Assembly: GCA_004298505.1 (NCBI GenBank)
Contig: SCRO01000078.1
Coordinates: 1 to 46,168, forward strand
Direction of reading: 5' to 3'
Length of the DNA: 46,168 bases
Source: Rhodanobacter sp.
Lineage (GTDB): Bacteria > Pseudomonadota > Gammaproteobacteria > Xanthomonadales > Rhodanobacteraceae
Both the position numbers and the translations under genes were made by a program. The notes beneath the pieces were generated by a model, which saw nothing but the letters and a program-made list of their open reading frames with translations, was not told where the DNA came from and made no database searches. Below are positions 1 through 46,168 of the stretch, one piece after another. Numbering within the stretch: position 1 is the first letter of the stretch; each line of letters begins with the position of its first letter.

Positions 1-221
1 CCAATCTGATCGAAATACCTGTGCCAGGCACTCGACTCGATCGGCTCACCCACCATGGTCATGTGCTTGAATTTCTGCTTGCACTGCTTGGGCACGTCTG
101 GACCGAGGCGAAAACGAATCCGCGCGCCAGACGTCCAGTCACGACGCGATGCCGCAGCTGGGAGGGCACCAGCATAGCCACAAGCGACAGTGGAAGTGGT
201 ACCCGGCCCATCCGCGCCCAT
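1..221 (-). CDS. Open frame running off the left edge, unidentified
   Basis: On the minus strand an open frame starts at an ATG at 221 and runs without a stop past position 1, so only its N-terminal ~73 codons would be visible. The part from about 130 down to 1 reads like real protein (…RFRLGPDVPKQCKQKF…, then …MVGEPIESSAWHRYFDQI) and about three quarters of its third codon positions are G or C, as expected for coding DNA here. The first ~30 codons look less coding-like, so the true start may differ or the gene may be truncated. I do not recognise the family. The divergent neighbour is the metallophosphoesterase at 462. Confidence 0.3.
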   Translation of the reverse strand, partial: MGADGPGTTSTVACGYAGALPAAASRRDWTSGARIRFRLGPDVPKQCKQKFKHMTMVGEPIESSAWHRYFDQI

Positions 222-461
222 GCGCACATGATCGACATTGGACCACATGGCGCGCCACGCGGGCTCGCGCTACCATCAACGATCAGAACACGGGACCATC
301 CAAACGCGCATGCTGTGGATTGCGCCGGGCGCGGCGGCGAAACTCGCAGCTCGCGGCAACACGACAACGCGGCCCTGGGCGATCGCCCACACACAATCGG
401 AAGATCAACAACCTGGCCCGCGACAGCGATGCATGTACGCGCCCTGGCTGATAACCGCAGC

Positions 462-1346
462 ATGAAACTTGCAGTCATTGGTGACATCCACGGCTTCTGG
501 GACAAGTGCGACACGGCCTATTTCAATGGCTCGGACTACGACGCACTGCTGTTCGTGGGCGATTTCGCGCGCTGGACCAACAGCCTGCCGATGGCCCGCA
601 TGCTGGCAGGCCTGACCCGGCCTGCGTGGGCCATTCCTGGCAACCACGATGCGGTGACGCGGTTGCAACTCTACGCGGCTATCAAGCACAGGCCATTGCT
701 GGGCGCGATTGCCGGCATCGGCATGGGCTGGCGCGTCCAGCGGCTGACCGAGACCCTCGGCCCGGTAAAGTTGCGGGGTTTTTCACTCGATCGTCTCGGC
801 ACGGATCTGGCGCTGTTGACGGCTCGCCCGCACGCGATGGGTCCCGACCGGTTCTACTACCGAAACTATCTCAAACACCGTTTCGGAGTCGGCGACTTCC
901 AGGCCAGCGGCGAGCGACTCAAGGCGCTGGTCGATCAGGCCCCCAAACGGCTGATCATCCTGGCCCACAATGGTCCGGCAGGATTGGGGAGCACGTCTGA
1001 CGCTCTGTTTGGCAGCGACTTCAACCCAGCGTATGGCGATTTCGGCGACCCGGACCTGCGCGTCGCAGTCGACTACGCCCGCGCCAGCGGCCGGCGAGTA
1101 TTGGCCGTCGTGGCGGGTCACATGCACCATCGCAACCGCAAGACAGGTTCCAGCCGCATCACTTGGGTACACGACGGCCAAACGCTTTACCTCAATGCCG
1201 CGTACGTGCCGCGCATGCGCCGCGACGGCAGCCATCACCACCACATCGCACTCCACATCAACGGCACGGCACTGACCGCCGAGGCGCTGTTCGTCAGCCG
1301 CGAAGGCGAAGTCGAAGCACGCGAGGCGCTCGGCCCCGCCGGGTGA
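462..1346 (+). CDS. Metallophosphoesterase (calcineurin-like, TIGR04168-type)
   Basis: Predicted cytosolic metal-dependent phosphoesterase of 294 aa. The binuclear metal motifs appear in order: GDIHGFWD (residues 7-14), VGDF (32-35), GNHD (60-63), an AHNGP segment near 168, and GHMHH near 219. The DIHG-F-W-D opening and single-domain length resemble the TIGR04168 family, which is known mostly from cyanobacteria and scattered proteobacteria; the substrate is unknown. The frame stays open 147 codons upstream, but that stretch is not protein-like and the ATG at 462 begins exactly at the family's beta strand, so I start there. No signal peptide. It stands alone; nothing nearby suggests a pathway. 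A histidine-rich run (…DGSHHHH…) near the C-terminus is probably surface-exposed. Confidence 0.82.
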   Translation: MKLAVIGDIHGFWDKCDTAYFNGSDYDALLFVGDFARWTNSLPMARMLAGLTRPAWAIPGNHDAVTRLQLYAAIKHRPLLGAIAGIGMGWRVQRLTETLGPVKLRGFSLDRLGTDLALLTARPHAMGPDRFYYRNYLKHRFGVGDFQASGERLKALVDQAPKRLIILAHNGPAGLGSTSDALFGSDFNPAYGDFGDPDLRVAVDYARASGRRVLAVVAGHMHHRNRKTGSSRITWVHDGQTLYLNAAYVPRMRRDGSHHHHIALHINGTALTAEALFVSREGEVEAREALGPAG

Positions 1347-1750
1347 GCCAATATCACGACGCGCACGGCACGGACACAGGTCCGTGGCCGCCTGCTGGTC
1401 CGCCACGCACCACAACCTGCAACGTGCGGCCAACCCTGCCACGGCACCACAGCCCCTCCGAAGGCCTTGGCATCCAGGCGATCTAAGCGAGCGTATGCCG
1501 TCGACCCGACCACCACGGAGCAAAGGCGTGCCTGACACACGGTGATTGGTAACATCGGCAACATCAACGCGCGCTACGCGTTGACCGACCTCACCGCGCT
1601 GCACCCGCGGATGGCCTGCGCTGTTGGCCATAGGCTGATATGGTTGCGGGTCATGAGCGTCGTCGTGATTGCGCCGGATCCAAACGACCGGCTCGTCACC
1701 ATTGCGGGGGCCTCCATAGATCTTTTTCAACAGGTTAAGACTAGTGTTCG
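1347..1750. other. Intergenic spacer without a supported gene
   Basis: About 400 bases between the phosphoesterase and the 3' end of ssb. Short open frames exist on both strands (for example minus strand from a TTG at 1730, and plus strand 1542-1754), but none has a ribosome-binding site, a recognisable family, or consistent codon use. I see no terminator with a T run behind ssb. Confidence 0.5.
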
Positions 1751-2233
1751 CTAGAACGGAATCTCGTCATCCGCGAAGCCGCTGTCGGCCGGTGCCGGCG
1801 CTTGTCGCGTCGAACCGCCCTGATCGCCGCCAGCGCGTGACGAACCGCCATAGCTGCCGCCGCCCTGGCGCTGGCCACCGCCACCGCCACCACCTTCGTT
1901 GCCACCAAGCATCTGCATTTCGTTGGCGATGATATCCGTGGAGTACTTCTCGACGCCCTGCTTGTCGGTGTATTTGTCGGTACGCAGTGAGCCTTCGATG
2001 TAGACTTGCCGGCCTTTCTTCAGATACTCGCCGGCGATCTCGGCCAGCCGGCCAAACATCTTCACGCGGTGCCACTCGGTGCGTTCCTGCTTTTCGCCGC
2101 TCTGTTTGTCGGTCCAGCTTTCCGAGGTGGCCACGCTGAGCGTAGTGATCGCCGTGCCACTGCCGGTGTGGCGCGTATCGGGATCCGCGCCGAGGTTGCC
2201 GACGATGATGACTTTGTTGATGCCGCGTGCCAT
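1751..2233 (-). CDS. ssb: Single-stranded DNA-binding protein
   Basis: SSB of 160 aa, the essential homotetrameric protein that coats single-stranded DNA in replication, recombination and repair and recruits partners through its tail. An OB fold fills residues 1 to ~110: it opens with [18 protein letters not shown] and has the family's conserved [20 protein letters not shown] and [12 protein letters not shown] segments. A glycine/glutamine-rich linker follows (~111-150), and the protein ends in the acidic tip DDEIPF that docks RecQ, PriA, Exo I and others. Length is normal for gammaproteobacteria. The ATG at 2233 starts at the canonical M-A-R-G-I-N-K. It is transcribed away from the DedA gene, 177 nt downstream of that gene's stop. 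Confidence 0.97.
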
Positions 2234-2354
2234 GGGATGTCCTCTGTTGGGCCGGACGCAAATCTAAGGATGGGTTGCGCCCGGAGTGGTGGATCAGGCT
2301 GGCTATCATAACCGCCGCAAGTGGCGAATCCAGTGGCAACCGACCCCATCTCGT

Positions 2355-2380
2355 GTAGGGCGGCAACCCGCCTGCCCGCG
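2355..2380. repeat. Degenerate REP-like sequence
   Basis: The spacer between ssb and the DedA gene contains GTAGGGCGGCAACCCGCC, an imperfect version of the GTAGGGCGGGCACTGCCCGC unit found elsewhere in the window. It lacks two central bases and a clear partner arm. It is probably a decayed single unit. Confidence 0.35.
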
Positions 2381-2410
2381 TCCGTCGACTCAGCCGTGGG
2401 AGTCAGCCGA

Positions 2411-3397
2411 TCAGGCCACTTTCTCGCTGACGGCATCGCCACCGGATTCGGCGCTTGCTGGCGGCAGCTGGTCGATCCGGTAACCCGCCGCAGCCCACGC
2501 GTCCAGTCCGCCCAGCAGCGGGCGCACGTGCCGGTAACCTGCCGCCATCAGCCGTTTGGCCGCCGTCGCCGAGGACACCTCATTTGGACAGCTGCAGTAA
2601 ATCACCAGCTCGCTGTCGGGCGGCAGGCCGCGAAGCACCTGGCCGACGCTTTTCGGCTCGGCCAGCAGCGCCCCGGGAATGATTCGGGGATCGAACGCGC
2701 GCGCCGGCCCGGAGCGCACGTCGACCACCACCGGCGCCTCGCCGCTTGCCATGGCGCGACTCAGTTCGTCGGCCGTGATGCGGGCCATCCGCAGGGCGTG
2801 CAACAGGCGCTCGCGCTGCCACCACTTGACGGCGATATACACGGCCAGCAGTGCGGCCACCAGTTCAAGCGCGATGCTTCCGGCGTTGGTCAGCGCGGCC
2901 AGCAGGACGTCGATCTGACTGGCAAAGGCCGAGCCGAGCGCTACGGCAACGCCGATCCACAGCAAGGCGCCGAGGCCATCCATCAGCAAAAAACCGGATA
3001 GAGGCAAGCCCATGGCGCCAACCAGCGGCGGCGCCACCGTCGACAAGCCCGGGATGAACTTCGCCACCACCAGCATGCCGCCGCGCCAGCGCCGGAAGCC
3101 CATTTCCGATTGCCTCACGCACGAATCCGGAGCAAGCGAAATACGGCAGAGCGTGCGCATCACGCCGCCGCCGAAGCGACGCCCGGCTGCATACCAGAGC
3201 AGGTCGCCGAGCAGACTCGCGAGCAACGCCGCCCCCACCACGCCCGCCCACGGCAATTGGCCGTCGACCGCCAGTGCACCGGCCACGATCAGGGTCGGCA
3301 TCGCCGGCACCGGCACACCGACCTGTTCGACGAACACGTTGAGAAACACCAGCAACAGACCGTACTGAGCGATCAACAGGATGATTTCGTGGGCCAT
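2411..3397 (-). CDS. DedA family membrane protein fused to a rhodanese domain
   Basis: A 328-aa fusion. Residues 1 to ~200 form a DedA (VTT/SNARE-associated) membrane domain with five or six hydrophobic segments and the typical MP-LIVAGALA and FIPGLSTVAPPLVGAMG stretches; DedA proteins act as polyprenyl- or phospholipid-recycling flippases and support the proton motive force. After a basic linker (KWWQRERLLHALR) comes a cytosolic rhodanese domain (~215-310). Its VVVDVRSGPAR start and IYCSCPNEVSSATAA active-site loop keep the catalytic cysteine (CSCPNE), so sulfur transfer is possible. Such fusions occur in other proteobacteria, but the link between sulfur transfer and lipid recycling is not explained. 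It is co-directional with, and downstream of, the MFS gene. Confidence 0.85.
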   Translation of the reverse strand: MAHEIILLIAQYGLLLVFLNVFVEQVGVPVPAMPTLIVAGALAVDGQLPWAGVVGAALLASLLGDLLWYAAGRRFGGGVMRTLCRISLAPDSCVRQSEMGFRRWRGGMLVVAKFIPGLSTVAPPLVGAMGLPLSGFLLMDGLGALLWIGVAVALGSAFASQIDVLLAALTNAGSIALELVAALLAVYIAVKWWQRERLLHALRMARITADELSRAMASGEAPVVVDVRSGPARAFDPRIIPGALLAEPKSVGQVLRGLPPDSELVIYCSCPNEVSSATAAKRLMAAGYRHVRPLLGGLDAWAAAGYRIDQLPPASAESGGDAVSEKVA

Positions 3398-3519
3398 CGT
3401 CGAATCCCGAATGCGATGCCGCGAACCGTGCGGACCCTCTCGATGAGGATGCCTGGATCGCCTTTCAAACCCATCCGTCGCGCCGGGTCGACGTGCGGCC
3501 CATCACCAGCCTCCTGTGC

Positions 3520-4716
3520 TCAAGCGGCGACGGCCGCATCGGCTGCCACCACCCGCGAGCGCCCCCACACCAGCACGGGCAACCATAGCAGGGTAAGCAC
3601 GGCCGCCGCTGCAAATACCGCGGATACGCCGACCTGCTGCAACATCAGTCCACCCAGCACGCCACCGACGCCAGCGCCGAGGAACTGGCTGGTGGCATAC
3701 GCGCCCAGCGAGGCACCGCGCAAGTGTGCCGGCGCCAGCCGCGATACCAGACTGGGCAGGCTGGCCTCAAGCAGGTTGAACGCGCTGAAGAACACCACCG
3801 CCGCCAGCCACACCAGCAGATGGCCGGTCCCGGCGGCGCTGAAACCGCTCAGCGCCAGGCCCAGGCCCAGCGCGCAGATCATTACCAGCCGCATGCTGCC
3901 GGCCACCGAGGTAACGCGGCGCAATACGCCACCCATGACGATGGCGGAAACCAGCATCACCGGTAGATAGAGCTCCCACTGGCTGCCCAGCGCCATGCCA
4001 GTGTGCTGCTTCAGCATCAAGGGCAGGGCCACGAAGGCCGCGGTGAGCATGGTGTGCATCATGAACACCGACACGTTCAGTACCATCAGCTGCGGTTTCA
4101 CCAGCATCTGCAGCACTTTGCCCGGGCGCGCCGAGGCTGGCGCGCGATGATGGGCAGGCAGCGGCACCAGCAGCCACAGCAAGCCGATCGCACCCAGCGC
4201 AAGTACGGCGGTCAGCCCGAACAGGCCCTCCAGGCCGGCGATGCCCGCCAACGGCGCACTGAGGATGATCGCCAACACGAAAGCGAAGCCGATGCTGACG
4301 CCGATGATGCCCATCACCTTGCTGCGGTTGTCGTCGCGCGAATGATCGGCGGCCAGCGCCTGGCTGGCGCCCGACACCGCGCCCATGCCCTGCAACACGC
4401 GACCGATGATGATCCCGTGGATGCCGTGCGCCCAGGCCGCCACCACGCTGCCGATGACGAACACCAGCAGGCCCAGGGTGATCGTGACGTGGCGCCCGAT
4501 CCGGTCGGACAGCAGGCCCACCGGCACCTGCAGCGCCGCCTGCGCAAAGCCGTAAATACCGATCGCCAAGCCGACCAGTAGCGGCGTGGCACCGGGCAGG
4601 TGGAGCGCATAGGCGCTGAACACCGGCATGATCAGGAACAGGCCGAACATGCGCAGGCCAACCACGCTGGAGAGCGCAAAGGACGTCTTCAATTCACCCT
4701 TGCTGAGCTTGCTCAC
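3520..4716 (-). CDS. MFS transporter, YajR-like
   Basis: Inner-membrane major facilitator of 398 aa with twelve hydrophobic segments. The family A motif between TM2 and TM3 is clear (GLLSDRIGRH, residues ~66-75), and RVLQGMGAVSGA follows in TM4. The N-terminus (LRMFGLFLIMPVFSAYA) matches the YajR branch of drug:H+ antiporters, but the cytosolic C-terminal domain of E. coli YajR is missing, as in many relatives. The substrate is unknown; efflux is likely. Start: the ATG at 4716, which gives the usual short cytosolic N-terminus. It faces ispB divergently and is followed by the DedA-rhodanese gene on the same strand after ~120 nt. Confidence 0.85.
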   Translation of the reverse strand: MSKLSKGELKTSFALSSVVGLRMFGLFLIMPVFSAYALHLPGATPLLVGLAIGIYGFAQAALQVPVGLLSDRIGRHVTITLGLLVFVIGSVVAAWAHGIHGIIIGRVLQGMGAVSGASQALAADHSRDDNRSKVMGIIGVSIGFAFVLAIILSAPLAGIAGLEGLFGLTAVLALGAIGLLWLLVPLPAHHRAPASARPGKVLQMLVKPQLMVLNVSVFMMHTMLTAAFVALPLMLKQHTGMALGSQWELYLPVMLVSAIVMGGVLRRVTSVAGSMRLVMICALGLGLALSGFSAAGTGHLLVWLAAVVFFSAFNLLEASLPSLVSRLAPAHLRGASLGAYATSQFLGAGVGGVLGGLMLQQVGVSAVFAAAAVLTLLWLPVLVWGRSRVVAADAAVAA

Positions 4717-4753
4717 GACGCCACACCACGCTTTTTGCCTACGGAAGCGTTCG

Positions 4754-4880
4754 ATTATAGGCGCATTTGCACTGGCACCCGGTGTGGCACAACGCCACGA
4801 GAATCACTTGGGAGGTTTCCGCCCGTCGGTGACGTTGCAGGCACCGCCACCACAGTCCTGGCCGACAAACCCTCTATAAT
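4754..4880. promoter_or_regulatory. Divergent -10 elements between the MFS gene and ispB
   Basis: Two perfect TATAAT hexamers face outward in the 192-nt divergent spacer: plus strand at 4875-4880, 29 nt before the ispB ATG, and minus strand at 4759-4754, 38 nt before the MFS ATG. Neither has a convincing TTGACA box at 16-18 nt. The positions suit sigma-70 promoters with short leaders, but strength is unknown. Confidence 0.45.
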
Positions 4881-4908
4881 CGCCGCTGACGTCTTTACGA
4901 AGCATGGC

Positions 4909-5913
4909 ATGAGCACGCCCGCCGAAACCCTCAACGGACCCTCGCACGACTTCGCCCAGGTGCGCGACCTCGCCGCTGCCGACATGCGACGCGTCGATGC
5001 GTTGATCCGGCGGCGCCTTGCATCGGACGTGGTGTTGATCAACCAGATCGCCGACCACATCGTCGCCTCGGGCGGCAAGCGGTTGCGCCCGATGCTGCAC
5101 GTGCTGGCCGCCAGCGCCGCCGGCTATCACGGCGAACACCACGTCAAGCTCGCCGCGATCATCGAGTTCATCCACACCTCCACCTTGCTGCACGACGACG
5201 TAGTCGACGAGTCCGACCTGCGCCGCGGCCGCAAGACCGCCAACGCGCTGTGGGGCAATGCCGCCAGCGTGCTGGTCGGCGATTTCCTCTACTCGCGCTC
5301 GTTCCAGCTGATGGTGGAACTGGACGACATGCGCATCATGCGCATCCTCGCCGACACCACCAACACCATTGCCGAGGGCGAGGTGCTGCAGTTGCTGAAC
5401 ATCGGCAACGCCGACGTCAGCGAGACAGCCTATCTTGCGGTGATCGAGCGCAAGACCGCCGTGCTGTTCGCCGCTGCCACCGAACTGGGCGGCCTGCTCG
5501 GCGGCCTGCCGCAGGCACAGGTCGCCGATCTGCGTTGTTACGGGATGGAGCTGGGCTACGCGTTCCAGATTGCCGACGACCTGCTTGACTACACCGGCGA
5601 CGCCGGCACGCTCGGCAAGAACATCGGCGACGATCTGGCCGAAGGCAAGCCGACGTTGCCGCTGATCTACGCGCTGGAGCAAGCCAGCCCCGAACAGGCG
5701 CAATCGCTGCGCCACGCCATCGAGCACGGCGGGCTGGCTTCGCTGGACCGCATCATCGCCTCGATCCGCGACTCCGGCGCGCTTGAGCGCACCCGCGCGC
5801 GCGCGCTGGCGCATGCTCGCGCCGCACGTGAGGCGCTGGGCTCGCTGCCGGCGTCCGACTATCGCGATGCGCTGGTCACGCTGGCCGACTACTCAGTGCA
5901 GCGCTCGTTCTGA
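4909..5913 (+). CDS. ispB: Octaprenyl diphosphate synthase
   Basis: Trans-polyprenyl diphosphate synthase of 334 aa that extends farnesyl diphosphate with IPP to make the ubiquinone side chain; cytosolic. The two aspartate-rich motifs are present: DDVVDESD from residue 96 and DDLLDYTGD from 223, along with GGKRLRP (IPP binding) near 56 and the GK.IGDDLAEGK segment. Length equals E. coli IspB (323 aa) plus a short N-terminus. An ATG five bases upstream (4904) is followed at once by a stop, so 4909 is the start. It is monocistronic, with a strong terminator right after the stop codon. Chain length (C40 against C45/C50) cannot be read from the sequence with certainty. Confidence 0.95.
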   Translation: MSTPAETLNGPSHDFAQVRDLAAADMRRVDALIRRRLASDVVLINQIADHIVASGGKRLRPMLHVLAASAAGYHGEHHVKLAAIIEFIHTSTLLHDDVVDESDLRRGRKTANALWGNAASVLVGDFLYSRSFQLMVELDDMRIMRILADTTNTIAEGEVLQLLNIGNADVSETAYLAVIERKTAVLFAAATELGGLLGGLPQAQVADLRCYGMELGYAFQIADDLLDYTGDAGTLGKNIGDDLAEGKPTLPLIYALEQASPEQAQSLRHAIEHGGLASLDRIIASIRDSGALERTRARALAHARAAREALGSLPASDYRDALVTLADYSVQRSF

Positions 5914-5924
5914 ACCGTTCATCC

Positions 5925-5950
5925 CGGTACCCTGTCGGGTACCGTTTTTT
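5925..5950 (+). terminator. Rho-independent terminator of ispB
   Basis: Perfect 8-bp stem CGGTACCC / GGGTACCG (5925-5932 and 5937-5944) with a TGTC loop, followed directly by TTTTTT (5945-5950). It starts 11 nt after the ispB stop codon. Confidence 0.92.
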
Positions 5951-5976
5951 GATCACATCTTGCATTGATGCACGGG

Positions 5977-6038
5977 AGCCGGCGGGCGGTGCCCGCCCTA
6001 CAATCGCCGCACCGTAGGGCGGGTACTGCCCGCCGGCT
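5977..6038. repeat. REP-like inverted pair (GTAGGGCGGGCA family)
   Basis: Two head-to-head 25-nt units, 5977-6001 and 6014-6038, separated by 12 nt and differing at two positions. Each unit is itself a near-palindrome around the core GCGGGCACTGCCCGC. It lies between the ispB terminator and the yceI cluster. The same family recurs at 17291, 19284, 20897 and 30296. Confidence 0.8.
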
Positions 6039-6124
6039 GTTGCCTGACCTCCGATACCCAGCAAACCCAGCATGCACGCCTCGCAAGCTGGCACCCGCCA
6101 CGCCGATCGGCCAGACTTCACCGC

Positions 6125-6730
6125 ATGTCTCATGTCCGCCTCAATGCCTGGCCGTTCTGGCTCGCGGCAGCGTTGCTGCCACTCGCCCCGGCGCATGCTG
6201 CCACGTGGCGTTATGACACCGTCCATAGTCAGATACTTTTCAGCATCAGCCACAACGGATACTCGCGTCCGTTCGGCCGGCTGCATATCGCCAAGGGCTG
6301 GCTCCGCTTCAATCCGGACGACTGGGGCCACGCGGCCACCGAACTGGATATCGACCTGCAAAGCCTGGACCTGGGCGACACCGAGTGGAACGAGGCTGTG
6401 TGCAAGAAGGCGCTGCTCGACTGCCATACCCATCGTTACGCCCATTTCAAGAGTACCCGCATCGAACGCACCGACGCGCAGCACGGCGTGCTGCATGGGC
6501 AACTGAGCTTGCGCGCGATCACCCGGCCGGTGAGCATTCCCTTCACCTTCAATCGCGCCGGCCCCACGATCTACGGGTTGCGTGACATCGCCGGCTTTTC
6601 CGCCACCGCGATGCTGGACCGCAACGATTTCGGCATGCATGCCTACGCCGGTTCGATCGGCGCGCACGTCAGCGTGTGGCTGGAGCTTGAGGCGGTCCGC
6701 GACCACACCTTGTCCAAGGAGCAACCATGA
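6125..6730 (+). CDS. YceI family periplasmic protein (first copy)
   Basis: Secreted lipocalin-like beta-barrel of 201 aa. A signal peptide (hydrophobic LNAWPFWLAAALLPLAPAHA, cleavage after AHA, ~25) is followed by a YceI domain starting WRYDTVHSQILFSISH and containing GWLRFNP, the LDIDLQSLDLGD stretch, and the closing DRNDFGMHAYAG motif. YceI proteins bind isoprenoid or amphiphilic molecules; their E. coli relatives sit beside cytochrome b561 genes, as here. The stop overlaps the next start by ATGA. The internal CKKALLDCHTHRYAHF segment has two cysteines that could form a disulfide. This copy and the one at 7302 are only distantly related, so they are not a recent duplication. Confidence 0.88.
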   Translation: MSHVRLNAWPFWLAAALLPLAPAHAATWRYDTVHSQILFSISHNGYSRPFGRLHIAKGWLRFNPDDWGHAATELDIDLQSLDLGDTEWNEAVCKKALLDCHTHRYAHFKSTRIERTDAQHGVLHGQLSLRAITRPVSIPFTFNRAGPTIYGLRDIAGFSATAMLDRNDFGMHAYAGSIGAHVSVWLELEAVRDHTLSKEQP

Positions 6731-7305
6731 GTCTGCGCAGCAACGAGCGCCAGTGGGGCTCGATCAGCAAGTCCTTCCACTGGATCATTGCGCTGGCCAT
6801 TCTCTGCAACGGCATCTTCGGCCTACTGATGGACCTGGCCTCCTCGCCGATGCAGAAGATCAACTGGCTGGCCCTGCACAAGTCGATTGGGCTTACGGTA
6901 CTGGCGCTGGTACTGCTGCGGATGCCGTGGCGCTGGCGCGACGGCCGGCCGGCCGAAGAGCCCGCGCCACGGTGGCAGATGCTGGCGGCACGCGTCGTGC
7001 ACGGCGTATTGTACGTCGTGACCCTGGCGATACCGCTGACCGGCTGGTGGTTCAACTCGGTCAGCGGCAAGCCGCTGCAATGGTTCAAGCTGTTCAACCT
7101 GCCTGCGCTGGCAGCAAAGAACGACCCATTGCGCGATTTCGCACACGGCGTGCATGAATATCTGTTCTGGTTCCTGCTGCTGGTGCTGGTGGCGCATGTC
7201 GGCGCCGCACTGAAGCATCATGTGTTCGACAACGACAACGTGCTGCGCCGGATGCTGCCCTTCGTTCGCCTGCGCCAGCCACCGCCCGAAGGAGTGTGCC
7301 GATGA
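6727..7305 (+). CDS. Cytochrome b561 family protein
   Basis: Four-helix inner-membrane b-type cytochrome of 192 aa, of the prokaryotic b561/CybB (YodB) family. Hydrophobic segments lie near residues 17-37, 50-66, 88-108 and 140-162. Candidate haem-ligand histidines sit in SFHWIIA (~18), LHKSIGL (~51), VVHGVLY (~90) and GVHEYLFW (~141). It probably passes electrons between the quinone pool and a periplasmic partner, possibly the YceI proteins encoded on both sides. Starts are translationally coupled: ATGA overlap with the upstream yceI, and its TGA overlaps the ATG of the next yceI. Confidence 0.88.
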   Translation: MSLRSNERQWGSISKSFHWIIALAILCNGIFGLLMDLASSPMQKINWLALHKSIGLTVLALVLLRMPWRWRDGRPAEEPAPRWQMLAARVVHGVLYVVTLAIPLTGWWFNSVSGKPLQWFKLFNLPALAAKNDPLRDFAHGVHEYLFWFLLLVLVAHVGAALKHHVFDNDNVLRRMLPFVRLRQPPPEGVCR

Positions 7306-7850
7306 AACGCCTCGCCATCCTGCTGCTGGTGCTCACCCTGCCCGGCATGGCCGCCGCCACCGGCTACACGGTGCAGCCAGCCGCCAGCCAGCTCGGCTTC
7401 AGCGCCGTGTTCCAGGGTGAATCGTTCGATGGCCATTTTGGCCAGTGGACTGCCGCGATCGATTACGATCCGACCGACCTTGCTGCGTCGAAGTTCGATG
7501 TAGTGGTGACCGTGGCCAGCGTAAAGACCGGCGACAGCGATCGCGACTCCGCCTTGCCTGGCAAGGCCTTTTTCGACGTCGCCCAGTTTCCCAAAGCGCA
7601 TTTCGTCACCACCGGATTCCACCGCAACGGCGAGCAGGTGATCGCCGACGGCAAGCTCACCCTGCGCGGCGTGAGCAAACCCGTGAGCCTCGAGATCACC
7701 TTCAAACCACAGGCGAGCGGTGCCACCCTGGACGTGGCCGGCACGCTGAAGCGACTGGACTTCGATGTCGGCAGCGGCGAGTACGCCGACACTTCGGTGA
7801 TCGGCGCCGAGGTGAAGATCAAGGCCCACCTGCAATTGGTGGCGAAGTAA
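7302..7850 (+). CDS. YceI family periplasmic protein (second copy)
   Basis: A 182-aa secreted YceI protein. The signal peptide (KRLAILLLVLTLPGMAAA) is followed by GYTVQPAASQLGFSAVFQGE, the FDGHFGQW turn, and a VVTVASVKTGDSDRD stretch. The central KAFFDVAQFPKAHF and DGKLTLRGVSKPVSLEI segments are the best-conserved YceI signature. A GTG six bases upstream is possible, but the ATG at 7302 has a strong GAAGGAG Shine-Dalgarno (7288-7294) and overlaps the b561 stop. Likely role: periplasmic carrier or chaperone of a quinone-like or other amphipathic ligand working with the b561 protein. The GTPase gene begins 9 nt downstream, so all four genes may share one transcript. Confidence 0.9.
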   Translation: MKRLAILLLVLTLPGMAAATGYTVQPAASQLGFSAVFQGESFDGHFGQWTAAIDYDPTDLAASKFDVVVTVASVKTGDSDRDSALPGKAFFDVAQFPKAHFVTTGFHRNGEQVIADGKLTLRGVSKPVSLEITFKPQASGATLDVAGTLKRLDFDVGSGEYADTSVIGAEVKIKAHLQLVAK

Positions 7851-7859
7851 GCCGCGGCG

Positions 7860-9224
7860 ATGGCCCGCGACACCTGGTGGCAACGCCTGCGCGACCGGGT
7901 CAGGCCTGACCCGACTCGCCGCGGGACTACGCCTGCACCACGCGACACCGGCGGCCCGACGCGGGTGGCCGACAGCCTGCGCAACCTGCTCGATGATCCA
8001 ACCATCCCGGCGTCGGTGCGCAGCGAACTGGCCGGCGATTTCGCGCGTATTGAAAGCATGCTGGCGCGGCTCGAACGCGGCGAGCTGCACGTGGCAGTGT
8101 TCGGTCGCGTGTCGACCGGCAAGTCGGCGCTGGGCAACGCCCTGCTCGGCCGCGAGGCGTTCCAGGTCGGCGTATTGCACGGCACTACCATCGACGCCGC
8201 GCAAGCCACGCTCGACGAGGCGCGCCACGACGGCCTGGTGCTGATCGACACCCCCGGCATCAACGAACTCGACGGCGAGGCGCGCGAGCGACTGGCGTTC
8301 GATGTGGCCGAGGTCAGCGATCTGGTGGTGTTCGTGTGCGACGGCGACCTCACCCGCGAGGAGCTCGACGCGCTGAAAACCCTGGCAGCCACCCAGCGCC
8401 CATTGCTGCTGGCGCTCAACAAGGCCGATCGCTACAGCGCCGACGAGCTGGCCGACCTGCTGGCGCAGCTGCGCCAGCGCGTGGCCGCTGTGGTGCGCGC
8501 AGACAACGTGCTCGCGGTAGCCGCCCATCCTGCGCCGCGGCGGCTGGTCGAGGTCGATGCGCGTGGTCACGAACAGGAACGTACGCAGATCGCGACACCG
8601 GACGTGGCCGCGCTGCGCGAGCGCCTGCTGGCAATCGCCACGCATGAGGGCAAGAGCCTGTCGGCGATCAATGCCGGCCTGTATGCGGGCCGGCTCACCG
8701 ACCAAGTCAGCGCGCGCATCGCCGACACCCGGAAGACCGTGGCGGCAAAGGTGATTCACAACTACTGCATCGCCAAGGGCGTGGCGGTCGCTTTGAACCC
8801 GATTCCAGTGGCCGACCTGCTGGCCGCGGCAGGACTCGACGCGGCGATGGTGGTGCAGTTGTCGCGTGTCTACGGCCTGCCGCTGACCCGCACCGAATCC
8901 GGCCGGCTGGTCGCGGTGATCTCGGCCCAGTTGGCCGCGCTGATGGGCGCGATCTGGGGCATCCAGCTAGTCGCCTCGGCGCTAAAGGGCGTCAGTGCCG
9001 GCCTGTCGGTGCTGGTCACCGCCGCCGCGCAGGGCGCGCTGGGCTGGTATGCCACCGTGCTGATCGGTCGCGCCGCCGAACGCTACCTGATCGCCGGCAA
9101 ATCCTGGGGTGAAGCGGGCGCCAAGCGCGCCGTCGCCGAGGTCGTAGCCAGCCTCGACCGCGACTCGATCCTGCGCGAGGCACGCGAGGAAATCCTCAAG
9201 CGATTGAAGTCGCGCCGCCGGTAA
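7860..9224 (+). CDS. Era-like GTPase with DUF697 membrane domain
   Basis: A 454-aa P-loop GTPase. G1 is GRVSTGKSA (residues 82-90), G3 DTPG (130-133), G4 NKAD (187-190); a threonine in HGTTIDA (~107) fits G2. From about 290 the chain becomes hydrophobic with helices near 310-325, 345-380 and 385-410, matching the DUF697 membrane-associated domain found in YcjF-type proteins. A short arginine-rich tail ends the protein (LKRLKSRRR). Family members are linked to envelope stress and membrane remodelling, but the function is not established. It follows the second yceI by only 9 nt, suggesting co-transcription with the YceI/b561 genes. Start: the ATG at 7860; no strong Shine-Dalgarno is visible. 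Confidence 0.85.
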   Translation: MARDTWWQRLRDRVRPDPTRRGTTPAPRDTGGPTRVADSLRNLLDDPTIPASVRSELAGDFARIESMLARLERGELHVAVFGRVSTGKSALGNALLGREAFQVGVLHGTTIDAAQATLDEARHDGLVLIDTPGINELDGEARERLAFDVAEVSDLVVFVCDGDLTREELDALKTLAATQRPLLLALNKADRYSADELADLLAQLRQRVAAVVRADNVLAVAAHPAPRRLVEVDARGHEQERTQIATPDVAALRERLLAIATHEGKSLSAINAGLYAGRLTDQVSARIADTRKTVAAKVIHNYCIAKGVAVALNPIPVADLLAAAGLDAAMVVQLSRVYGLPLTRTESGRLVAVISAQLAALMGAIWGIQLVASALKGVSAGLSVLVTAAAQGALGWYATVLIGRAAERYLIAGKSWGEAGAKRAVAEVVASLDRDSILREAREEILKRLKSRRR

Positions 9225-9244
9225 CGACCTCGCCGACGTACAAG

Positions 9245-9332
9245 GAGCTCGCTCGCGGGCGATGCCTTTGCTCTTGCTCTTGCGATTCCCGATTCCCGGT
9301 CAAGCAGCATCGCCCGCGAGCGGGCTCTACGG
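9245..9332. repeat. Long inverted repeat, second REP-like family
   Basis: The arms AGCTCGCTCGCGGGCGATGC and GCATCGCCCGCGAGCGGGCT flank ~45 nt of spacer between two convergent genes. One or two arm positions mismatch. This unit differs from the GTAGGGCGGGCA family. A similar GCTCGCGGGCGATGC motif is a common intergenic repeat in related genomes as far as I recall. It may also end transcription from both sides, though it has no T run. Confidence 0.6.
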
Positions 9333-9563
9333 AGACATCTTCAGGAACGCATGCACCGCCGCTGCATCGAATGGCCAGTCCAGCTCGCGCCCATCGCGCG
9401 CATCACGCAGCACCGGCAGGCGGGTACCGTAGCGCTGTTCCAGCTCGTCCGAGTCGTCCACCCAGGCGCTGTCGAAATCCGGCGCGCGGGCTGCGGCCAT
9501 CACCGCGAGCGCGAGATCGCACAGGTGGCAGTAATCGCGCTGGTACAGGATCAGGTCGGACAT
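9327..9563 (-). CDS. Glutaredoxin-like protein (DUF836 / PF05768)
   Basis: Small cytosolic thioredoxin-fold protein of 78 aa. The redox pair is CHLC (residues 12-15) after a beta strand (DLILYQRDY), and the cis-proline loop is TRLPVLRD (~48-55), typical of the DUF836 glutaredoxin family. The frame is open far upstream, but that part is antisense to sdaA; the ATG at 9563 gives the normal family length. It is divergent from sdaA, whose start is 65 nt away. The partner is unknown. Confidence 0.85.
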   Translation of the reverse strand: MSDLILYQRDYCHLCDLALAVMAAARAPDFDSAWVDDSDELEQRYGTRLPVLRDARDGRELDWPFDAAAVHAFLKMSP

Positions 9564-9627
9564 GCGGCTGCGAATGGGTTGAGGCCACGCGTAGAATAAC
9601 CGCTCACCCCACAGCACAGCAGCAACC

Positions 9628-11010
9628 ATGGCCGTCAGCGTATTCGACCTGTTCAAGATCGGCATCGGGCCGTCGTCTTCGCACACGGTGGGGCCGATGC
9701 GCGCCGCGGCGCGCTTTGCCGAGCGCTGGCTCGATGAAAAAGGCGTACTCGACCGCGTGGCACGAGTGCAGGCCGAACTGTTTGGCTCGCTGGCACTGAC
9801 CGGTCGCGGCCATGGCACCGACAAGGCGGTGCTGCTCGGCTTCGAAGGTGAGCACCCGGATACGGTCGATCCCGACCATATCCCGCAGACCCTCGAGCGC
9901 ATCCGCAGCAACAAGCGGCTGCGTGTGTTGGGCAAGCACGCGATCGCGTTCGACGAGAAGCGCGACCTGATCTTCAACAAGCGCCAGAAGCTGCCGTTCC
10001 ACTCCAACGGCATGCGCTTCAGCGCATATGACGCCGACGGCAACGAACTGGCCACGCGCGACTACTACTCGGTCGGCGGCGGCTTCGTAGTCAACACCGA
10101 CGAGGCCGCCGAAGACCGCATCGTGGCCGACACCACCGTGCAGCCCTACCCGTATTCCAGCGGCGACGAGATGCTGGCGCTGTGCCAGCAACACAACGTG
10201 ACCATTGCGCAGTTGATGCTGGCCAACGAATCGGTATGGCGACCCGAGGCGGAAACCCGCGCTGGCCTGCTGACCATCTGGAAGGCCATGCAGGACTGCG
10301 TGACGCGCGGCCTGCGCTCGCCCGGCACCCTGCCCGGTGGCCTGCACGTAAGCCGCCGTGCACCAGCGATGCTGGAAGATCTGCGCAACCAGCCCGAAGC
10401 CGCGTTGCGCGATCCGCTGACCATCCTCGACTGGGTCAACCTCTACGCGCTGGCGGTGAACGAGGAGAACGCCGCCGGCGGTCGCGTGGTCACCGCCCCC
10501 ACCAACGGTGCCGCCGGCATCGTGCCTGCAGTCGGCCACTACTACCTGCGCTTCTGCCCCAAGGCCGACGAGAACGGCAGCATCGAGTACCTGCTCACCG
10601 CCGGCGCTATCGGCATCCTGTACAAGGAAAACGCCTCGATCTCCGGCGCCGAAGTGGGCTGCCAGGGCGAAGTCGGCGTAGCCTGCTCGATGGCCGCCGC
10701 CGGCCTCACCGCCGCGCTCGGCGGCAACGTGATGCAGATCGAGAACGCCGCCGAGATCGGTATGGAACACAACCTCGGCCTCACCTGCGACCCGATCGGC
10801 GGGCTGGTGCAGATTCCCTGCATCGAACGCAACGCGATGGGCTCGGTCAAGGCCATCAACGCCAGCCGCATGGCACTGAAAAGCGACGGCAAACACCGCG
10901 TCAGCCTCGACAAGGTGATCAAGACCATGCGCGACACCGGCCGCGACATGAAGGACAAGTACAAGGAAACCAGCCGCGGCGGGCTGGCGGTAAACGTCAT
11001 CGAGTGCTGA
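9628..11010 (+). CDS. sdaA: L-serine ammonia-lyase, iron-sulfur type
   Basis: Single-chain L-serine dehydratase of 460 aa that converts L-serine to pyruvate and ammonia with a [4Fe-4S] cluster. The N-terminal beta domain starts [20 protein letters not shown]. The C-terminal alpha domain carries conserved cysteines at 345 (VGCQGE), 353 (ACSMA), 387 (LTCDPIGG) and 398 (IPCIERNA); three are expected to hold the cluster. Length matches E. coli SdaA (454). Pyruvate links it to the lactate genes that follow. Its last ~140 bases recur at 16831-16971, beyond the lactate cluster, so the present 3' end may have arrived with that block. Confidence 0.96.
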
Positions 11011-11028
11011 GGCAAAAAGGTACGGCAG

Positions 11029-12837
11029 TCACCTTGGCCGAGTAGGCTCTTGGCGCTCAACCGTGGTTGCGGGCAAGGCCTCTGCGCAAGCATTCTCGTG
11101 GCCCGTCCAGTGTCGCCACTTGGAGGTTTTCCCAATACCGGGGTTGAAGGTATTGCAGGGGTCAAGCTCCCTGTAGAAGCGCTGCAGTGCGGGCTGCGCG
11201 CCATATAGATGGCCCACATTGTGTTCGGCCGGGTACTGAACGCCGCGCTCGTCCAGCAGGGCCAGCATGCGCTGCTTGATCCGTTCGCAATCGTGCCCCT
11301 TGCGGACGATATAGTCCTGGTGCAGTACATGACATAGGAAGTGCCCGTAATAGAGCTTCTTCTCCAGCACCTGCTCCAGTTCGGCGGGCAACCGCTCAAA
11401 CCAGTCGGTCTCGTTGCGTCGCAGCGCGATGTCGAGCGCCACGATGTCTTCCACCTGCCGTGGGTGGATGGCGCGATAGCGTATCGCGGCACCCGCGGTG
11501 ACGAAGCGGTGCAGGAAGGCTTTTTTGCCCTCCGCGGGCTCGCAGACGAAATAATCGCCACCGGCGCTGGCGAAGAAGGCGCCGAGCAAGCTGGCCGTTT
11601 CCTCAATCGCTGGCTCGGCGACCTTCAGCAACAGGTGGTGCTCAAAGCGCTCGCGCCAGAGCCTTATGCGCGGCGGCAGGTGGTTCGGGAACAGCTTGCT
11701 CGCTGCCTGCATCACCCGATCAGAAAGTTGATCGGGCAACCAGCTGAAACGCTCCACGAACGCATCGACCCGGGCCTTGGCCGCGAACAGCCGTGGCAGC
11801 CGCCCGGTGCCCAGTCGCTCGACCGCCAGGAATATGTCCTTGCCGTAGGTCTCGGCGATGTCGAAGGCATCCCGGTGCATGTACTCGGCGGCGACCGGCA
11901 GCACCGATGAGCCGGTGAGGATCGCGCGGCGCAGGGTCGCCAGCTCCGCCGGATCGTTGCTGCCAATGTAGAACACCTGGGTCCGGCTGTCGGCGCAAAA
12001 AGTGTCCAGCCGCACGGCAAAGACAATCAGTTTACCGGCACAGCCGGACGCCTCATGCAGGCAACGGGTGTCGGCGTTGTAGCGGGCCGGCGTGTCGGCC
12101 TCGATATCACGCACGTGCGCGGCATAGTCATGATCCGATCCGAGCCCGGCATCGTGCTCGATATCGGCCTCGGTGTAGTCGCCACGCTCCAGCCGGTCGA
12201 GGATCTGCTCCGGGTCGTCACCGAGGCGAATGCCAAGGTGGTTGACCAGACGCAGTTCGCCGCACTCGTCGAGGCGTGCATACAGCGCCATCTCGGTGTA
12301 CGCCGGCCCACGCTGCACCAACGAACCACCTGAATTGTTGCAGATGCCACCCAGCACCGAGGCCCCCAGACAGGACGATCCGATTACCGAGTGGGGTTCG
12401 CGTCCCAGCGGTCTGAGCCGCTGCTCCAGCTGGTCGAGCGTGCTGCCCGGCAGGCACACCACCTGGCGCCCTTCGTCGATCAGCTGTACGCCAGCAAGGC
12501 GCAGCGTGCTGATGATCACCACCGGGCGATCGTAATCGTTTCCATCGGGTGTGGAGCCGCCGGTGAGTCCGGTATTGGCGGCCTGCATGATGACGATGGT
12601 GTCGGCCGCCACGCAGGCCCGGAGCACGCGCCAGAGCTCGACCAGGCTTCCCGGCCGCACTACCGCGAGCGCTTGTCCACCACCATGACGGAAGCCGCGC
12701 CGATACCTGCGCGTGCGCTGCTCCCCGATCAGCACCTGGCGGCGCCCGACGATCTGTCGCAACGCCTCGGGCAACACGTCGGCGCGACCGCCTGGCGGAA
12801 GCTGCCGCGCCCCCGCGGTGGAGTCATTCACATGCAT
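11029..12837 (-). CDS. dld: Quinone-dependent D-lactate dehydrogenase
   Basis: Peripheral membrane FAD enzyme of 602 aa that oxidises D-lactate to pyruvate and reduces the quinone pool. The PCMH-type FAD domain occupies ~45-270 (ALAVVRPGSLVELWRVLRAC, then AANTGLTGGSTPDG and SSCLGASVLGGICNNSGG). The membrane-binding and cap regions follow; the C-terminal segment ending HNVGHLYGA…FYRELDPCNTFNPGIGKTSK matches E. coli Dld (571 aa). The start ATG at 12837 overlaps the lldD stop by 10 nt, so the two genes are coupled. Together with lldD it lets the cell use both lactate isomers. Its stop lies only 18 nt from the sdaA stop; no terminator is visible between these convergent genes. Confidence 0.95.
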   Translation of the reverse strand: MHVNDSTAGARQLPPGGRADVLPEALRQIVGRRQVLIGEQRTRRYRRGFRHGGGQALAVVRPGSLVELWRVLRACVAADTIVIMQAANTGLTGGSTPDGNDYDRPVVIISTLRLAGVQLIDEGRQVVCLPGSTLDQLEQRLRPLGREPHSVIGSSCLGASVLGGICNNSGGSLVQRGPAYTEMALYARLDECGELRLVNHLGIRLGDDPEQILDRLERGDYTEADIEHDAGLGSDHDYAAHVRDIEADTPARYNADTRCLHEASGCAGKLIVFAVRLDTFCADSRTQVFYIGSNDPAELATLRRAILTGSSVLPVAAEYMHRDAFDIAETYGKDIFLAVERLGTGRLPRLFAAKARVDAFVERFSWLPDQLSDRVMQAASKLFPNHLPPRIRLWRERFEHHLLLKVAEPAIEETASLLGAFFASAGGDYFVCEPAEGKKAFLHRFVTAGAAIRYRAIHPRQVEDIVALDIALRRNETDWFERLPAELEQVLEKKLYYGHFLCHVLHQDYIVRKGHDCERIKQRMLALLDERGVQYPAEHNVGHLYGAQPALQRFYRELDPCNTFNPGIGKTSKWRHWTGHENACAEALPATTVERQEPTRPR

Positions 12838-13994
12838 GTCATGCCCGCCCGCCAGGGCATCGTCAGCAACACCTCGGGGGTCACCGCCCGAATGTCGGTC
12901 AGCCCACAGAATGCCATGGTCAGATCCAGCTCATTGCGGATCAGTTCCAGGCAGTTCGACACGCCCTTCTCGCCGCCCGCACCCAGTCCGTAAACATAGG
13001 CGCGGCCGATGAGGGTTCCCCTCGCACCCAGCGCAATCGCCTTGAACACATCCTGTCCGGAGCGGATGCCGCCGTCCATCCACACCTCGATCTGCGCGCC
13101 GACGGCATCCACGATCGCCGGCAGTGCGACGATGGAACTGGGCGCGCCGTCGAGCTGACGGCCGCCATGATTGGAGACGATCAACGCATCGGCACCTGAC
13201 TCGACGGCCAACCGGGCATCCTGCGCATCCATGATGCCCTTGAGGATGAGCTTGCCGCCCCAGCGCTTCTTGATCCACGCCACGTCGTTCCAGTTCAGGC
13301 GCGGGTCGAACTGCTGGCTGGTCCATGCCGACAGCGAACCCATGTTCTCCACGCCCTTGACGTGCCCGACGATGTTGCCGAAGTGGCGCCGCTTGGTACC
13401 AAGCATGCCGAGCACCCAGCGCGGCTTGGTCGCCAGATTCAACAGGTTGGACAGGGTCGGCCCGGGCGGCGCGGACAGCCCATTCTTGAGGTCCTTGTGG
13501 CGCTGCCCGAGTATCTGCAGATCCATGGTCAGCATCAGTGCCGAGCAACGCGCCGCCTTGGCCCGATCGATCAGGCGTTCGATGAAGTCCCGATCACGCA
13601 TCACATACAACTGGAACCAGAACGGGGCCTGGGTGTGGGCTGCCACGTCCTCGATCGAACAGATGCTCATGGTGGACAAGGTGAACGGAACCCCAAATTT
13701 CTCGGCCGCCCGCGCCGCCATGATCTCGCCGTCGGCATGCTGCATACCCGTCAGGCCGACCGGGGCCAGCGCCACCGGCATCGCCACCTTCTGGCCGATC
13801 ATCTGCGTGGCCAGCGAGCGGTTGTCGATATCCATCGCCACGCGCTGGCGCAGCTTCATCTGCTGAAAATCCTGCTGGTTGGCGCGATAGGTCGATTCAG
13901 TCCACGACCCTGAATCGGCGTAGTCGTAGAACATCCGCGGCACCCGCCGCCTGGCAAGAAGCCGCAGGTCCTCGATACAGGCGATCACCGCCAT
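12828..13994 (-). CDS. lldD: L-lactate dehydrogenase, FMN- and quinone-dependent
   Basis: A 388-aa member of the FMN alpha-hydroxyacid dehydrogenases that oxidises L-lactate to pyruvate at the inner membrane. The (beta/alpha)8 barrel shows FYDYADSGSWTE (~23-34), ALAPVGLTGMQHADGE, the LTMDLQILGQRHKD stretch, catalytic His276 in SNHGGRQLDG, and the phosphate-binding WMDGGIRSGQD…ALGARGTLIGRAY segment. Length equals E. coli LldD (396 aa) within a few residues. It lies between lldP (stop at 14056) and dld, all on the minus strand, consistent with an lldP-lldD-dld operon. The ATG at 13994 is the family start; the next upstream ORF ends 61 nt earlier. Confidence 0.96.
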   Translation of the reverse strand: MAVIACIEDLRLLARRRVPRMFYDYADSGSWTESTYRANQQDFQQMKLRQRVAMDIDNRSLATQMIGQKVAMPVALAPVGLTGMQHADGEIMAARAAEKFGVPFTLSTMSICSIEDVAAHTQAPFWFQLYVMRDRDFIERLIDRAKAARCSALMLTMDLQILGQRHKDLKNGLSAPPGPTLSNLLNLATKPRWVLGMLGTKRRHFGNIVGHVKGVENMGSLSAWTSQQFDPRLNWNDVAWIKKRWGGKLILKGIMDAQDARLAVESGADALIVSNHGGRQLDGAPSSIVALPAIVDAVGAQIEVWMDGGIRSGQDVFKAIALGARGTLIGRAYVYGLGAGGEKGVSNCLELIRNELDLTMAFCGLTDIRAVTPEVLLTMPWRAGMTCM

Positions 13995-14055
13995 GATGGG
14001 GTCTCCTCGTGGTGCCAGGGCCGGATCAGATCCGGCCTGGACGGGTTGCAGCGGT

Positions 14056-15705
14056 TCATGGGTGCACGATCGGCAGGGCGGGAATCATCCATGGCACCAC
14101 GTACTGCTGCAGCAACACCAGCAAGCCCAGCAACACGGTGAGCAGGATGCTGTGCCAGAACGTGCGGGCAAACACGACGCCTTCCTTGCCCTTCAGGTTG
14201 GTGGTGGTCACGCCGGTGGCGATATTCTGCGGCGAGATCATCTTGCCCATCACACCACCCGAGGAGTTGGTTGCCGCCATCAGCACCGGATTCAGGTGCA
14301 GCTGCTTTGCCGCCACCACCTGCAGGTTGCCAAACAATGCATTGCCCGAGGTGTCGCTGCCCGAGAGGAACACCGCAATCCAGCCGAGGAAAGCCGATAC
14401 CAGCGGAAAGAAAACGCCGACCGACGCGACCCCCAGGCCCAGCGTGTAGCTCATGCCCGAATAGTTCAGCAGATAGGCCAGGCCGATGATCATCATCACG
14501 GTGAGAATGGCCAGCCAGGTCTGGCACCAGGTGCGGTACACGCAGCCGAAAAAATCAGCCAGCCCGGTACGCGTCCACACCGCGACGATGACGGCGGACA
14601 GCAGGATCGCCGTACCGGTGCCCATCGGCTGCAGGTTCCAGATCGCCGCATAGGGCTTGCTGTAGAGCGTGATGAACACCGACTTGTCCAAACCCGGCCA
14701 TGGCAGCTTGATGTCCCCGATCGCCGAGAGCTTCAGGTTGATCCACGCGATCACCACCACCGTCACTACCAGCCATGGCATCCAGCCACCATACCCGGCA
14801 CGCTGTGCGCCGCGCGCCGCGGCCTGACTACGCACCACCGCAAACGCGGGGTCGGGCTCCGGCTTCCACACCTTCAGGAAGCTCACCGTCACCACCAGCG
14901 ACATCAACGAGGCCATCACATCCGTCAGCTGATAACTGATGAAGTTCGACGTCACGAACTGGGTCACCGCGAAGCTTCCGCCCGACACCAGCAGCGCCGG
15001 CCAGAGCTTGGCGATGGACTTCAGGCCGCCGTACATGCCGACCACGTAAAACGGTAGCAGGAAGGCAAACAGCGGTAGCTGGCGGCCGACCATGGCACCG
15101 AGGGTGTCCGGAGGCATGCTGGTGACGGCACCCAGTACCGTGATCGGCACCCCCAGCGCGCCAAAGGCGACCGGGGCGGTGTTGAAGATCAGAGTGTAGG
15201 TGAGCGCCTCGATCGCCGGAAAACCCAGGCCGATCAACAACGCGCTAGTGATCGCCACCGGGGTGCCAAAACCGGCGATGCCTTCCAGCAGGCAACCGAA
15301 CGAAAACGCCACCACCAGCAACACCAGGCGCCGGTCGTCGGGCAAGTGGTCGAGCATCCACTGTCGGAACTGCTCGAAGCGGCCGGACTTGACCGCCACG
15401 TTGTAGAGCAGCAGCGCGGTGAAGACGATCCACATCACCGGCAACAGCGCCAGCGCCATCCCCGCAGCCACTGAATCAATGGCCAGCCCGGCCGGCATGC
15501 CCCACAGCGAGATCGCGATCACAAGCGCGGCAATCAGTCCGGCCAGCGAGGCCTGCCACGCTGGACGACGCATCACGCCCAGCATGAACAGGGCGACCAC
15601 GATCGGAATAGCTGCGGTTGCGAAGGAAAACAGCAGCGAGCCATGAATCGGCGTAAGCGGCTGCGTGAAGACAATGCCCGGAGGCAAAACGGTGGTGGGA
15701 GTCAT
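14056..15705 (-). CDS. lldP: L-lactate permease
   Basis: Inner-membrane lactate:proton symporter (LctP family) of 549 aa; E. coli LldP is 551. About a dozen or more hydrophobic segments are visible. Family motifs include LEGIAGFGTPVAITSALLIG (~135-154), NTAPVAFGALGVPI (~175-188), and the C-terminal SGSDTSGNALFGNLQ (~455-469) and ATNSSGGVMGKMISPQNIA. It imports L- and D-lactate (glycolate in E. coli) for the two dehydrogenases downstream. The start ATG at 15705 leaves a ~270-nt divergent spacer to lldR that carries two operator-like sites, so lactate induction is expected. Confidence 0.96.
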   Translation of the reverse strand: MTPTTVLPPGIVFTQPLTPIHGSLLFSFATAAIPIVVALFMLGVMRRPAWQASLAGLIAALVIAISLWGMPAGLAIDSVAAGMALALLPVMWIVFTALLLYNVAVKSGRFEQFRQWMLDHLPDDRRLVLLVVAFSFGCLLEGIAGFGTPVAITSALLIGLGFPAIEALTYTLIFNTAPVAFGALGVPITVLGAVTSMPPDTLGAMVGRQLPLFAFLLPFYVVGMYGGLKSIAKLWPALLVSGGSFAVTQFVTSNFISYQLTDVMASLMSLVVTVSFLKVWKPEPDPAFAVVRSQAAARGAQRAGYGGWMPWLVVTVVVIAWINLKLSAIGDIKLPWPGLDKSVFITLYSKPYAAIWNLQPMGTGTAILLSAVIVAVWTRTGLADFFGCVYRTWCQTWLAILTVMMIIGLAYLLNYSGMSYTLGLGVASVGVFFPLVSAFLGWIAVFLSGSDTSGNALFGNLQVVAAKQLHLNPVLMAATNSSGGVMGKMISPQNIATGVTTTNLKGKEGVVFARTFWHSILLTVLLGLLVLLQQYVVPWMIPALPIVHP

Positions 15706-15842
15706 GGAGTCAGCTTCCTGTCATGGAAAGTGGCATGGATGAGCGCGCCTGTCTTGCCAAGGCCGGGCACTGAGACGCGCCTGCGAATCCATCCGAGCCC
15801 CTGGGCACCCCGGTCAAGATCAACACCAATGCTTATCTGGAC

Positions 15843-15859
15843 AATTGGTATGACCTATT
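15843..15859. promoter_or_regulatory. LldR/FadR-type operator 1
   Basis: AATTGGTATGACCTATT fits the GntR/FadR-subfamily operator pattern TTGGT-N3-ACC known for LldR and PdhR. It overlaps a plausible lldR promoter: TTGGTA at 15845-15850, 16-nt spacer, TATGAT at 15867-15872. Binding here would block lldR and could also affect lldP. Confidence 0.65.
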
Positions 15860-15948
15860 GTGAAGTTATGATAGAAAATGCACCGCGTCAAGTTCCCCAT
15901 GAGTACGACATTGGTCTCAGGTTTGACGGTCTGAGGGAAACAAAACAT

Positions 15949-15966
15949 AATTGGTCTGACCACATT
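15949..15966. promoter_or_regulatory. LldR/FadR-type operator 2
   Basis: AATTGGTCTGACCACATT has the same TTGGTNTGACC core as site 1 and lies ~14 nt before the lldR start codon, next to its Shine-Dalgarno (AGGTGA, 15968-15973). Two sites 106 nt apart, centre to centre, are about ten helical turns apart, as in the E. coli lld operator pair that supports looping. A partial half-site (TTGGTCTCAG) lies near 15911. Confidence 0.65.
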
Positions 15967-15979
15967 TAGGTGACGCAAG

Positions 15980-16744
15980 ATGGATGTGATCCGGCTGTCC
16001 GACACCATTGCCAACGATCTGGAACGACGCATCCTGGAAGGCGTCCTCAGCGCAGGAGAGCGCTTGCCGCCGGAGCGGGAACTGGCCGAACAACTCGGCG
16101 TATCCCGCCCGTCGCTGCGCGAAGCGCTGCAGAAGCTGGCCTCGAAAGGACTCGTGCGGACTCGCCAGGGTGGCGGCACCGTAGTGACGGACCGGCTTCA
16201 ATCCGGCTTCGTAGACCCGTGGCGGGACATGCTTAGCGGCAACCCTTCCCTGCAGCATGACCTGCTGGAGTTTCGCCACATGCTGGAGAGCCAGGCGGCG
16301 CTACTCGCCACCGAGCGCGCGACCGAGCTGGATATCGAGCGCATCGGTGATGCGTTCGGAACACTCGAACAAGCCTATGCGCAGGACGACATGTCCACCT
16401 GCATTCGGGCCGATGTCGAATTCCACCAGGCCATCGCGGATGCATCGCACAACGCGCTGATTACCCACCTGAGCGCCAGCCTGCACCTGCTGATCCACGA
16501 CCACGTGGAACAGAATCTGCAGTACCTGCATCGTCACCCGGACAAGTGGCAGAACATACGCGACCAGCACCGCACCATCTGGGAGATGATCCGCGCACGA
16601 AATGCGCAGGCCGCGGCCAATGCCGCCAAGGAGCACATCGCGTTCGTGCAAAAAAGCATGTCCGAGACCGCACTGGATGCGTCGCGACAAGAGAGCGCCA
16701 AACGACGTATGCGCGGGCGTTCCGGTGCAACCAAACCCAGCTGA
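15980..16744 (+). CDS. lldR: Lactate-responsive GntR/FadR-family regulator
   Basis: DNA-binding regulator of 254 aa. The N-terminal winged helix-turn-helix covers residues ~5-72 ([50 protein letters not shown]), and an FCD all-helical effector domain follows (~90-235) with likely metal/ligand histidines in [14 protein letters not shown] and [14 protein letters not shown]. coli LldR (258 aa) represses or activates lld genes depending on lactate. The divergent position to lldP-lldD-dld and the two operators support the same role. The last ~20 residues are basic and low in complexity ([12 protein letters not shown]). Start: ATG at 15980, with a well-spaced AGGTGA. Confidence 0.9.
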
Positions 16745-16799
16745 GGCTCAAGCTGCGTGCCGGGTTCGAATCCGTAGTGTGGGGCGCAAGCACTACATC

Positions 16800-16971
16800 A
16801 TGGCTCCGATCAAGTTGTCAACGCAGTCGCATGGCGCTGAAAAACGACGGCAAACACCGCGTCAGCCTCGACAAGGTGATCAAGACCATGCGCGACACCG
16901 GCCACGACATGAAGGACAAGTACAAGGAAACCAGCCGCGGTGGGCTGGCGGTAAACGTCATCGAGTACTGA
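16800..16971 (+). pseudogene. Second copy of the sdaA 3' end
   Basis: The 141 bases 16831-16971 match the sdaA 3' end (10870-11010) with five differences, all transitions (96.5%), and both end in a stop codon. The encoded tail reads …[19 protein letters not shown]…[10 protein letters not shown] against …VIEC in sdaA. Weaker similarity with small indels continues upstream to about 16800 (ATGGCTCCGATCAAG against ATGGGCTCGGTCAAG). There is no start codon context or upstream part of the enzyme, so it cannot make a functional protein. It lies 55-60 nt after lldR and forms, with the sdaA end, a direct repeat around the dld-lldD-lldP-lldR block. Confidence 0.9.
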
Positions 16972-16986
16972 TCCCCTCGCGGCCAC

Positions 16987-17014
16987 AAAAAAGTGCCGGT
17001 CGAAAGACCCGGCA
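16987..17014 (-). terminator. Possible minus-strand terminator
   Basis: Read on the minus strand, a stem TGCCGGGTC / GACCGGCA (one bulge) with a TTTC loop is followed by CTTTTTT. It could end transcripts coming from thyA-folA-mutT. It overlaps the N-terminal part of the broken HigA-like frame, so the match may be partly fortuitous. Confidence 0.5.
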
Positions 17015-17294
17015 TTCGTCGCAGCCTACGACGCGCTTGCCGATGAGTTCGCCGCGCTGGGCGAACTGGTGTGCGCACGCCAATTTGCCGAGATGACCCA
17101 GGCGGATGTCGCCGCGAGTATGGGCATCACGCAGGCCTCCGTGGCACGGGCTTGAATCAAGCGCCGGCGGTCGCAAGCACACACCGTCGATCGCCACGCT
17201 GCGCCGTTATGCCGATGCGGTGGGTTGCGAACTGCATATCACGCTGGCACCCAAGCCAAGGATATCGCGCTGGTCAAAAGCAGCGACTCCGTAG
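16990..17294 (+). pseudogene. Broken HigA/XRE-type antitoxin gene
   Basis: The forward frame reads …KDPAFVAAYDALADEFAALG… then an HTH (MTQADVAASMGITQASVAR), followed at once by a TGA (~17152). The second half continues in another frame: LESSAGGRKHTPSIATLRRY and ADAVGCELHITLAPKP. Joined, these give the usual order of a HigA-like antitoxin (helical N-terminus, XRE helix-turn-helix, short C-terminal strand), so a frameshift near 17150 broke the gene. No start codon is visible and no RelE/HigB toxin gene is next to it. It sits directly behind the second sdaA 3' end and before a REP pair, which suggests an old mobile or rearranged junction. Confidence 0.7.
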
Positions 17295-17350
17295 GGCGGG
17301 CACTGCCCGCCAGCCTTTGCGGGAAGAGCGGCGGGCAATGCCCGCCCTAC
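17291..17350. repeat. REP-like inverted pair overlapping the mutT stop
   Basis: Unit GTAGGGCGGGCACTGCCCGC… (17291-17311) and an inverted unit ending …GCCCGCCCTAC (17330-17350) with 18 nt between. The right unit supplies the TAG stop codon of mutT (17349-17347 on the minus strand). Confidence 0.8.
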
Positions 17351-17772
17351 GCGCGCGTGTTGGTTGCTTGTTGCAGGGCCGTCAGAATCACGCGGTCCGC
17401 CGGTGCCAGAGTCATGGGCTCAACCGTCGCCGGCGCCAGCCACTTCAACGGCTGGCCTTCCAGCGACTGCGGGTCGCCGTGCCAAGCGGATACGCGCCAG
17501 GCATCGAGCAGCAGGTCGTGATCGTCATGACGCCAAGGCACGCGAACCAGCGCAAGGGCATGCACGACGTCGATGCCGAGCTCCTCGCGCAATTCCCGCA
17601 CGAGTCCTTGCAGCGGCGTCTCACCAAGTTCGAGCTTGCCACCGGGAAATTCCCAGAACCCCGCCAGCTGTTTGCCGGCCGGACGCTGCGCCAGTAGCAC
17701 ACGCCCGACCGCATCCAACAGCAGGCCGGCCATCACGTGCATGACCGCTCGCGGCATGGAGGAAGCAGGCAT
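17347..17772 (-). CDS. mutT: 8-oxo-dGTP diphosphatase (Nudix)
   Basis: Nudix hydrolase of 141 aa that removes oxidised dGTP from the nucleotide pool to prevent A:T to C:G mutations. The Nudix box is complete: GGKLELGE (44-51) and RELREELGI (59-67). A short N-terminus (MPASSMPRAVMHV) precedes the usual start of the fold, so initiation at an internal ATG is possible. The ATG at 17772 shares its A with the folA stop (TGATG), so translation is coupled. Gene order thyA-folA-mutT puts nucleotide synthesis and clean-up on one transcript. The stop codon is inside a REP-like repeat. Confidence 0.93.
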   Translation of the reverse strand: MPASSMPRAVMHVMAGLLLDAVGRVLLAQRPAGKQLAGFWEFPGGKLELGETPLQGLVRELREELGIDVVHALALVRVPWRHDDHDLLLDAWRVSAWHGDPQSLEGQPLKWLAPATVEPMTLAPADRVILTALQQATNTRA

Positions 17773-18260
17773 CAGGCGCTGCGCAGGTACTCGACCATAT
17801 CGAAGTCGTAGGCGTGTTCGTTATCGGCCTTGTGATGCACGCGCGAGACCTCGGTCCACTCGGTGAAGTGGACGCCGGGGAAGAACGTGTCGGCCCCGTC
17901 GATGGCCGCGCTGACCCAGGTCAGATACATGCGGCGCGCGTACGCCAGCGCTTCGGCGAAGACCATGCCACCGCCGATCACCATCAGACCGGTTTCGCTG
18001 CAGCGCGCCTGCGCCTCTTCGATCGAACGGACCGTGATCTGGCCAGGAAACGGTGCCTCGTGCCGCCGCGACAGCACCAGGTTGACCCGATCCGGCAAGG
18101 CGCGGCCAATCGACACGGCCGTGTTGTAGCCCATCAGCACATTCTTGCCGGCGGTCAGCTGCTTGAACCAGCGCAGGTCGTCAGGCAGATGCCACGGCAA
18201 CTGACCCTGGCGGCCGATGGCGAAGTTTTCATCGAGTGCGGCAATCAACGAGATAGCCAT
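17772..18260 (-). CDS. folA: Dihydrofolate reductase
   Basis: Cytosolic NADPH-dependent enzyme of 162 aa that reduces dihydrofolate to tetrahydrofolate; the trimethoprim target. Residues 1-30 (SLIAALDENFAIGRQGQLPW…LPDDLRWFK) carry the catalytic acid Asp27. The NADPH-binding GKNVLMGYNTAVSIGRALP (~38-56) and VIGGGMVFAEAL (~94-105) segments are typical; the common MGRxTxxSIG motif reads MGYNTAVSIG, with Tyr in place of Arg. Length agrees with E. coli FolA (159). It lies 136 nt downstream of thyA, its partner in the thymidylate cycle, and overlaps mutT by one base. Confidence 0.95.
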   Translation of the reverse strand: MAISLIAALDENFAIGRQGQLPWHLPDDLRWFKQLTAGKNVLMGYNTAVSIGRALPDRVNLVLSRRHEAPFPGQITVRSIEEAQARCSETGLMVIGGGMVFAEALAYARRMYLTWVSAAIDGADTFFPGVHFTEWTEVSRVHHKADNEHAYDFDMVEYLRSA

Positions 18261-18396
18261 GGGGAATCCTTGGGAACGTGATCAATGAAAAGGTACGCCG
18301 CTCGGGCGGCACCGGACGCATGGAATCTTAGCAGGCCGCGCACCTCGCGGCCGGGAACCGCATTGTGCGACGGCGTATGGACGCAACGCCTCAGGG

Positions 18397-19191
18397 CTAA
18401 ACCGCCACGGCAGCCGTGATCGCCGGATGCGACTGGTACCCCTCGATCGCAATGTCCTCATAGCGGAAGCCGAAGATCGAGCGCACCTCGGGATTGAGCT
18501 TCAATCGCGGCAATGGCAGCGGTTCACGACCCAACTGCAGACGTGCCTGGTCGACATGGTTGTTGTAGAGGTGGGCATCGCCCAGGGTATGCACGAAGTC
18601 GCCCACGCCCAACCCGCAGACCTGGGCCACCATGTGGGTGAGCAGCGCATAGCTGGCGATGTTGAACGGCACGCCGAGGAAGATGTCGCCCGAACGCTGG
18701 TACAGCTGGCAGCTCAGCTTGCCGTTCGCGACATAGAACTGGAACATCGTGTGGCATGGCAGCAGCGCCATCTTCGGCAGCTCGCCGACATTCCAGGCAC
18801 TGACGATGAGGCGGCGCGAATCGGGGTTGTGCCTGATCTCGTCGACGACCCACGCGATCTGGTCGATGACCCGGCCGTCGGTAGTGGGCCACGCCCGCCA
18901 TTGCCGTCCATAGACCGGGCCGAGGTCGCCGTTGGCGTCGGCCCACTCATTCCAGATGCGCACGCCGTGCTCTTTCAGGTAGGCGATATTGGTGTCGCCG
19001 CGCAGGAACCAGATCAGCTCGTGCACGATCGACTTCAGATGCAGTTTCTTGGTGGTGACCAGCGGAAAACCCTGCGCCAGATCGAAGCGCATCTGCCAGC
19101 CGAACACGCTGCGCGTGCCGGTGCCGGTGCGATCGGCCTTTTCGGTGCCGTGGTCGAGAACGTGGCGGAGCAGATCGAGATAGGGACGCAT
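18397..19191 (-). CDS. thyA: Thymidylate synthase
   Basis: Thymidylate synthase of 264 aa, the same length as E. coli ThyA. It methylates dUMP to dTMP using methylene-tetrahydrofolate and releases dihydrofolate, which FolA regenerates. The catalytic Cys146 is in [11 protein letters not shown], preceded by [11 protein letters not shown] and followed by [21 protein letters not shown] (folate/dUMP site) and [14 protein letters not shown]. The C-terminus ends in …ITAAVAV, as in ThyA proteins. The ATG at 19191 begins the fold directly ([11 protein letters not shown]). It is the first gene of thyA-folA-mutT and divergent from pilD. Confidence 0.97.
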
Positions 19192-19283
19192 CTGTCAAGG
19201 ATAACCGTAGCGAAGAGCCTTGGCAGCCGGCCCATGACAACCGTCACTCCCGCAGACGAAGGTTTCGGCCTTTCCACCGAGCT

Positions 19284-19304
19284 GTAGGGCGGGCAGTGCG
19301 CGCC
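19284..19304. repeat. Single, degenerate REP-like unit
   Basis: GTAGGGCGGGCAGTGCGCGC, with two changes from the family consensus, in the thyA/pilD divergent spacer. A weak inverted half (GCCGGCGGGCTC…) lies near 19350 and may be the worn second arm. Confidence 0.55.
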
Positions 19305-19380
19305 GCTTTTGTTTGTACGCGCATACGCTACCCTTATGGTCCGCCCTCTGCCGGCGGGCTCCGAAACACCAGGCTCACAC

Positions 19381-20238
19381 ATGCCCGACCTTCCGCCCAC
19401 CGTATGGATTGCCCTCGCCGCCGTGCTCGGCCTGCTGGTGGGCAGCTTTCTCAATGTAGTGATCCTGCGCCTGCCCGCACGCATGGCGGCGAGCTGGCGG
19501 CGGGAAGCGCGCGATGTGCTGGAGCTCGAGGCCGATATCGAGCCGCTGCCGCCGGGCATCGTGCGGGAACCTTCGCACTGCCCGCAGTGCAAGCACCCGC
19601 TGTCGGCGGCGGATAATATTCCGCTGTTCAGCTGGCTGCTGCTGCGCGGACGCTGCCGCTACTGCAAGGCGAGAATCTCGATCCAGTACCCGCTGGTGGA
19701 ACTGCTCGGCGGCGTGTTGAGCGCGGTAGTAGTGTGGAAGTTTGGACCGACCTGGGTCGCGCTGGCTGGGCTGCTGCTCACCTGGGTGCTGATTGCCGCA
19801 GCAGGTATTGATTTCCGCACCCAACTGCTGCCCGACCAGTTGACCTTGCCGTTGCTGTGGCTGGGCCTGTTGCTGTCGCTGCCGCCGATGTTCGTCGGTG
19901 CGCAGGCGGCGATCATCGGCGCGGCGATCGGCTATGTGAGCCTGTGGAGCGTGTACTGGGCTTTCAAGCTGCTTACCGGCAAGGAGGGCATGGGCCATGG
20001 CGACTTCAAACTGCTCGCAGCGCTCGGTGCGTGGATGGGGCCGGTAGCGCTGTTGCCGACCATTCTGCTGTCCTCGCTGATCGGCGCCCTGGTCGGTGGC
20101 AGCCTGATTGCGCTACGCAAGCACCAGCGCGAGATTCCGATGCCGTTCGGTCCGTTCATCGCCGCCGCCGGCTGGGTCTGGTTCATCGCCGGCCACAACC
20201 TGTTGCAGGGTTACATGCACTTCACCGGCTTGCGATGA
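19381..20238 (+). CDS. pilD: Prepilin peptidase / N-methyltransferase
   Basis: Inner-membrane aspartyl protease of 285 aa that cleaves and N-methylates type IV prepilins and type II secretion pseudopilins. The N-terminal LVGSFLNVVILRLP stretch is typical. A cytosolic zinc site is formed by C67-x2-C70 (HCPQCKHP) and C92-x2-C95 (RCRYCKA). Catalytic aspartates are in AGIDFRTQLLPD (~140) and GHGDFKLLAALG (~205). Seven to eight membrane segments follow the family pattern, ending FGPFIAAAGW. The frame is open 24 codons upstream, but the ATG at 19381 gives the known N-terminus. It overlaps coaE by ATGA; the usual pilB/pilC genes are not in the window. Confidence 0.95.
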   Translation: MPDLPPTVWIALAAVLGLLVGSFLNVVILRLPARMAASWRREARDVLELEADIEPLPPGIVREPSHCPQCKHPLSAADNIPLFSWLLLRGRCRYCKARISIQYPLVELLGGVLSAVVVWKFGPTWVALAGLLLTWVLIAAAGIDFRTQLLPDQLTLPLLWLGLLLSLPPMFVGAQAAIIGAAIGYVSLWSVYWAFKLLTGKEGMGHGDFKLLAALGAWMGPVALLPTILLSSLIGALVGGSLIALRKHQREIPMPFGPFIAAAGWVWFIAGHNLLQGYMHFTGLR

Positions 20239-20855
20239 GCGGAAATCCGCACGCCCTGGTGGTGGCGCTGACTGGCGGTGTCGCCGCCGGCAAGTCGGCG
20301 GTGGCGCGCCGTTTCGAGGCGCTCGGTGTGCCCGTGCATGATGCCGACGTAGCTGCCCGTGAGGTGATCGCGCCAGGCTCGGCCGGCTTGGCCGAGGTGG
20401 CGGCCGCGTTTGGTCACGACGCACTGGACAAGACCGGCCAGCTGGACCGAGCGGCGATGCGCCGGCGCGTGTTTGCCGACCCTGCGGCACGCGGCACGCT
20501 GGAAGCGATCATCCACCCACGCGTGCGCGCCTGGCTGCGCGCACGCGTGGCGCTCGAACGCGCGCCCTACTGCCTGCTGGCGATCCCCTTGCTCGCCGAG
20601 AACATCGCACAGTATCGCTGGGTCGACCGCGTGCTCCTGATCGACGCACCCGAAGCGGTGCAGCTTGACCGGCTGATCGCTCGCGATGGTATCGACGAGG
20701 CGCTGGCCCGGCGCATGATTGGCCAGCAAGCCAGTCGCGACGAACGACTCGCCCTGGCCGACGACGTGATCGAAAACAGTCGCGACGAAACCGCACTGGA
20801 TGCAGCGGTGGCGTCCCTGCACAGGCGTTATCTCGAATTGGCGACCGCCCCGTAA
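20235..20855 (+). CDS. coaE: Dephospho-CoA kinase
   Basis: Last enzyme of coenzyme A synthesis, 206 aa: phosphorylates the 3'-OH of dephospho-CoA with ATP. The P-loop is TGGVAAGKSAV (13-23); VHDADVAAREVI (34-45), IHPRVRAW (~95-102) and the LLAIPLLAEN stretch match CoaE. The C-terminal RMIGQQASRDERLALADDVIEN is characteristic (R…Q…R and D.VI.N). Length equals E. coli CoaE (206). The start overlaps the pilD stop (ATGA), so it is coupled to pilD as in many gammaproteobacteria. A perfect REP palindrome follows ~40 nt after the stop. Confidence 0.96.
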   Translation: MSGNPHALVVALTGGVAAGKSAVARRFEALGVPVHDADVAAREVIAPGSAGLAEVAAAFGHDALDKTGQLDRAAMRRRVFADPAARGTLEAIIHPRVRAWLRARVALERAPYCLLAIPLLAENIAQYRWVDRVLLIDAPEAVQLDRLIARDGIDEALARRMIGQQASRDERLALADDVIENSRDETALDAAVASLHRRYLELATAP

Positions 20856-20896
20856 TCGCATGGACTCGCCCCCGCGCATTCAGGCATCGCCGCGCC

Positions 20897-20921
20897 GTAG
20901 GGCGGGCACTGCCCGCCCTAC
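20897..20921. repeat. Perfect REP-like palindrome
   Basis: GTAGGGCGGGCA - C - TGCCCGCCCTAC: 12-nt perfect arms around a single central base, between coaE and the XRE remnant. This is the best single copy of the family in the window. Confidence 0.8.
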
Positions 20922-20925
20922 GCGA

Positions 20926-21250
20926 CTATCGGTGACTGTTCGCTTTCGCGCCAGTGCGGTGCTTGATTGAAACCGGCCGCCTCGAAGGTGACGCCGCCAA
21001 GGCAAGTATCACGTCGCACGCGACCTTCTGCTGCGCAGCCGGCAGTGTTCGGTAGATAGCGAAGACCTGCTGGTCGTCGTAGGCCGGAGCCTCTTCCTTG
21101 ACCTGCCTGGCACCGCGCTTGCCGTGCGCGCCCCGATCGCCGAACCGCAGGAAGTCCGGGCCCTCCTTCAGCCAATCGGCCAGAACGACCAGTTTGTCCT
21201 GCTCAGGGATCCCTTTGCCGCTCAACCAGCGCGAGGCCGTCTGGAACGAC
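20926..21250 (-). pseudogene. XRE-family regulator lacking its N-terminus
   Basis: Minus-strand frame ending at 20926. From ~21250 it reads SFQTASRWLSGKGIPEQDKL, then LADWLKEGPDFLRFGDRG, a charged linker, and VFAIYRTLPAAQQKVACDVI. This is the recognition helix and C-terminal part of a phage-repressor-like XRE protein. The first helices of the HTH are missing; upstream of 21250 the sequence switches to the antisense of a type III methylase. The frame is open to 21342 but those codons are not protein-like. So the gene was cut by recombination at the edge of the restriction-modification remnant. The surviving ~108 codons probably have no function. Confidence 0.65.
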
Positions 21251-21252
21251 AC

Positions 21253-22237
21253 CGGGTCGGCCTGCAGACGTGCGAGTGGGTGCTGCCGTCGAAGGACACG
21301 CGCGACAGCGACTGGATCACCGCAGCAAATCGGCAGGCGCATCTAGACGACGAGGGCAACGCCGACTGGACCAACCGGCTGATCTACGGCGACAACCTGC
21401 TGGCGATGGCCGCGCTACTGGCCGGTGATGAACACACGCCCAGCCTGCGCGGCATGGTCGACCTGATCTACATCGACCCGCCGTTCGACTCCAAGGCCGA
21501 CTACCGCACCAAGGTGACCTTGCCCGGCATCGAGCTGGAGCAGAAGCCGACGGTGATCGAGCAGTTCGCGTATTCGAATACGTGGTCAGATGGGACGGCG
21601 TCGTATCTGGCGATGATCGTGCCACGACTGATCGTCATGCGGGAACTGCTTTCGGATCGAGGCAGCCTTTGCGTCCACATCGGCATGCAAGTCAGCCATT
21701 ACGTCAAAATTGTGGCTGATGAAATCTTCGGGAAGAACAACTTCAACACCGAAGTAACTTGGTCGTATGGAACTCCAAGCGGTGGCCGCGCGGCGGGAAA
21801 CAAGATCGTCAAAGCCCACGAATACCTGCTCTGGTACACCAAAAACTACGGTGAACACATCTATCACAAGGAATACCTCCCGTACTTAGAAAAATACCTG
21901 GCCGATCGGTTCACGGAAGTCGACGCTGCTCTCGCCCGAGGCGATCAACCTGGACGAGGGCAACCGCAAGAAGCTGCTCGAGGTGATGAACGCCGAGCCG
22001 CTGGCGCTGATCGAATACTGGGCGGTGGACCCAGACTACGACGGGGCGGTGTTCCGCTCGGTGTGGTAGGACTACCGCGGCAACACCGCCAACGACGACG
22101 ACCCGCTGCGCGTGGTCACCGAGGCGCGTTTCAACGTGCCGTACAAGGCCGGCGAGCGGCGCGTCTGCGTACGCGTGGTTGACGTGTTTGGTTTCGAGGC
22201 CGAGGTGGTGCACATCGTTGCGGAGTCAACAAGATGA
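21253..22237 (+). pseudogene. Type III modification methylase (mod), internally deleted
   Basis: The first ~220 codons are a clear adenine methylase of the type III/beta class: EWVLPSKDTRDSDWI, NRLIYGDNLLAMAALLAG, VDLIYIDPPFDSKADY (motif IV DPPF), and YLAMIVPRLIVMRELL. Near 21920 the reading jumps to another frame that encodes the family's C-terminal end (LLSPEAINLDEGN, then ALIEYWAVDPDYDGAVFRSV). That end is interrupted by a TAG at 22067, where relatives have a glutamine codon as I recall, and stops at 22237. Several hundred codons in between, including the FxGxG SAM-binding motif I, are lost, and the start codon is missing. No active methylase can be made. Confidence 0.85.
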
Positions 22238-22323
22238 GTGCTGACGTTCCGCTGCTGCTCGTCATTTTCGCAGAGGCAGGATTTTCAACAGACGAGCGAC
22301 CGGCCATCCATGAACGCTGTCGC

Positions 22324-22629
22324 TCAAGCCGCCAGCGGCTGGATCTTCTTCAGGCCAGCACCGAGCTTGCGTTCGGCGACTTTCAAGTCGTAGCTGGCCT
22401 GCAGGTTGATCCAAAACTGCGCGCTCTGCCCGAAGGCGCGGCCCAAACGCAGCGCCAGCTCGGCGGTCACGGGCCTCTGCTCGCGGACGATGTGCGAGAT
22501 GCGCATCGGGGATACGCCGATGGCCTGGGCAAACGCGGTCTGACTCATCTTGTGGTCTTCGAGAATTTCACGCAGGTAGTAGCCGGGGTGGATCGGCGGC
22601 AAACCGTTCTTGGCAGCTGGAATGCTCAT
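22324..22629 (-). CDS. higA: HigA-type antitoxin (XRE family, VapI-like)
   Basis: A 101-aa DNA-binding antitoxin. After PPIHPGYYLREILEDHKMSQ comes the helix-turn-helix TAFAQAIGVSPMRISHIV (~33-50), then ELALRLGRAFGQSAQFWINL and YDLKVAERK, which is the full HigA/VapI pattern. It is encoded 12 nt behind the toxin gene on the minus strand, the reverse order of most TA systems but normal for higBA. It should neutralise the toxin and repress the shared promoter, probably at the palindrome upstream of higB. The gene appears intact. The module lies between the remains of mod and res and runs against them. Confidence 0.9.
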   Translation of the reverse strand: MSIPAAKNGLPPIHPGYYLREILEDHKMSQTAFAQAIGVSPMRISHIVREQRPVTAELALRLGRAFGQSAQFWINLQASYDLKVAERKLGAGLKKIQPLAA

Positions 22630-22641
22630 GATTGCGGCACC

Positions 22642-22923
22642 TCAGTGGTACTCGACGATTTCGACATCGAAGGCTTCTCCTTCGACGAGCCGGAAGCAAA
22701 GCCGCCATTGCTGGTTGATGCGGATACTCCATTGGCCTGTGCGATCGCCCTTCAATGGCTCCAGCCGATTCGAAGGCGGAGACCTCAGATCCTCGAGGGA
22801 TGTAGCGGCATGCAGCCGGTTGATCTGCGCCAAGGCCCGGAACCGGATATCGGGCGGCAACCGCCGGGACCGCTCCGTGGCGAACAACCGCTCCGTTTCC
22901 TTGTCGGCGAAGTTCCTTATCAC
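22642..22923 (-). CDS. higB: HigB-type toxin (RelE superfamily)
   Basis: Predicted ribosome-dependent mRNA endonuclease of 93 aa. The family signature is complete: IRNFADKETERLF, a DIRFRALAQINRLHAATSLE helix pair, SNRLEPLKGDRTGQWSIRIN, and the end QWRLCFRLVEGEAFDVEIVEYH. I choose the GTG at 22923: it gives the family's usual N-terminus and has AGGAG 7 nt upstream. An in-frame ATG at 22986 would add 21 residues not found in relatives and would run through the operator. It forms an operon with higA. With the surrounding restriction-modification genes dead, this pair may be the last active part of the locus. Confidence 0.88.
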   Translation of the reverse strand: MIRNFADKETERLFATERSRRLPPDIRFRALAQINRLHAATSLEDLRSPPSNRLEPLKGDRTGQWSIRINQQWRLCFRLVEGEAFDVEIVEYH

Positions 22924-22965
22924 CCGGTCACTCCTGTTTACCCGGCAAATCCTTCTGTCCAGACC

Positions 22966-22982
22966 ATAAACAATAAGTTTAT
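22966..22982. promoter_or_regulatory. Palindromic operator of higBA
   Basis: ATAAAC-AATAA-GTTTAT is a perfect inverted repeat ~45 nt upstream of the higB GTG, in an AT-rich patch unlike the neighbourhood. It overlaps sequence resembling a minus-strand promoter (TTGCAA near 22989-22984). This fits autorepression by HigA. Confidence 0.6.
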
Positions 22983-23008
22983 TCATTGCAAGCACCCGGA
23001 GCCAGCCG

Positions 23009-24565
23009 ATGTTTGACGGCAGCAACCCGCTGACACTCGCCGCCGCCCTCACCCGTCGCACCGAGCAACTGTGCATCGGCCTGGAACAGGGCATCGCCGA
23101 CATCTACGAATTGGTGACGCCGGTGACCGCCGAGCTGCTGCGCTGGTGGTTCGGCGAGGATGCCTGCCAGGCGCGCACGTTCAACTTCCATCCCGGTCAG
23201 CGCCAGGCGATCCTCAATGTGATCGTGGCGCACGAGGTGCTGGACAGTCCGAACCTGAAGGATCTTTACGAGCAGGTATGCGCCGATGCACTGCTTGAAG
23301 GCACCCGCCTCGCCGACGTGGCGCAAGGCAAGCACGGCCACCCGAAGTACTGCCTGAAGATGGCCACCGGCACCGGCAAGACCTGGGTGCTGCAGGCACT
23401 GCTGGTGTGGCAGCTGCTGAACAAGACCGCGGCGCTGGAGGAAGGACCCGACGATCCGCGTTTCACCCGCCGCTTCCTGATCGTCGCGCCGGGGCTGATC
23501 GTGTACGAGCGGCTACTGGATGCGTTCCTGGGCAAGGAAAACGAGGACAAGAGCCGCGACTTCGCCAGCTCCGATATCGCCAGCTATGCCGAGCTGTTCA
23601 CCCCGCCGGCACGGCGCGAACGCATCGCGCAGTTCGTGCGCAACAACGTGTGCCAGAAACAGGAGATCGGCCTGAAGGCGGCGATGCGGCTGGGCCTGGT
23701 GAAGTCGCTGGTACTGAACAAGCGCAAGGAGGTCGGCGCGCTGGCGCTGGAGTTCAAGGCCGAGCGCGACACGGACGGCAATGTGTGCCTATCGGAAGGC
23801 CAGCGCGTGATGTTGCGCGCCGGGTTGCAAAAGCTGCGCAAGCTGGCGGCGGATTTCGCCCGCCTCGATGCCACGCGCCACCCGAAGATGCTGGTGGTGT
23901 GCGAGGACACGGCGGTGGCGCCACTAGTGGCGCAGTTCCTCCGTGACGAAGGGCTGCATGACGGCGACGTGCTCACCGTCGATTCCGGCAGGAAAGCCGA
24001 GCTGGGCGAGAAGCAGTGGGCGCCGCTGCGCCAGCGCCGGCTATCCGAGGTGACCAAGCTGGTGATGCGCGAGAGTGCGTCGCTGGAGGTGTCCAAGTGC
24101 ATCTACACCCGACTGCCCTACCCGACCCGCAGCGGCGGACTGGAGCGTGCGTTTATCGAGTGGGCGCAACTGGATGCCGGCGTGGAAGCGTTCTGCAAGA
24201 TCAGCGAGAACCGCCATGACTTCGTGCGGCTGCGTTACATCAAGGACGACGGCCTGCCGGCGCTGTACATCCCCGACTTCCTGGTGCGCACGGCGGACGC
24301 GATCTACCTGGTGGAAACCAAGGCCCAGCAGCAGGTCGGCCACCCGAACGTGCAGCGCAAGCTGAGGGCGGCCACCACCTGGTGCGAGCGAATCAATGCG
24401 CTGGAACCGGAACGGCGTGGCGGCCGCCGTTGGCATTACGCCCTGATCGGCGAGTCGCTGTTTTACGACTGGCGGGGCAAAGGTGCCCGGCTGAGCGAAC
24501 TGCTGGCGTTCTCGCGTGCTCGCGCGGTGTCCACGGCGCAGTCGCAAGGCGACCTGGCGCTCTGA
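23009..24565 (+). pseudogene. Type III restriction subunit (res), in-frame internally deleted
   Basis: Open frame of 518 codons, against roughly 900-1000 for complete Res proteins. It keeps the N-terminus with helicase motif I (MATGTGKTWVLQALL, ~112-126), a middle block (LVVCEDTAVAPLVAQFLRDE), and the C-terminal PD-(D/E)xK nuclease (PALYIPDFLVRT…IYLVETKAQ). The DEAD/H box is absent: the chain passes from KQEIGLKA to AAMRLGLVKSLVLN. Motifs V and VI are also missing, because APLRQRR is joined to LSEVTKLVMRES. Both losses kept the frame. Without the motor core and with mod broken, restriction is not expected, though a truncated protein could still be made. Start: ATG at 23009; the family N-terminus seems slightly shortened. 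Confidence 0.8.
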
Positions 24566-24710
24566 CCGCGTGATTCCCAAGTGAGGAGCAAAAATCCCAG
24601 CCCGTCATCGTTTTGGGCCATTCGTGACCTATGTGAGGTGACATGGGCCAGCGAATTCTGTAACCATCAGCCTCTTTTGGCGGATTCAGACGCCCTCTGC
24701 AGGAGCCTAC
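24566..24710. other. Unexplained spacer before the APC permease
   Basis: 145 bases that do not look like a simple promoter. They contain GGGCCATTCGTGACCTATGTG, cut short here, with repeated GGGCCA and GTGAC words and an ATGT-GAGGTG-ACAT inverted repeat around 24635-24650. It may be an operator or the worn end of a mobile element; I cannot name it. Confidence 0.3.
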
Positions 24711-26375
24711 ATGTCCCAAGACAGCCAGATCCGCCGCGACGTAGGCCCGTTCGCCCTGATGCTTACCGGTCTGGGGTCGATCATCGGCTCGGGCTGGCTG
24801 TTCGGCGCCTGGCGCGCCGCGCAGATTGCCGGGCCTGGCGCGATCTGGGCGTGGGTGCTGGGGGCGGCGATCATCATGACGATCGCGCTCACCTATGCCG
24901 AGCTGGGCGCGATGTTCCCCGAGTCCGGCGGCATGGTGCGCTATGGGCATTACTCGCACGGCTCGCTGGTCGGCTTCATCGCCGCCTGGGCGAACTGGAT
25001 CGCGATTGTCTCGGTGATCTCGGTCGAGGCGGAAGCATCCGCACAGTACATGTCGTCGTGGAAGTGGCAGTGGGCGAAGGATCTGTATCACAAGGTCCCC
25101 GGCGGCCAGGGCGAGCTGAGCACCAATGGCCTGTTGATTGCCGCGGCGCTGGTGGTGATGTACTTCCTGTTCAACTTCTGGAGCGTGAAGCTGTTCGCGC
25201 GCTCGAACACCGCGATCACGCTGTTCAAGCTGGTCATCCCCGCGCTCACCGCGGTGCTGCTGATGACGACCGGCTTCCATCCGGAAAACTTCAGCGTCGG
25301 CATCCATGGCGAACTGCACAAGACGGACTTCGCCTCGATCCTCACCGCGGTGGCGATCGCCGGCATCGTGTTCAGCTTCAACGGCTTCCAGAGCCCGGTG
25401 AACCTGGCCGGCGAGGCGCGCAACCCGGGCAAGAGCATCCCGTTCGCGATCGTCTGCTCGATTGCGCTGGCCACCGTAGTCTATGTGCTGCTGCAGGTGT
25501 CTTTCATCGGCGCGGTGCCGCGCGAGATGCTGGCCAACGTGGGCTGGCACGGAATCGATTTCAGCTCACCGTTCGCCGACCTGGCGCTCATCCTCGGGCT
25601 GCAATGGCTGGCCACGCTGCTGTTCATCGATGCGGTGATCAGCCCCAGCGGCACCGGCATGACCTATACCGCGACCACTGCGCGCATGCTGTACGGCATG
25701 GAGCGCAACGGCACGTTGCCGAAGATTCTCGGCACCGTGCACCCGCGCTGGGGCGTGCCGCGTCCGGCGATGTGGGTGAACCTGGCGGTGTCGTTCCTGT
25801 TCCTGTTTTTCTTCCGCGGCTGGGGTTCGCTGGCGGCGGTGATCTCGGTGGCCACGATCATCTCCTACCTCACCGGCCCGGTCAGCGTGATGACCTTGCG
25901 ACGCACTGCGCCGGAACTCAATCGTCCGTTCCGGCTGGCCGGTCTGCCGATCGTGGCCGGCATCGCCTTCATCATGTCCACCGAACTGCTGTACTGGGCC
26001 AGGTGGCCGCTGACCGGTCAGATCATTGTGCTGATGGTGGTCGCGCTGCCGGTGTATTTTTACTATCAGGCCAAGGCCGGCTGGCATGACTTCGCACGGC
26101 AGCTGAAGGGTGCCTGGTGGCTGGTGTGCTACCTGCCCGCGCTGGCCATGGTATCCAAAACCGGCAGCGCCAGGTTCGGCGGTCTGGATTACATCCACTA
26201 CGGCTGGGATCTGGCCGTGGTCGGCGTGATCGGCCTGGTGTTTTTCCTGTGGGGCGTGAAGTCCGGCTGGCGCACGCCATCGGTGGAGGCGGCGCGGCTG
26301 GAGGTCGGTCTCGATCCCGATGCGCCGCTGGTGCCGCCGGATGAGGAAGAGGCTGAGCGGGTTACCGGGCACTGA
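24711..26375 (+). CDS. APC superfamily amino acid permease (YveA/AspP-like)
   Basis: Inner-membrane amino acid:proton symporter of 554 aa with about 12-14 hydrophobic segments. TM1 has the APC substrate loop GLGSIIGSGWLFG (~20-32), and the second half of the fold shows FSFNGFQSPVNLAGEARNPG (~222-241), the usual TM6 glycine-rich loop followed by E-x-R-N-P. ATTARMLYGMERNGTLP and HPRWGVPRPAMWV are also typical. Overall layout resembles the L-aspartate permease YveA/AspP branch, but the substrate is a guess. An acidic C-terminal tail (PPDEEEAERV) is cytosolic. The gene stands alone, behind the res remnant and before the AsmA gene. A GGAG lies about 10 nt before the ATG (GCAGGAGCCTAC-ATG). Confidence 0.85.
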   Translation: MSQDSQIRRDVGPFALMLTGLGSIIGSGWLFGAWRAAQIAGPGAIWAWVLGAAIIMTIALTYAELGAMFPESGGMVRYGHYSHGSLVGFIAAWANWIAIVSVISVEAEASAQYMSSWKWQWAKDLYHKVPGGQGELSTNGLLIAAALVVMYFLFNFWSVKLFARSNTAITLFKLVIPALTAVLLMTTGFHPENFSVGIHGELHKTDFASILTAVAIAGIVFSFNGFQSPVNLAGEARNPGKSIPFAIVCSIALATVVYVLLQVSFIGAVPREMLANVGWHGIDFSSPFADLALILGLQWLATLLFIDAVISPSGTGMTYTATTARMLYGMERNGTLPKILGTVHPRWGVPRPAMWVNLAVSFLFLFFFRGWGSLAAVISVATIISYLTGPVSVMTLRRTAPELNRPFRLAGLPIVAGIAFIMSTELLYWARWPLTGQIIVLMVVALPVYFYYQAKAGWHDFARQLKGAWWLVCYLPALAMVSKTGSARFGGLDYIHYGWDLAVVGVIGLVFFLWGVKSGWRTPSVEAARLEVGLDPDAPLVPPDEEEAERVTGH

Positions 26376-26497
26376 GCCTCTTGAGCGCTGGTCGCACTGG
26401 ATATCCACGTTCACCTAGCTGAAGTATCCAATGAGGTCCAACAAATCGCGGTGGGCACCCAAGCCCAGCGCTTCGATCTGCCTTCTTCGGAAATCGC

Positions 26498-27817
26498 ATG
26501 GGCATTCGTCTGAAAATCTTTCTGATCATTCTCGCCGGGGTGACCGTTCTTGCATGCGCCGCGGGCTGGTATGTGGTGCACAACCCTGACCGATATATCC
26601 CGAAAATCGCAGCGTACTTGCACAAGGATACTGGCTTGCAAGTGCGAATCCAGCACCTCGAAATCCAGGTATTCCCCACCTTGCTGGTCCGGGTATATGG
26701 CCTGGAAATAAAAAATCCGAAGCCGTTTCCCTCCGGCGATTTCTTGAACGTACCCAGGCTCGATGCCACGATTGAAAAACTCCCGCTTCTACACGGCCAG
26801 ATCACGATCCGTTCTTTGCTGTTGCACAAGCCAACCATCGACTTCATTTCCGATCCCGACGGCCTGTGGAACTTCCAAAACCCCTCCAGTTCGAAGAAAG
26901 TGTCCACGCACCTTTCGACGATGCTAATCCCCAGCTTGCACATTGAAAATGGGGTCCTGCGGGGTTCGAACCTGGTAGATCCGACGGACAATCCCGGACC
27001 GGTGGTTCTCGACATCGGCAATTTTTCCGCGCAACTCAACCAGACCTTGCGCAAACCATCCGACGGCTCCGGCCAGCCAGCAGGCCTTGCCGGTCAGCTT
27101 GCGGCGGATACGGCACGTTTCGGTTCGATCCACACGAAAAATCTTCGGTCGCAACTGCGTATCACGTCGAGCCAATTGGTCTTCAGCAACATTGAAACAA
27201 AGGCCTATCGTGGGCAAGCCAGCGGCGACTTTTCGTTGGACTTCGGCGGCAAGAATGCGATGTTCAAAACGGATCTGCAGGCAAATGGCGTCGGAATGGC
27301 GTATGTGTTGGCGGAGTTTCAAAAAGGCATCCCCTCGATCACCGGAGCGATGCAGGCGAAGCTGAGTCTGGCGGGCGAGATCACGCACGCTTCAAGTCCG
27401 CTGACCGGCATTCATGGTACCGCGCAGGTGACGATACGAAAGGGTGAACTGCCGAAACTCGACCAGAACCAGAGCATGATCGCGCTGGAGCGCTTCCGCC
27501 CACCCGGCACGGGTGCTCTGCCGGCCTCGGCATTTTCCACGTTTACCGCCGACATGGAACTGCGGAACAAGCACATCTACAGCAAACGTATCGATGTGAG
27601 CTTCTATGGCACGGACGTGGTGGGGTCTGGCGACACATCGGTGCTGGACGGCGCACTGGACTATCGCGGGGCAGCCACCGTTTTGAAAAAACAGGGTCTC
27701 ATCACCAATTTCTTCGCGCGCATGTTCAAGAAGGCGCAGCAGAAAAATGGACGGCTGACGTTCCCTCTGCGGCTCACCGGCACCCTGAGCAACCCAACGC
27801 TGTCCGTTGTCGACTGA
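26498..27817 (+). CDS. AsmA family envelope protein
   Basis: A 439-aa protein with one N-terminal membrane anchor (IFLIILAGVTVLACAAGWYV, ~6-25) and a long periplasmic beta-rich domain. The AsmA N-terminal block is clear: LHKDTGLQVRIQHLEIQVFP and VRVYGLEIKNPKPF, then LLHGQITIRSLLLHKPTIDF; the C-terminal AsmA_2-like part ends GRLTFPLRLTGTLSNPTLSV. AsmA-like proteins form hydrophobic grooves for phospholipid traffic to the outer membrane. This one is short against E. coli AsmA (617) but typical for small family members. GC content looks lower than in neighbouring genes and codon use is more relaxed, which hints at separate ancestry. No operon partners. Confidence 0.82.
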   Translation: MGIRLKIFLIILAGVTVLACAAGWYVVHNPDRYIPKIAAYLHKDTGLQVRIQHLEIQVFPTLLVRVYGLEIKNPKPFPSGDFLNVPRLDATIEKLPLLHGQITIRSLLLHKPTIDFISDPDGLWNFQNPSSSKKVSTHLSTMLIPSLHIENGVLRGSNLVDPTDNPGPVVLDIGNFSAQLNQTLRKPSDGSGQPAGLAGQLAADTARFGSIHTKNLRSQLRITSSQLVFSNIETKAYRGQASGDFSLDFGGKNAMFKTDLQANGVGMAYVLAEFQKGIPSITGAMQAKLSLAGEITHASSPLTGIHGTAQVTIRKGELPKLDQNQSMIALERFRPPGTGALPASAFSTFTADMELRNKHIYSKRIDVSFYGTDVVGSGDTSVLDGALDYRGAATVLKKQGLITNFFARMFKKAQQKNGRLTFPLRLTGTLSNPTLSVVD

Positions 27818-27964
27818 GCCAGGCGTTCGCTATCGTCTTCGTCAACGTCTGGACTGAACCGTCCCCCGCGAGAGGGTCGCCAAGACCGGCACAATGAGTG
27901 ACCGCCTCGTACCGTTGCGGCACAACACAGACAACCCCGATGTACACCGAGATGGGCAACTGAC

Positions 27965-29050
27965 TTACGCTTTCAACGCCAGCACGTCGCCCAGCAGTGC
28001 CTGCGCCGTGACCTCCGGCCCCGCGCCCGGCCCCTGGATCACCAGCGGCTGGGTGTTGTAGCGGGTGGTGCTGAGCGCGAACTGGTTGTCGGTACCATAC
28101 AGGCGCGCGGCCGGGTGGGTGGCTGCGACCTCGACCAGGCCGACGCGGGCATGGCCGCGCTGGTTGAGTCGGGCCAGGAATCGCAGCACGTTGCCCCGAC
28201 TGGCCGCCTCGGTGTGGCGAACGGCAAGCGGCGCATCCAGTTCCTCCAGTCGTGCCAGGAACGCCTCGCTGCCGATGCCGCGCAAGGCTTCCGGCACCAG
28301 GCTCTCCACCACCACTTCCTCGCTGCTGATCGAGAAGCCGGCGTGGCGGCCGATGATCAGCAGCTTGCGCGCCACGTCCTCACCGGACAGATCCGAACGC
28401 GGATCAGGTTCGGTGTAGCCAAGCTGGCGCGCCTCGCGCAGCAGTGCCGAGAACGGACGACTGCCGTCATACTGATTGAACAACCATGACAACGAGCCGC
28501 TGAACACGCCTTCCAGGGTCAGCAGCGCATCACCGCAAACGCGCAACCGGCGCAGCGTGGACAGCACCGGCAGGCCGGCACCGACAGTGGCCGAATCGCC
28601 GTAATGCGCACCATGCGCCAACGCGGCCTGCAACGCGCGCCAGCCGACCAGGTCGCCGCCGGCCAGTGCCTTGTTGGCGGTGACCACGTGATAGCCGCGC
28701 GCCAGCCATTCGGGGTGGTGCGCGGCCAGCGCGGCGCTGGCGCTGGCGTCGATGATGACCTTGACCGCCGAACCACTGGCATCCAGCGCGGCAAGCAGGC
28801 TGGCGTTGTCGCGTGGGTCGCCGTGCTGGTTCAAGTGTTCGCGCAGGTTGCGCTGGCTGAGTCGGACCGAGTCGGTCTGCTGCCAGCGCGAATTGGCTAC
28901 ACCCACCAGACGCAGCGAGCCGGCGGCCGACGTGTTGAGCAGCTTGAGCAAAGCACCGCCGACCACACCGGTGCCGAGCAGCACGACCGCAATGGAGGGC
29001 GTTGTCCCGCCTTGGGGCCGCACTGATCGTTCGGCCAGTACCGCACTCAT
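27965..29050 (-). CDS. hom: Homoserine dehydrogenase
   Basis: A 361-aa NAD(P)H enzyme reducing aspartate semialdehyde to homoserine, the branch point to methionine and threonine. The Rossmann start is VVLLGTGVVGGALLKLL (~22-38); NKALAGGD (~129-136) and YGDSATVGAGLPVL (~153-166) match the substrate region, and EPDPRSDLSGEDVARKLLII (~217-236) is the catalytic signature. There is no C-terminal ACT domain, so threonine feedback of the long type is unlikely. It is the last gene of metX-metB-hom; its ATG overlaps the metB stop (ATGA). Length and lack of a fused aspartokinase resemble the short monofunctional enzymes in Xanthomonadales met operons. Confidence 0.93.
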   Translation of the reverse strand: MSAVLAERSVRPQGGTTPSIAVVLLGTGVVGGALLKLLNTSAAGSLRLVGVANSRWQQTDSVRLSQRNLREHLNQHGDPRDNASLLAALDASGSAVKVIIDASASAALAAHHPEWLARGYHVVTANKALAGGDLVGWRALQAALAHGAHYGDSATVGAGLPVLSTLRRLRVCGDALLTLEGVFSGSLSWLFNQYDGSRPFSALLREARQLGYTEPDPRSDLSGEDVARKLLIIGRHAGFSISSEEVVVESLVPEALRGIGSEAFLARLEELDAPLAVRHTEAASRGNVLRFLARLNQRGHARVGLVEVAATHPAARLYGTDNQFALSTTRYNTQPLVIQGPGAGPEVTAQALLGDVLALKA

Positions 29051-30234
29051 GCAACCACCTGACGTTTGGATTTCCCCAGCGACACTGCACGCACCAGCGC
29101 GGCGTCCAGATCACGCAGCAGATCGTCGCCATCCTCAATGCCCACCGACACCCGCAACAGGTTGTCGGTGATGCCGGCGCTGCGGCGCGCCTCGGGCGCC
29201 ATCGAGGCATGCGTCATGCTTGCCGGGTGGGCGATCAGGCTCTCTACGCCACCCAGGGATTCGGCCAGCGAAAAATACTCCAGGCCATCGACGAACGCCG
29301 CGATCTGTGCCTCGTCGCCGTCGAGCTCGAAACTCAACATGGCGCCGAAACCCTGCTGTTGACGCGAGGCCAGCGCATGACCGGGGTGGCTGGCCAACCC
29401 CGGGTAGTACACCTTGCGCACGATCGGATGGGCATCCAGTTGCGCGGCGATGCGCTCGGCGTTTTCCTGGTGCTGGCGCAGGCGTACCGACAGCGTACGC
29501 AGGCCGCGCAGGGTCAGATAACTGTCGAACGGCGCGCCGATGAGACCGCTGCAGTTGCCCCACCACGTCAGCTGCTCGGCCACCGCGGCCTCACGCGCCA
29601 CCACCGCGCCGCCGACAACGTCGCTGTGGCCGTTGATGTATTTGGTGGTCGAATGCACGACTACGTCGGCGCCGAGCAGCAGTGGTTGCTGCAGGGCCGG
29701 CGACAGGAAGGTGTTGTCGACCACCAGCAACGCGCCGACCGCGTGTGCCGCCTGCGCCACGTGACGGATATCGGTGATGCGCAGCAACGGATTGGATGGC
29801 GTTTCCACCCACACCAACGCCGGCTTGAGCGCCACGCCGGCCGCCAACGCCACGTTGTCGGTGAGGTCGGCAAACTCGACCTTGAAGCGGCCTTTCTTCG
29901 CCCAGGCATCGAGCAGGCGCCAGGTGCCGCCGTAGCAATCGTGTGCCGCCAGCACGGTGGCGCCGGCCGGCACCAGCTCCAACGCCAGCGCCACCGCCGA
30001 CATGCCGCTCGAGGTCACCACCGCTCCGGCACCCTGCTCCAGCTCCGCCAGCACCTCGCCGAGCAAATCGCGCGTCGGGTTGCCGCTGCGTGAATAATCG
30101 TAGACGCGCTTGCGCCCGAAACGCTCGAAGCTGTAGTTGCTCGACAAGTGCAGCGCCGGCACCACGGCGCCATGCTGGGTGTCGCTCTCGATGCCGGCGC
30201 GTACGGCGCGGGTACAGGGGGCGGAATCGGTCAT
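29047..30234 (-). CDS. metB: Cystathionine gamma-synthase / O-succinylhomoserine lyase
   Basis: PLP enzyme of 395 aa (Cys/Met metabolism family) that couples O-succinyl- (or acetyl-) homoserine with cysteine, or with sulfide, in methionine synthesis. It shows YDYSRSGNPTRDLL (~47-60), SSGMSAVALALELV, the PLP-stacking HDCYGGTWRL region, LVVDNTFLSPALQQPLLLGA and the PLP lysine in HSTTKYINGHSDVVGG (~200-215). Near the end, GGVESLIAHPASMTHASM binds the substrate carboxylate. Two upstream in-frame starts (30255, 30258) exist, but the ATG at 30234 has a GGAG 7 nt before it. Whether cysteine or sulfide is the preferred thiol cannot be told. Confidence 0.94.
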   Translation of the reverse strand: MTDSAPCTRAVRAGIESDTQHGAVVPALHLSSNYSFERFGRKRVYDYSRSGNPTRDLLGEVLAELEQGAGAVVTSSGMSAVALALELVPAGATVLAAHDCYGGTWRLLDAWAKKGRFKVEFADLTDNVALAAGVALKPALVWVETPSNPLLRITDIRHVAQAAHAVGALLVVDNTFLSPALQQPLLLGADVVVHSTTKYINGHSDVVGGAVVAREAAVAEQLTWWGNCSGLIGAPFDSYLTLRGLRTLSVRLRQHQENAERIAAQLDAHPIVRKVYYPGLASHPGHALASRQQQGFGAMLSFELDGDEAQIAAFVDGLEYFSLAESLGGVESLIAHPASMTHASMAPEARRSAGITDNLLRVSVGIEDGDDLLRDLDAALVRAVSLGKSKRQVVA

Positions 30235-30295
30235 CTCAATCTCCAGGACTTTCATCAATCTGTGGATGCAACACGATGTTCTTCGCTACGACTTG

Positions 30296-30368
30296 GTAGG
30301 GCGGGCACTGCCCGCCGCCGCTGGCCGGGATGCATCGTCGAGGAGTTGGCGGGCAGTGCCCGCCCTAC
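30296..30368. repeat. REP-like inverted pair inside the met operon
   Basis: GTAGGGCGGGCACTGCCCGC… (30296-30316) and its inverse ending GCCCGCCCTAC (30348-30368), 31 nt apart, in the 166-nt gap between metX and metB. A hairpin here could shield the metX mRNA 3' end or lower read-through into metB-hom. Confidence 0.8.
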
Positions 30369-30400
30369 GCAGCATAAGTTGTCGTGCATTTCCGTCACTC

Positions 30401-31432
30401 CTATGCGAGCGCCTCGCGCAACAGCGGCGCGAGCTGTTCGGTTTCCTTGAGAAAGGCATCGTGGCCGTACGGCGACTCGACCACTTCGAGCGTGGCCGGT
30501 CCGCGCAGGCGCCGCTGCAGCTCGCACAGGTCGGCCAGTGGCACCAGCCGGTCCGACGGGAAGCCGATCAGCGTGGCTGGCACGGGAACCTCTTCCGGCG
30601 CCACGTCGTGCAGGTCGATCGACTCGGACAAGACGAGGAAGCGCTCGGCATCGAAACGCTCCACGAAGCGACGGCCCTGGTGCTCGAGATAGTCCTCGAC
30701 CGGAAAATGGAAGCGTTCGCCGCGCAACTCGGGCGTACCGGCGAAGCGCCGGCCGAATTCGGCGCTGCCGCGGTAGGTGGTGATCGCCAGCTGGCGTGCC
30801 AGCGCCAGCGCCTCCCCGACCTGGCCGCTTGCCTGGCCCAGCCGCACGATGCCGCGCTGCACGCTGCGCTGGGCGGTGCTGAGCGGATGCGGTCGGTGCG
30901 CGCCGGCCAGCAGCACCAGCCTGCCGACCCGGCGCGGATGCCGCGCCCCGAACGCCAGCGCCACCATCGCGCCGTAGGAAGAGCCGATAAAGGCATGCGC
31001 CTGGGTCACACCCAGCGCCTGCAGCAGTGCGGCCAGCGCGTCGGCCTGGTCTTCGCTGGACACGGCGTCGACACCGAGCTGGCCTGCATCCAGCCAGTCG
31101 ATCGCCAGTACCCGCCAGCGGGCCAGGTCGATCGCTGCGCCGGCGCCGACCAGCGCCTGCCACCAACCCGGCGTTGCGTCTTGGTCCAGCGCGGTAACCT
31201 CGCGGTCAGCCGAGATACCACCTTGCACGATCACGGTGGGCGTGTCTGCCGAACCGCTCCACGAGTAGCTGACCTCGACTTCACGCCTGCCCTCGCCATA
31301 CTTCGGCGTCAGCACCACCGGCCGCGTACCGCGCTGCACGGAAATATCCGGACGGGCACGCAGCAACTCGGGCATGCCGGCAAAGCTGGCATGCAGGTCT
31401 TCGGCGTAACTGGTCTGGCTGTGCAGTGTCAT
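30401..31432 (-). CDS. metX: Homoserine O-acyltransferase (MetX family)
   Basis: Alpha/beta-hydrolase fold enzyme of 343 aa that activates homoserine by acylation; in Xanthomonadales MetX homologues several are known to use succinyl-CoA rather than acetyl-CoA. The oxyanion turn is VQGGISADREV (~69-79), the nucleophile elbow GSSYGAM (~146-152) holds the catalytic Ser, and the Asp/His partners lie in GFPSDRLVPL (~282-291) and SPYGHDAFLKE (~314-324). The frame is open to 31522, but those codons overlap the riboswitch expression platform. The ATG at 31432 has GGAG 8 nt upstream. It is the first gene of metX-metB-hom and is controlled by the SAM riboswitch in its leader. Confidence 0.94.
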   Translation of the reverse strand: MTLHSQTSYAEDLHASFAGMPELLRARPDISVQRGTRPVVLTPKYGEGRREVEVSYSWSGSADTPTVIVQGGISADREVTALDQDATPGWWQALVGAGAAIDLARWRVLAIDWLDAGQLGVDAVSSEDQADALAALLQALGVTQAHAFIGSSYGAMVALAFGARHPRRVGRLVLLAGAHRPHPLSTAQRSVQRGIVRLGQASGQVGEALALARQLAITTYRGSAEFGRRFAGTPELRGERFHFPVEDYLEHQGRRFVERFDAERFLVLSESIDLHDVAPEEVPVPATLIGFPSDRLVPLADLCELQRRLRGPATLEVVESPYGHDAFLKETEQLAPLLREALA

Positions 31433-31442
31433 GTAACCATCT

Positions 31443-31471
31443 CCGGCAGGCATCGCTCTGCGGGGTGCCGG
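31443..31471 (-). promoter_or_regulatory. Hairpin at the metX ribosome-binding site
   Basis: CCGGCA (31471-31466) pairs with TGCCGG (31448-31443) on the minus strand; the 3' arm overlaps the first two bases of the GGAG Shine-Dalgarno (31444-31441). No T run follows, so the riboswitch probably works on translation initiation. Confidence 0.45.
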
Positions 31472-31548
31472 AAAGGTCGCCTTGGTGTCGACAGCAGGTT
31501 GCTGCACAACGCCGACGCCCATCTACCGACAGGTGCACGACACACCTC

Positions 31549-31637
31549 CGCAGGAGTTGGCACCGTGGCGGAAACATTCCGCAGGTTGCCCCGGCTTCAA
31601 AGGGCCTGTCCCTCAGCCGGTCTCGATGAGTGGCTGG
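31549..31637 (-). ncRNA. SAM-I (S-box) riboswitch upstream of metX
   Basis: Read on the minus strand, all conserved parts of the S-box aptamer are present in order. These are CTCATCGAGA at the P1/P2 junction (~31630-31621), GAGGGA-CA-GGCCC (P2/kink-turn), TTTGAAGCCGGGGCAACC (P3 and the GCAACC block), a GC hairpin (TGCGGAA…TTCCGC, P4 region), then GGTGCCAACTCCTGC. S-box RNAs bind S-adenosylmethionine and turn off methionine genes. The aptamer ends ~115 nt before the metX ATG and starts just after a plausible promoter. Exact P1 ends are uncertain by several bases. Confidence 0.88.
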
Positions 31638-31666
31638 ATAGTGACGTCTGGAAGGTATGTTGTCAA
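31638..31666 (-). promoter_or_regulatory. Promoter of metX-metB-hom
   Basis: TTGACA (31666-31661), a 17-nt spacer, then CACTAT (31643-31638). The perfect -35 compensates for a weak -10. Predicted start near 31630 coincides with the 5' end of the SAM aptamer. Confidence 0.6.
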
Positions 31667-31667
31667 T

Positions 31668-31691
31668 AGACGTCTAAACATCTAAACGTTT
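31668..31691. promoter_or_regulatory. Tandem Met-box-like 8-mers upstream of the metX promoter
   Basis: Three contiguous octamers, AGACGTCT-AAACATCT-AAACGTTT, end 1-2 nt from the -35 box. The first equals the MetJ Met-box consensus; the others differ at 3-4 positions. Another AGACGTCA lies in the spacer between -35 and -10. Sites of ArsR-type methionine regulators (SahR/SamR) are an alternative. No regulator gene is nearby. Confidence 0.55.
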
Positions 31692-31899
31692 ATATGCTTG
31701 CTTGCGACGCCCAAGCCGGGTCACAGGGCCGGCCTGGAGCCTGGCCTTTCAGCTGCGCCGTTGGGCAGTCGGAAGCGACCGGGCCTGTCTGGCAGGTGAC
31801 CAGCTGGCGGCCAGCGCTGACACTGCCGGGCTCGGAACCGGCGTTCTGGGTCAGATGGGCAACATTGGCCGCCAACAACGATCCTGCTAACGTGACGCC

Positions 31900-32640
31900 A
31901 TGACTCCCCACCTCAATCGGGCCGCGCTGCAAAGGCGCCTGCATCGCGACGGCTTTGCGTTTGTCAGCGCCGACAACATGCGCCACCTGCTGCCCATGCA
32001 GGACATGAACGACTGGGCTGCTTTCAGCGCCAGCTGGGATGATCTGGCGCCGGACACTTACCTGGCGGCACTCGGCCGGCACCGCCGCCGGCGCCATGCC
32101 ACGTTCAGCATCGGCCAGGACGGCGTGCTGCAGCGCGAGCCGCGCCAACCGCATTGGCAGAGCTCCCTCTACAACGCCTTGCAGGGCGACATCCAGCGCT
32201 GGTTCCTGCCGATACGACCGGCGCTTGCCGAAGGTGCCAGCATGCGATGCATCCTGCACTTCGCGCATGCGCTGTTCGCGCCAATGAAGGTCGGCGGACC
32301 GCAGTGCTGGCACGTCGAGGCCCATCAGTTTCGCATCGAGGCGCGCGCCGACGAGGCCGGTGAGCCCACCCCCGAGGGCGTTCACCACGACGGCGTCGAC
32401 TATGTGCTGGTACTGATGATCGATCGCCGCAATATCGAGAGCGGCACGACCACCATCCACGCCAACGATGACAGCCTGCTCGGCAGCTTCACCCTGACCC
32501 ACCCGCTTGACGCCGCCATGGTCGACGACGCGCGCGTCTGCCACGGCGTGACGGCGGTGACGCCGATCGACCCGGGCCAACCCGCGCATCGCGACGTGCT
32601 GGTGGTGACACTCAAGGCCGTCGAAACACTGGCCGGCTGA
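31900..32640 (+). CDS. 2-oxoglutarate/Fe(II) dioxygenase, PF10014 family
   Basis: A 246-aa cytosolic protein of the 2OG-Fe_Oxy_2 family, which includes Bacillus L-isoleucine 4-hydroxylase (IDO, ~240 aa). The iron triad is H162-x-D164 (GVHHDGVDYVLVLMI) and H215 in RVCHGVTAV; R231 (HRDVLVV) should bind 2-oxoglutarate. SGTTTIHAND (~187-196) is also conserved. The N-terminal half shows a helical DGFAFVSADNMRHLL and RHATFSIG segment typical of the family. The likely reaction is hydroxylation of a free aliphatic or sulfur amino acid; the substrate is not known. It is divergent from the methionine operon and shares its spacer with the Met-box array. The ATG follows GTGACGCC with no strong Shine-Dalgarno. 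Confidence 0.85.
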   Translation: MTPHLNRAALQRRLHRDGFAFVSADNMRHLLPMQDMNDWAAFSASWDDLAPDTYLAALGRHRRRRHATFSIGQDGVLQREPRQPHWQSSLYNALQGDIQRWFLPIRPALAEGASMRCILHFAHALFAPMKVGGPQCWHVEAHQFRIEARADEAGEPTPEGVHHDGVDYVLVLMIDRRNIESGTTTIHANDDSLLGSFTLTHPLDAAMVDDARVCHGVTAVTPIDPGQPAHRDVLVVTLKAVETLAG

Positions 32641-32855
32641 GCCAGTCACGACCTGTCGTTGCGGCGCACGGTCCGGGCTGCAACATTTGCGCGCCGACCC
32701 GCCCAGGCAGGCCATGACCATTGCCGCGAACGTCCTGATCGCCCTGATCGCGCGCGCCGGGCCATGCACGGCGTTCACGGTCGCGCCCGTTACAATAGGC
32801 GGCTTGCGCCGCCGGCCCGTCGTCGTGCCGGCCCACCCCCGATTGGAACTGCACC

Positions 32856-35003
32856 GTGGCCCGCCAGAAATCGCTGAAGCTCTACCGCAACATCGGCATC
32901 ATTGCCCACATTGACGCCGGCAAGACCACCACCACCGAGCGCGTGCTGTACTACACGGGCAGGAAGCACCAGATCATCGACGTGCACGACACCAAGGATG
33001 GCAAGGGCTCGACCACCACCGATTACATGGAGCAGGAGCGCAAGCGCGGCATCACGATCCAGTCGGCGGCCGTGACAGCCGAGTGGAAAGGCCACCAGAT
33101 CAACGTAATCGACACCCCCGGACACGTCGACTTCACGATTGAAGTGAACCGTTCGCTGCGCGTGCTTGACGGTGCCGTGGTGGTGTTCGACGGCGTCGCC
33201 GGCGTGGAACCGCAGACCGAGACCAACTGGCGCCTGGCGGACCAGTACCACGTGCCGCGCGTGTGCTACGTCAACAAGATGGATCGCATCGGCGCCAATT
33301 TCGCCTACTGCGTAAAGGGCATCCGCGAGCGCCTGAACGCGCCGGCCCTGCTGTGCCAGATCCCGCTGGGCAGCAGCGACGAGTTCTGCGGCATGGCCGA
33401 CCTGGTCGCCAATACGGCCTACATCTGGAACTCCGACGACAAGGACAGCAAGTGGGAGACCATTTCCTTCGAGGAGGCAAAAAACCGTCTGAAATTCGCC
33501 TCTACCGCGGACAATGACGGGGTTGCCCAGTTGCCGAAACTGCGCGAAGAACTGCTCGAGCGCGCCCTGGCGATGGACGATGACGCCTTCGGGCACCTGA
33601 TCGAGACCGGTGAGCATGACCCGGAAATGCTGAAGAAATGCATCCGCAAGGGTTGCGTCAGCGGCAAGCTGGTGCCGGTGTTCTGCGGCTCCTCGTACAA
33701 GAACAAGGGCGTGCAGCAGCTGCTCGACGCCATCGTCGACTACATGCCCTACCCCGGCGAGAACGGCGGCATCTCGATCGTCGACGAGGACGGCAACGTC
33801 ATCGGCGAGCAGGCGGTCACCGACGACGCCCCGCCGCGCGCGCTGGCGTTCAAGGTGATCAACGACCAGTTCGGCACGCTTACGTTCTGCCGCATCTACT
33901 CCGGCGTGATCAAGAAGGGCGACACCCTGCTCAACGTCACCCGCGGCAAGAAGGAGCGCGTGGGCCGCATCGTCGAGGTGCAGGCCGACCACACCCGCGA
34001 GATCGACGAAGTGCGCGCCGGCGATATCTGTGCGTTCGTGTCGATGAAGGACACAGAGACCGGCGATTCACTGTCCGACCCGAACCATCCGGCCCTGCTC
34101 GAGCGCATGCGCTTCCCGGATCCCGTCATCAGCGTGTCGGTCGAGCCGAAGAGCCGCAACGACGTCGACAAGCTGTCCACCGCGCTGTACAAGATGGTCA
34201 AGGCCGATCCGTCGCTACGCATGGAAGTGGATCAGGAGACCGGCCAGACCGTGCTCAAGGGCATGGGCGAGCTGCACCTGGAAATCACCATCGACCGCAT
34301 GCGCAGCGAACTGGGCGTGGAAGCGAACATGGGCAAACCCAAGGTCAGCTTCCGCGAAGCGTTCGGCCAGAGCGTCGAACATATCTACACGCACAAGAAG
34401 CAGACCGGCGGCTCCGGCCAGTTCGCCGAGGTGAAGATGATCTTCGAGCCGGGCGAGCCGGGCTCGGGCGTGGTGTTCGCTGACGAGGTGGTCGGCGGCC
34501 GCGTGCCGCGCGAGTACATTCCGGCAGTGGAACACTCGATCAAGGCCGAAGCGCAGCAAGGCCAGGTGGCCGGCTACGAGGTCGTCGATTTCAAGGCGCG
34601 CCTGATCGACGGCAAATACCACGACGTCGACTCCTCTGCGCTGGCCTTCGAGATCGCCGCGCGCCAGTGCTTCCGCGAGGCGCAAAAGCTCAGCAAACCG
34701 AAGCTGCTCGAACCGATCATGAGCCTGCAGGTAGTTACCGAGGCCTCCTACCTGGGCGATATCATCGGCGACATCAACCGCCGCCGCGGCACCATCACCG
34801 ACCAGGGCCAGAAAGGCAGCTCGGCCTTTGTGCAGGGCTTCGTGCCGTTGTCCGAGATGTTCGGCTACATCAACTTCCTGCGCTCGGCCACCAGCGGCCG
34901 CGGCAACTTCTCGATGATCTTCGATCATTACCAGGAAGTGCCGGCCAGCATGATCGAGAAGCTGATGGAAAAGGAGACGAAGCAGGCGTTGCCTCCGCAT
35001 TGA
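32856..35003 (+). CDS. fusA2: Elongation factor G, second type (EF-G2)
   Basis: Translational GTPase of 715 aa. G1 is AHIDAGKTT (17-25), switch-region GITIQSAA, G3 DTPGH (~88-92), G4 NKMD (140-143). Domains II-V are complete: [16 protein letters not shown] domain [24 protein letters not shown] (domain IV start), and [20 protein letters not shown] (domain V). The segment [20 protein letters not shown] between G1 and switch I is longer than in the str-operon EF-G and marks the EF-G2 branch. The start is GTG at 32856. It stands outside rpsL-rpsG-tuf, so a main fusA should exist elsewhere. Role (translocation under stress or ribosome recycling) is open. Confidence 0.93.
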
Positions 35004-35204
35004 CGCGAACCATTTGCAGTCGCGTCAGAAGGAAACGCCCAGGGATTCATACCCGGACCTTTTGTCCGTTGCGAAGCCGTGGGAGGACGATGGGCGCGGC
35101 GTCCAGCGCGGGAACGTGTGGGCTGAAGCAGAAAGACTCCTCTGACCTTTCCAAGGATCAACTATCCATCGGGCAGGCATCGAGCAGAATTTTTACGACA
35201 ATTT

Positions 35205-35908
35205 TATGCTTCAACGCGGCACTGTTCTACGGTGACGGCGTGATCACACCGGCAATCTCGGTGCTGTCGGCAGTCGAAGGCCTGGAGGTGGCGGCACCCA
35301 ATCTGCAGCCGTGGGTGGTACCGATCACGATCGGCGTGATCATCTCGCTGTGCCGGCTGCAGAAGCGCGGAACCCGCCAGATCGGCGCCTTGTTCGGCCC
35401 GGTATGCGCGGCGTGGTTCATCACCATCGCCGCCCTTGGCGTACTGGGTGTCGCGCGGCACCCCGCGGTGCTGTTGGCGATAAACCCGTCCTATGGCGTG
35501 GCCTTCTTCCTCCACAATCACGCCGAGGCGTTCTTCGCGCTGCTGACCGTCGAAACGCTCGACACCCCGCTGGCCGAGCCGGTCGAGCCGGTCGAGCAAT
35601 GCGAGGGGACGACGCTGGGCGAGGGTTTCATTCGATTGCGGTTGCGCTTCGGCTTCGACTTCGGGGAAGATCCCGATGTGCCGTCGCGGCTGGCGCAATG
35701 CAGCCACGACGGGCCGCCGTTCGACATGATGGACACCACCTTCTTTCTCTCGCGCGAGACCGTGGTGGCCGGCAAGCAACGGCATGGCATGGCACTGTGG
35801 CGTGACCGCCTGTTCGCTTTCATGGCGCACAATGCGCTCTCCGCGACTGCCTTCTTCCAGATCCCCGGCAACCGGCGCATCGAACTGGGATCAGAGGTCG
35901 AGATATGA
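35205..35908 (+). pseudogene. Kup potassium transporter, truncated and internally deleted
   Basis: From ~35215 the frame reads AALFYGDGVITPAISVLSAV, then EGLEVAAPNLQPWVVPITIG and TRQIGALFGPVCAAWFITIA, which is the early middle of a Kup K+:H+ symporter. After FLHNHAEAFFALLTVETLDT it jumps to the Kup cytosolic C-terminal part (GEDPDVPSRLAQC, DTTFFLSRETVV, HGMALWRDRLFAFMAHNA) and the true C-terminus IELGSEVEI. The first ~100 residues and about 300-350 central residues are missing, and there is no start codon in a suitable place. A 9-bp unit (GAGCCGGTC) is repeated in tandem near 35577. About 230 of ~620 residues remain, so no transport is possible. Confidence 0.8.
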
Positions 35909-35926
35909 AACGAGGCCAGCCATGCC

Positions 35927-36648
35927 ATGGATACGTCGGTGGAAATTCAAGTCGGGGTCTCGAACGTGCCCACAACCGCCGCGCCGGCTGGTGGAGGTGT
36001 GGATCAACCCGAAGCCTGGGTCATTCCGCTGGTTGTCGGCGTGCACCAGTACGGCATGCTCGTGTTTTCGCCCGATGCGGCGGCTGCCTTCGACCCTGAC
36101 CGGCGCGATCTCGCCCACGCCATGGCGCAGGACATCGCCCTCGCGCTGGAACGCGCCCGGCTCGCCGAGGAACTGGAGCAAGCCCGCGTACAGGGTGAAA
36201 CCGAACGTCTGCGCAATGCGCTGCTCTCGTCCGTCTCGCACGACCTGCGCTCGCCGCTGGCCTCGATGATCGGTGCCGCCGACACCCTCGCCATGTACGA
36301 GACGCAACTGCCGGGCGATGAGCGGCAGGAACTGCTGCAGACGATCCTGCACGAAGGCCGGCGCCTCGACCGCTACATCCAGAACCTATCCAGAACCTGC
36401 TCGACATGGCCCAGCTCGGATACGGTACGCTCAAACTGCACCGCGACTGGGTCGATGCGACCGAAGTGGTGATCGCTGCCACCGACCGGCTGCGCCGGCT
36501 CTTCCCCGAGCTGGTTCTGCAGATGGCGCTGCCGCACGACACCGTGCTGCTCTACGTGCATCCGGCGTTGATCGAGCAGGCGCTGTTCAATGCCGGTGCT
36601 GATACTGTCCGTGCCCAGCGCCGAGAGCGAGCTGGTACAGCTTGCTGA
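35927..36648 (+). pseudogene. KdpD-like sensor kinase fragment with an 11-bp duplication
   Basis: The frame from ~35970 encodes the end of a GAF domain (VIPLVVGVHQYGMLVFSPDA), a coiled linker and a HisKA domain with the phospho-acceptor motif SSVSHDLRSPLASMIGAADT. At 36377-36398 ATCCAGAACCT occurs twice in tandem; the extra 11 bases shift the frame. The kinase continues in another frame (LLDMAQLGYGTLKLHRDWV, then RLRRLFPELVLQMALPHDTV), reaches PALIEQALFN of the ATPase domain and then ends in unrelated sequence with a stop at 36648. The N-terminal KdpD sensor domains and most of the ATPase are gone. With the kup remnant next to it, this was once a potassium-uptake locus. Confidence 0.8.
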
Positions 36649-36712
36649 CGAAGCTGGCGAAGTAGTCTCGCCGGACGCTATCATTCGAGGTTCTGCAATC
36701 CGGAATCCCGTT

Positions 36713-38224
36713 ATGAAAACCCGCATACAGAACCCGCAGCTAGCGAGCCGGCTGATGCCGGTCGCGCAGGCAGTGACGCTGATCCGCCCCGGCATGACGG
36801 TGGGCATGAGTGGATTTACCGGCGCCGGCTACCCCAAGGCCGTGCCACTGGCGCTGGCCGAACGGATCGGCGAGGCGCATGCGCGCGGCGAGAAATTCCG
36901 CATGAGGATCCTCACCGGTGCGTCCACGGCGCCAGAACTGGATGGCGTGCTGGCGCGCACCGGCGGCATCGACTTCCGCCTGCCGTATCAGTCCGACCCG
37001 GAACTGCGCGCGCGCATCAACCGCGGCGAGATCGAGTACATGGACATCCATCTGGGCCATGTCGCGCAGTACGCCTGGTGCGGCTTCTTCGGCAAGATCG
37101 ACATCGCGGTCGTCGAGGCGGCCGGCATCTTGCCGGATGGACGGCTGATTCCATCGACTTCGATAGGCAACAACAAGACCTGGCTGGATCTGGCCGATCA
37201 GGTGATCGTCGAGGTCAACGGCGACCAGCCGGAAGGGCTGGACGGCATGCACGACATCTACTACGGCACCGCGCTGCCGCCAAACCGCAAGCCGATTCCG
37301 CTGGTGGCGCCGGGCGACCGCATCGGTGAGCCGTACCTGCGGGTCGACCCGGCCAAGGTAGTCGCCGTGGTGGAAACGCGTGGCCGCGATCGGCTCAGCC
37401 GGTTCGCCGAGCCCGACGACAACTGCCAGAGGATCGCCGGCCACCTGGTCGAGTTCTTCCGTCACGAGATCGCCAAGGGACGCCTGGGCGAGCACCTGCT
37501 GCCGCTGCAATCGGGCGTGGGCAACATCGCCAACGCGGTGCTGACGGGGCTGCGCTCGGGCGGGTTCGAGCAACTCACCGCCTTCACCGAGGTGATCCAG
37601 GACGGCATGCTCGACCTGATCCGCACCGGTACCATCACGATGGCCTCGGCCACCGCGCTGTCGCTGAGTCCGGAGGGCGTCGACGACTTCATCAACCGCA
37701 TCGACTACTACCGCAGCCGCATCGTGCTGCGTCCGCAGGAGATCTCCAACCACGCCGAACTGGTGCGCCGGCTCGGCTGCCTCGCGCTCAATGGCATGGT
37801 CGAGGCCGACCTTTACGGCAACATCAATTCCACCCATGTCGCCGGCACCAGCATCATCAACGGCATCGGCGGCTCGGGCGATTTCGCCCGCAACGGTTTC
37901 CTGTCCTGTTTCCTTACCCCGAGCACGGCCAAGAACGGGGCGATCTCCTGCATCGTGCCGATGGTCAGCCATGTCGACCACACCGAGCACGACGTGGCCG
38001 TGGTGGTCTCCGAACAGGGCCTGGCCGATCTGCGCGGGCTGTCGCCCAAGCAGCGCGCGCGCGCGATCATCCACAACTGCGCGCACCCGGACTATCGACC
38101 GCTGCTGGAGGATTATTTCGACCGCGCCTGCCGCGACAGCAAGGGCAAGCACACTCCGCACCTGCTAATGGAGGCGATGTCCTGGCATCAACGTTTCCTC
38201 GACACCGGCAGCATGAAGCCCTGA
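36713..38224 (+). CDS. Acetyl-CoA hydrolase/transferase (succinate CoA-transferase type)
   Basis: A 503-aa class I CoA-transferase of the Cat1/ScpC/AarC group, probably moving CoA between succinate and acetate or propionate. The N-terminal GMTVGMSGFTGAGYPKAVPL (~27-46) is typical; LQSGVGNIANAVLTGL (~264-279) binds CoA, and FTEVIQDGMLDLI (~291-303) holds the expected catalytic glutamate. INGIGGSGDFARNGF and VSHVDHTEHDVAVVVSEQGLADLRG complete the family pattern. Length fits (~505). The frame is open to 36590, but the ATG at 36713 matches the family start; its Shine-Dalgarno is weak. It follows the kinase remnant and is convergent with mntP, so it stands alone. Confidence 0.9.
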   Translation: MKTRIQNPQLASRLMPVAQAVTLIRPGMTVGMSGFTGAGYPKAVPLALAERIGEAHARGEKFRMRILTGASTAPELDGVLARTGGIDFRLPYQSDPELRARINRGEIEYMDIHLGHVAQYAWCGFFGKIDIAVVEAAGILPDGRLIPSTSIGNNKTWLDLADQVIVEVNGDQPEGLDGMHDIYYGTALPPNRKPIPLVAPGDRIGEPYLRVDPAKVVAVVETRGRDRLSRFAEPDDNCQRIAGHLVEFFRHEIAKGRLGEHLLPLQSGVGNIANAVLTGLRSGGFEQLTAFTEVIQDGMLDLIRTGTITMASATALSLSPEGVDDFINRIDYYRSRIVLRPQEISNHAELVRRLGCLALNGMVEADLYGNINSTHVAGTSIINGIGGSGDFARNGFLSCFLTPSTAKNGAISCIVPMVSHVDHTEHDVAVVVSEQGLADLRGLSPKQRARAIIHNCAHPDYRPLLEDYFDRACRDSKGKHTPHLLMEAMSWHQRFLDTGSMKP

Positions 38225-38233
38225 CCCTGCCTG

Positions 38234-38260
38234 TGTCGGCCGGCGCGCACCTGGCCGACA
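38234..38260. terminator. Hairpin between convergent genes
   Basis: TGTCGGCC / GGCCGACA, perfect 8-bp stem with an 11-nt loop, 10 nt after the CoA-transferase stop. There is no T run, so it may only stabilise the mRNA end. Confidence 0.4.
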
Positions 38261-38375
38261 TCGCTCCAGTCGACACCAAACGGCGCGAGTTCAGTTCCGC
38301 TTGCGGGGTGTGCGCCGGTTCGGTGCGCCTGCGGCGGCCCGTGCGCCGTCGGGTTTCGTCCGAGCCGCCGCATGT

Positions 38376-38942
38376 TCACGCCGACAGGTGCTCGTACAGG
38401 ATCACCGCGCCCACGCCGATCAGGATGACGCCGCCGATCACCTCGGCGCGCTTGCCCACCATGGCGCCAAGCACCCGACCGAGCATGATGCCCAGCGTGA
38501 CCATGCCGAACGTGCACAGGCCGATCACGGCGGCGACCAGCGCGATTGGCGTGTCCACGAAGGCCAGACCCACGCCGACCGCCAGCGCGTCGATGCTGGT
38601 CGACAACCCGGTGAGGGCCAGGCCGACGAAACCATGTTTCTTCGACTCGTCGACCGGCTCGTCCGACTCCGGTCTGAGGCCGTTCCAGATCATGTGCAGA
38701 CCCAGCGCCAGCAGCAGACCGAAGGCGATCCAGTGGTCCCAAGCCTCAATGTAGTGCGAGGCGCCCTTGCCCAGCAGCCAGCCGATGACCGGCGTGATCG
38801 CCTCGATGACGCCGAAGATCAGGCCGGCGCGCAGGGCCTGACTGAGCCGAGGCCGGGTCATCGCCGCACCCTTGCCGATCGCCGCGGCGAACGCGTCGGT
38901 GGACATGGCGAAGCCGAGCAGAAGCATGGAAACGGGATTCAT
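38376..38942 (-). CDS. mntP: Manganese efflux pump
   Basis: Inner-membrane Mn2+ exporter (MntP/YebN) of 188 aa with six hydrophobic segments in two related halves. Both ion-binding signatures are visible: [13 protein letters not shown] (~13-25) and [15 protein letters not shown] (~115-129), each with the conserved aspartate; a loop rich in acidic residues ([11 protein letters not shown]) separates them. Length matches E. coli MntP (188). The frame is open to 39161, but the extra codons overlap the riboswitch, so translation starts at the ATG at 38942. Control by a yybP-ykoY RNA in the leader means that high Mn2+ should raise expression. Confidence 0.93.
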
Positions 38943-39005
38943 GGATAGCCGGGTCGGTCGGGCTGGACGCAACGGCGCGACGACACGCCCCACCGCTGTG
39001 GCGTC

Positions 39006-39125
39006 GTCAGCCGTTGGTCTCGCCAACCGGAATCGGTGTCTTCGCCACGGCAGGACAAGCCGAGCATGTTGACGAAGACGCCTCGTCGCAACGAGGTAGG
39101 CTACTCCCCAAGGGGTGTCGCGCTG
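39006..39125 (-). ncRNA. yybP-ykoY manganese riboswitch upstream of mntP
   Basis: On the minus strand the leader contains CCTTGGGGAGTAGCC (5' conserved loop, ~39112-39098), GTCAACATGCTCGGC (~39073-39059) and GGCGAGACCAACGGC (3' conserved part, ~39025-39011). These three blocks and their order define the yybP-ykoY Mn2+-sensing RNA. It ends ~65-70 nt before the mntP ATG. The outer ends of P1 are approximate. Confidence 0.88.
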
Positions 39126-39164
39126 AGGGCATCGCCGCCAGCGCGCGGGCAAGATTAGCACGAT

Positions 39165-39320
39165 GGCGCGGCGGCCAGATACCCACCATCTCGGCCGAGC
39201 CCGCCTACGTCGGCCAGGTCCGCACCACCTCGCGTCCAGGCGGCCACGCCCTCAGCGCGTTGCCGCAAAACGCCAGCGTCAACATCAACTGCCGGATCTT
39301 TCCCGGTACGTCGCTCGGCA
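39165..39320 (+). pseudogene. Fragment of an M20-family metallopeptidase
   Basis: A ~50-codon scrap: [45 protein letters not shown]. This resembles the dimerisation region of M20/M25/M40 peptidases, where GGHA-NALP and VNCRI-PG are typical. No start, metal sites or remainder are present, and the frame beyond is unrelated. It lies between the mntP riboswitch and the 3' end of the beta-propeller gene. Confidence 0.55.
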
Positions 39321-39428
39321 GCGCTCGCCACTTGTCGATCGAACGGACTCATCACCCCACTGGCGTTGCGAGTGAGTACACGCGTATAGATCCGTTCCAC
39401 CTAGCCACGAGACAGCCGTCAGAAAAGT

Positions 39429-40427
39429 CTAACGGGCCTTCACCACGAACAAGGTAAAGCCTGATACAGATTTGCCCCGTTCAGCGACTTTTGCGCCAAC
39501 GAGATAGACGATGTGGTGCGTTTCATCCAGAGCCAAGGTGCGGACACTTTTCATCGTGGGGAGCGCTTCCACGGCCTGATAATGGTCGGCATCGATCTGA
39601 CGGACGATGTTCAGAACCCCTGTGCGGCTGGGGCTGAAAATCATACCTGTGGCGGCATCGTAGGCAACCGCGTCGGGATCCTTACCAACAGCGATTTTAG
39701 CGACCTGGTGACCATTGGTGGCGTCGGTGACAATCAACCAGCCGTTGGCGCAGACGGAGAAGATGCGCTGGTGCGACTGATCGAGAGCCAGGCCGGTCGG
39801 TCCCTCGCATGGAGCCAGCGGCCAGTTCCGGAGCACCGCGTTGGTCTTGGTATCAATGTGGGCCAACTCTCCCTTGTCCTCAAGATTCACGTAGACGTTG
39901 CCGCTGCCGTCGCTGGCGGCAAATTCGGGATTGCCAACCAGCGCAATCGTAGTCAGCTCCTTGCCCAGTTGGGGGTCGATCACACTGATGCTGTTGCTGT
40001 CGCCGTTCATGGCTAGAACATGCCCCGACGCGTTGTCATAAATCACGGCGTCGGGATTCTTCCCGTCCACCTTGATGTGTCCGACCGTCGTCAGGGTCTC
40101 CAGATTGATGACACTGACGTCGTCGCCATGGCCATTGGTGACATAAGCACGACGCAGGGCTGGAACGAGTGCGACGCCGTGAGCATGTTTGATGCCGGGA
40201 ATTTCCCGCGTAATCTTGCCGGTACGGGCGTCGACTACCATGACCCGGTTGTCCCGTGCGATAAAGAGCCGGTTCGCGGCGCTGTCAAACGTCACGTAGT
40301 CCCAGCCGCCGGCGCCACCCAGTGGATAGGTGCTGGCCACGTGATACGACGAGGCCGGTGGCGCGGCTGCCCATGCCGGAGGGCTGAGCACGCCAACGAG
40401 AACCAGCGCCCATGCAAAATGTTTCAT
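39429..40427 (-). CDS. YncE-like periplasmic beta-propeller protein
   Basis: A 332-aa secreted protein. The signal peptide (KHFAWALVLVGVLSPPAWAA, ~2-22) is followed by a seven-bladed propeller of YVTN type: AANRLFIARDNRVMVVDART (~51-70), RRAYVTNGHGDDVSVINLET, GHVLAMNGDSNSISVIDPQL, GNVYVNLEDKGELAHIDTKT, and three later blades. YncE-type proteins bind DNA or other ligands in the periplasm, but most family members have no known role. Codon use and GC are lower than in the flanking genes, and both sides carry gene scraps (M20 peptidase, outer-membrane protein tail). It may have been acquired. A GGAG-like site precedes the ATG at 40427 on the minus strand. Confidence 0.82.
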   Translation of the reverse strand: MKHFAWALVLVGVLSPPAWAAAPPASSYHVASTYPLGGAGGWDYVTFDSAANRLFIARDNRVMVVDARTGKITREIPGIKHAHGVALVPALRRAYVTNGHGDDVSVINLETLTTVGHIKVDGKNPDAVIYDNASGHVLAMNGDSNSISVIDPQLGKELTTIALVGNPEFAASDGSGNVYVNLEDKGELAHIDTKTNAVLRNWPLAPCEGPTGLALDQSHQRIFSVCANGWLIVTDATNGHQVAKIAVGKDPDAVAYDAATGMIFSPSRTGVLNIVRQIDADHYQAVEALPTMKSVRTLALDETHHIVYLVGAKVAERGKSVSGFTLFVVKAR

Positions 40428-40709
40428 GATCTTGTCCTTTGATTGGAGGCGACAGCCAGTGCCTTCGACTGATCGAGAGATGGGTCAATCCCCCGCAAAC
40501 CCCGGTTTGAGTCTACCCGGCACGCAACGACCCGGATAACCGCCAGCACCGACCCTCGTTGGCTATTTGCGGGCCCACGAGACGCCTATGCAGCTCACCC
40601 TACTGTGCCACCGCAACCTTTGCATTTGCTTGGGCGGGCGGATCAGAGCCACGCGATCCGCCCGCCGATGTGACGCGCAAGGTGGCCGCGTGCAAATCGG
40701 GACCCGAAC
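40428..40709. other. Intergenic sequence, no gene seen
   Basis: About 280 bases upstream of the beta-propeller gene. I see no supported open frame, RNA motif or repeat. The part next to 40427 should hold the promoter of that gene. Confidence 0.4.
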
Positions 40710-40790
40710 TCAGAACTCGAAGCGTACGCCGGCCAGGTAGGTCAGTCCGTAGAACTCGCGCTGACCATGGCCGTTATCTGATGTGGACGC
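40710..40790 (-). pseudogene. Tail of an outer-membrane beta-barrel protein
   Basis: The minus-strand frame ending at 40710 closes with GQREFYGLTYLAGVRFEF and a stop. A final amphipathic strand ending in phenylalanine is the outer-membrane insertion signal of TonB-dependent receptors and porins. Only ~25 codons remain; beyond them lies the ppk stop codon (40801). The rest of the gene was lost, probably by deletion against ppk. Confidence 0.5.
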
Positions 40791-40800
40791 GCATCCTGCA

Positions 40801-42912
40801 TCAGGCTCGATGGCGATCGAGCAGCCATTGCTGAGCCGAATGCGCTGGCGCGTCGCTCGGGGTGGCGCGCTGGTACTGGCCGCTGGCGTCCAGCAACCAC
40901 GCCTGCACGTTGTCGTCGAGATAGTTTTGCAGCGTTTCGTGGAATATGCGCTTGGCCAGGTGGGAGTCGAGAACGGGAAAACATGCCTCGACCCGGCGCA
41001 GCAGGTTGCGCTCCATCCAGTCGGCGGACGAGCAGTAGAGCTCTGCGTCGCCGGCATTGGCAAACCAGTACACGCGGCTGTGCTCGAGAAAGCGACCCAG
41101 TATGGAACGCACGCGGATGTGTTCCGACACGCCGGGCAAACCGGGGCGCAGGATGCAGGCGCCGCGTACGATCAGATCGATCTCGACGCCTGCACAGGAA
41201 GCGCGGTAAAGCGTCTCGATCATGGAAGGTTCGTTCAGCGCGTTCATGCGCGCGACGATGCGGGCGGGCTTGCCCGCGCGGGCGTGGGCCATTTCGCGCT
41301 CGACCAGTGACAGCAATCCGGGGTGCAGGCTGAACGGTGATTCAAGCAGATACTGCAGTTCGATCAGCGGCCCGAAACTGCACAGCTGCTGGAAAATCGT
41401 GCCGACGTCCGCGCAAATGCCGGCATCTCGCGTCATCAACCCCACGTCGGTGTAAAGACGGCCGGTGGCCTGGTGGTAATTGCCGGTGGACAGGTGGGCA
41501 TAACGCTGAAGCACACCGTGTTCACGGCGCACGATCAGTAGCATCTTCGCGTGGGTCTTGTAGCCGACGACGCCGTACACGACCTGCACGCCGGCCTCCT
41601 GCAGGCGGTCGGCCAGGCGGATATTCGCCTCCTCGTCGAAGCGCGCACGCAACTCGACGACTACCGTGACTTCCTTGCCCGATCGGGCGGCGTCGGCGAG
41701 GTATCCGACCAGGGGCGAATCCTCGTCGACGCGATAGAGCGTCTGCCGGATCGAGAGCACGTCATTGTCGGTGCTGGCGTTGCGCAGCAGTTCGAGAACC
41801 GGGGTGAATGATTCGAACGGATGATGCAGCATCAGATCGCCTTGGCTGATCGTTTCGAAGATGCTGGTGTCCGACGTGAAGGGTGCGGGAATGATCGGCG
41901 CGAATGCGGGAAATTTCAGGTCTGGGCGATCGACGATGTCGTACACCGCCGACACGCGATGAAGATTGACCGGGCCTGCGCACAGATACACGTCCGCCTC
42001 CTTGAGCCCGAAGTTGAGCAGCAGCAGCTGCCGAATATCGGGCATGCAGTCCTCGTCGAGTTCGAGACGTACCGCGTCGGCAAAACCGCGCTGGCGCAGT
42101 TCCAGGCTCAGCATCCGTACCAGACTCTGTGTGTCATCGTCTTCGAGTTCGAGCTCCGAATCGCGCGTCACGCGGAACTGGCAGACGTCCCGGATTTCCA
42201 TGCCCGGAAACATGGCGTCGGCGAATTTCTCGAGCAGGGTGGACAGGAACACGAATTGCCAAGGCGCATCGGCGACGCTCGATGGCATGCGTATCACGCG
42301 CGGCAGTGAGCGGGGCGCGCGCACCACCGCAACGTTGCCTTCGCGGGCGAAGGCATCCTCACCGTGCAGCACTACCGCAACATTGAGGCTCTTGTTGAGA
42401 ATGCGCGGAAAAGGATGGGCCGAACTCAACCCCAGGGGCGACAGCACCGGAAGAATCTCGTCCTGAAAATGTTGCCGCGCCCAGCGCAGCTGCGCAGGCG
42501 ACCACTGGGTGCTGTCGCTGAAAACAATGCCTTCATGAGCCAGCGCCGGCCGCAGTTCGTCGTTCCATGTTTCGTACTGCGCATGCACCAGCCGGGTCGC
42601 ACGTTCGCGCACCTGTTCAAGCACGTCGCTCAACGGCAGGCCGTCCGGGCCGGGCCGCGCGTCGCCATAGGTGATCCAGTGCCTGAGGCTGGCCACGCGC
42701 ACCTCGAAGAATTCGTCGAGGTTGCGCACGGAGATGCACAGGAAGTGCAAGCGTTCCAGCAGCGGTACCGATGCCGCGCGCGCCTGCGCCAGCACCCTGA
42801 AATTGAATTCGAGCGCGGAAAGCTCGTAGTTGAGGTAAAGCTCCGGTGCCTGAAAGTCGACGCTGGCCGGTTCTGGCACCGCTTCTTGCGCTGCGATTGC
42901 AGGATTCGTCAT
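40801..42912 (-). CDS. ppk: Polyphosphate kinase 1
   Basis: PPK1 of ~703 aa, which makes inorganic polyphosphate from ATP at the inner membrane. The N domain opens FQAPELYLNYELSALEFNFRVL; the C1/C2 domains hold the autophosphorylated His454 in VVGYKTHAKMLLIVRRE and RYAHLSTGNYHQATGRLYTD. ELRARFDEEANIRLADRLQE (~430) and IDLIVRGACILRPGLPGVSE are also canonical. I place the start at the ATG at 42912; a GTG at 43008 with a close AGGTGG would add 32 low-complexity residues. The usual partner ppx is not in the window. Downstream is a remnant of an outer-membrane protein, upstream a broken PAP2 gene on the same strand. Confidence 0.95.
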   Translation of the reverse strand: MTNPAIAAQEAVPEPASVDFQAPELYLNYELSALEFNFRVLAQARAASVPLLERLHFLCISVRNLDEFFEVRVASLRHWITYGDARPGPDGLPLSDVLEQVRERATRLVHAQYETWNDELRPALAHEGIVFSDSTQWSPAQLRWARQHFQDEILPVLSPLGLSSAHPFPRILNKSLNVAVVLHGEDAFAREGNVAVVRAPRSLPRVIRMPSSVADAPWQFVFLSTLLEKFADAMFPGMEIRDVCQFRVTRDSELELEDDDTQSLVRMLSLELRQRGFADAVRLELDEDCMPDIRQLLLLNFGLKEADVYLCAGPVNLHRVSAVYDIVDRPDLKFPAFAPIIPAPFTSDTSIFETISQGDLMLHHPFESFTPVLELLRNASTDNDVLSIRQTLYRVDEDSPLVGYLADAARSGKEVTVVVELRARFDEEANIRLADRLQEAGVQVVYGVVGYKTHAKMLLIVRREHGVLQRYAHLSTGNYHQATGRLYTDVGLMTRDAGICADVGTIFQQLCSFGPLIELQYLLESPFSLHPGLLSLVEREMAHARAGKPARIVARMNALNEPSMIETLYRASCAGVEIDLIVRGACILRPGLPGVSEHIRVRSILGRFLEHSRVYWFANAGDAELYCSSADWMERNLLRRVEACFPVLDSHLAKRIFHETLQNYLDDNVQAWLLDASGQYQRATPSDAPAHSAQQWLLDRHRA

Positions 42913-43059
42913 GGGCTCGGTCTTGTTGGCGGCAACTGCCGGTACTGCAGGGGAACAGGCTGCGACGGGCCGGTGGGGATATCCATTGGAACGCCGCTGC
43001 ATGACCACCTGATGACTATCGCCGCAGACTTCCCGCGAAGCTGTTTCAGCGGCGATGGC

Positions 43060-43633
43060 TCACCTTTGCAGCGTGGCAACCAGCAGGGGATCGCTCCACA
43101 TTGAGCCCACACCAAGCAGCGTGCCGAGCGCGGCGCCGGCGAATACGTCGGTCGGATAGTGCAGCCCCAATATCACTCGCGACATCGCCACCAGCACCGC
43201 GAACAGAATCAGCGGCAGCGTCAACACCGGAAACGAGTTGGCGGCGACGATGCCGAAGCTCACCGCATGTAGCGTATAGCCGGAAGGGAAACTGTATTCG
43301 TCCAATGGTGCAGCGCGAGCAACCACACCGGCGAGCACGCAGAACGGCCGCAATCGACGCGTTCGACGCTTCAGCGTCCTGTACAAGATCCACGCGACGA
43401 TGCCGGTGGCCAGCATTTGCAGTGCGGTGTGCAGGCCGCGTTTGCCGGCACCTGCCGCCACCTGCCGCCAGCGCGGCCATCAGACCGTACCAGAGCCAGC
43501 CGTCTCCGAGCCGACTGACCATAGTGAAAGTCCGATGCACGACCGGTCGTGCAGCCCAGCGACTCGCCACATGGCAAAGCAGGGGATCCCATACCCATCG
43601 TGGACGCTCAGGCGACGGCGCGGAGATGGTCAT
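43060..43633 (-). pseudogene. PAP2 phosphatase gene broken by a 10-bp tandem duplication
   Basis: From an ATG at 43633 the frame reads DPLLCHVASRWAARPVVHRT and WLWYGLMAALAAG. At 43451-43470 the decamer CCTGCCGCCA (plus strand) occurs twice in perfect tandem; removing one copy joins the frame to AGKRGLHTALQMLATGIVAW… and gives a protein of ~187 aa. The acid phosphatase motifs are K-x6-RP (KRRTRRLRP), PSG (FPSGYTLHA; relatives have PSGH, so the His is replaced by Tyr) and SR-x5-H-x3-D (SRVILGLHYPTD). The start overlaps the end of the glycosyltransferase gene by 26 nt, so the two formed an operon. The frameshift removes the whole active site. Confidence 0.82.
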
Positions 43634-44753
43634 CGGGATATCCGCGTACCAGTGCGTGCAGCAGGCTGTCGAGCCCGGCGATCGCCGCATCTGGCGGGCA
43701 GCGTTGGGCGGCGCGCCGAGCGTTGACACCCAGTAGCCGGCGTGTGTCGGGGTCCACGCCGAGTTGGTAAGCAGAGCTGATGAAACCACGCGTGTCCGTC
43801 GTCGGCACGACCAGCCCGGCGATGCCGTTGGCAACGTGTTCCTGCGCCGCCGCATGGTCGAAGGCGACCAGCGCCAGGCCCGACGCCAGGGCCTCCAGCA
43901 CCACATTGCCGAAGGTCTCCGACAGACTCGGAAACACGAACAGATCCGCGCTGGCGTAGTGCACGGCCAGCTCCGTGTCGCGCTTCGTGCCGACGAACAA
44001 TACGTCCGGACAAGCGACCGCCAGGGCCTCGCGCTGGGGGCCGTCGCCGACCAGCACGATGCGCGCGCCAGGTATCCGCGCGTGCACGGCACGGAAAGCC
44101 TGCACGGCGAGGCCGAGATTTTTTTCGGCGGCGATCCGGCCGACGCACAACAATACCGGGGCATCGTCGTGCACGCCCCAGCTCCTGCGCAAGGCCAGGT
44201 CGCGACGTTCTGGCGAGAACAGCCGGGCATCGACGCCGCGGCGCAGTTTGCGCACGTGACTGATGCCGGCATTCGTCAGTTCGGTCTGCAAGGCCCTGGT
44301 CGAAACCAGGGTCATTTGCGCGCGTCGATGAAAGCGAAGCAGGTGTGCGCGCACGAGCGGCGCCAGAAGTCCGATACCGTAGTGCGCGGCGTAGTCGTGG
44401 AAGCGCGTGTGAAACCCCGACACGACGGGTATATCCAAGGCGTTGGCCGTGCGCATCGCCGAAGCACCCAGCGGCCCTTCTGTCGCGATGTATATCGCGT
44501 GGGGCCGCTGCGCGATCCAGCGACTGCGCAATGCGTTACCAGCGGGCAGGCCGAACTGCATGCTCGGATAGCGCGGCATGGCTACGCCACGGGCACACAC
44601 CAGGCCAACCTTGCCATCGTGGCCGTTTGCACCCGGGCGTACCACTTCGACTTCGAAATCGCGAGCAGCCAGTCCCTCGGCGAGGGTACGCACGGTGAGG
44701 GCGACGCCATTTACCTGGGGTGGCCAGGTTTCCGTAACGAAGGTGATTCGCAT
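43608..44753 (-). CDS. Glycosyltransferase, GT4 family
   Basis: A 381-aa GT-B fold enzyme. The acceptor domain begins MRITFVTETWPPQVNGVALT (family start), with GFHTRFHDYAAHYG (~131-144) typical of MgtA/alpha-mannosyltransferase-like GT4 members. The donor domain has LLCVGRIAAEKNLGLAV (~205-221) and the E-x7-E motif in SLSETFGNVVLEALASGLALVA (~290-311). The frame is open to 44873, but the ATG at 44753 has GGGAGA in front and the correct N-terminus. It probably glycosylates a lipid or polyprenyl carrier in the envelope; the sugar and acceptor are unknown. It was co-transcribed with the PAP2 gene, which is now broken. Confidence 0.88.
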   Translation of the reverse strand: MRITFVTETWPPQVNGVALTVRTLAEGLAARDFEVEVVRPGANGHDGKVGLVCARGVAMPRYPSMQFGLPAGNALRSRWIAQRPHAIYIATEGPLGASAMRTANALDIPVVSGFHTRFHDYAAHYGIGLLAPLVRAHLLRFHRRAQMTLVSTRALQTELTNAGISHVRKLRRGVDARLFSPERRDLALRRSWGVHDDAPVLLCVGRIAAEKNLGLAVQAFRAVHARIPGARIVLVGDGPQREALAVACPDVLFVGTKRDTELAVHYASADLFVFPSLSETFGNVVLEALASGLALVAFDHAAAQEHVANGIAGLVVPTTDTRGFISSAYQLGVDPDTRRLLGVNARRAAQRCPPDAAIAGLDSLLHALVRGYPDDHLRAVA

Positions 44754-44861
44754 GCCTGGTCTCCCGTCGGAACTGGCGCTGATCTTCGCGCTGGCGTGTT
44801 GCACCCACGCGACCGGAGCATGACATCTGCGTGTGCTTCCTCCATCAATGAGGCGGATCCG

Positions 44862-44893
44862 GCAGCGCGTCATAAGAGCAGCGCGTCATAAGA
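44862..44893. repeat. Perfect 16-bp tandem duplication
   Basis: GCAGCGCGTCATAAGA occurs twice without a spacer (44862-44877, 44878-44893) upstream of the glycosyltransferase. It belongs to the same type of short duplication seen in the kdpD and PAP2 remnants. Confidence 0.9.
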
Positions 44894-45027
44894 TCTGTCT
44901 GCCACCGTCTCGACATCACGATGGACAGCTGGACGGTGTTTAGCGGGTGCCTGAGCTCCCAGGCAATGTCCGCGTGTGGCGGTGAGGATTCTGCGGTCGC
45001 ACTTGCCTGAAAAAATACCTGGCGCAT
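44890..45027 (-). pseudogene. Possible histidine kinase scrap
   Basis: The minus-strand frame contains DIAWELRHPLNTVQLSIVM, similar to the H-box of sensor kinases (HELRNPLNT-Q). The H expected before ELR is replaced by W and only ~20 codons are alike. No other kinase motif is present. A weak call based on one motif. Confidence 0.3.
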
Positions 45028-45124
45028 GTCATTGGCTTGTCATGCTGCATCGGCAAACTGCACCTGCCTGTCCTGACTCCCCTCGATGGCAAGGCACCTT
45101 GGAGACGCCGCTCTCTCCTCTCCC

Positions 45125-45338
45125 CAAATCGGCCCACGGCGTGGATTGGTTCCACGCCGTCTTTTTTGGTGCGCCAGGCATGGCGCGTAGCGGCGAGCCT
45201 CGCTTCATCACGGCGCGTTGGCTTGATTCCCGGCTTGTCGTGTTCGCATGGACGCCACGCGGCGGCGCACGACGCATTATCAGTATGAGGCAGTGCCATG
45301 AGCGCGAAGCGAAAAGACTCCAACGCCATCTCGCATGA
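45125..45338 (+). pseudogene. BrnT-type toxin gene lacking its N-terminus
   Basis: The frame that stops at 45338 encodes HGVDWFHAVFFGAPGM, EPRFITARWLDSRLVVFAWT and GGARRIISMRQCHEREAKRL. This is the body of a BrnT ribonuclease toxin (relatives have KHGVDF-DA, RFI-G, RLVVV-T-RG, RIISAR). The usual beginning (F-WD--K---N--KHG) is missing: upstream codons are unrelated and there is no suitable start. It overlaps brnA by 41 nt in the normal toxin-first order. The toxin is therefore probably inactive. A strong terminator-like hairpin lies inside this stretch. Confidence 0.55.
45136..45167 (+). terminator. Terminator-like hairpin inside the brnT remnant
   Basis: ACGGCGTGG / CCACGCCGT, a perfect 9-bp stem with a 7-nt loop, followed by CTTTTTT. 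It has every mark of a rho-independent terminator, yet the same bases read as the BrnT motif HGVDWFHAVFF. One of the two readings may be fortuitous. Confidence 0.6.
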
Positions 45339-45573
45339 CCCGGAGACCCCGCCGGAGATCACGGATGCCTGGATCGCCGAGGCCGACTTGTATCACGGTG
45401 AGAAGCTGGTCAGCCGGGGGCGTCCCAAGCTCGCCAGTCCACGTCAGCTCTTGTCCCTGCGCTTGCCACCCAAGGTCATTGAGCGCTCGCGGGCTACGGG
45501 GCCTGGCTGGCAAACACGCATGGCTGACGCCCTGGAAAAGTCGGCGCCCAAGCCACGGCGAGTTGCTGGCTGA
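45298..45573 (+). CDS. brnA: BrnA-type antitoxin
   Basis: A 91-aa antitoxin. The N-terminus is charged and flexible (SAKRKDSNAISHDPETPPEI), followed by TDAWIAEADLYHGEKLV and the ribbon-helix-helix RQLLSLRLPPKVIERSRATG and GWQTRMADALEK, which is the BrnA signature. It normally dimerises, represses the brnTA promoter and blocks the BrnT RNase. The ATG at 45298 overlaps the toxin frame, as in other brnTA operons. With brnT truncated, brnA is an orphan antitoxin; it could still neutralise a related toxin or regulate its own remnant promoter. prfC begins ~150 nt downstream. Confidence 0.85.
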   Translation: MSAKRKDSNAISHDPETPPEITDAWIAEADLYHGEKLVSRGRPKLASPRQLLSLRLPPKVIERSRATGPGWQTRMADALEKSAPKPRRVAG

Positions 45574-45726
45574 CAACCCGACCCAGCGCACGCCGTGCCG
45601 GCCCTGCTGCTTTCAGGCGTTGCGGGTCAGCTTCTGGCCGTTATGGACACGGCAGAACGAGTCGAATCAGCCTACATCGCCATCCACGCTACAATTGACG
45701 GTTCGCCCTCCCATCGATCCGCCTGC

Positions 45727-46168
45727 ATGCCCTCGCACCTCCAGGAAACCCGCCGCCGCCGCACCTTCGCCATCGTCAGCCACCCTGACGCGGGCAAGAC
45801 CACGCTGACCGAAAAGCTGCTGCTGTTCGGCGGCGCGATCCAGATGGCCGGGTCGGTGAAGAGCCGCAAGACGTCGCGGCATGCCACCTCCGACTGGATG
45901 GCGCTGGAGAAGGAGCGCGGCATTTCGGTGACCTCGTCGGTGATGCAGTTTCCGTACGAGGACAAGATCGTCAACCTGCTCGACACGCCGGGACACGCGG
46001 ACTTCTCCGAGGACACCTACCGTGTGCTGACCGCGGTGGATTCGGCGTTGATGGTGATCGACTGCGCCAAGGGCGTGGAGGAGCGCACGATCAAGCTGAT
46101 GGAGGTGTGCCGCCTGCGCGACACGCCGATCATGACCTTCATCAACAAGCTCGACCGCGAGGGCCGCT
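45727..46168 (+). CDS. prfC: Peptide chain release factor 3 (partial, runs off the edge)
   Basis: First 147 codons of RF3, the GTPase that removes RF1/RF2 from the ribosome after termination. G1 is [20 protein letters not shown] (18-37), followed by the RF3-specific [20 protein letters not shown], switch [14 protein letters not shown]3 [14 protein letters not shown] and G4 NKLD near the end. These differ clearly from EF-G (fusA2 at 32856). The ATG at 45727 gives the normal N-terminus. A TACAAT hexamer at 45690-45695 may be the -10 element. The gene continues beyond the window. Confidence 0.96.

Follow-up and report, generated by a model that had tools for sequence, protein, structure and literature searches.

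Two copies of the sdaA 3' end around a lactate-use cassette in Rhodanobacter: a possible seam of additive gene capture

Introduction

How did four genes of lactate use come to lie between two copies of the 3' end of sdaA, a housekeeping gene? The question is raised by a stretch of 46,168 nt from Rhodanobacter sp. (GCA_004298505.1, contig SCRO01000078.1), here called the window; its genome, a Rhodanobacter genome, is designated G000 and the contig G000:C7. The locus was compared across 45 genomes of the genus, its own included. sdaA was searched in 60 genomes and matched in 58 of them, again with its own. Allele counts refer to 88 relatives, that is, full-length sdaA genes of 1383 nt, one per distinct sequence; L093 and L147 (90 with both) and the cut genes L133 and L137 were left out of these counts.

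The duplicated 3' end of sdaA

The window contains an intact sdaA gene (9628..11010, forward strand) for an L-serine dehydratase of 460 aa with PF03313 and PF03315. Its tail at 10856-11010 (copy 1) recurs on the same strand at 16818-16971 (copy 2), with 95.5% identity over 155 columns and an E value of 1.1e-65 in a self-BLAST of the window, where the next-best self-match has an E value of 1.6e-9. In the whole genome, the tail finds matches at E <= 0.001 in two places. Without gaps, 142 of 148 positions agree, and the total divergence amounts to six sites and one gap: a C/T difference at 10866 and five differences within the last 141 bases (10875, 10883, 10943, 10980, and 11006). The alignment agrees with the sequence-only reading of this locus, which had reported the last 141 bases to be repeated with five transitions only. 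The weaker similarity that it saw about 30 bases further upstream did not hold; upstream of 16818 the score is 20, reached by 102 of 1000 shuffles, and this extension of the repeat was rejected. Copy 2 thus begins at about 16818, at sdaA codon ~410. Identity extends as far as the stop codon, the point at which likeness among sdaA loci mostly breaks off as well.

The two copies differ in how they compare with other sdaA genes. Copy 1 carries the commonest state among the 88 relatives at five of the six differing sites, all but 10875. The states of copy 2 at 10883, 10943, and 11006, all second codon positions, occur in none of the 88. Both tails share rare alleles, namely A at 10893 (5/88 relatives) and A at 10992 (3/88).

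The lactate cassette between the copies

Gene calling placed four genes between the copies and no other, as had been read from the sequence, and none of them is a mobility gene. Three are on the reverse strand: dld (11029..12837; PF09330; NF008387 at 947.9 bits, over the cut-off), for a membrane-type D-lactate dehydrogenase; lldD (12828..13994; PF01070), for an FMN-dependent dehydrogenase that is of the L-lactate type by context; and lldP (14056..15705; PF02652), for a lactate permease found in only 3 of the 45 genus genomes, its own included. The fourth, on the forward strand (15980..16744; PF00392, PF07729), encodes an lldR/pdhR-like regulator. It belongs to the GntR/FCD family, and the earlier name lldR is a name by position, since PdhR scores 228 bits and LldR 192 bits as the best NCBIfam models, both under their cut-offs.

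The closest counterpart of this cassette is found in G012, which is colinear with 9343-16762 of the window except that 14013-15680 (lldP) is missing, and whose likeness stops before copy 2. No second sdaA tail is present in the ~10 kb behind sdaA of G012, the one genome with a complete lld cassette and no such tail. Nucleotide identity between G000 and G012 is 93% for lldD, 92% for the regulator, and 88% for dld, against a range of 72-86% over the ten further genes compared; the sdaA body has 85%. lldD and the regulator are more alike than any of these ten.

The G012 cassette can be followed as far as 16762, and the next 55 bp (16763..16817) lead to copy 2. This stretch gave no match below E 0.03 in the 45 genomes besides itself, and 101 bp around the joint gave no informative match. 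Many of the 45 genomes match the 16-mer at 16784-16799 with E ~0.3, which was taken as chance. A tRNA or att core at the joint was considered and rejected, with no tRNA in the window and no informative match around the joint; GGTTCGAATCC near 16763 resembles a T-loop motif.

A variable slot between sdaA and a permease gene

Five bases after copy 2, the sequence continues within the interior of a HigA-like antitoxin gene (16977..17284, forward strand), followed by a REP pair at 17290-17351. Both the broken gene and the REP pair had been noticed before and are present. Relative to an intact 116-aa relative with HTH_3 in G022, the reading meets a stop and goes on in another frame. Besides G000, only two of the 45 genus genomes match this sequence just 3' of sdaA: G022, with 89% over 308 bp, and, more weakly, G025, with 74% over 86 bp (E 6.7e-9). 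Neither has lldP, nor any lld genes in the ~10-11 kb behind sdaA. It had been predicted that strains without the lld genes would have sdaA followed directly by the sequence now at 16972. The neighbourhood is as predicted, but not the direct contact: ~480 bp with an intact HigB-like gene separate sdaA from the sequence corresponding to 16977 in G022. The comparison supports the view that the sequence after copy 2 is an older neighbour of sdaA.

The remainder of the G022 order, a type III restriction-modification (R-M) system and a permease gene, resumes in the window after 20896. What is left of the R-M system (20920..24565, forward strand) is pieces of mod and res that have suffered deletions, together with a HigBA-type pair embedded there, and the amino-acid permease gene (24711..26375, forward strand; PF13520) closes the slot in many relatives. 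Among 90 unique sdaA loci, the permease gene lies downstream in 64, always on the same strand (64/64): within 700 bp in 30 and farther away in 34. It is absent from the DNA examined in 23, and 3 offer too little DNA. The contents between these two conserved genes differ among relatives with high gene turnover; sdaA and the amino-acid permease gene bound a variable slot in Rhodanobacter and its kin. One content is sdaA-HigBA-like-type III R-M-permease (G022), and another is sdaA-dld-lldD-regulator, other DNA, and the permease (G012). G015 has dld-lldD-lldP-regulator-permease on a contig without sdaA, and G017 (sdaA-dld-lldD) and G005 (sdaA-lldD) show their parts at contig ends. In G000 the two contents follow one another, and the second sdaA tail marks the seam between them.

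A separately moved block of five genes

Between the HigA-like remnant and the R-M remnant lies the block mutT-folA-thyA-pilD-coaE (17347..20855). In this block, thyA and coaE score over their NCBIfam cut-offs, mutT and folA are best matches under theirs, and pilD has PF01478/PF06750. The order in G003, G031, and G022 is pilD-coaE-mutT-folA-thyA, of which the order here is a circular permutation; G005 agrees as far as its sequence reaches. G015 has no pilD-coaE match in the 12 kb examined, and the contig of G012 ends. At short folA loci, pilD is in the examined flank of 10 of 29 relatives. The emptied source site is found on G000:C110, where pilC and lgt lie 98 bp apart with a REP pair between them. 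A REP 11-mer occurs in this scar and in the window at 17291, 19284, and 20897, so that REPs stand at all four joints: the pair at 17290-17351 is the left border, 19284..19294 (forward strand) is the thyA/pilD joint, which may be read as the joint of a circle, and 20896..20922 is the right border, where G022-type sequence resumes.

The 3.5-kb block has moved out from between pilC and lgt and now lies here, circularly permuted, between REPs, through an event separate from that of the lld cassette. By its order and borders, it bears the apparent signature of circle excision and re-integration. The movement of folA, thyA, pilD, and coaE by such an apparent REP-bounded circle would be a case of natural gene movement with no transposase in sight. 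The spacing between sdaA and mutT, which had been suggested as a test in related genomes, is invalid for this purpose, because mutT came with the separately moved block and is not a native neighbour of sdaA.

A second module and the likeness of sdaA tails

A plan similar to that of the lld block, with other genes and another joint, is found in three genomes, G035, G021, and G032. Behind sdaA they carry a stress-type module of ECF-sigma, cupin, CMD, LysR, NmrA, GST, and OsmC genes (families read in G035), and the module closes with a decayed piece of sdaA that starts at codon ~370; the copy in G000 starts at ~410. G035 continues beyond this piece with a res remnant and the permease gene. Compared with G021 or G032, G035 has 89-91% identity in the sdaA body, 91-97% in the module genes, and 86% or no match in the permease. 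For none of the three remnants is the closest relative its own sdaA. Tail identities in the trio are 96.7% (G035-G021), 96.0% (G035-G032), and 94.5% (G021-G032), a modest rise over the mean of 93.6% in 316 pairs of comparable body identity.

The clearest switch of likeness within sdaA is seen in G005 and G017, which both have lld genes behind sdaA. Identity between their sdaA genes climbs from ~88% to 98-100% at the 3' end, and no other of the 316 pairs has tails so alike; lldD is 95% identical. The switch is less clear in the trio; signs of raised recombination in the flanking sdaA are clear in one pair and suggestive in others. In G000 itself, the body/tail mosaic is weak and does not begin at the repeat, and an exchange point is not placeable within sdaA since both tails share one haplotype. 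An sdaA mosaic of two groups of relatives, considered as proof of the donor, was seen in sliding identity; because few sites tell the groups apart, and these in a mixed pattern, it was rejected. A genus-wide test found no greater likeness of tails between loci that share a slot content (-0.0002; equalled or exceeded by 251 of 500 permutations). Its 5' control gave a larger signal than the 3' tail (+0.0092; 1 of 500 permutations), which probably reflects relatedness.

Other candidates for a second tail were set aside or are ambiguous. G015, in which contig ends truncate both sdaA and dld, is ambiguous as a further two-tail case. The tandem sdaA ends of G064, Dyella ginsengisoli, and strain C06 are tandem duplications of a 136-138-bp unit, a different thing. 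G066 has a second tail at a contig start, with the permease gene 2 kb on, and other genes behind its whole sdaA; either a third case or contamination would explain this.

Origin of the lld block

The reading towards which we lean, with slightly better than an even chance, is that homologous recombination within sdaA brought in the left end of the lld cassette while its right end joined without homology, and that copy 2 is the old, decaying 3' end. Behind its sdaA, the ancestor would have carried HigBA-like genes, a type III R-M system, and the permease gene, and the incoming DNA would have come from a relative with a lactate cassette behind its own sdaA. A homologous exchange inside sdaA would keep the gene whole, now ending in copy 1; the left junction lies inside or after a continuous sdaA. 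The right end would have joined, by homology-facilitated illegitimate recombination (HFIR), to codon ~410 of the resident sdaA, so that the resident tail and the older content were kept and pushed downstream. No long homology marks this end, as the shuffles upstream of 16818 indicate. Copy 2 would then have decayed, and the single haplotype might reflect either conversion of one copy by the other or a donor that was very closely related. The observations behind this reading are the two adjacencies found separately in relatives, the high likeness of lldD and the regulator to those of G012, the states of copy 2 that relatives lack or rarely have, the contig free of PF00589 integrases, and the similar plan in the trio. 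We infer the donor, the order of events, the illegitimate join, and the conversion or close donor from these comparisons. Several points weigh against addition. With a distant donor, the shared rare alleles need a later conversion, and the intergenic stretch seen in G022 is missing after copy 2, so that a deletion must be added to the model. The null result across the genus, the modest tail rise in the trio with remnants not closest to their own sdaA, the weak mosaic in this sdaA, and the reliance on G012 as the single genome with a complete cassette and no second tail count against it as well. Rhodanobacter is absent from the literature matches listed on DNA uptake or conjugation.

The same product would be left by single-crossover (Campbell-type) integration of a circle with an sdaA tail and dld-lldD-lldP-regulator, in which one exchange between tails gives two flanking tails. 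The adjoining 3.5-kb block, with its permuted order, emptied source, and REPs at four joints, shows that kind of signature. We nevertheless consider a circle unlikely here: it needs a joint between the DNA beyond the regulator and codon ~410, where no repeat is seen, and no circle-borne relative appeared among the genomes compared. A somewhat less probable course is local duplication: the lld genes would have stood behind sdaA first, and 154 bp of the tail would have been copied beside the HigA-like remnant afterwards. It would give the shared rare alleles directly and fits the missing G022 intergenic stretch. A copy that ends at the stop codon is improbable as a random end, though, the notable HigA-like matches in other genomes are both just downstream of sdaA, and another gene module is flanked by an sdaA fragment as well.

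Integrative elements in gene 3' ends leave a duplicated 3' end and a whole gene, as observed here with the block inside. An element of this kind, with the gene restored and its integrase later lost, had been suggested earlier and is now disfavoured as improbable. In keeping with the remark that no integrase is visible, a profile search for the PF00589 family alone found no match on G000:C7. Within 11 kb downstream of sdaA in 12 genomes, only G032 has PF00589, in an integron integrase; the contigs of G005, G015, and G017 end earlier. The copies begin at different codons with no common core site, no mobility gene is among the four cargo genes, and in G012, over the ~10 kb examined, the cargo lies behind sdaA unaccompanied by a second tail. 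For the first and last of these reasons and the differing start codons, homologous recombination between relatives, the other option offered earlier, fits better; of the earlier proposal, the addition of a block behind an sdaA that stays whole and the older neighbour after copy 2 are supported. An assembly artefact is the least probable of all. The assembly is a draft of 139 contigs with 3.5% contamination, but six differing sites and one gap show that the copies are not one collapsed sequence, and both flanking adjacencies exist in relatives.

Relation to known systems and significance

The one-sided addition that we favour resembles HFIR as proposed for arrays of orphan immunity genes in Vibrio T6SS clusters, alongside which orphan 3' ends of Rhs are cited (PMC5361080). 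In both, a conserved stretch anchors the incoming DNA and the other end joins without homology; the new cargo lies beside the anchor, and older genes, including the shifted-back 3' end, stay downstream. In Vibrio, T6SS sequence lying upstream anchors the DNA and the earlier effector is displaced; here a catabolic housekeeping gene serves as anchor and stays whole, with metabolic cargo. In pneumococcus, repeats common to donor and recipient DNA give rise, on transformation, to merodiploids with repeat-bordered duplications (PMC3784515). There too a repeat borders the added stretch; those duplications cover ~100-900 kb of the recipient, whereas the cargo here is absent from most relatives and lies between short repeats. 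Recombination hotspots flanked by core genes share with this locus a variable slot between two conserved genes, with no integrase found in the slot here, and, here in single pairs, hints that the adjoining core gene has recombined. They differ in that double recombination at both flanks swaps their content, whereas here content was apparently added and a piece of the core gene left as a seam.

A bolder and doubtful extension is that a cassette with two tails might be a transferable format without a recombinase of its own, with two homology arms for any Rhodanobacter sdaA; once formed, it could insert itself next to sdaA through ordinary recombination. Slots would then grow by serial addition with sdaA-tail seams while resident content is kept, the ECF module being such a spreading unit and the lld block a new one. 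The shared right joint of the trio, its module more alike than the flanks, and its different downstream contents are cited for this format.

Many hotspots lack an integrase, and the entry of genes into them is mostly inferred from statistics. At this metabolic housekeeping gene, the seam seems to have been preserved twice, with different cargo and joints. If this is true, duplicated 3' ends of core genes would record additive gene capture as a legible scar, one that could be tallied from genome to genome, and a slot could accumulate cargo as well as exchange it.

The repeated sdaA tail and the lactate genes

Alignment of the window with itself places the 3' end of sdaA at 10856-11010, inside the intact gene (copy 1), and again at 16818-16971 (copy 2), with 95.5% identity over 155 columns. 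The sequence-only reading had described a 141-base repeat altered by five transitions, and this alignment bears it out: the final 141 bases of the two tails show five differences, all transitions, and the match does not go beyond the sdaA stop codon. The weaker similarity reported further upstream does not exceed that of shuffled sequence. The tail is matched at two places in the 3.78-Mb genome. Between the tails lie dld (PF09330, and above the NCBIfam cut-off for D-lactate dehydrogenase), lldD (PF01070), lldP (PF02652), and a regulator; family matches agree with the gene content proposed earlier and assign the regulator to the GntR/FCD type. At the right joint of this lld cassette stand 55 bp (16763-16817) for which no source was found, including GGTTCGAATCC, which we take to resemble a tRNA T-loop.

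The slot between sdaA and the permease

The stretch from sdaA to an amino-acid permease is variable. In a family-wide set of 90 unique sdaA loci, 30 have the permease no more than 700 bp from sdaA and 34 have it farther away; in 23 it is absent from the examined DNA, and the remaining three have too little DNA to place it. The intervening genes differ among loci. The genome under study has two slot contents in series, the lld cassette and then restriction-modification (R-M) genes, with the second sdaA tail in between.

The sequence following copy 2 is found downstream of sdaA in the relative G022, with an intact toxin-like gene (PF05973), presumably HigB-like, and a HigA-like gene (HTH_3). In G025 the similarity, about 100 bp after sdaA, is lower (74% over 86 bp), and the remaining matches in the 45-genome list are of 25-58 bp (E 2.7e-4 or worse). 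The later genes of the G022 order, type III R-M and then the permease, occupy 20896-26378 of the window. Copy 2 thus has the place expected of the resident sdaA end, provided that the HigB-like part was deleted. At three sites, it also carries second-codon-position changes found in none of 88 relatives, and copy 1 is the maintained end of the gene.

Other features of the slot were observed. Compared with G022 and G003, the type III R-M genes of the window (mod and res, 20920-24565) are disrupted by deletions; between their pieces sits a HigBA-type pair (22324-23103). In G066, contig C282 (L139) begins with a second sdaA tail (1-135), the permease following at 2.15 kb, and the whole sdaA (L138) has other genes behind it; this is possibly a third two-tail case, or contamination. 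In three genomes (L143, L107, L065), the last ~42 sdaA bases are repeated directly after the gene, within tandem 136-138-bp units of 93-99% identity.

A relocated mutT-coaE block

The gene order pilD-coaE-mutT-folA-thyA occurs in G003, G031, and G022, and G005 agrees over the part examined. No pilD-coaE match lies beside mutT-folA-thyA in the 12 kb examined of G015, and in G012 the contig ends. Overall, pilD is visible in the examined flank of short folA loci in 10 of 29 relatives. On contig C110 of the genome under study, pilB-pilC adjoins lgt at 98 bp, with a REP pair between (8897-8994, in L212), and the window carries the genes missing from this site at 17290-20922, in the order mutT-folA-thyA-pilD-coaE. 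The REP 11-mer GTAGGGCGGGC occurs at 17291, 19284 (the new thyA/pilD joint), and 20897, and in the pilC-lgt scar. The genes have evidently moved into the window as one block in circularly permuted order, with a REP at each joint, and their former site has closed up. Excision as a circle and re-entry at a REP would account for all four REP joints. No simple misjoin giving a permuted block plus an emptied source was seen, with the caveat of a draft genome.

Integrases and published parallels

In line with the earlier remark that no integrase is visible, PF00589 has no match on the window's contig. Among 12 genomes searched within 11 kb downstream of sdaA, where the sdaA contigs of G005, G015, and G017 are shorter, only G032 has a match, an integron integrase (TIGR02249, 487.7 bits) ~10.6 kb downstream. 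Small ORFs, mostly on the opposite strand, lie between the sdaA remnant and this integrase (contig C12, L225:6600-12651), and their layout suggests a candidate cassette array next to the slot.

Genomic islands and numerous R-M genes have been reported in Rhodanobacter, in a paper without hits for competence or lactate (PMC8809349). No description of sdaA as such a slot was found in the titles and abstract openings retrieved from the open-access literature, most subscription papers lying outside this search. Parallels are offered by work on core-gene-flanked hotspots (PMC5635113), homology-facilitated illegitimate recombination (HFIR) as proposed in Vibrio T6SS (PMC5361080), and pneumococcal merodiploids (PMC3784515).

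Origin of the lactate cassette

In the genus Rhodanobacter as the database defines it, including a few genomes named Dyella or Frateuria, lldP was found in 3 of 45 genomes, that of the window included. Colinearity of G012 with the window starts at 9343 and takes in sdaA, dld, lldD, and the regulator; G012 lacks segment 14013-15680 (lldP), and the likeness stops at 16762, before copy 2. Its lldD (93%), regulator (92%), and dld (88%) are more alike to those of the window than ten other genes found there (72-86%), which suggests that the cassette has been shared horizontally; pilD and coaE have no match in the G012 DNA examined. Against G015 no such excess appears (lld genes 77-82%, sdaA body 87%). 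G015 has dld-lldD-lldP-regulator-permease on one contig, dld being truncated by the contig end and sdaA by a different one. The order is sdaA-dld-lldD in G017 and sdaA-lldD without dld in G005, both running off the contig. In G012 (L136/L121 and L135), the place between lldD and the regulator is without lldP, and a 70% lldP with one internal TGA lies on another contig.

Possible movement of sdaA tails with slot contents

Three relatives, G035, G021, and G032, share a seven-gene module after sdaA (ECF sigma, cupin, CMD, LysR, NmrA-like, GST, and OsmC, families assigned on G035 and the same gene clusters in all three). Its end, ~5.57 kb downstream, is a degraded fragment of sdaA starting at codon ~370. 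In G035, this fragment abuts the 3' portion of a res gene, after which comes the permease; this additive plan is apparently similar to that of the window. Other DNA follows the fragment in G021 and G032. Between G035 and these two, identity is 89-91% for the sdaA body and 91-97% for module genes; for the permease it is 86%, or there is no match. Tail identities are 96.7% (G035-G021), 96.0% (G035-G032), and 94.5% (G021-G032); the 316 pairs with comparable body identity average 93.6%. These values hint that the tail may have travelled with the module. The sdaA remnants of the trio are not closest to their own sdaA. In G015 (L133 and L134), a contig end cuts sdaA at codon 370, about the start codon of the trio remnant, which could reflect coincidence or a repeat that did not assemble.

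The pair G005-G017, both with lld genes behind sdaA, is the clearest: sdaA identity of ~88% climbs to 98-100% at the end, the highest tail value of the 316 pairs, and lldD is 95% identical over 340 bp. Across the genus, tail likeness showed no association with slot content in a permutation test (-0.0002; 251/500); an association did appear in the 5' control (1/500), probably reflecting relatedness.

The two tails of the window have rare alleles in common. Local duplication explains these without an extra assumption, and addition of the cassette from outside requires a near donor or conversion. Given these alleles, the null genus-wide test, and the affinities of the trio remnants, we hold with somewhat better than even confidence to the best explanation, that the lld cassette was added behind sdaA by homologous recombination within the gene on the left and a non-homologous join on the right, the resident tail being kept.
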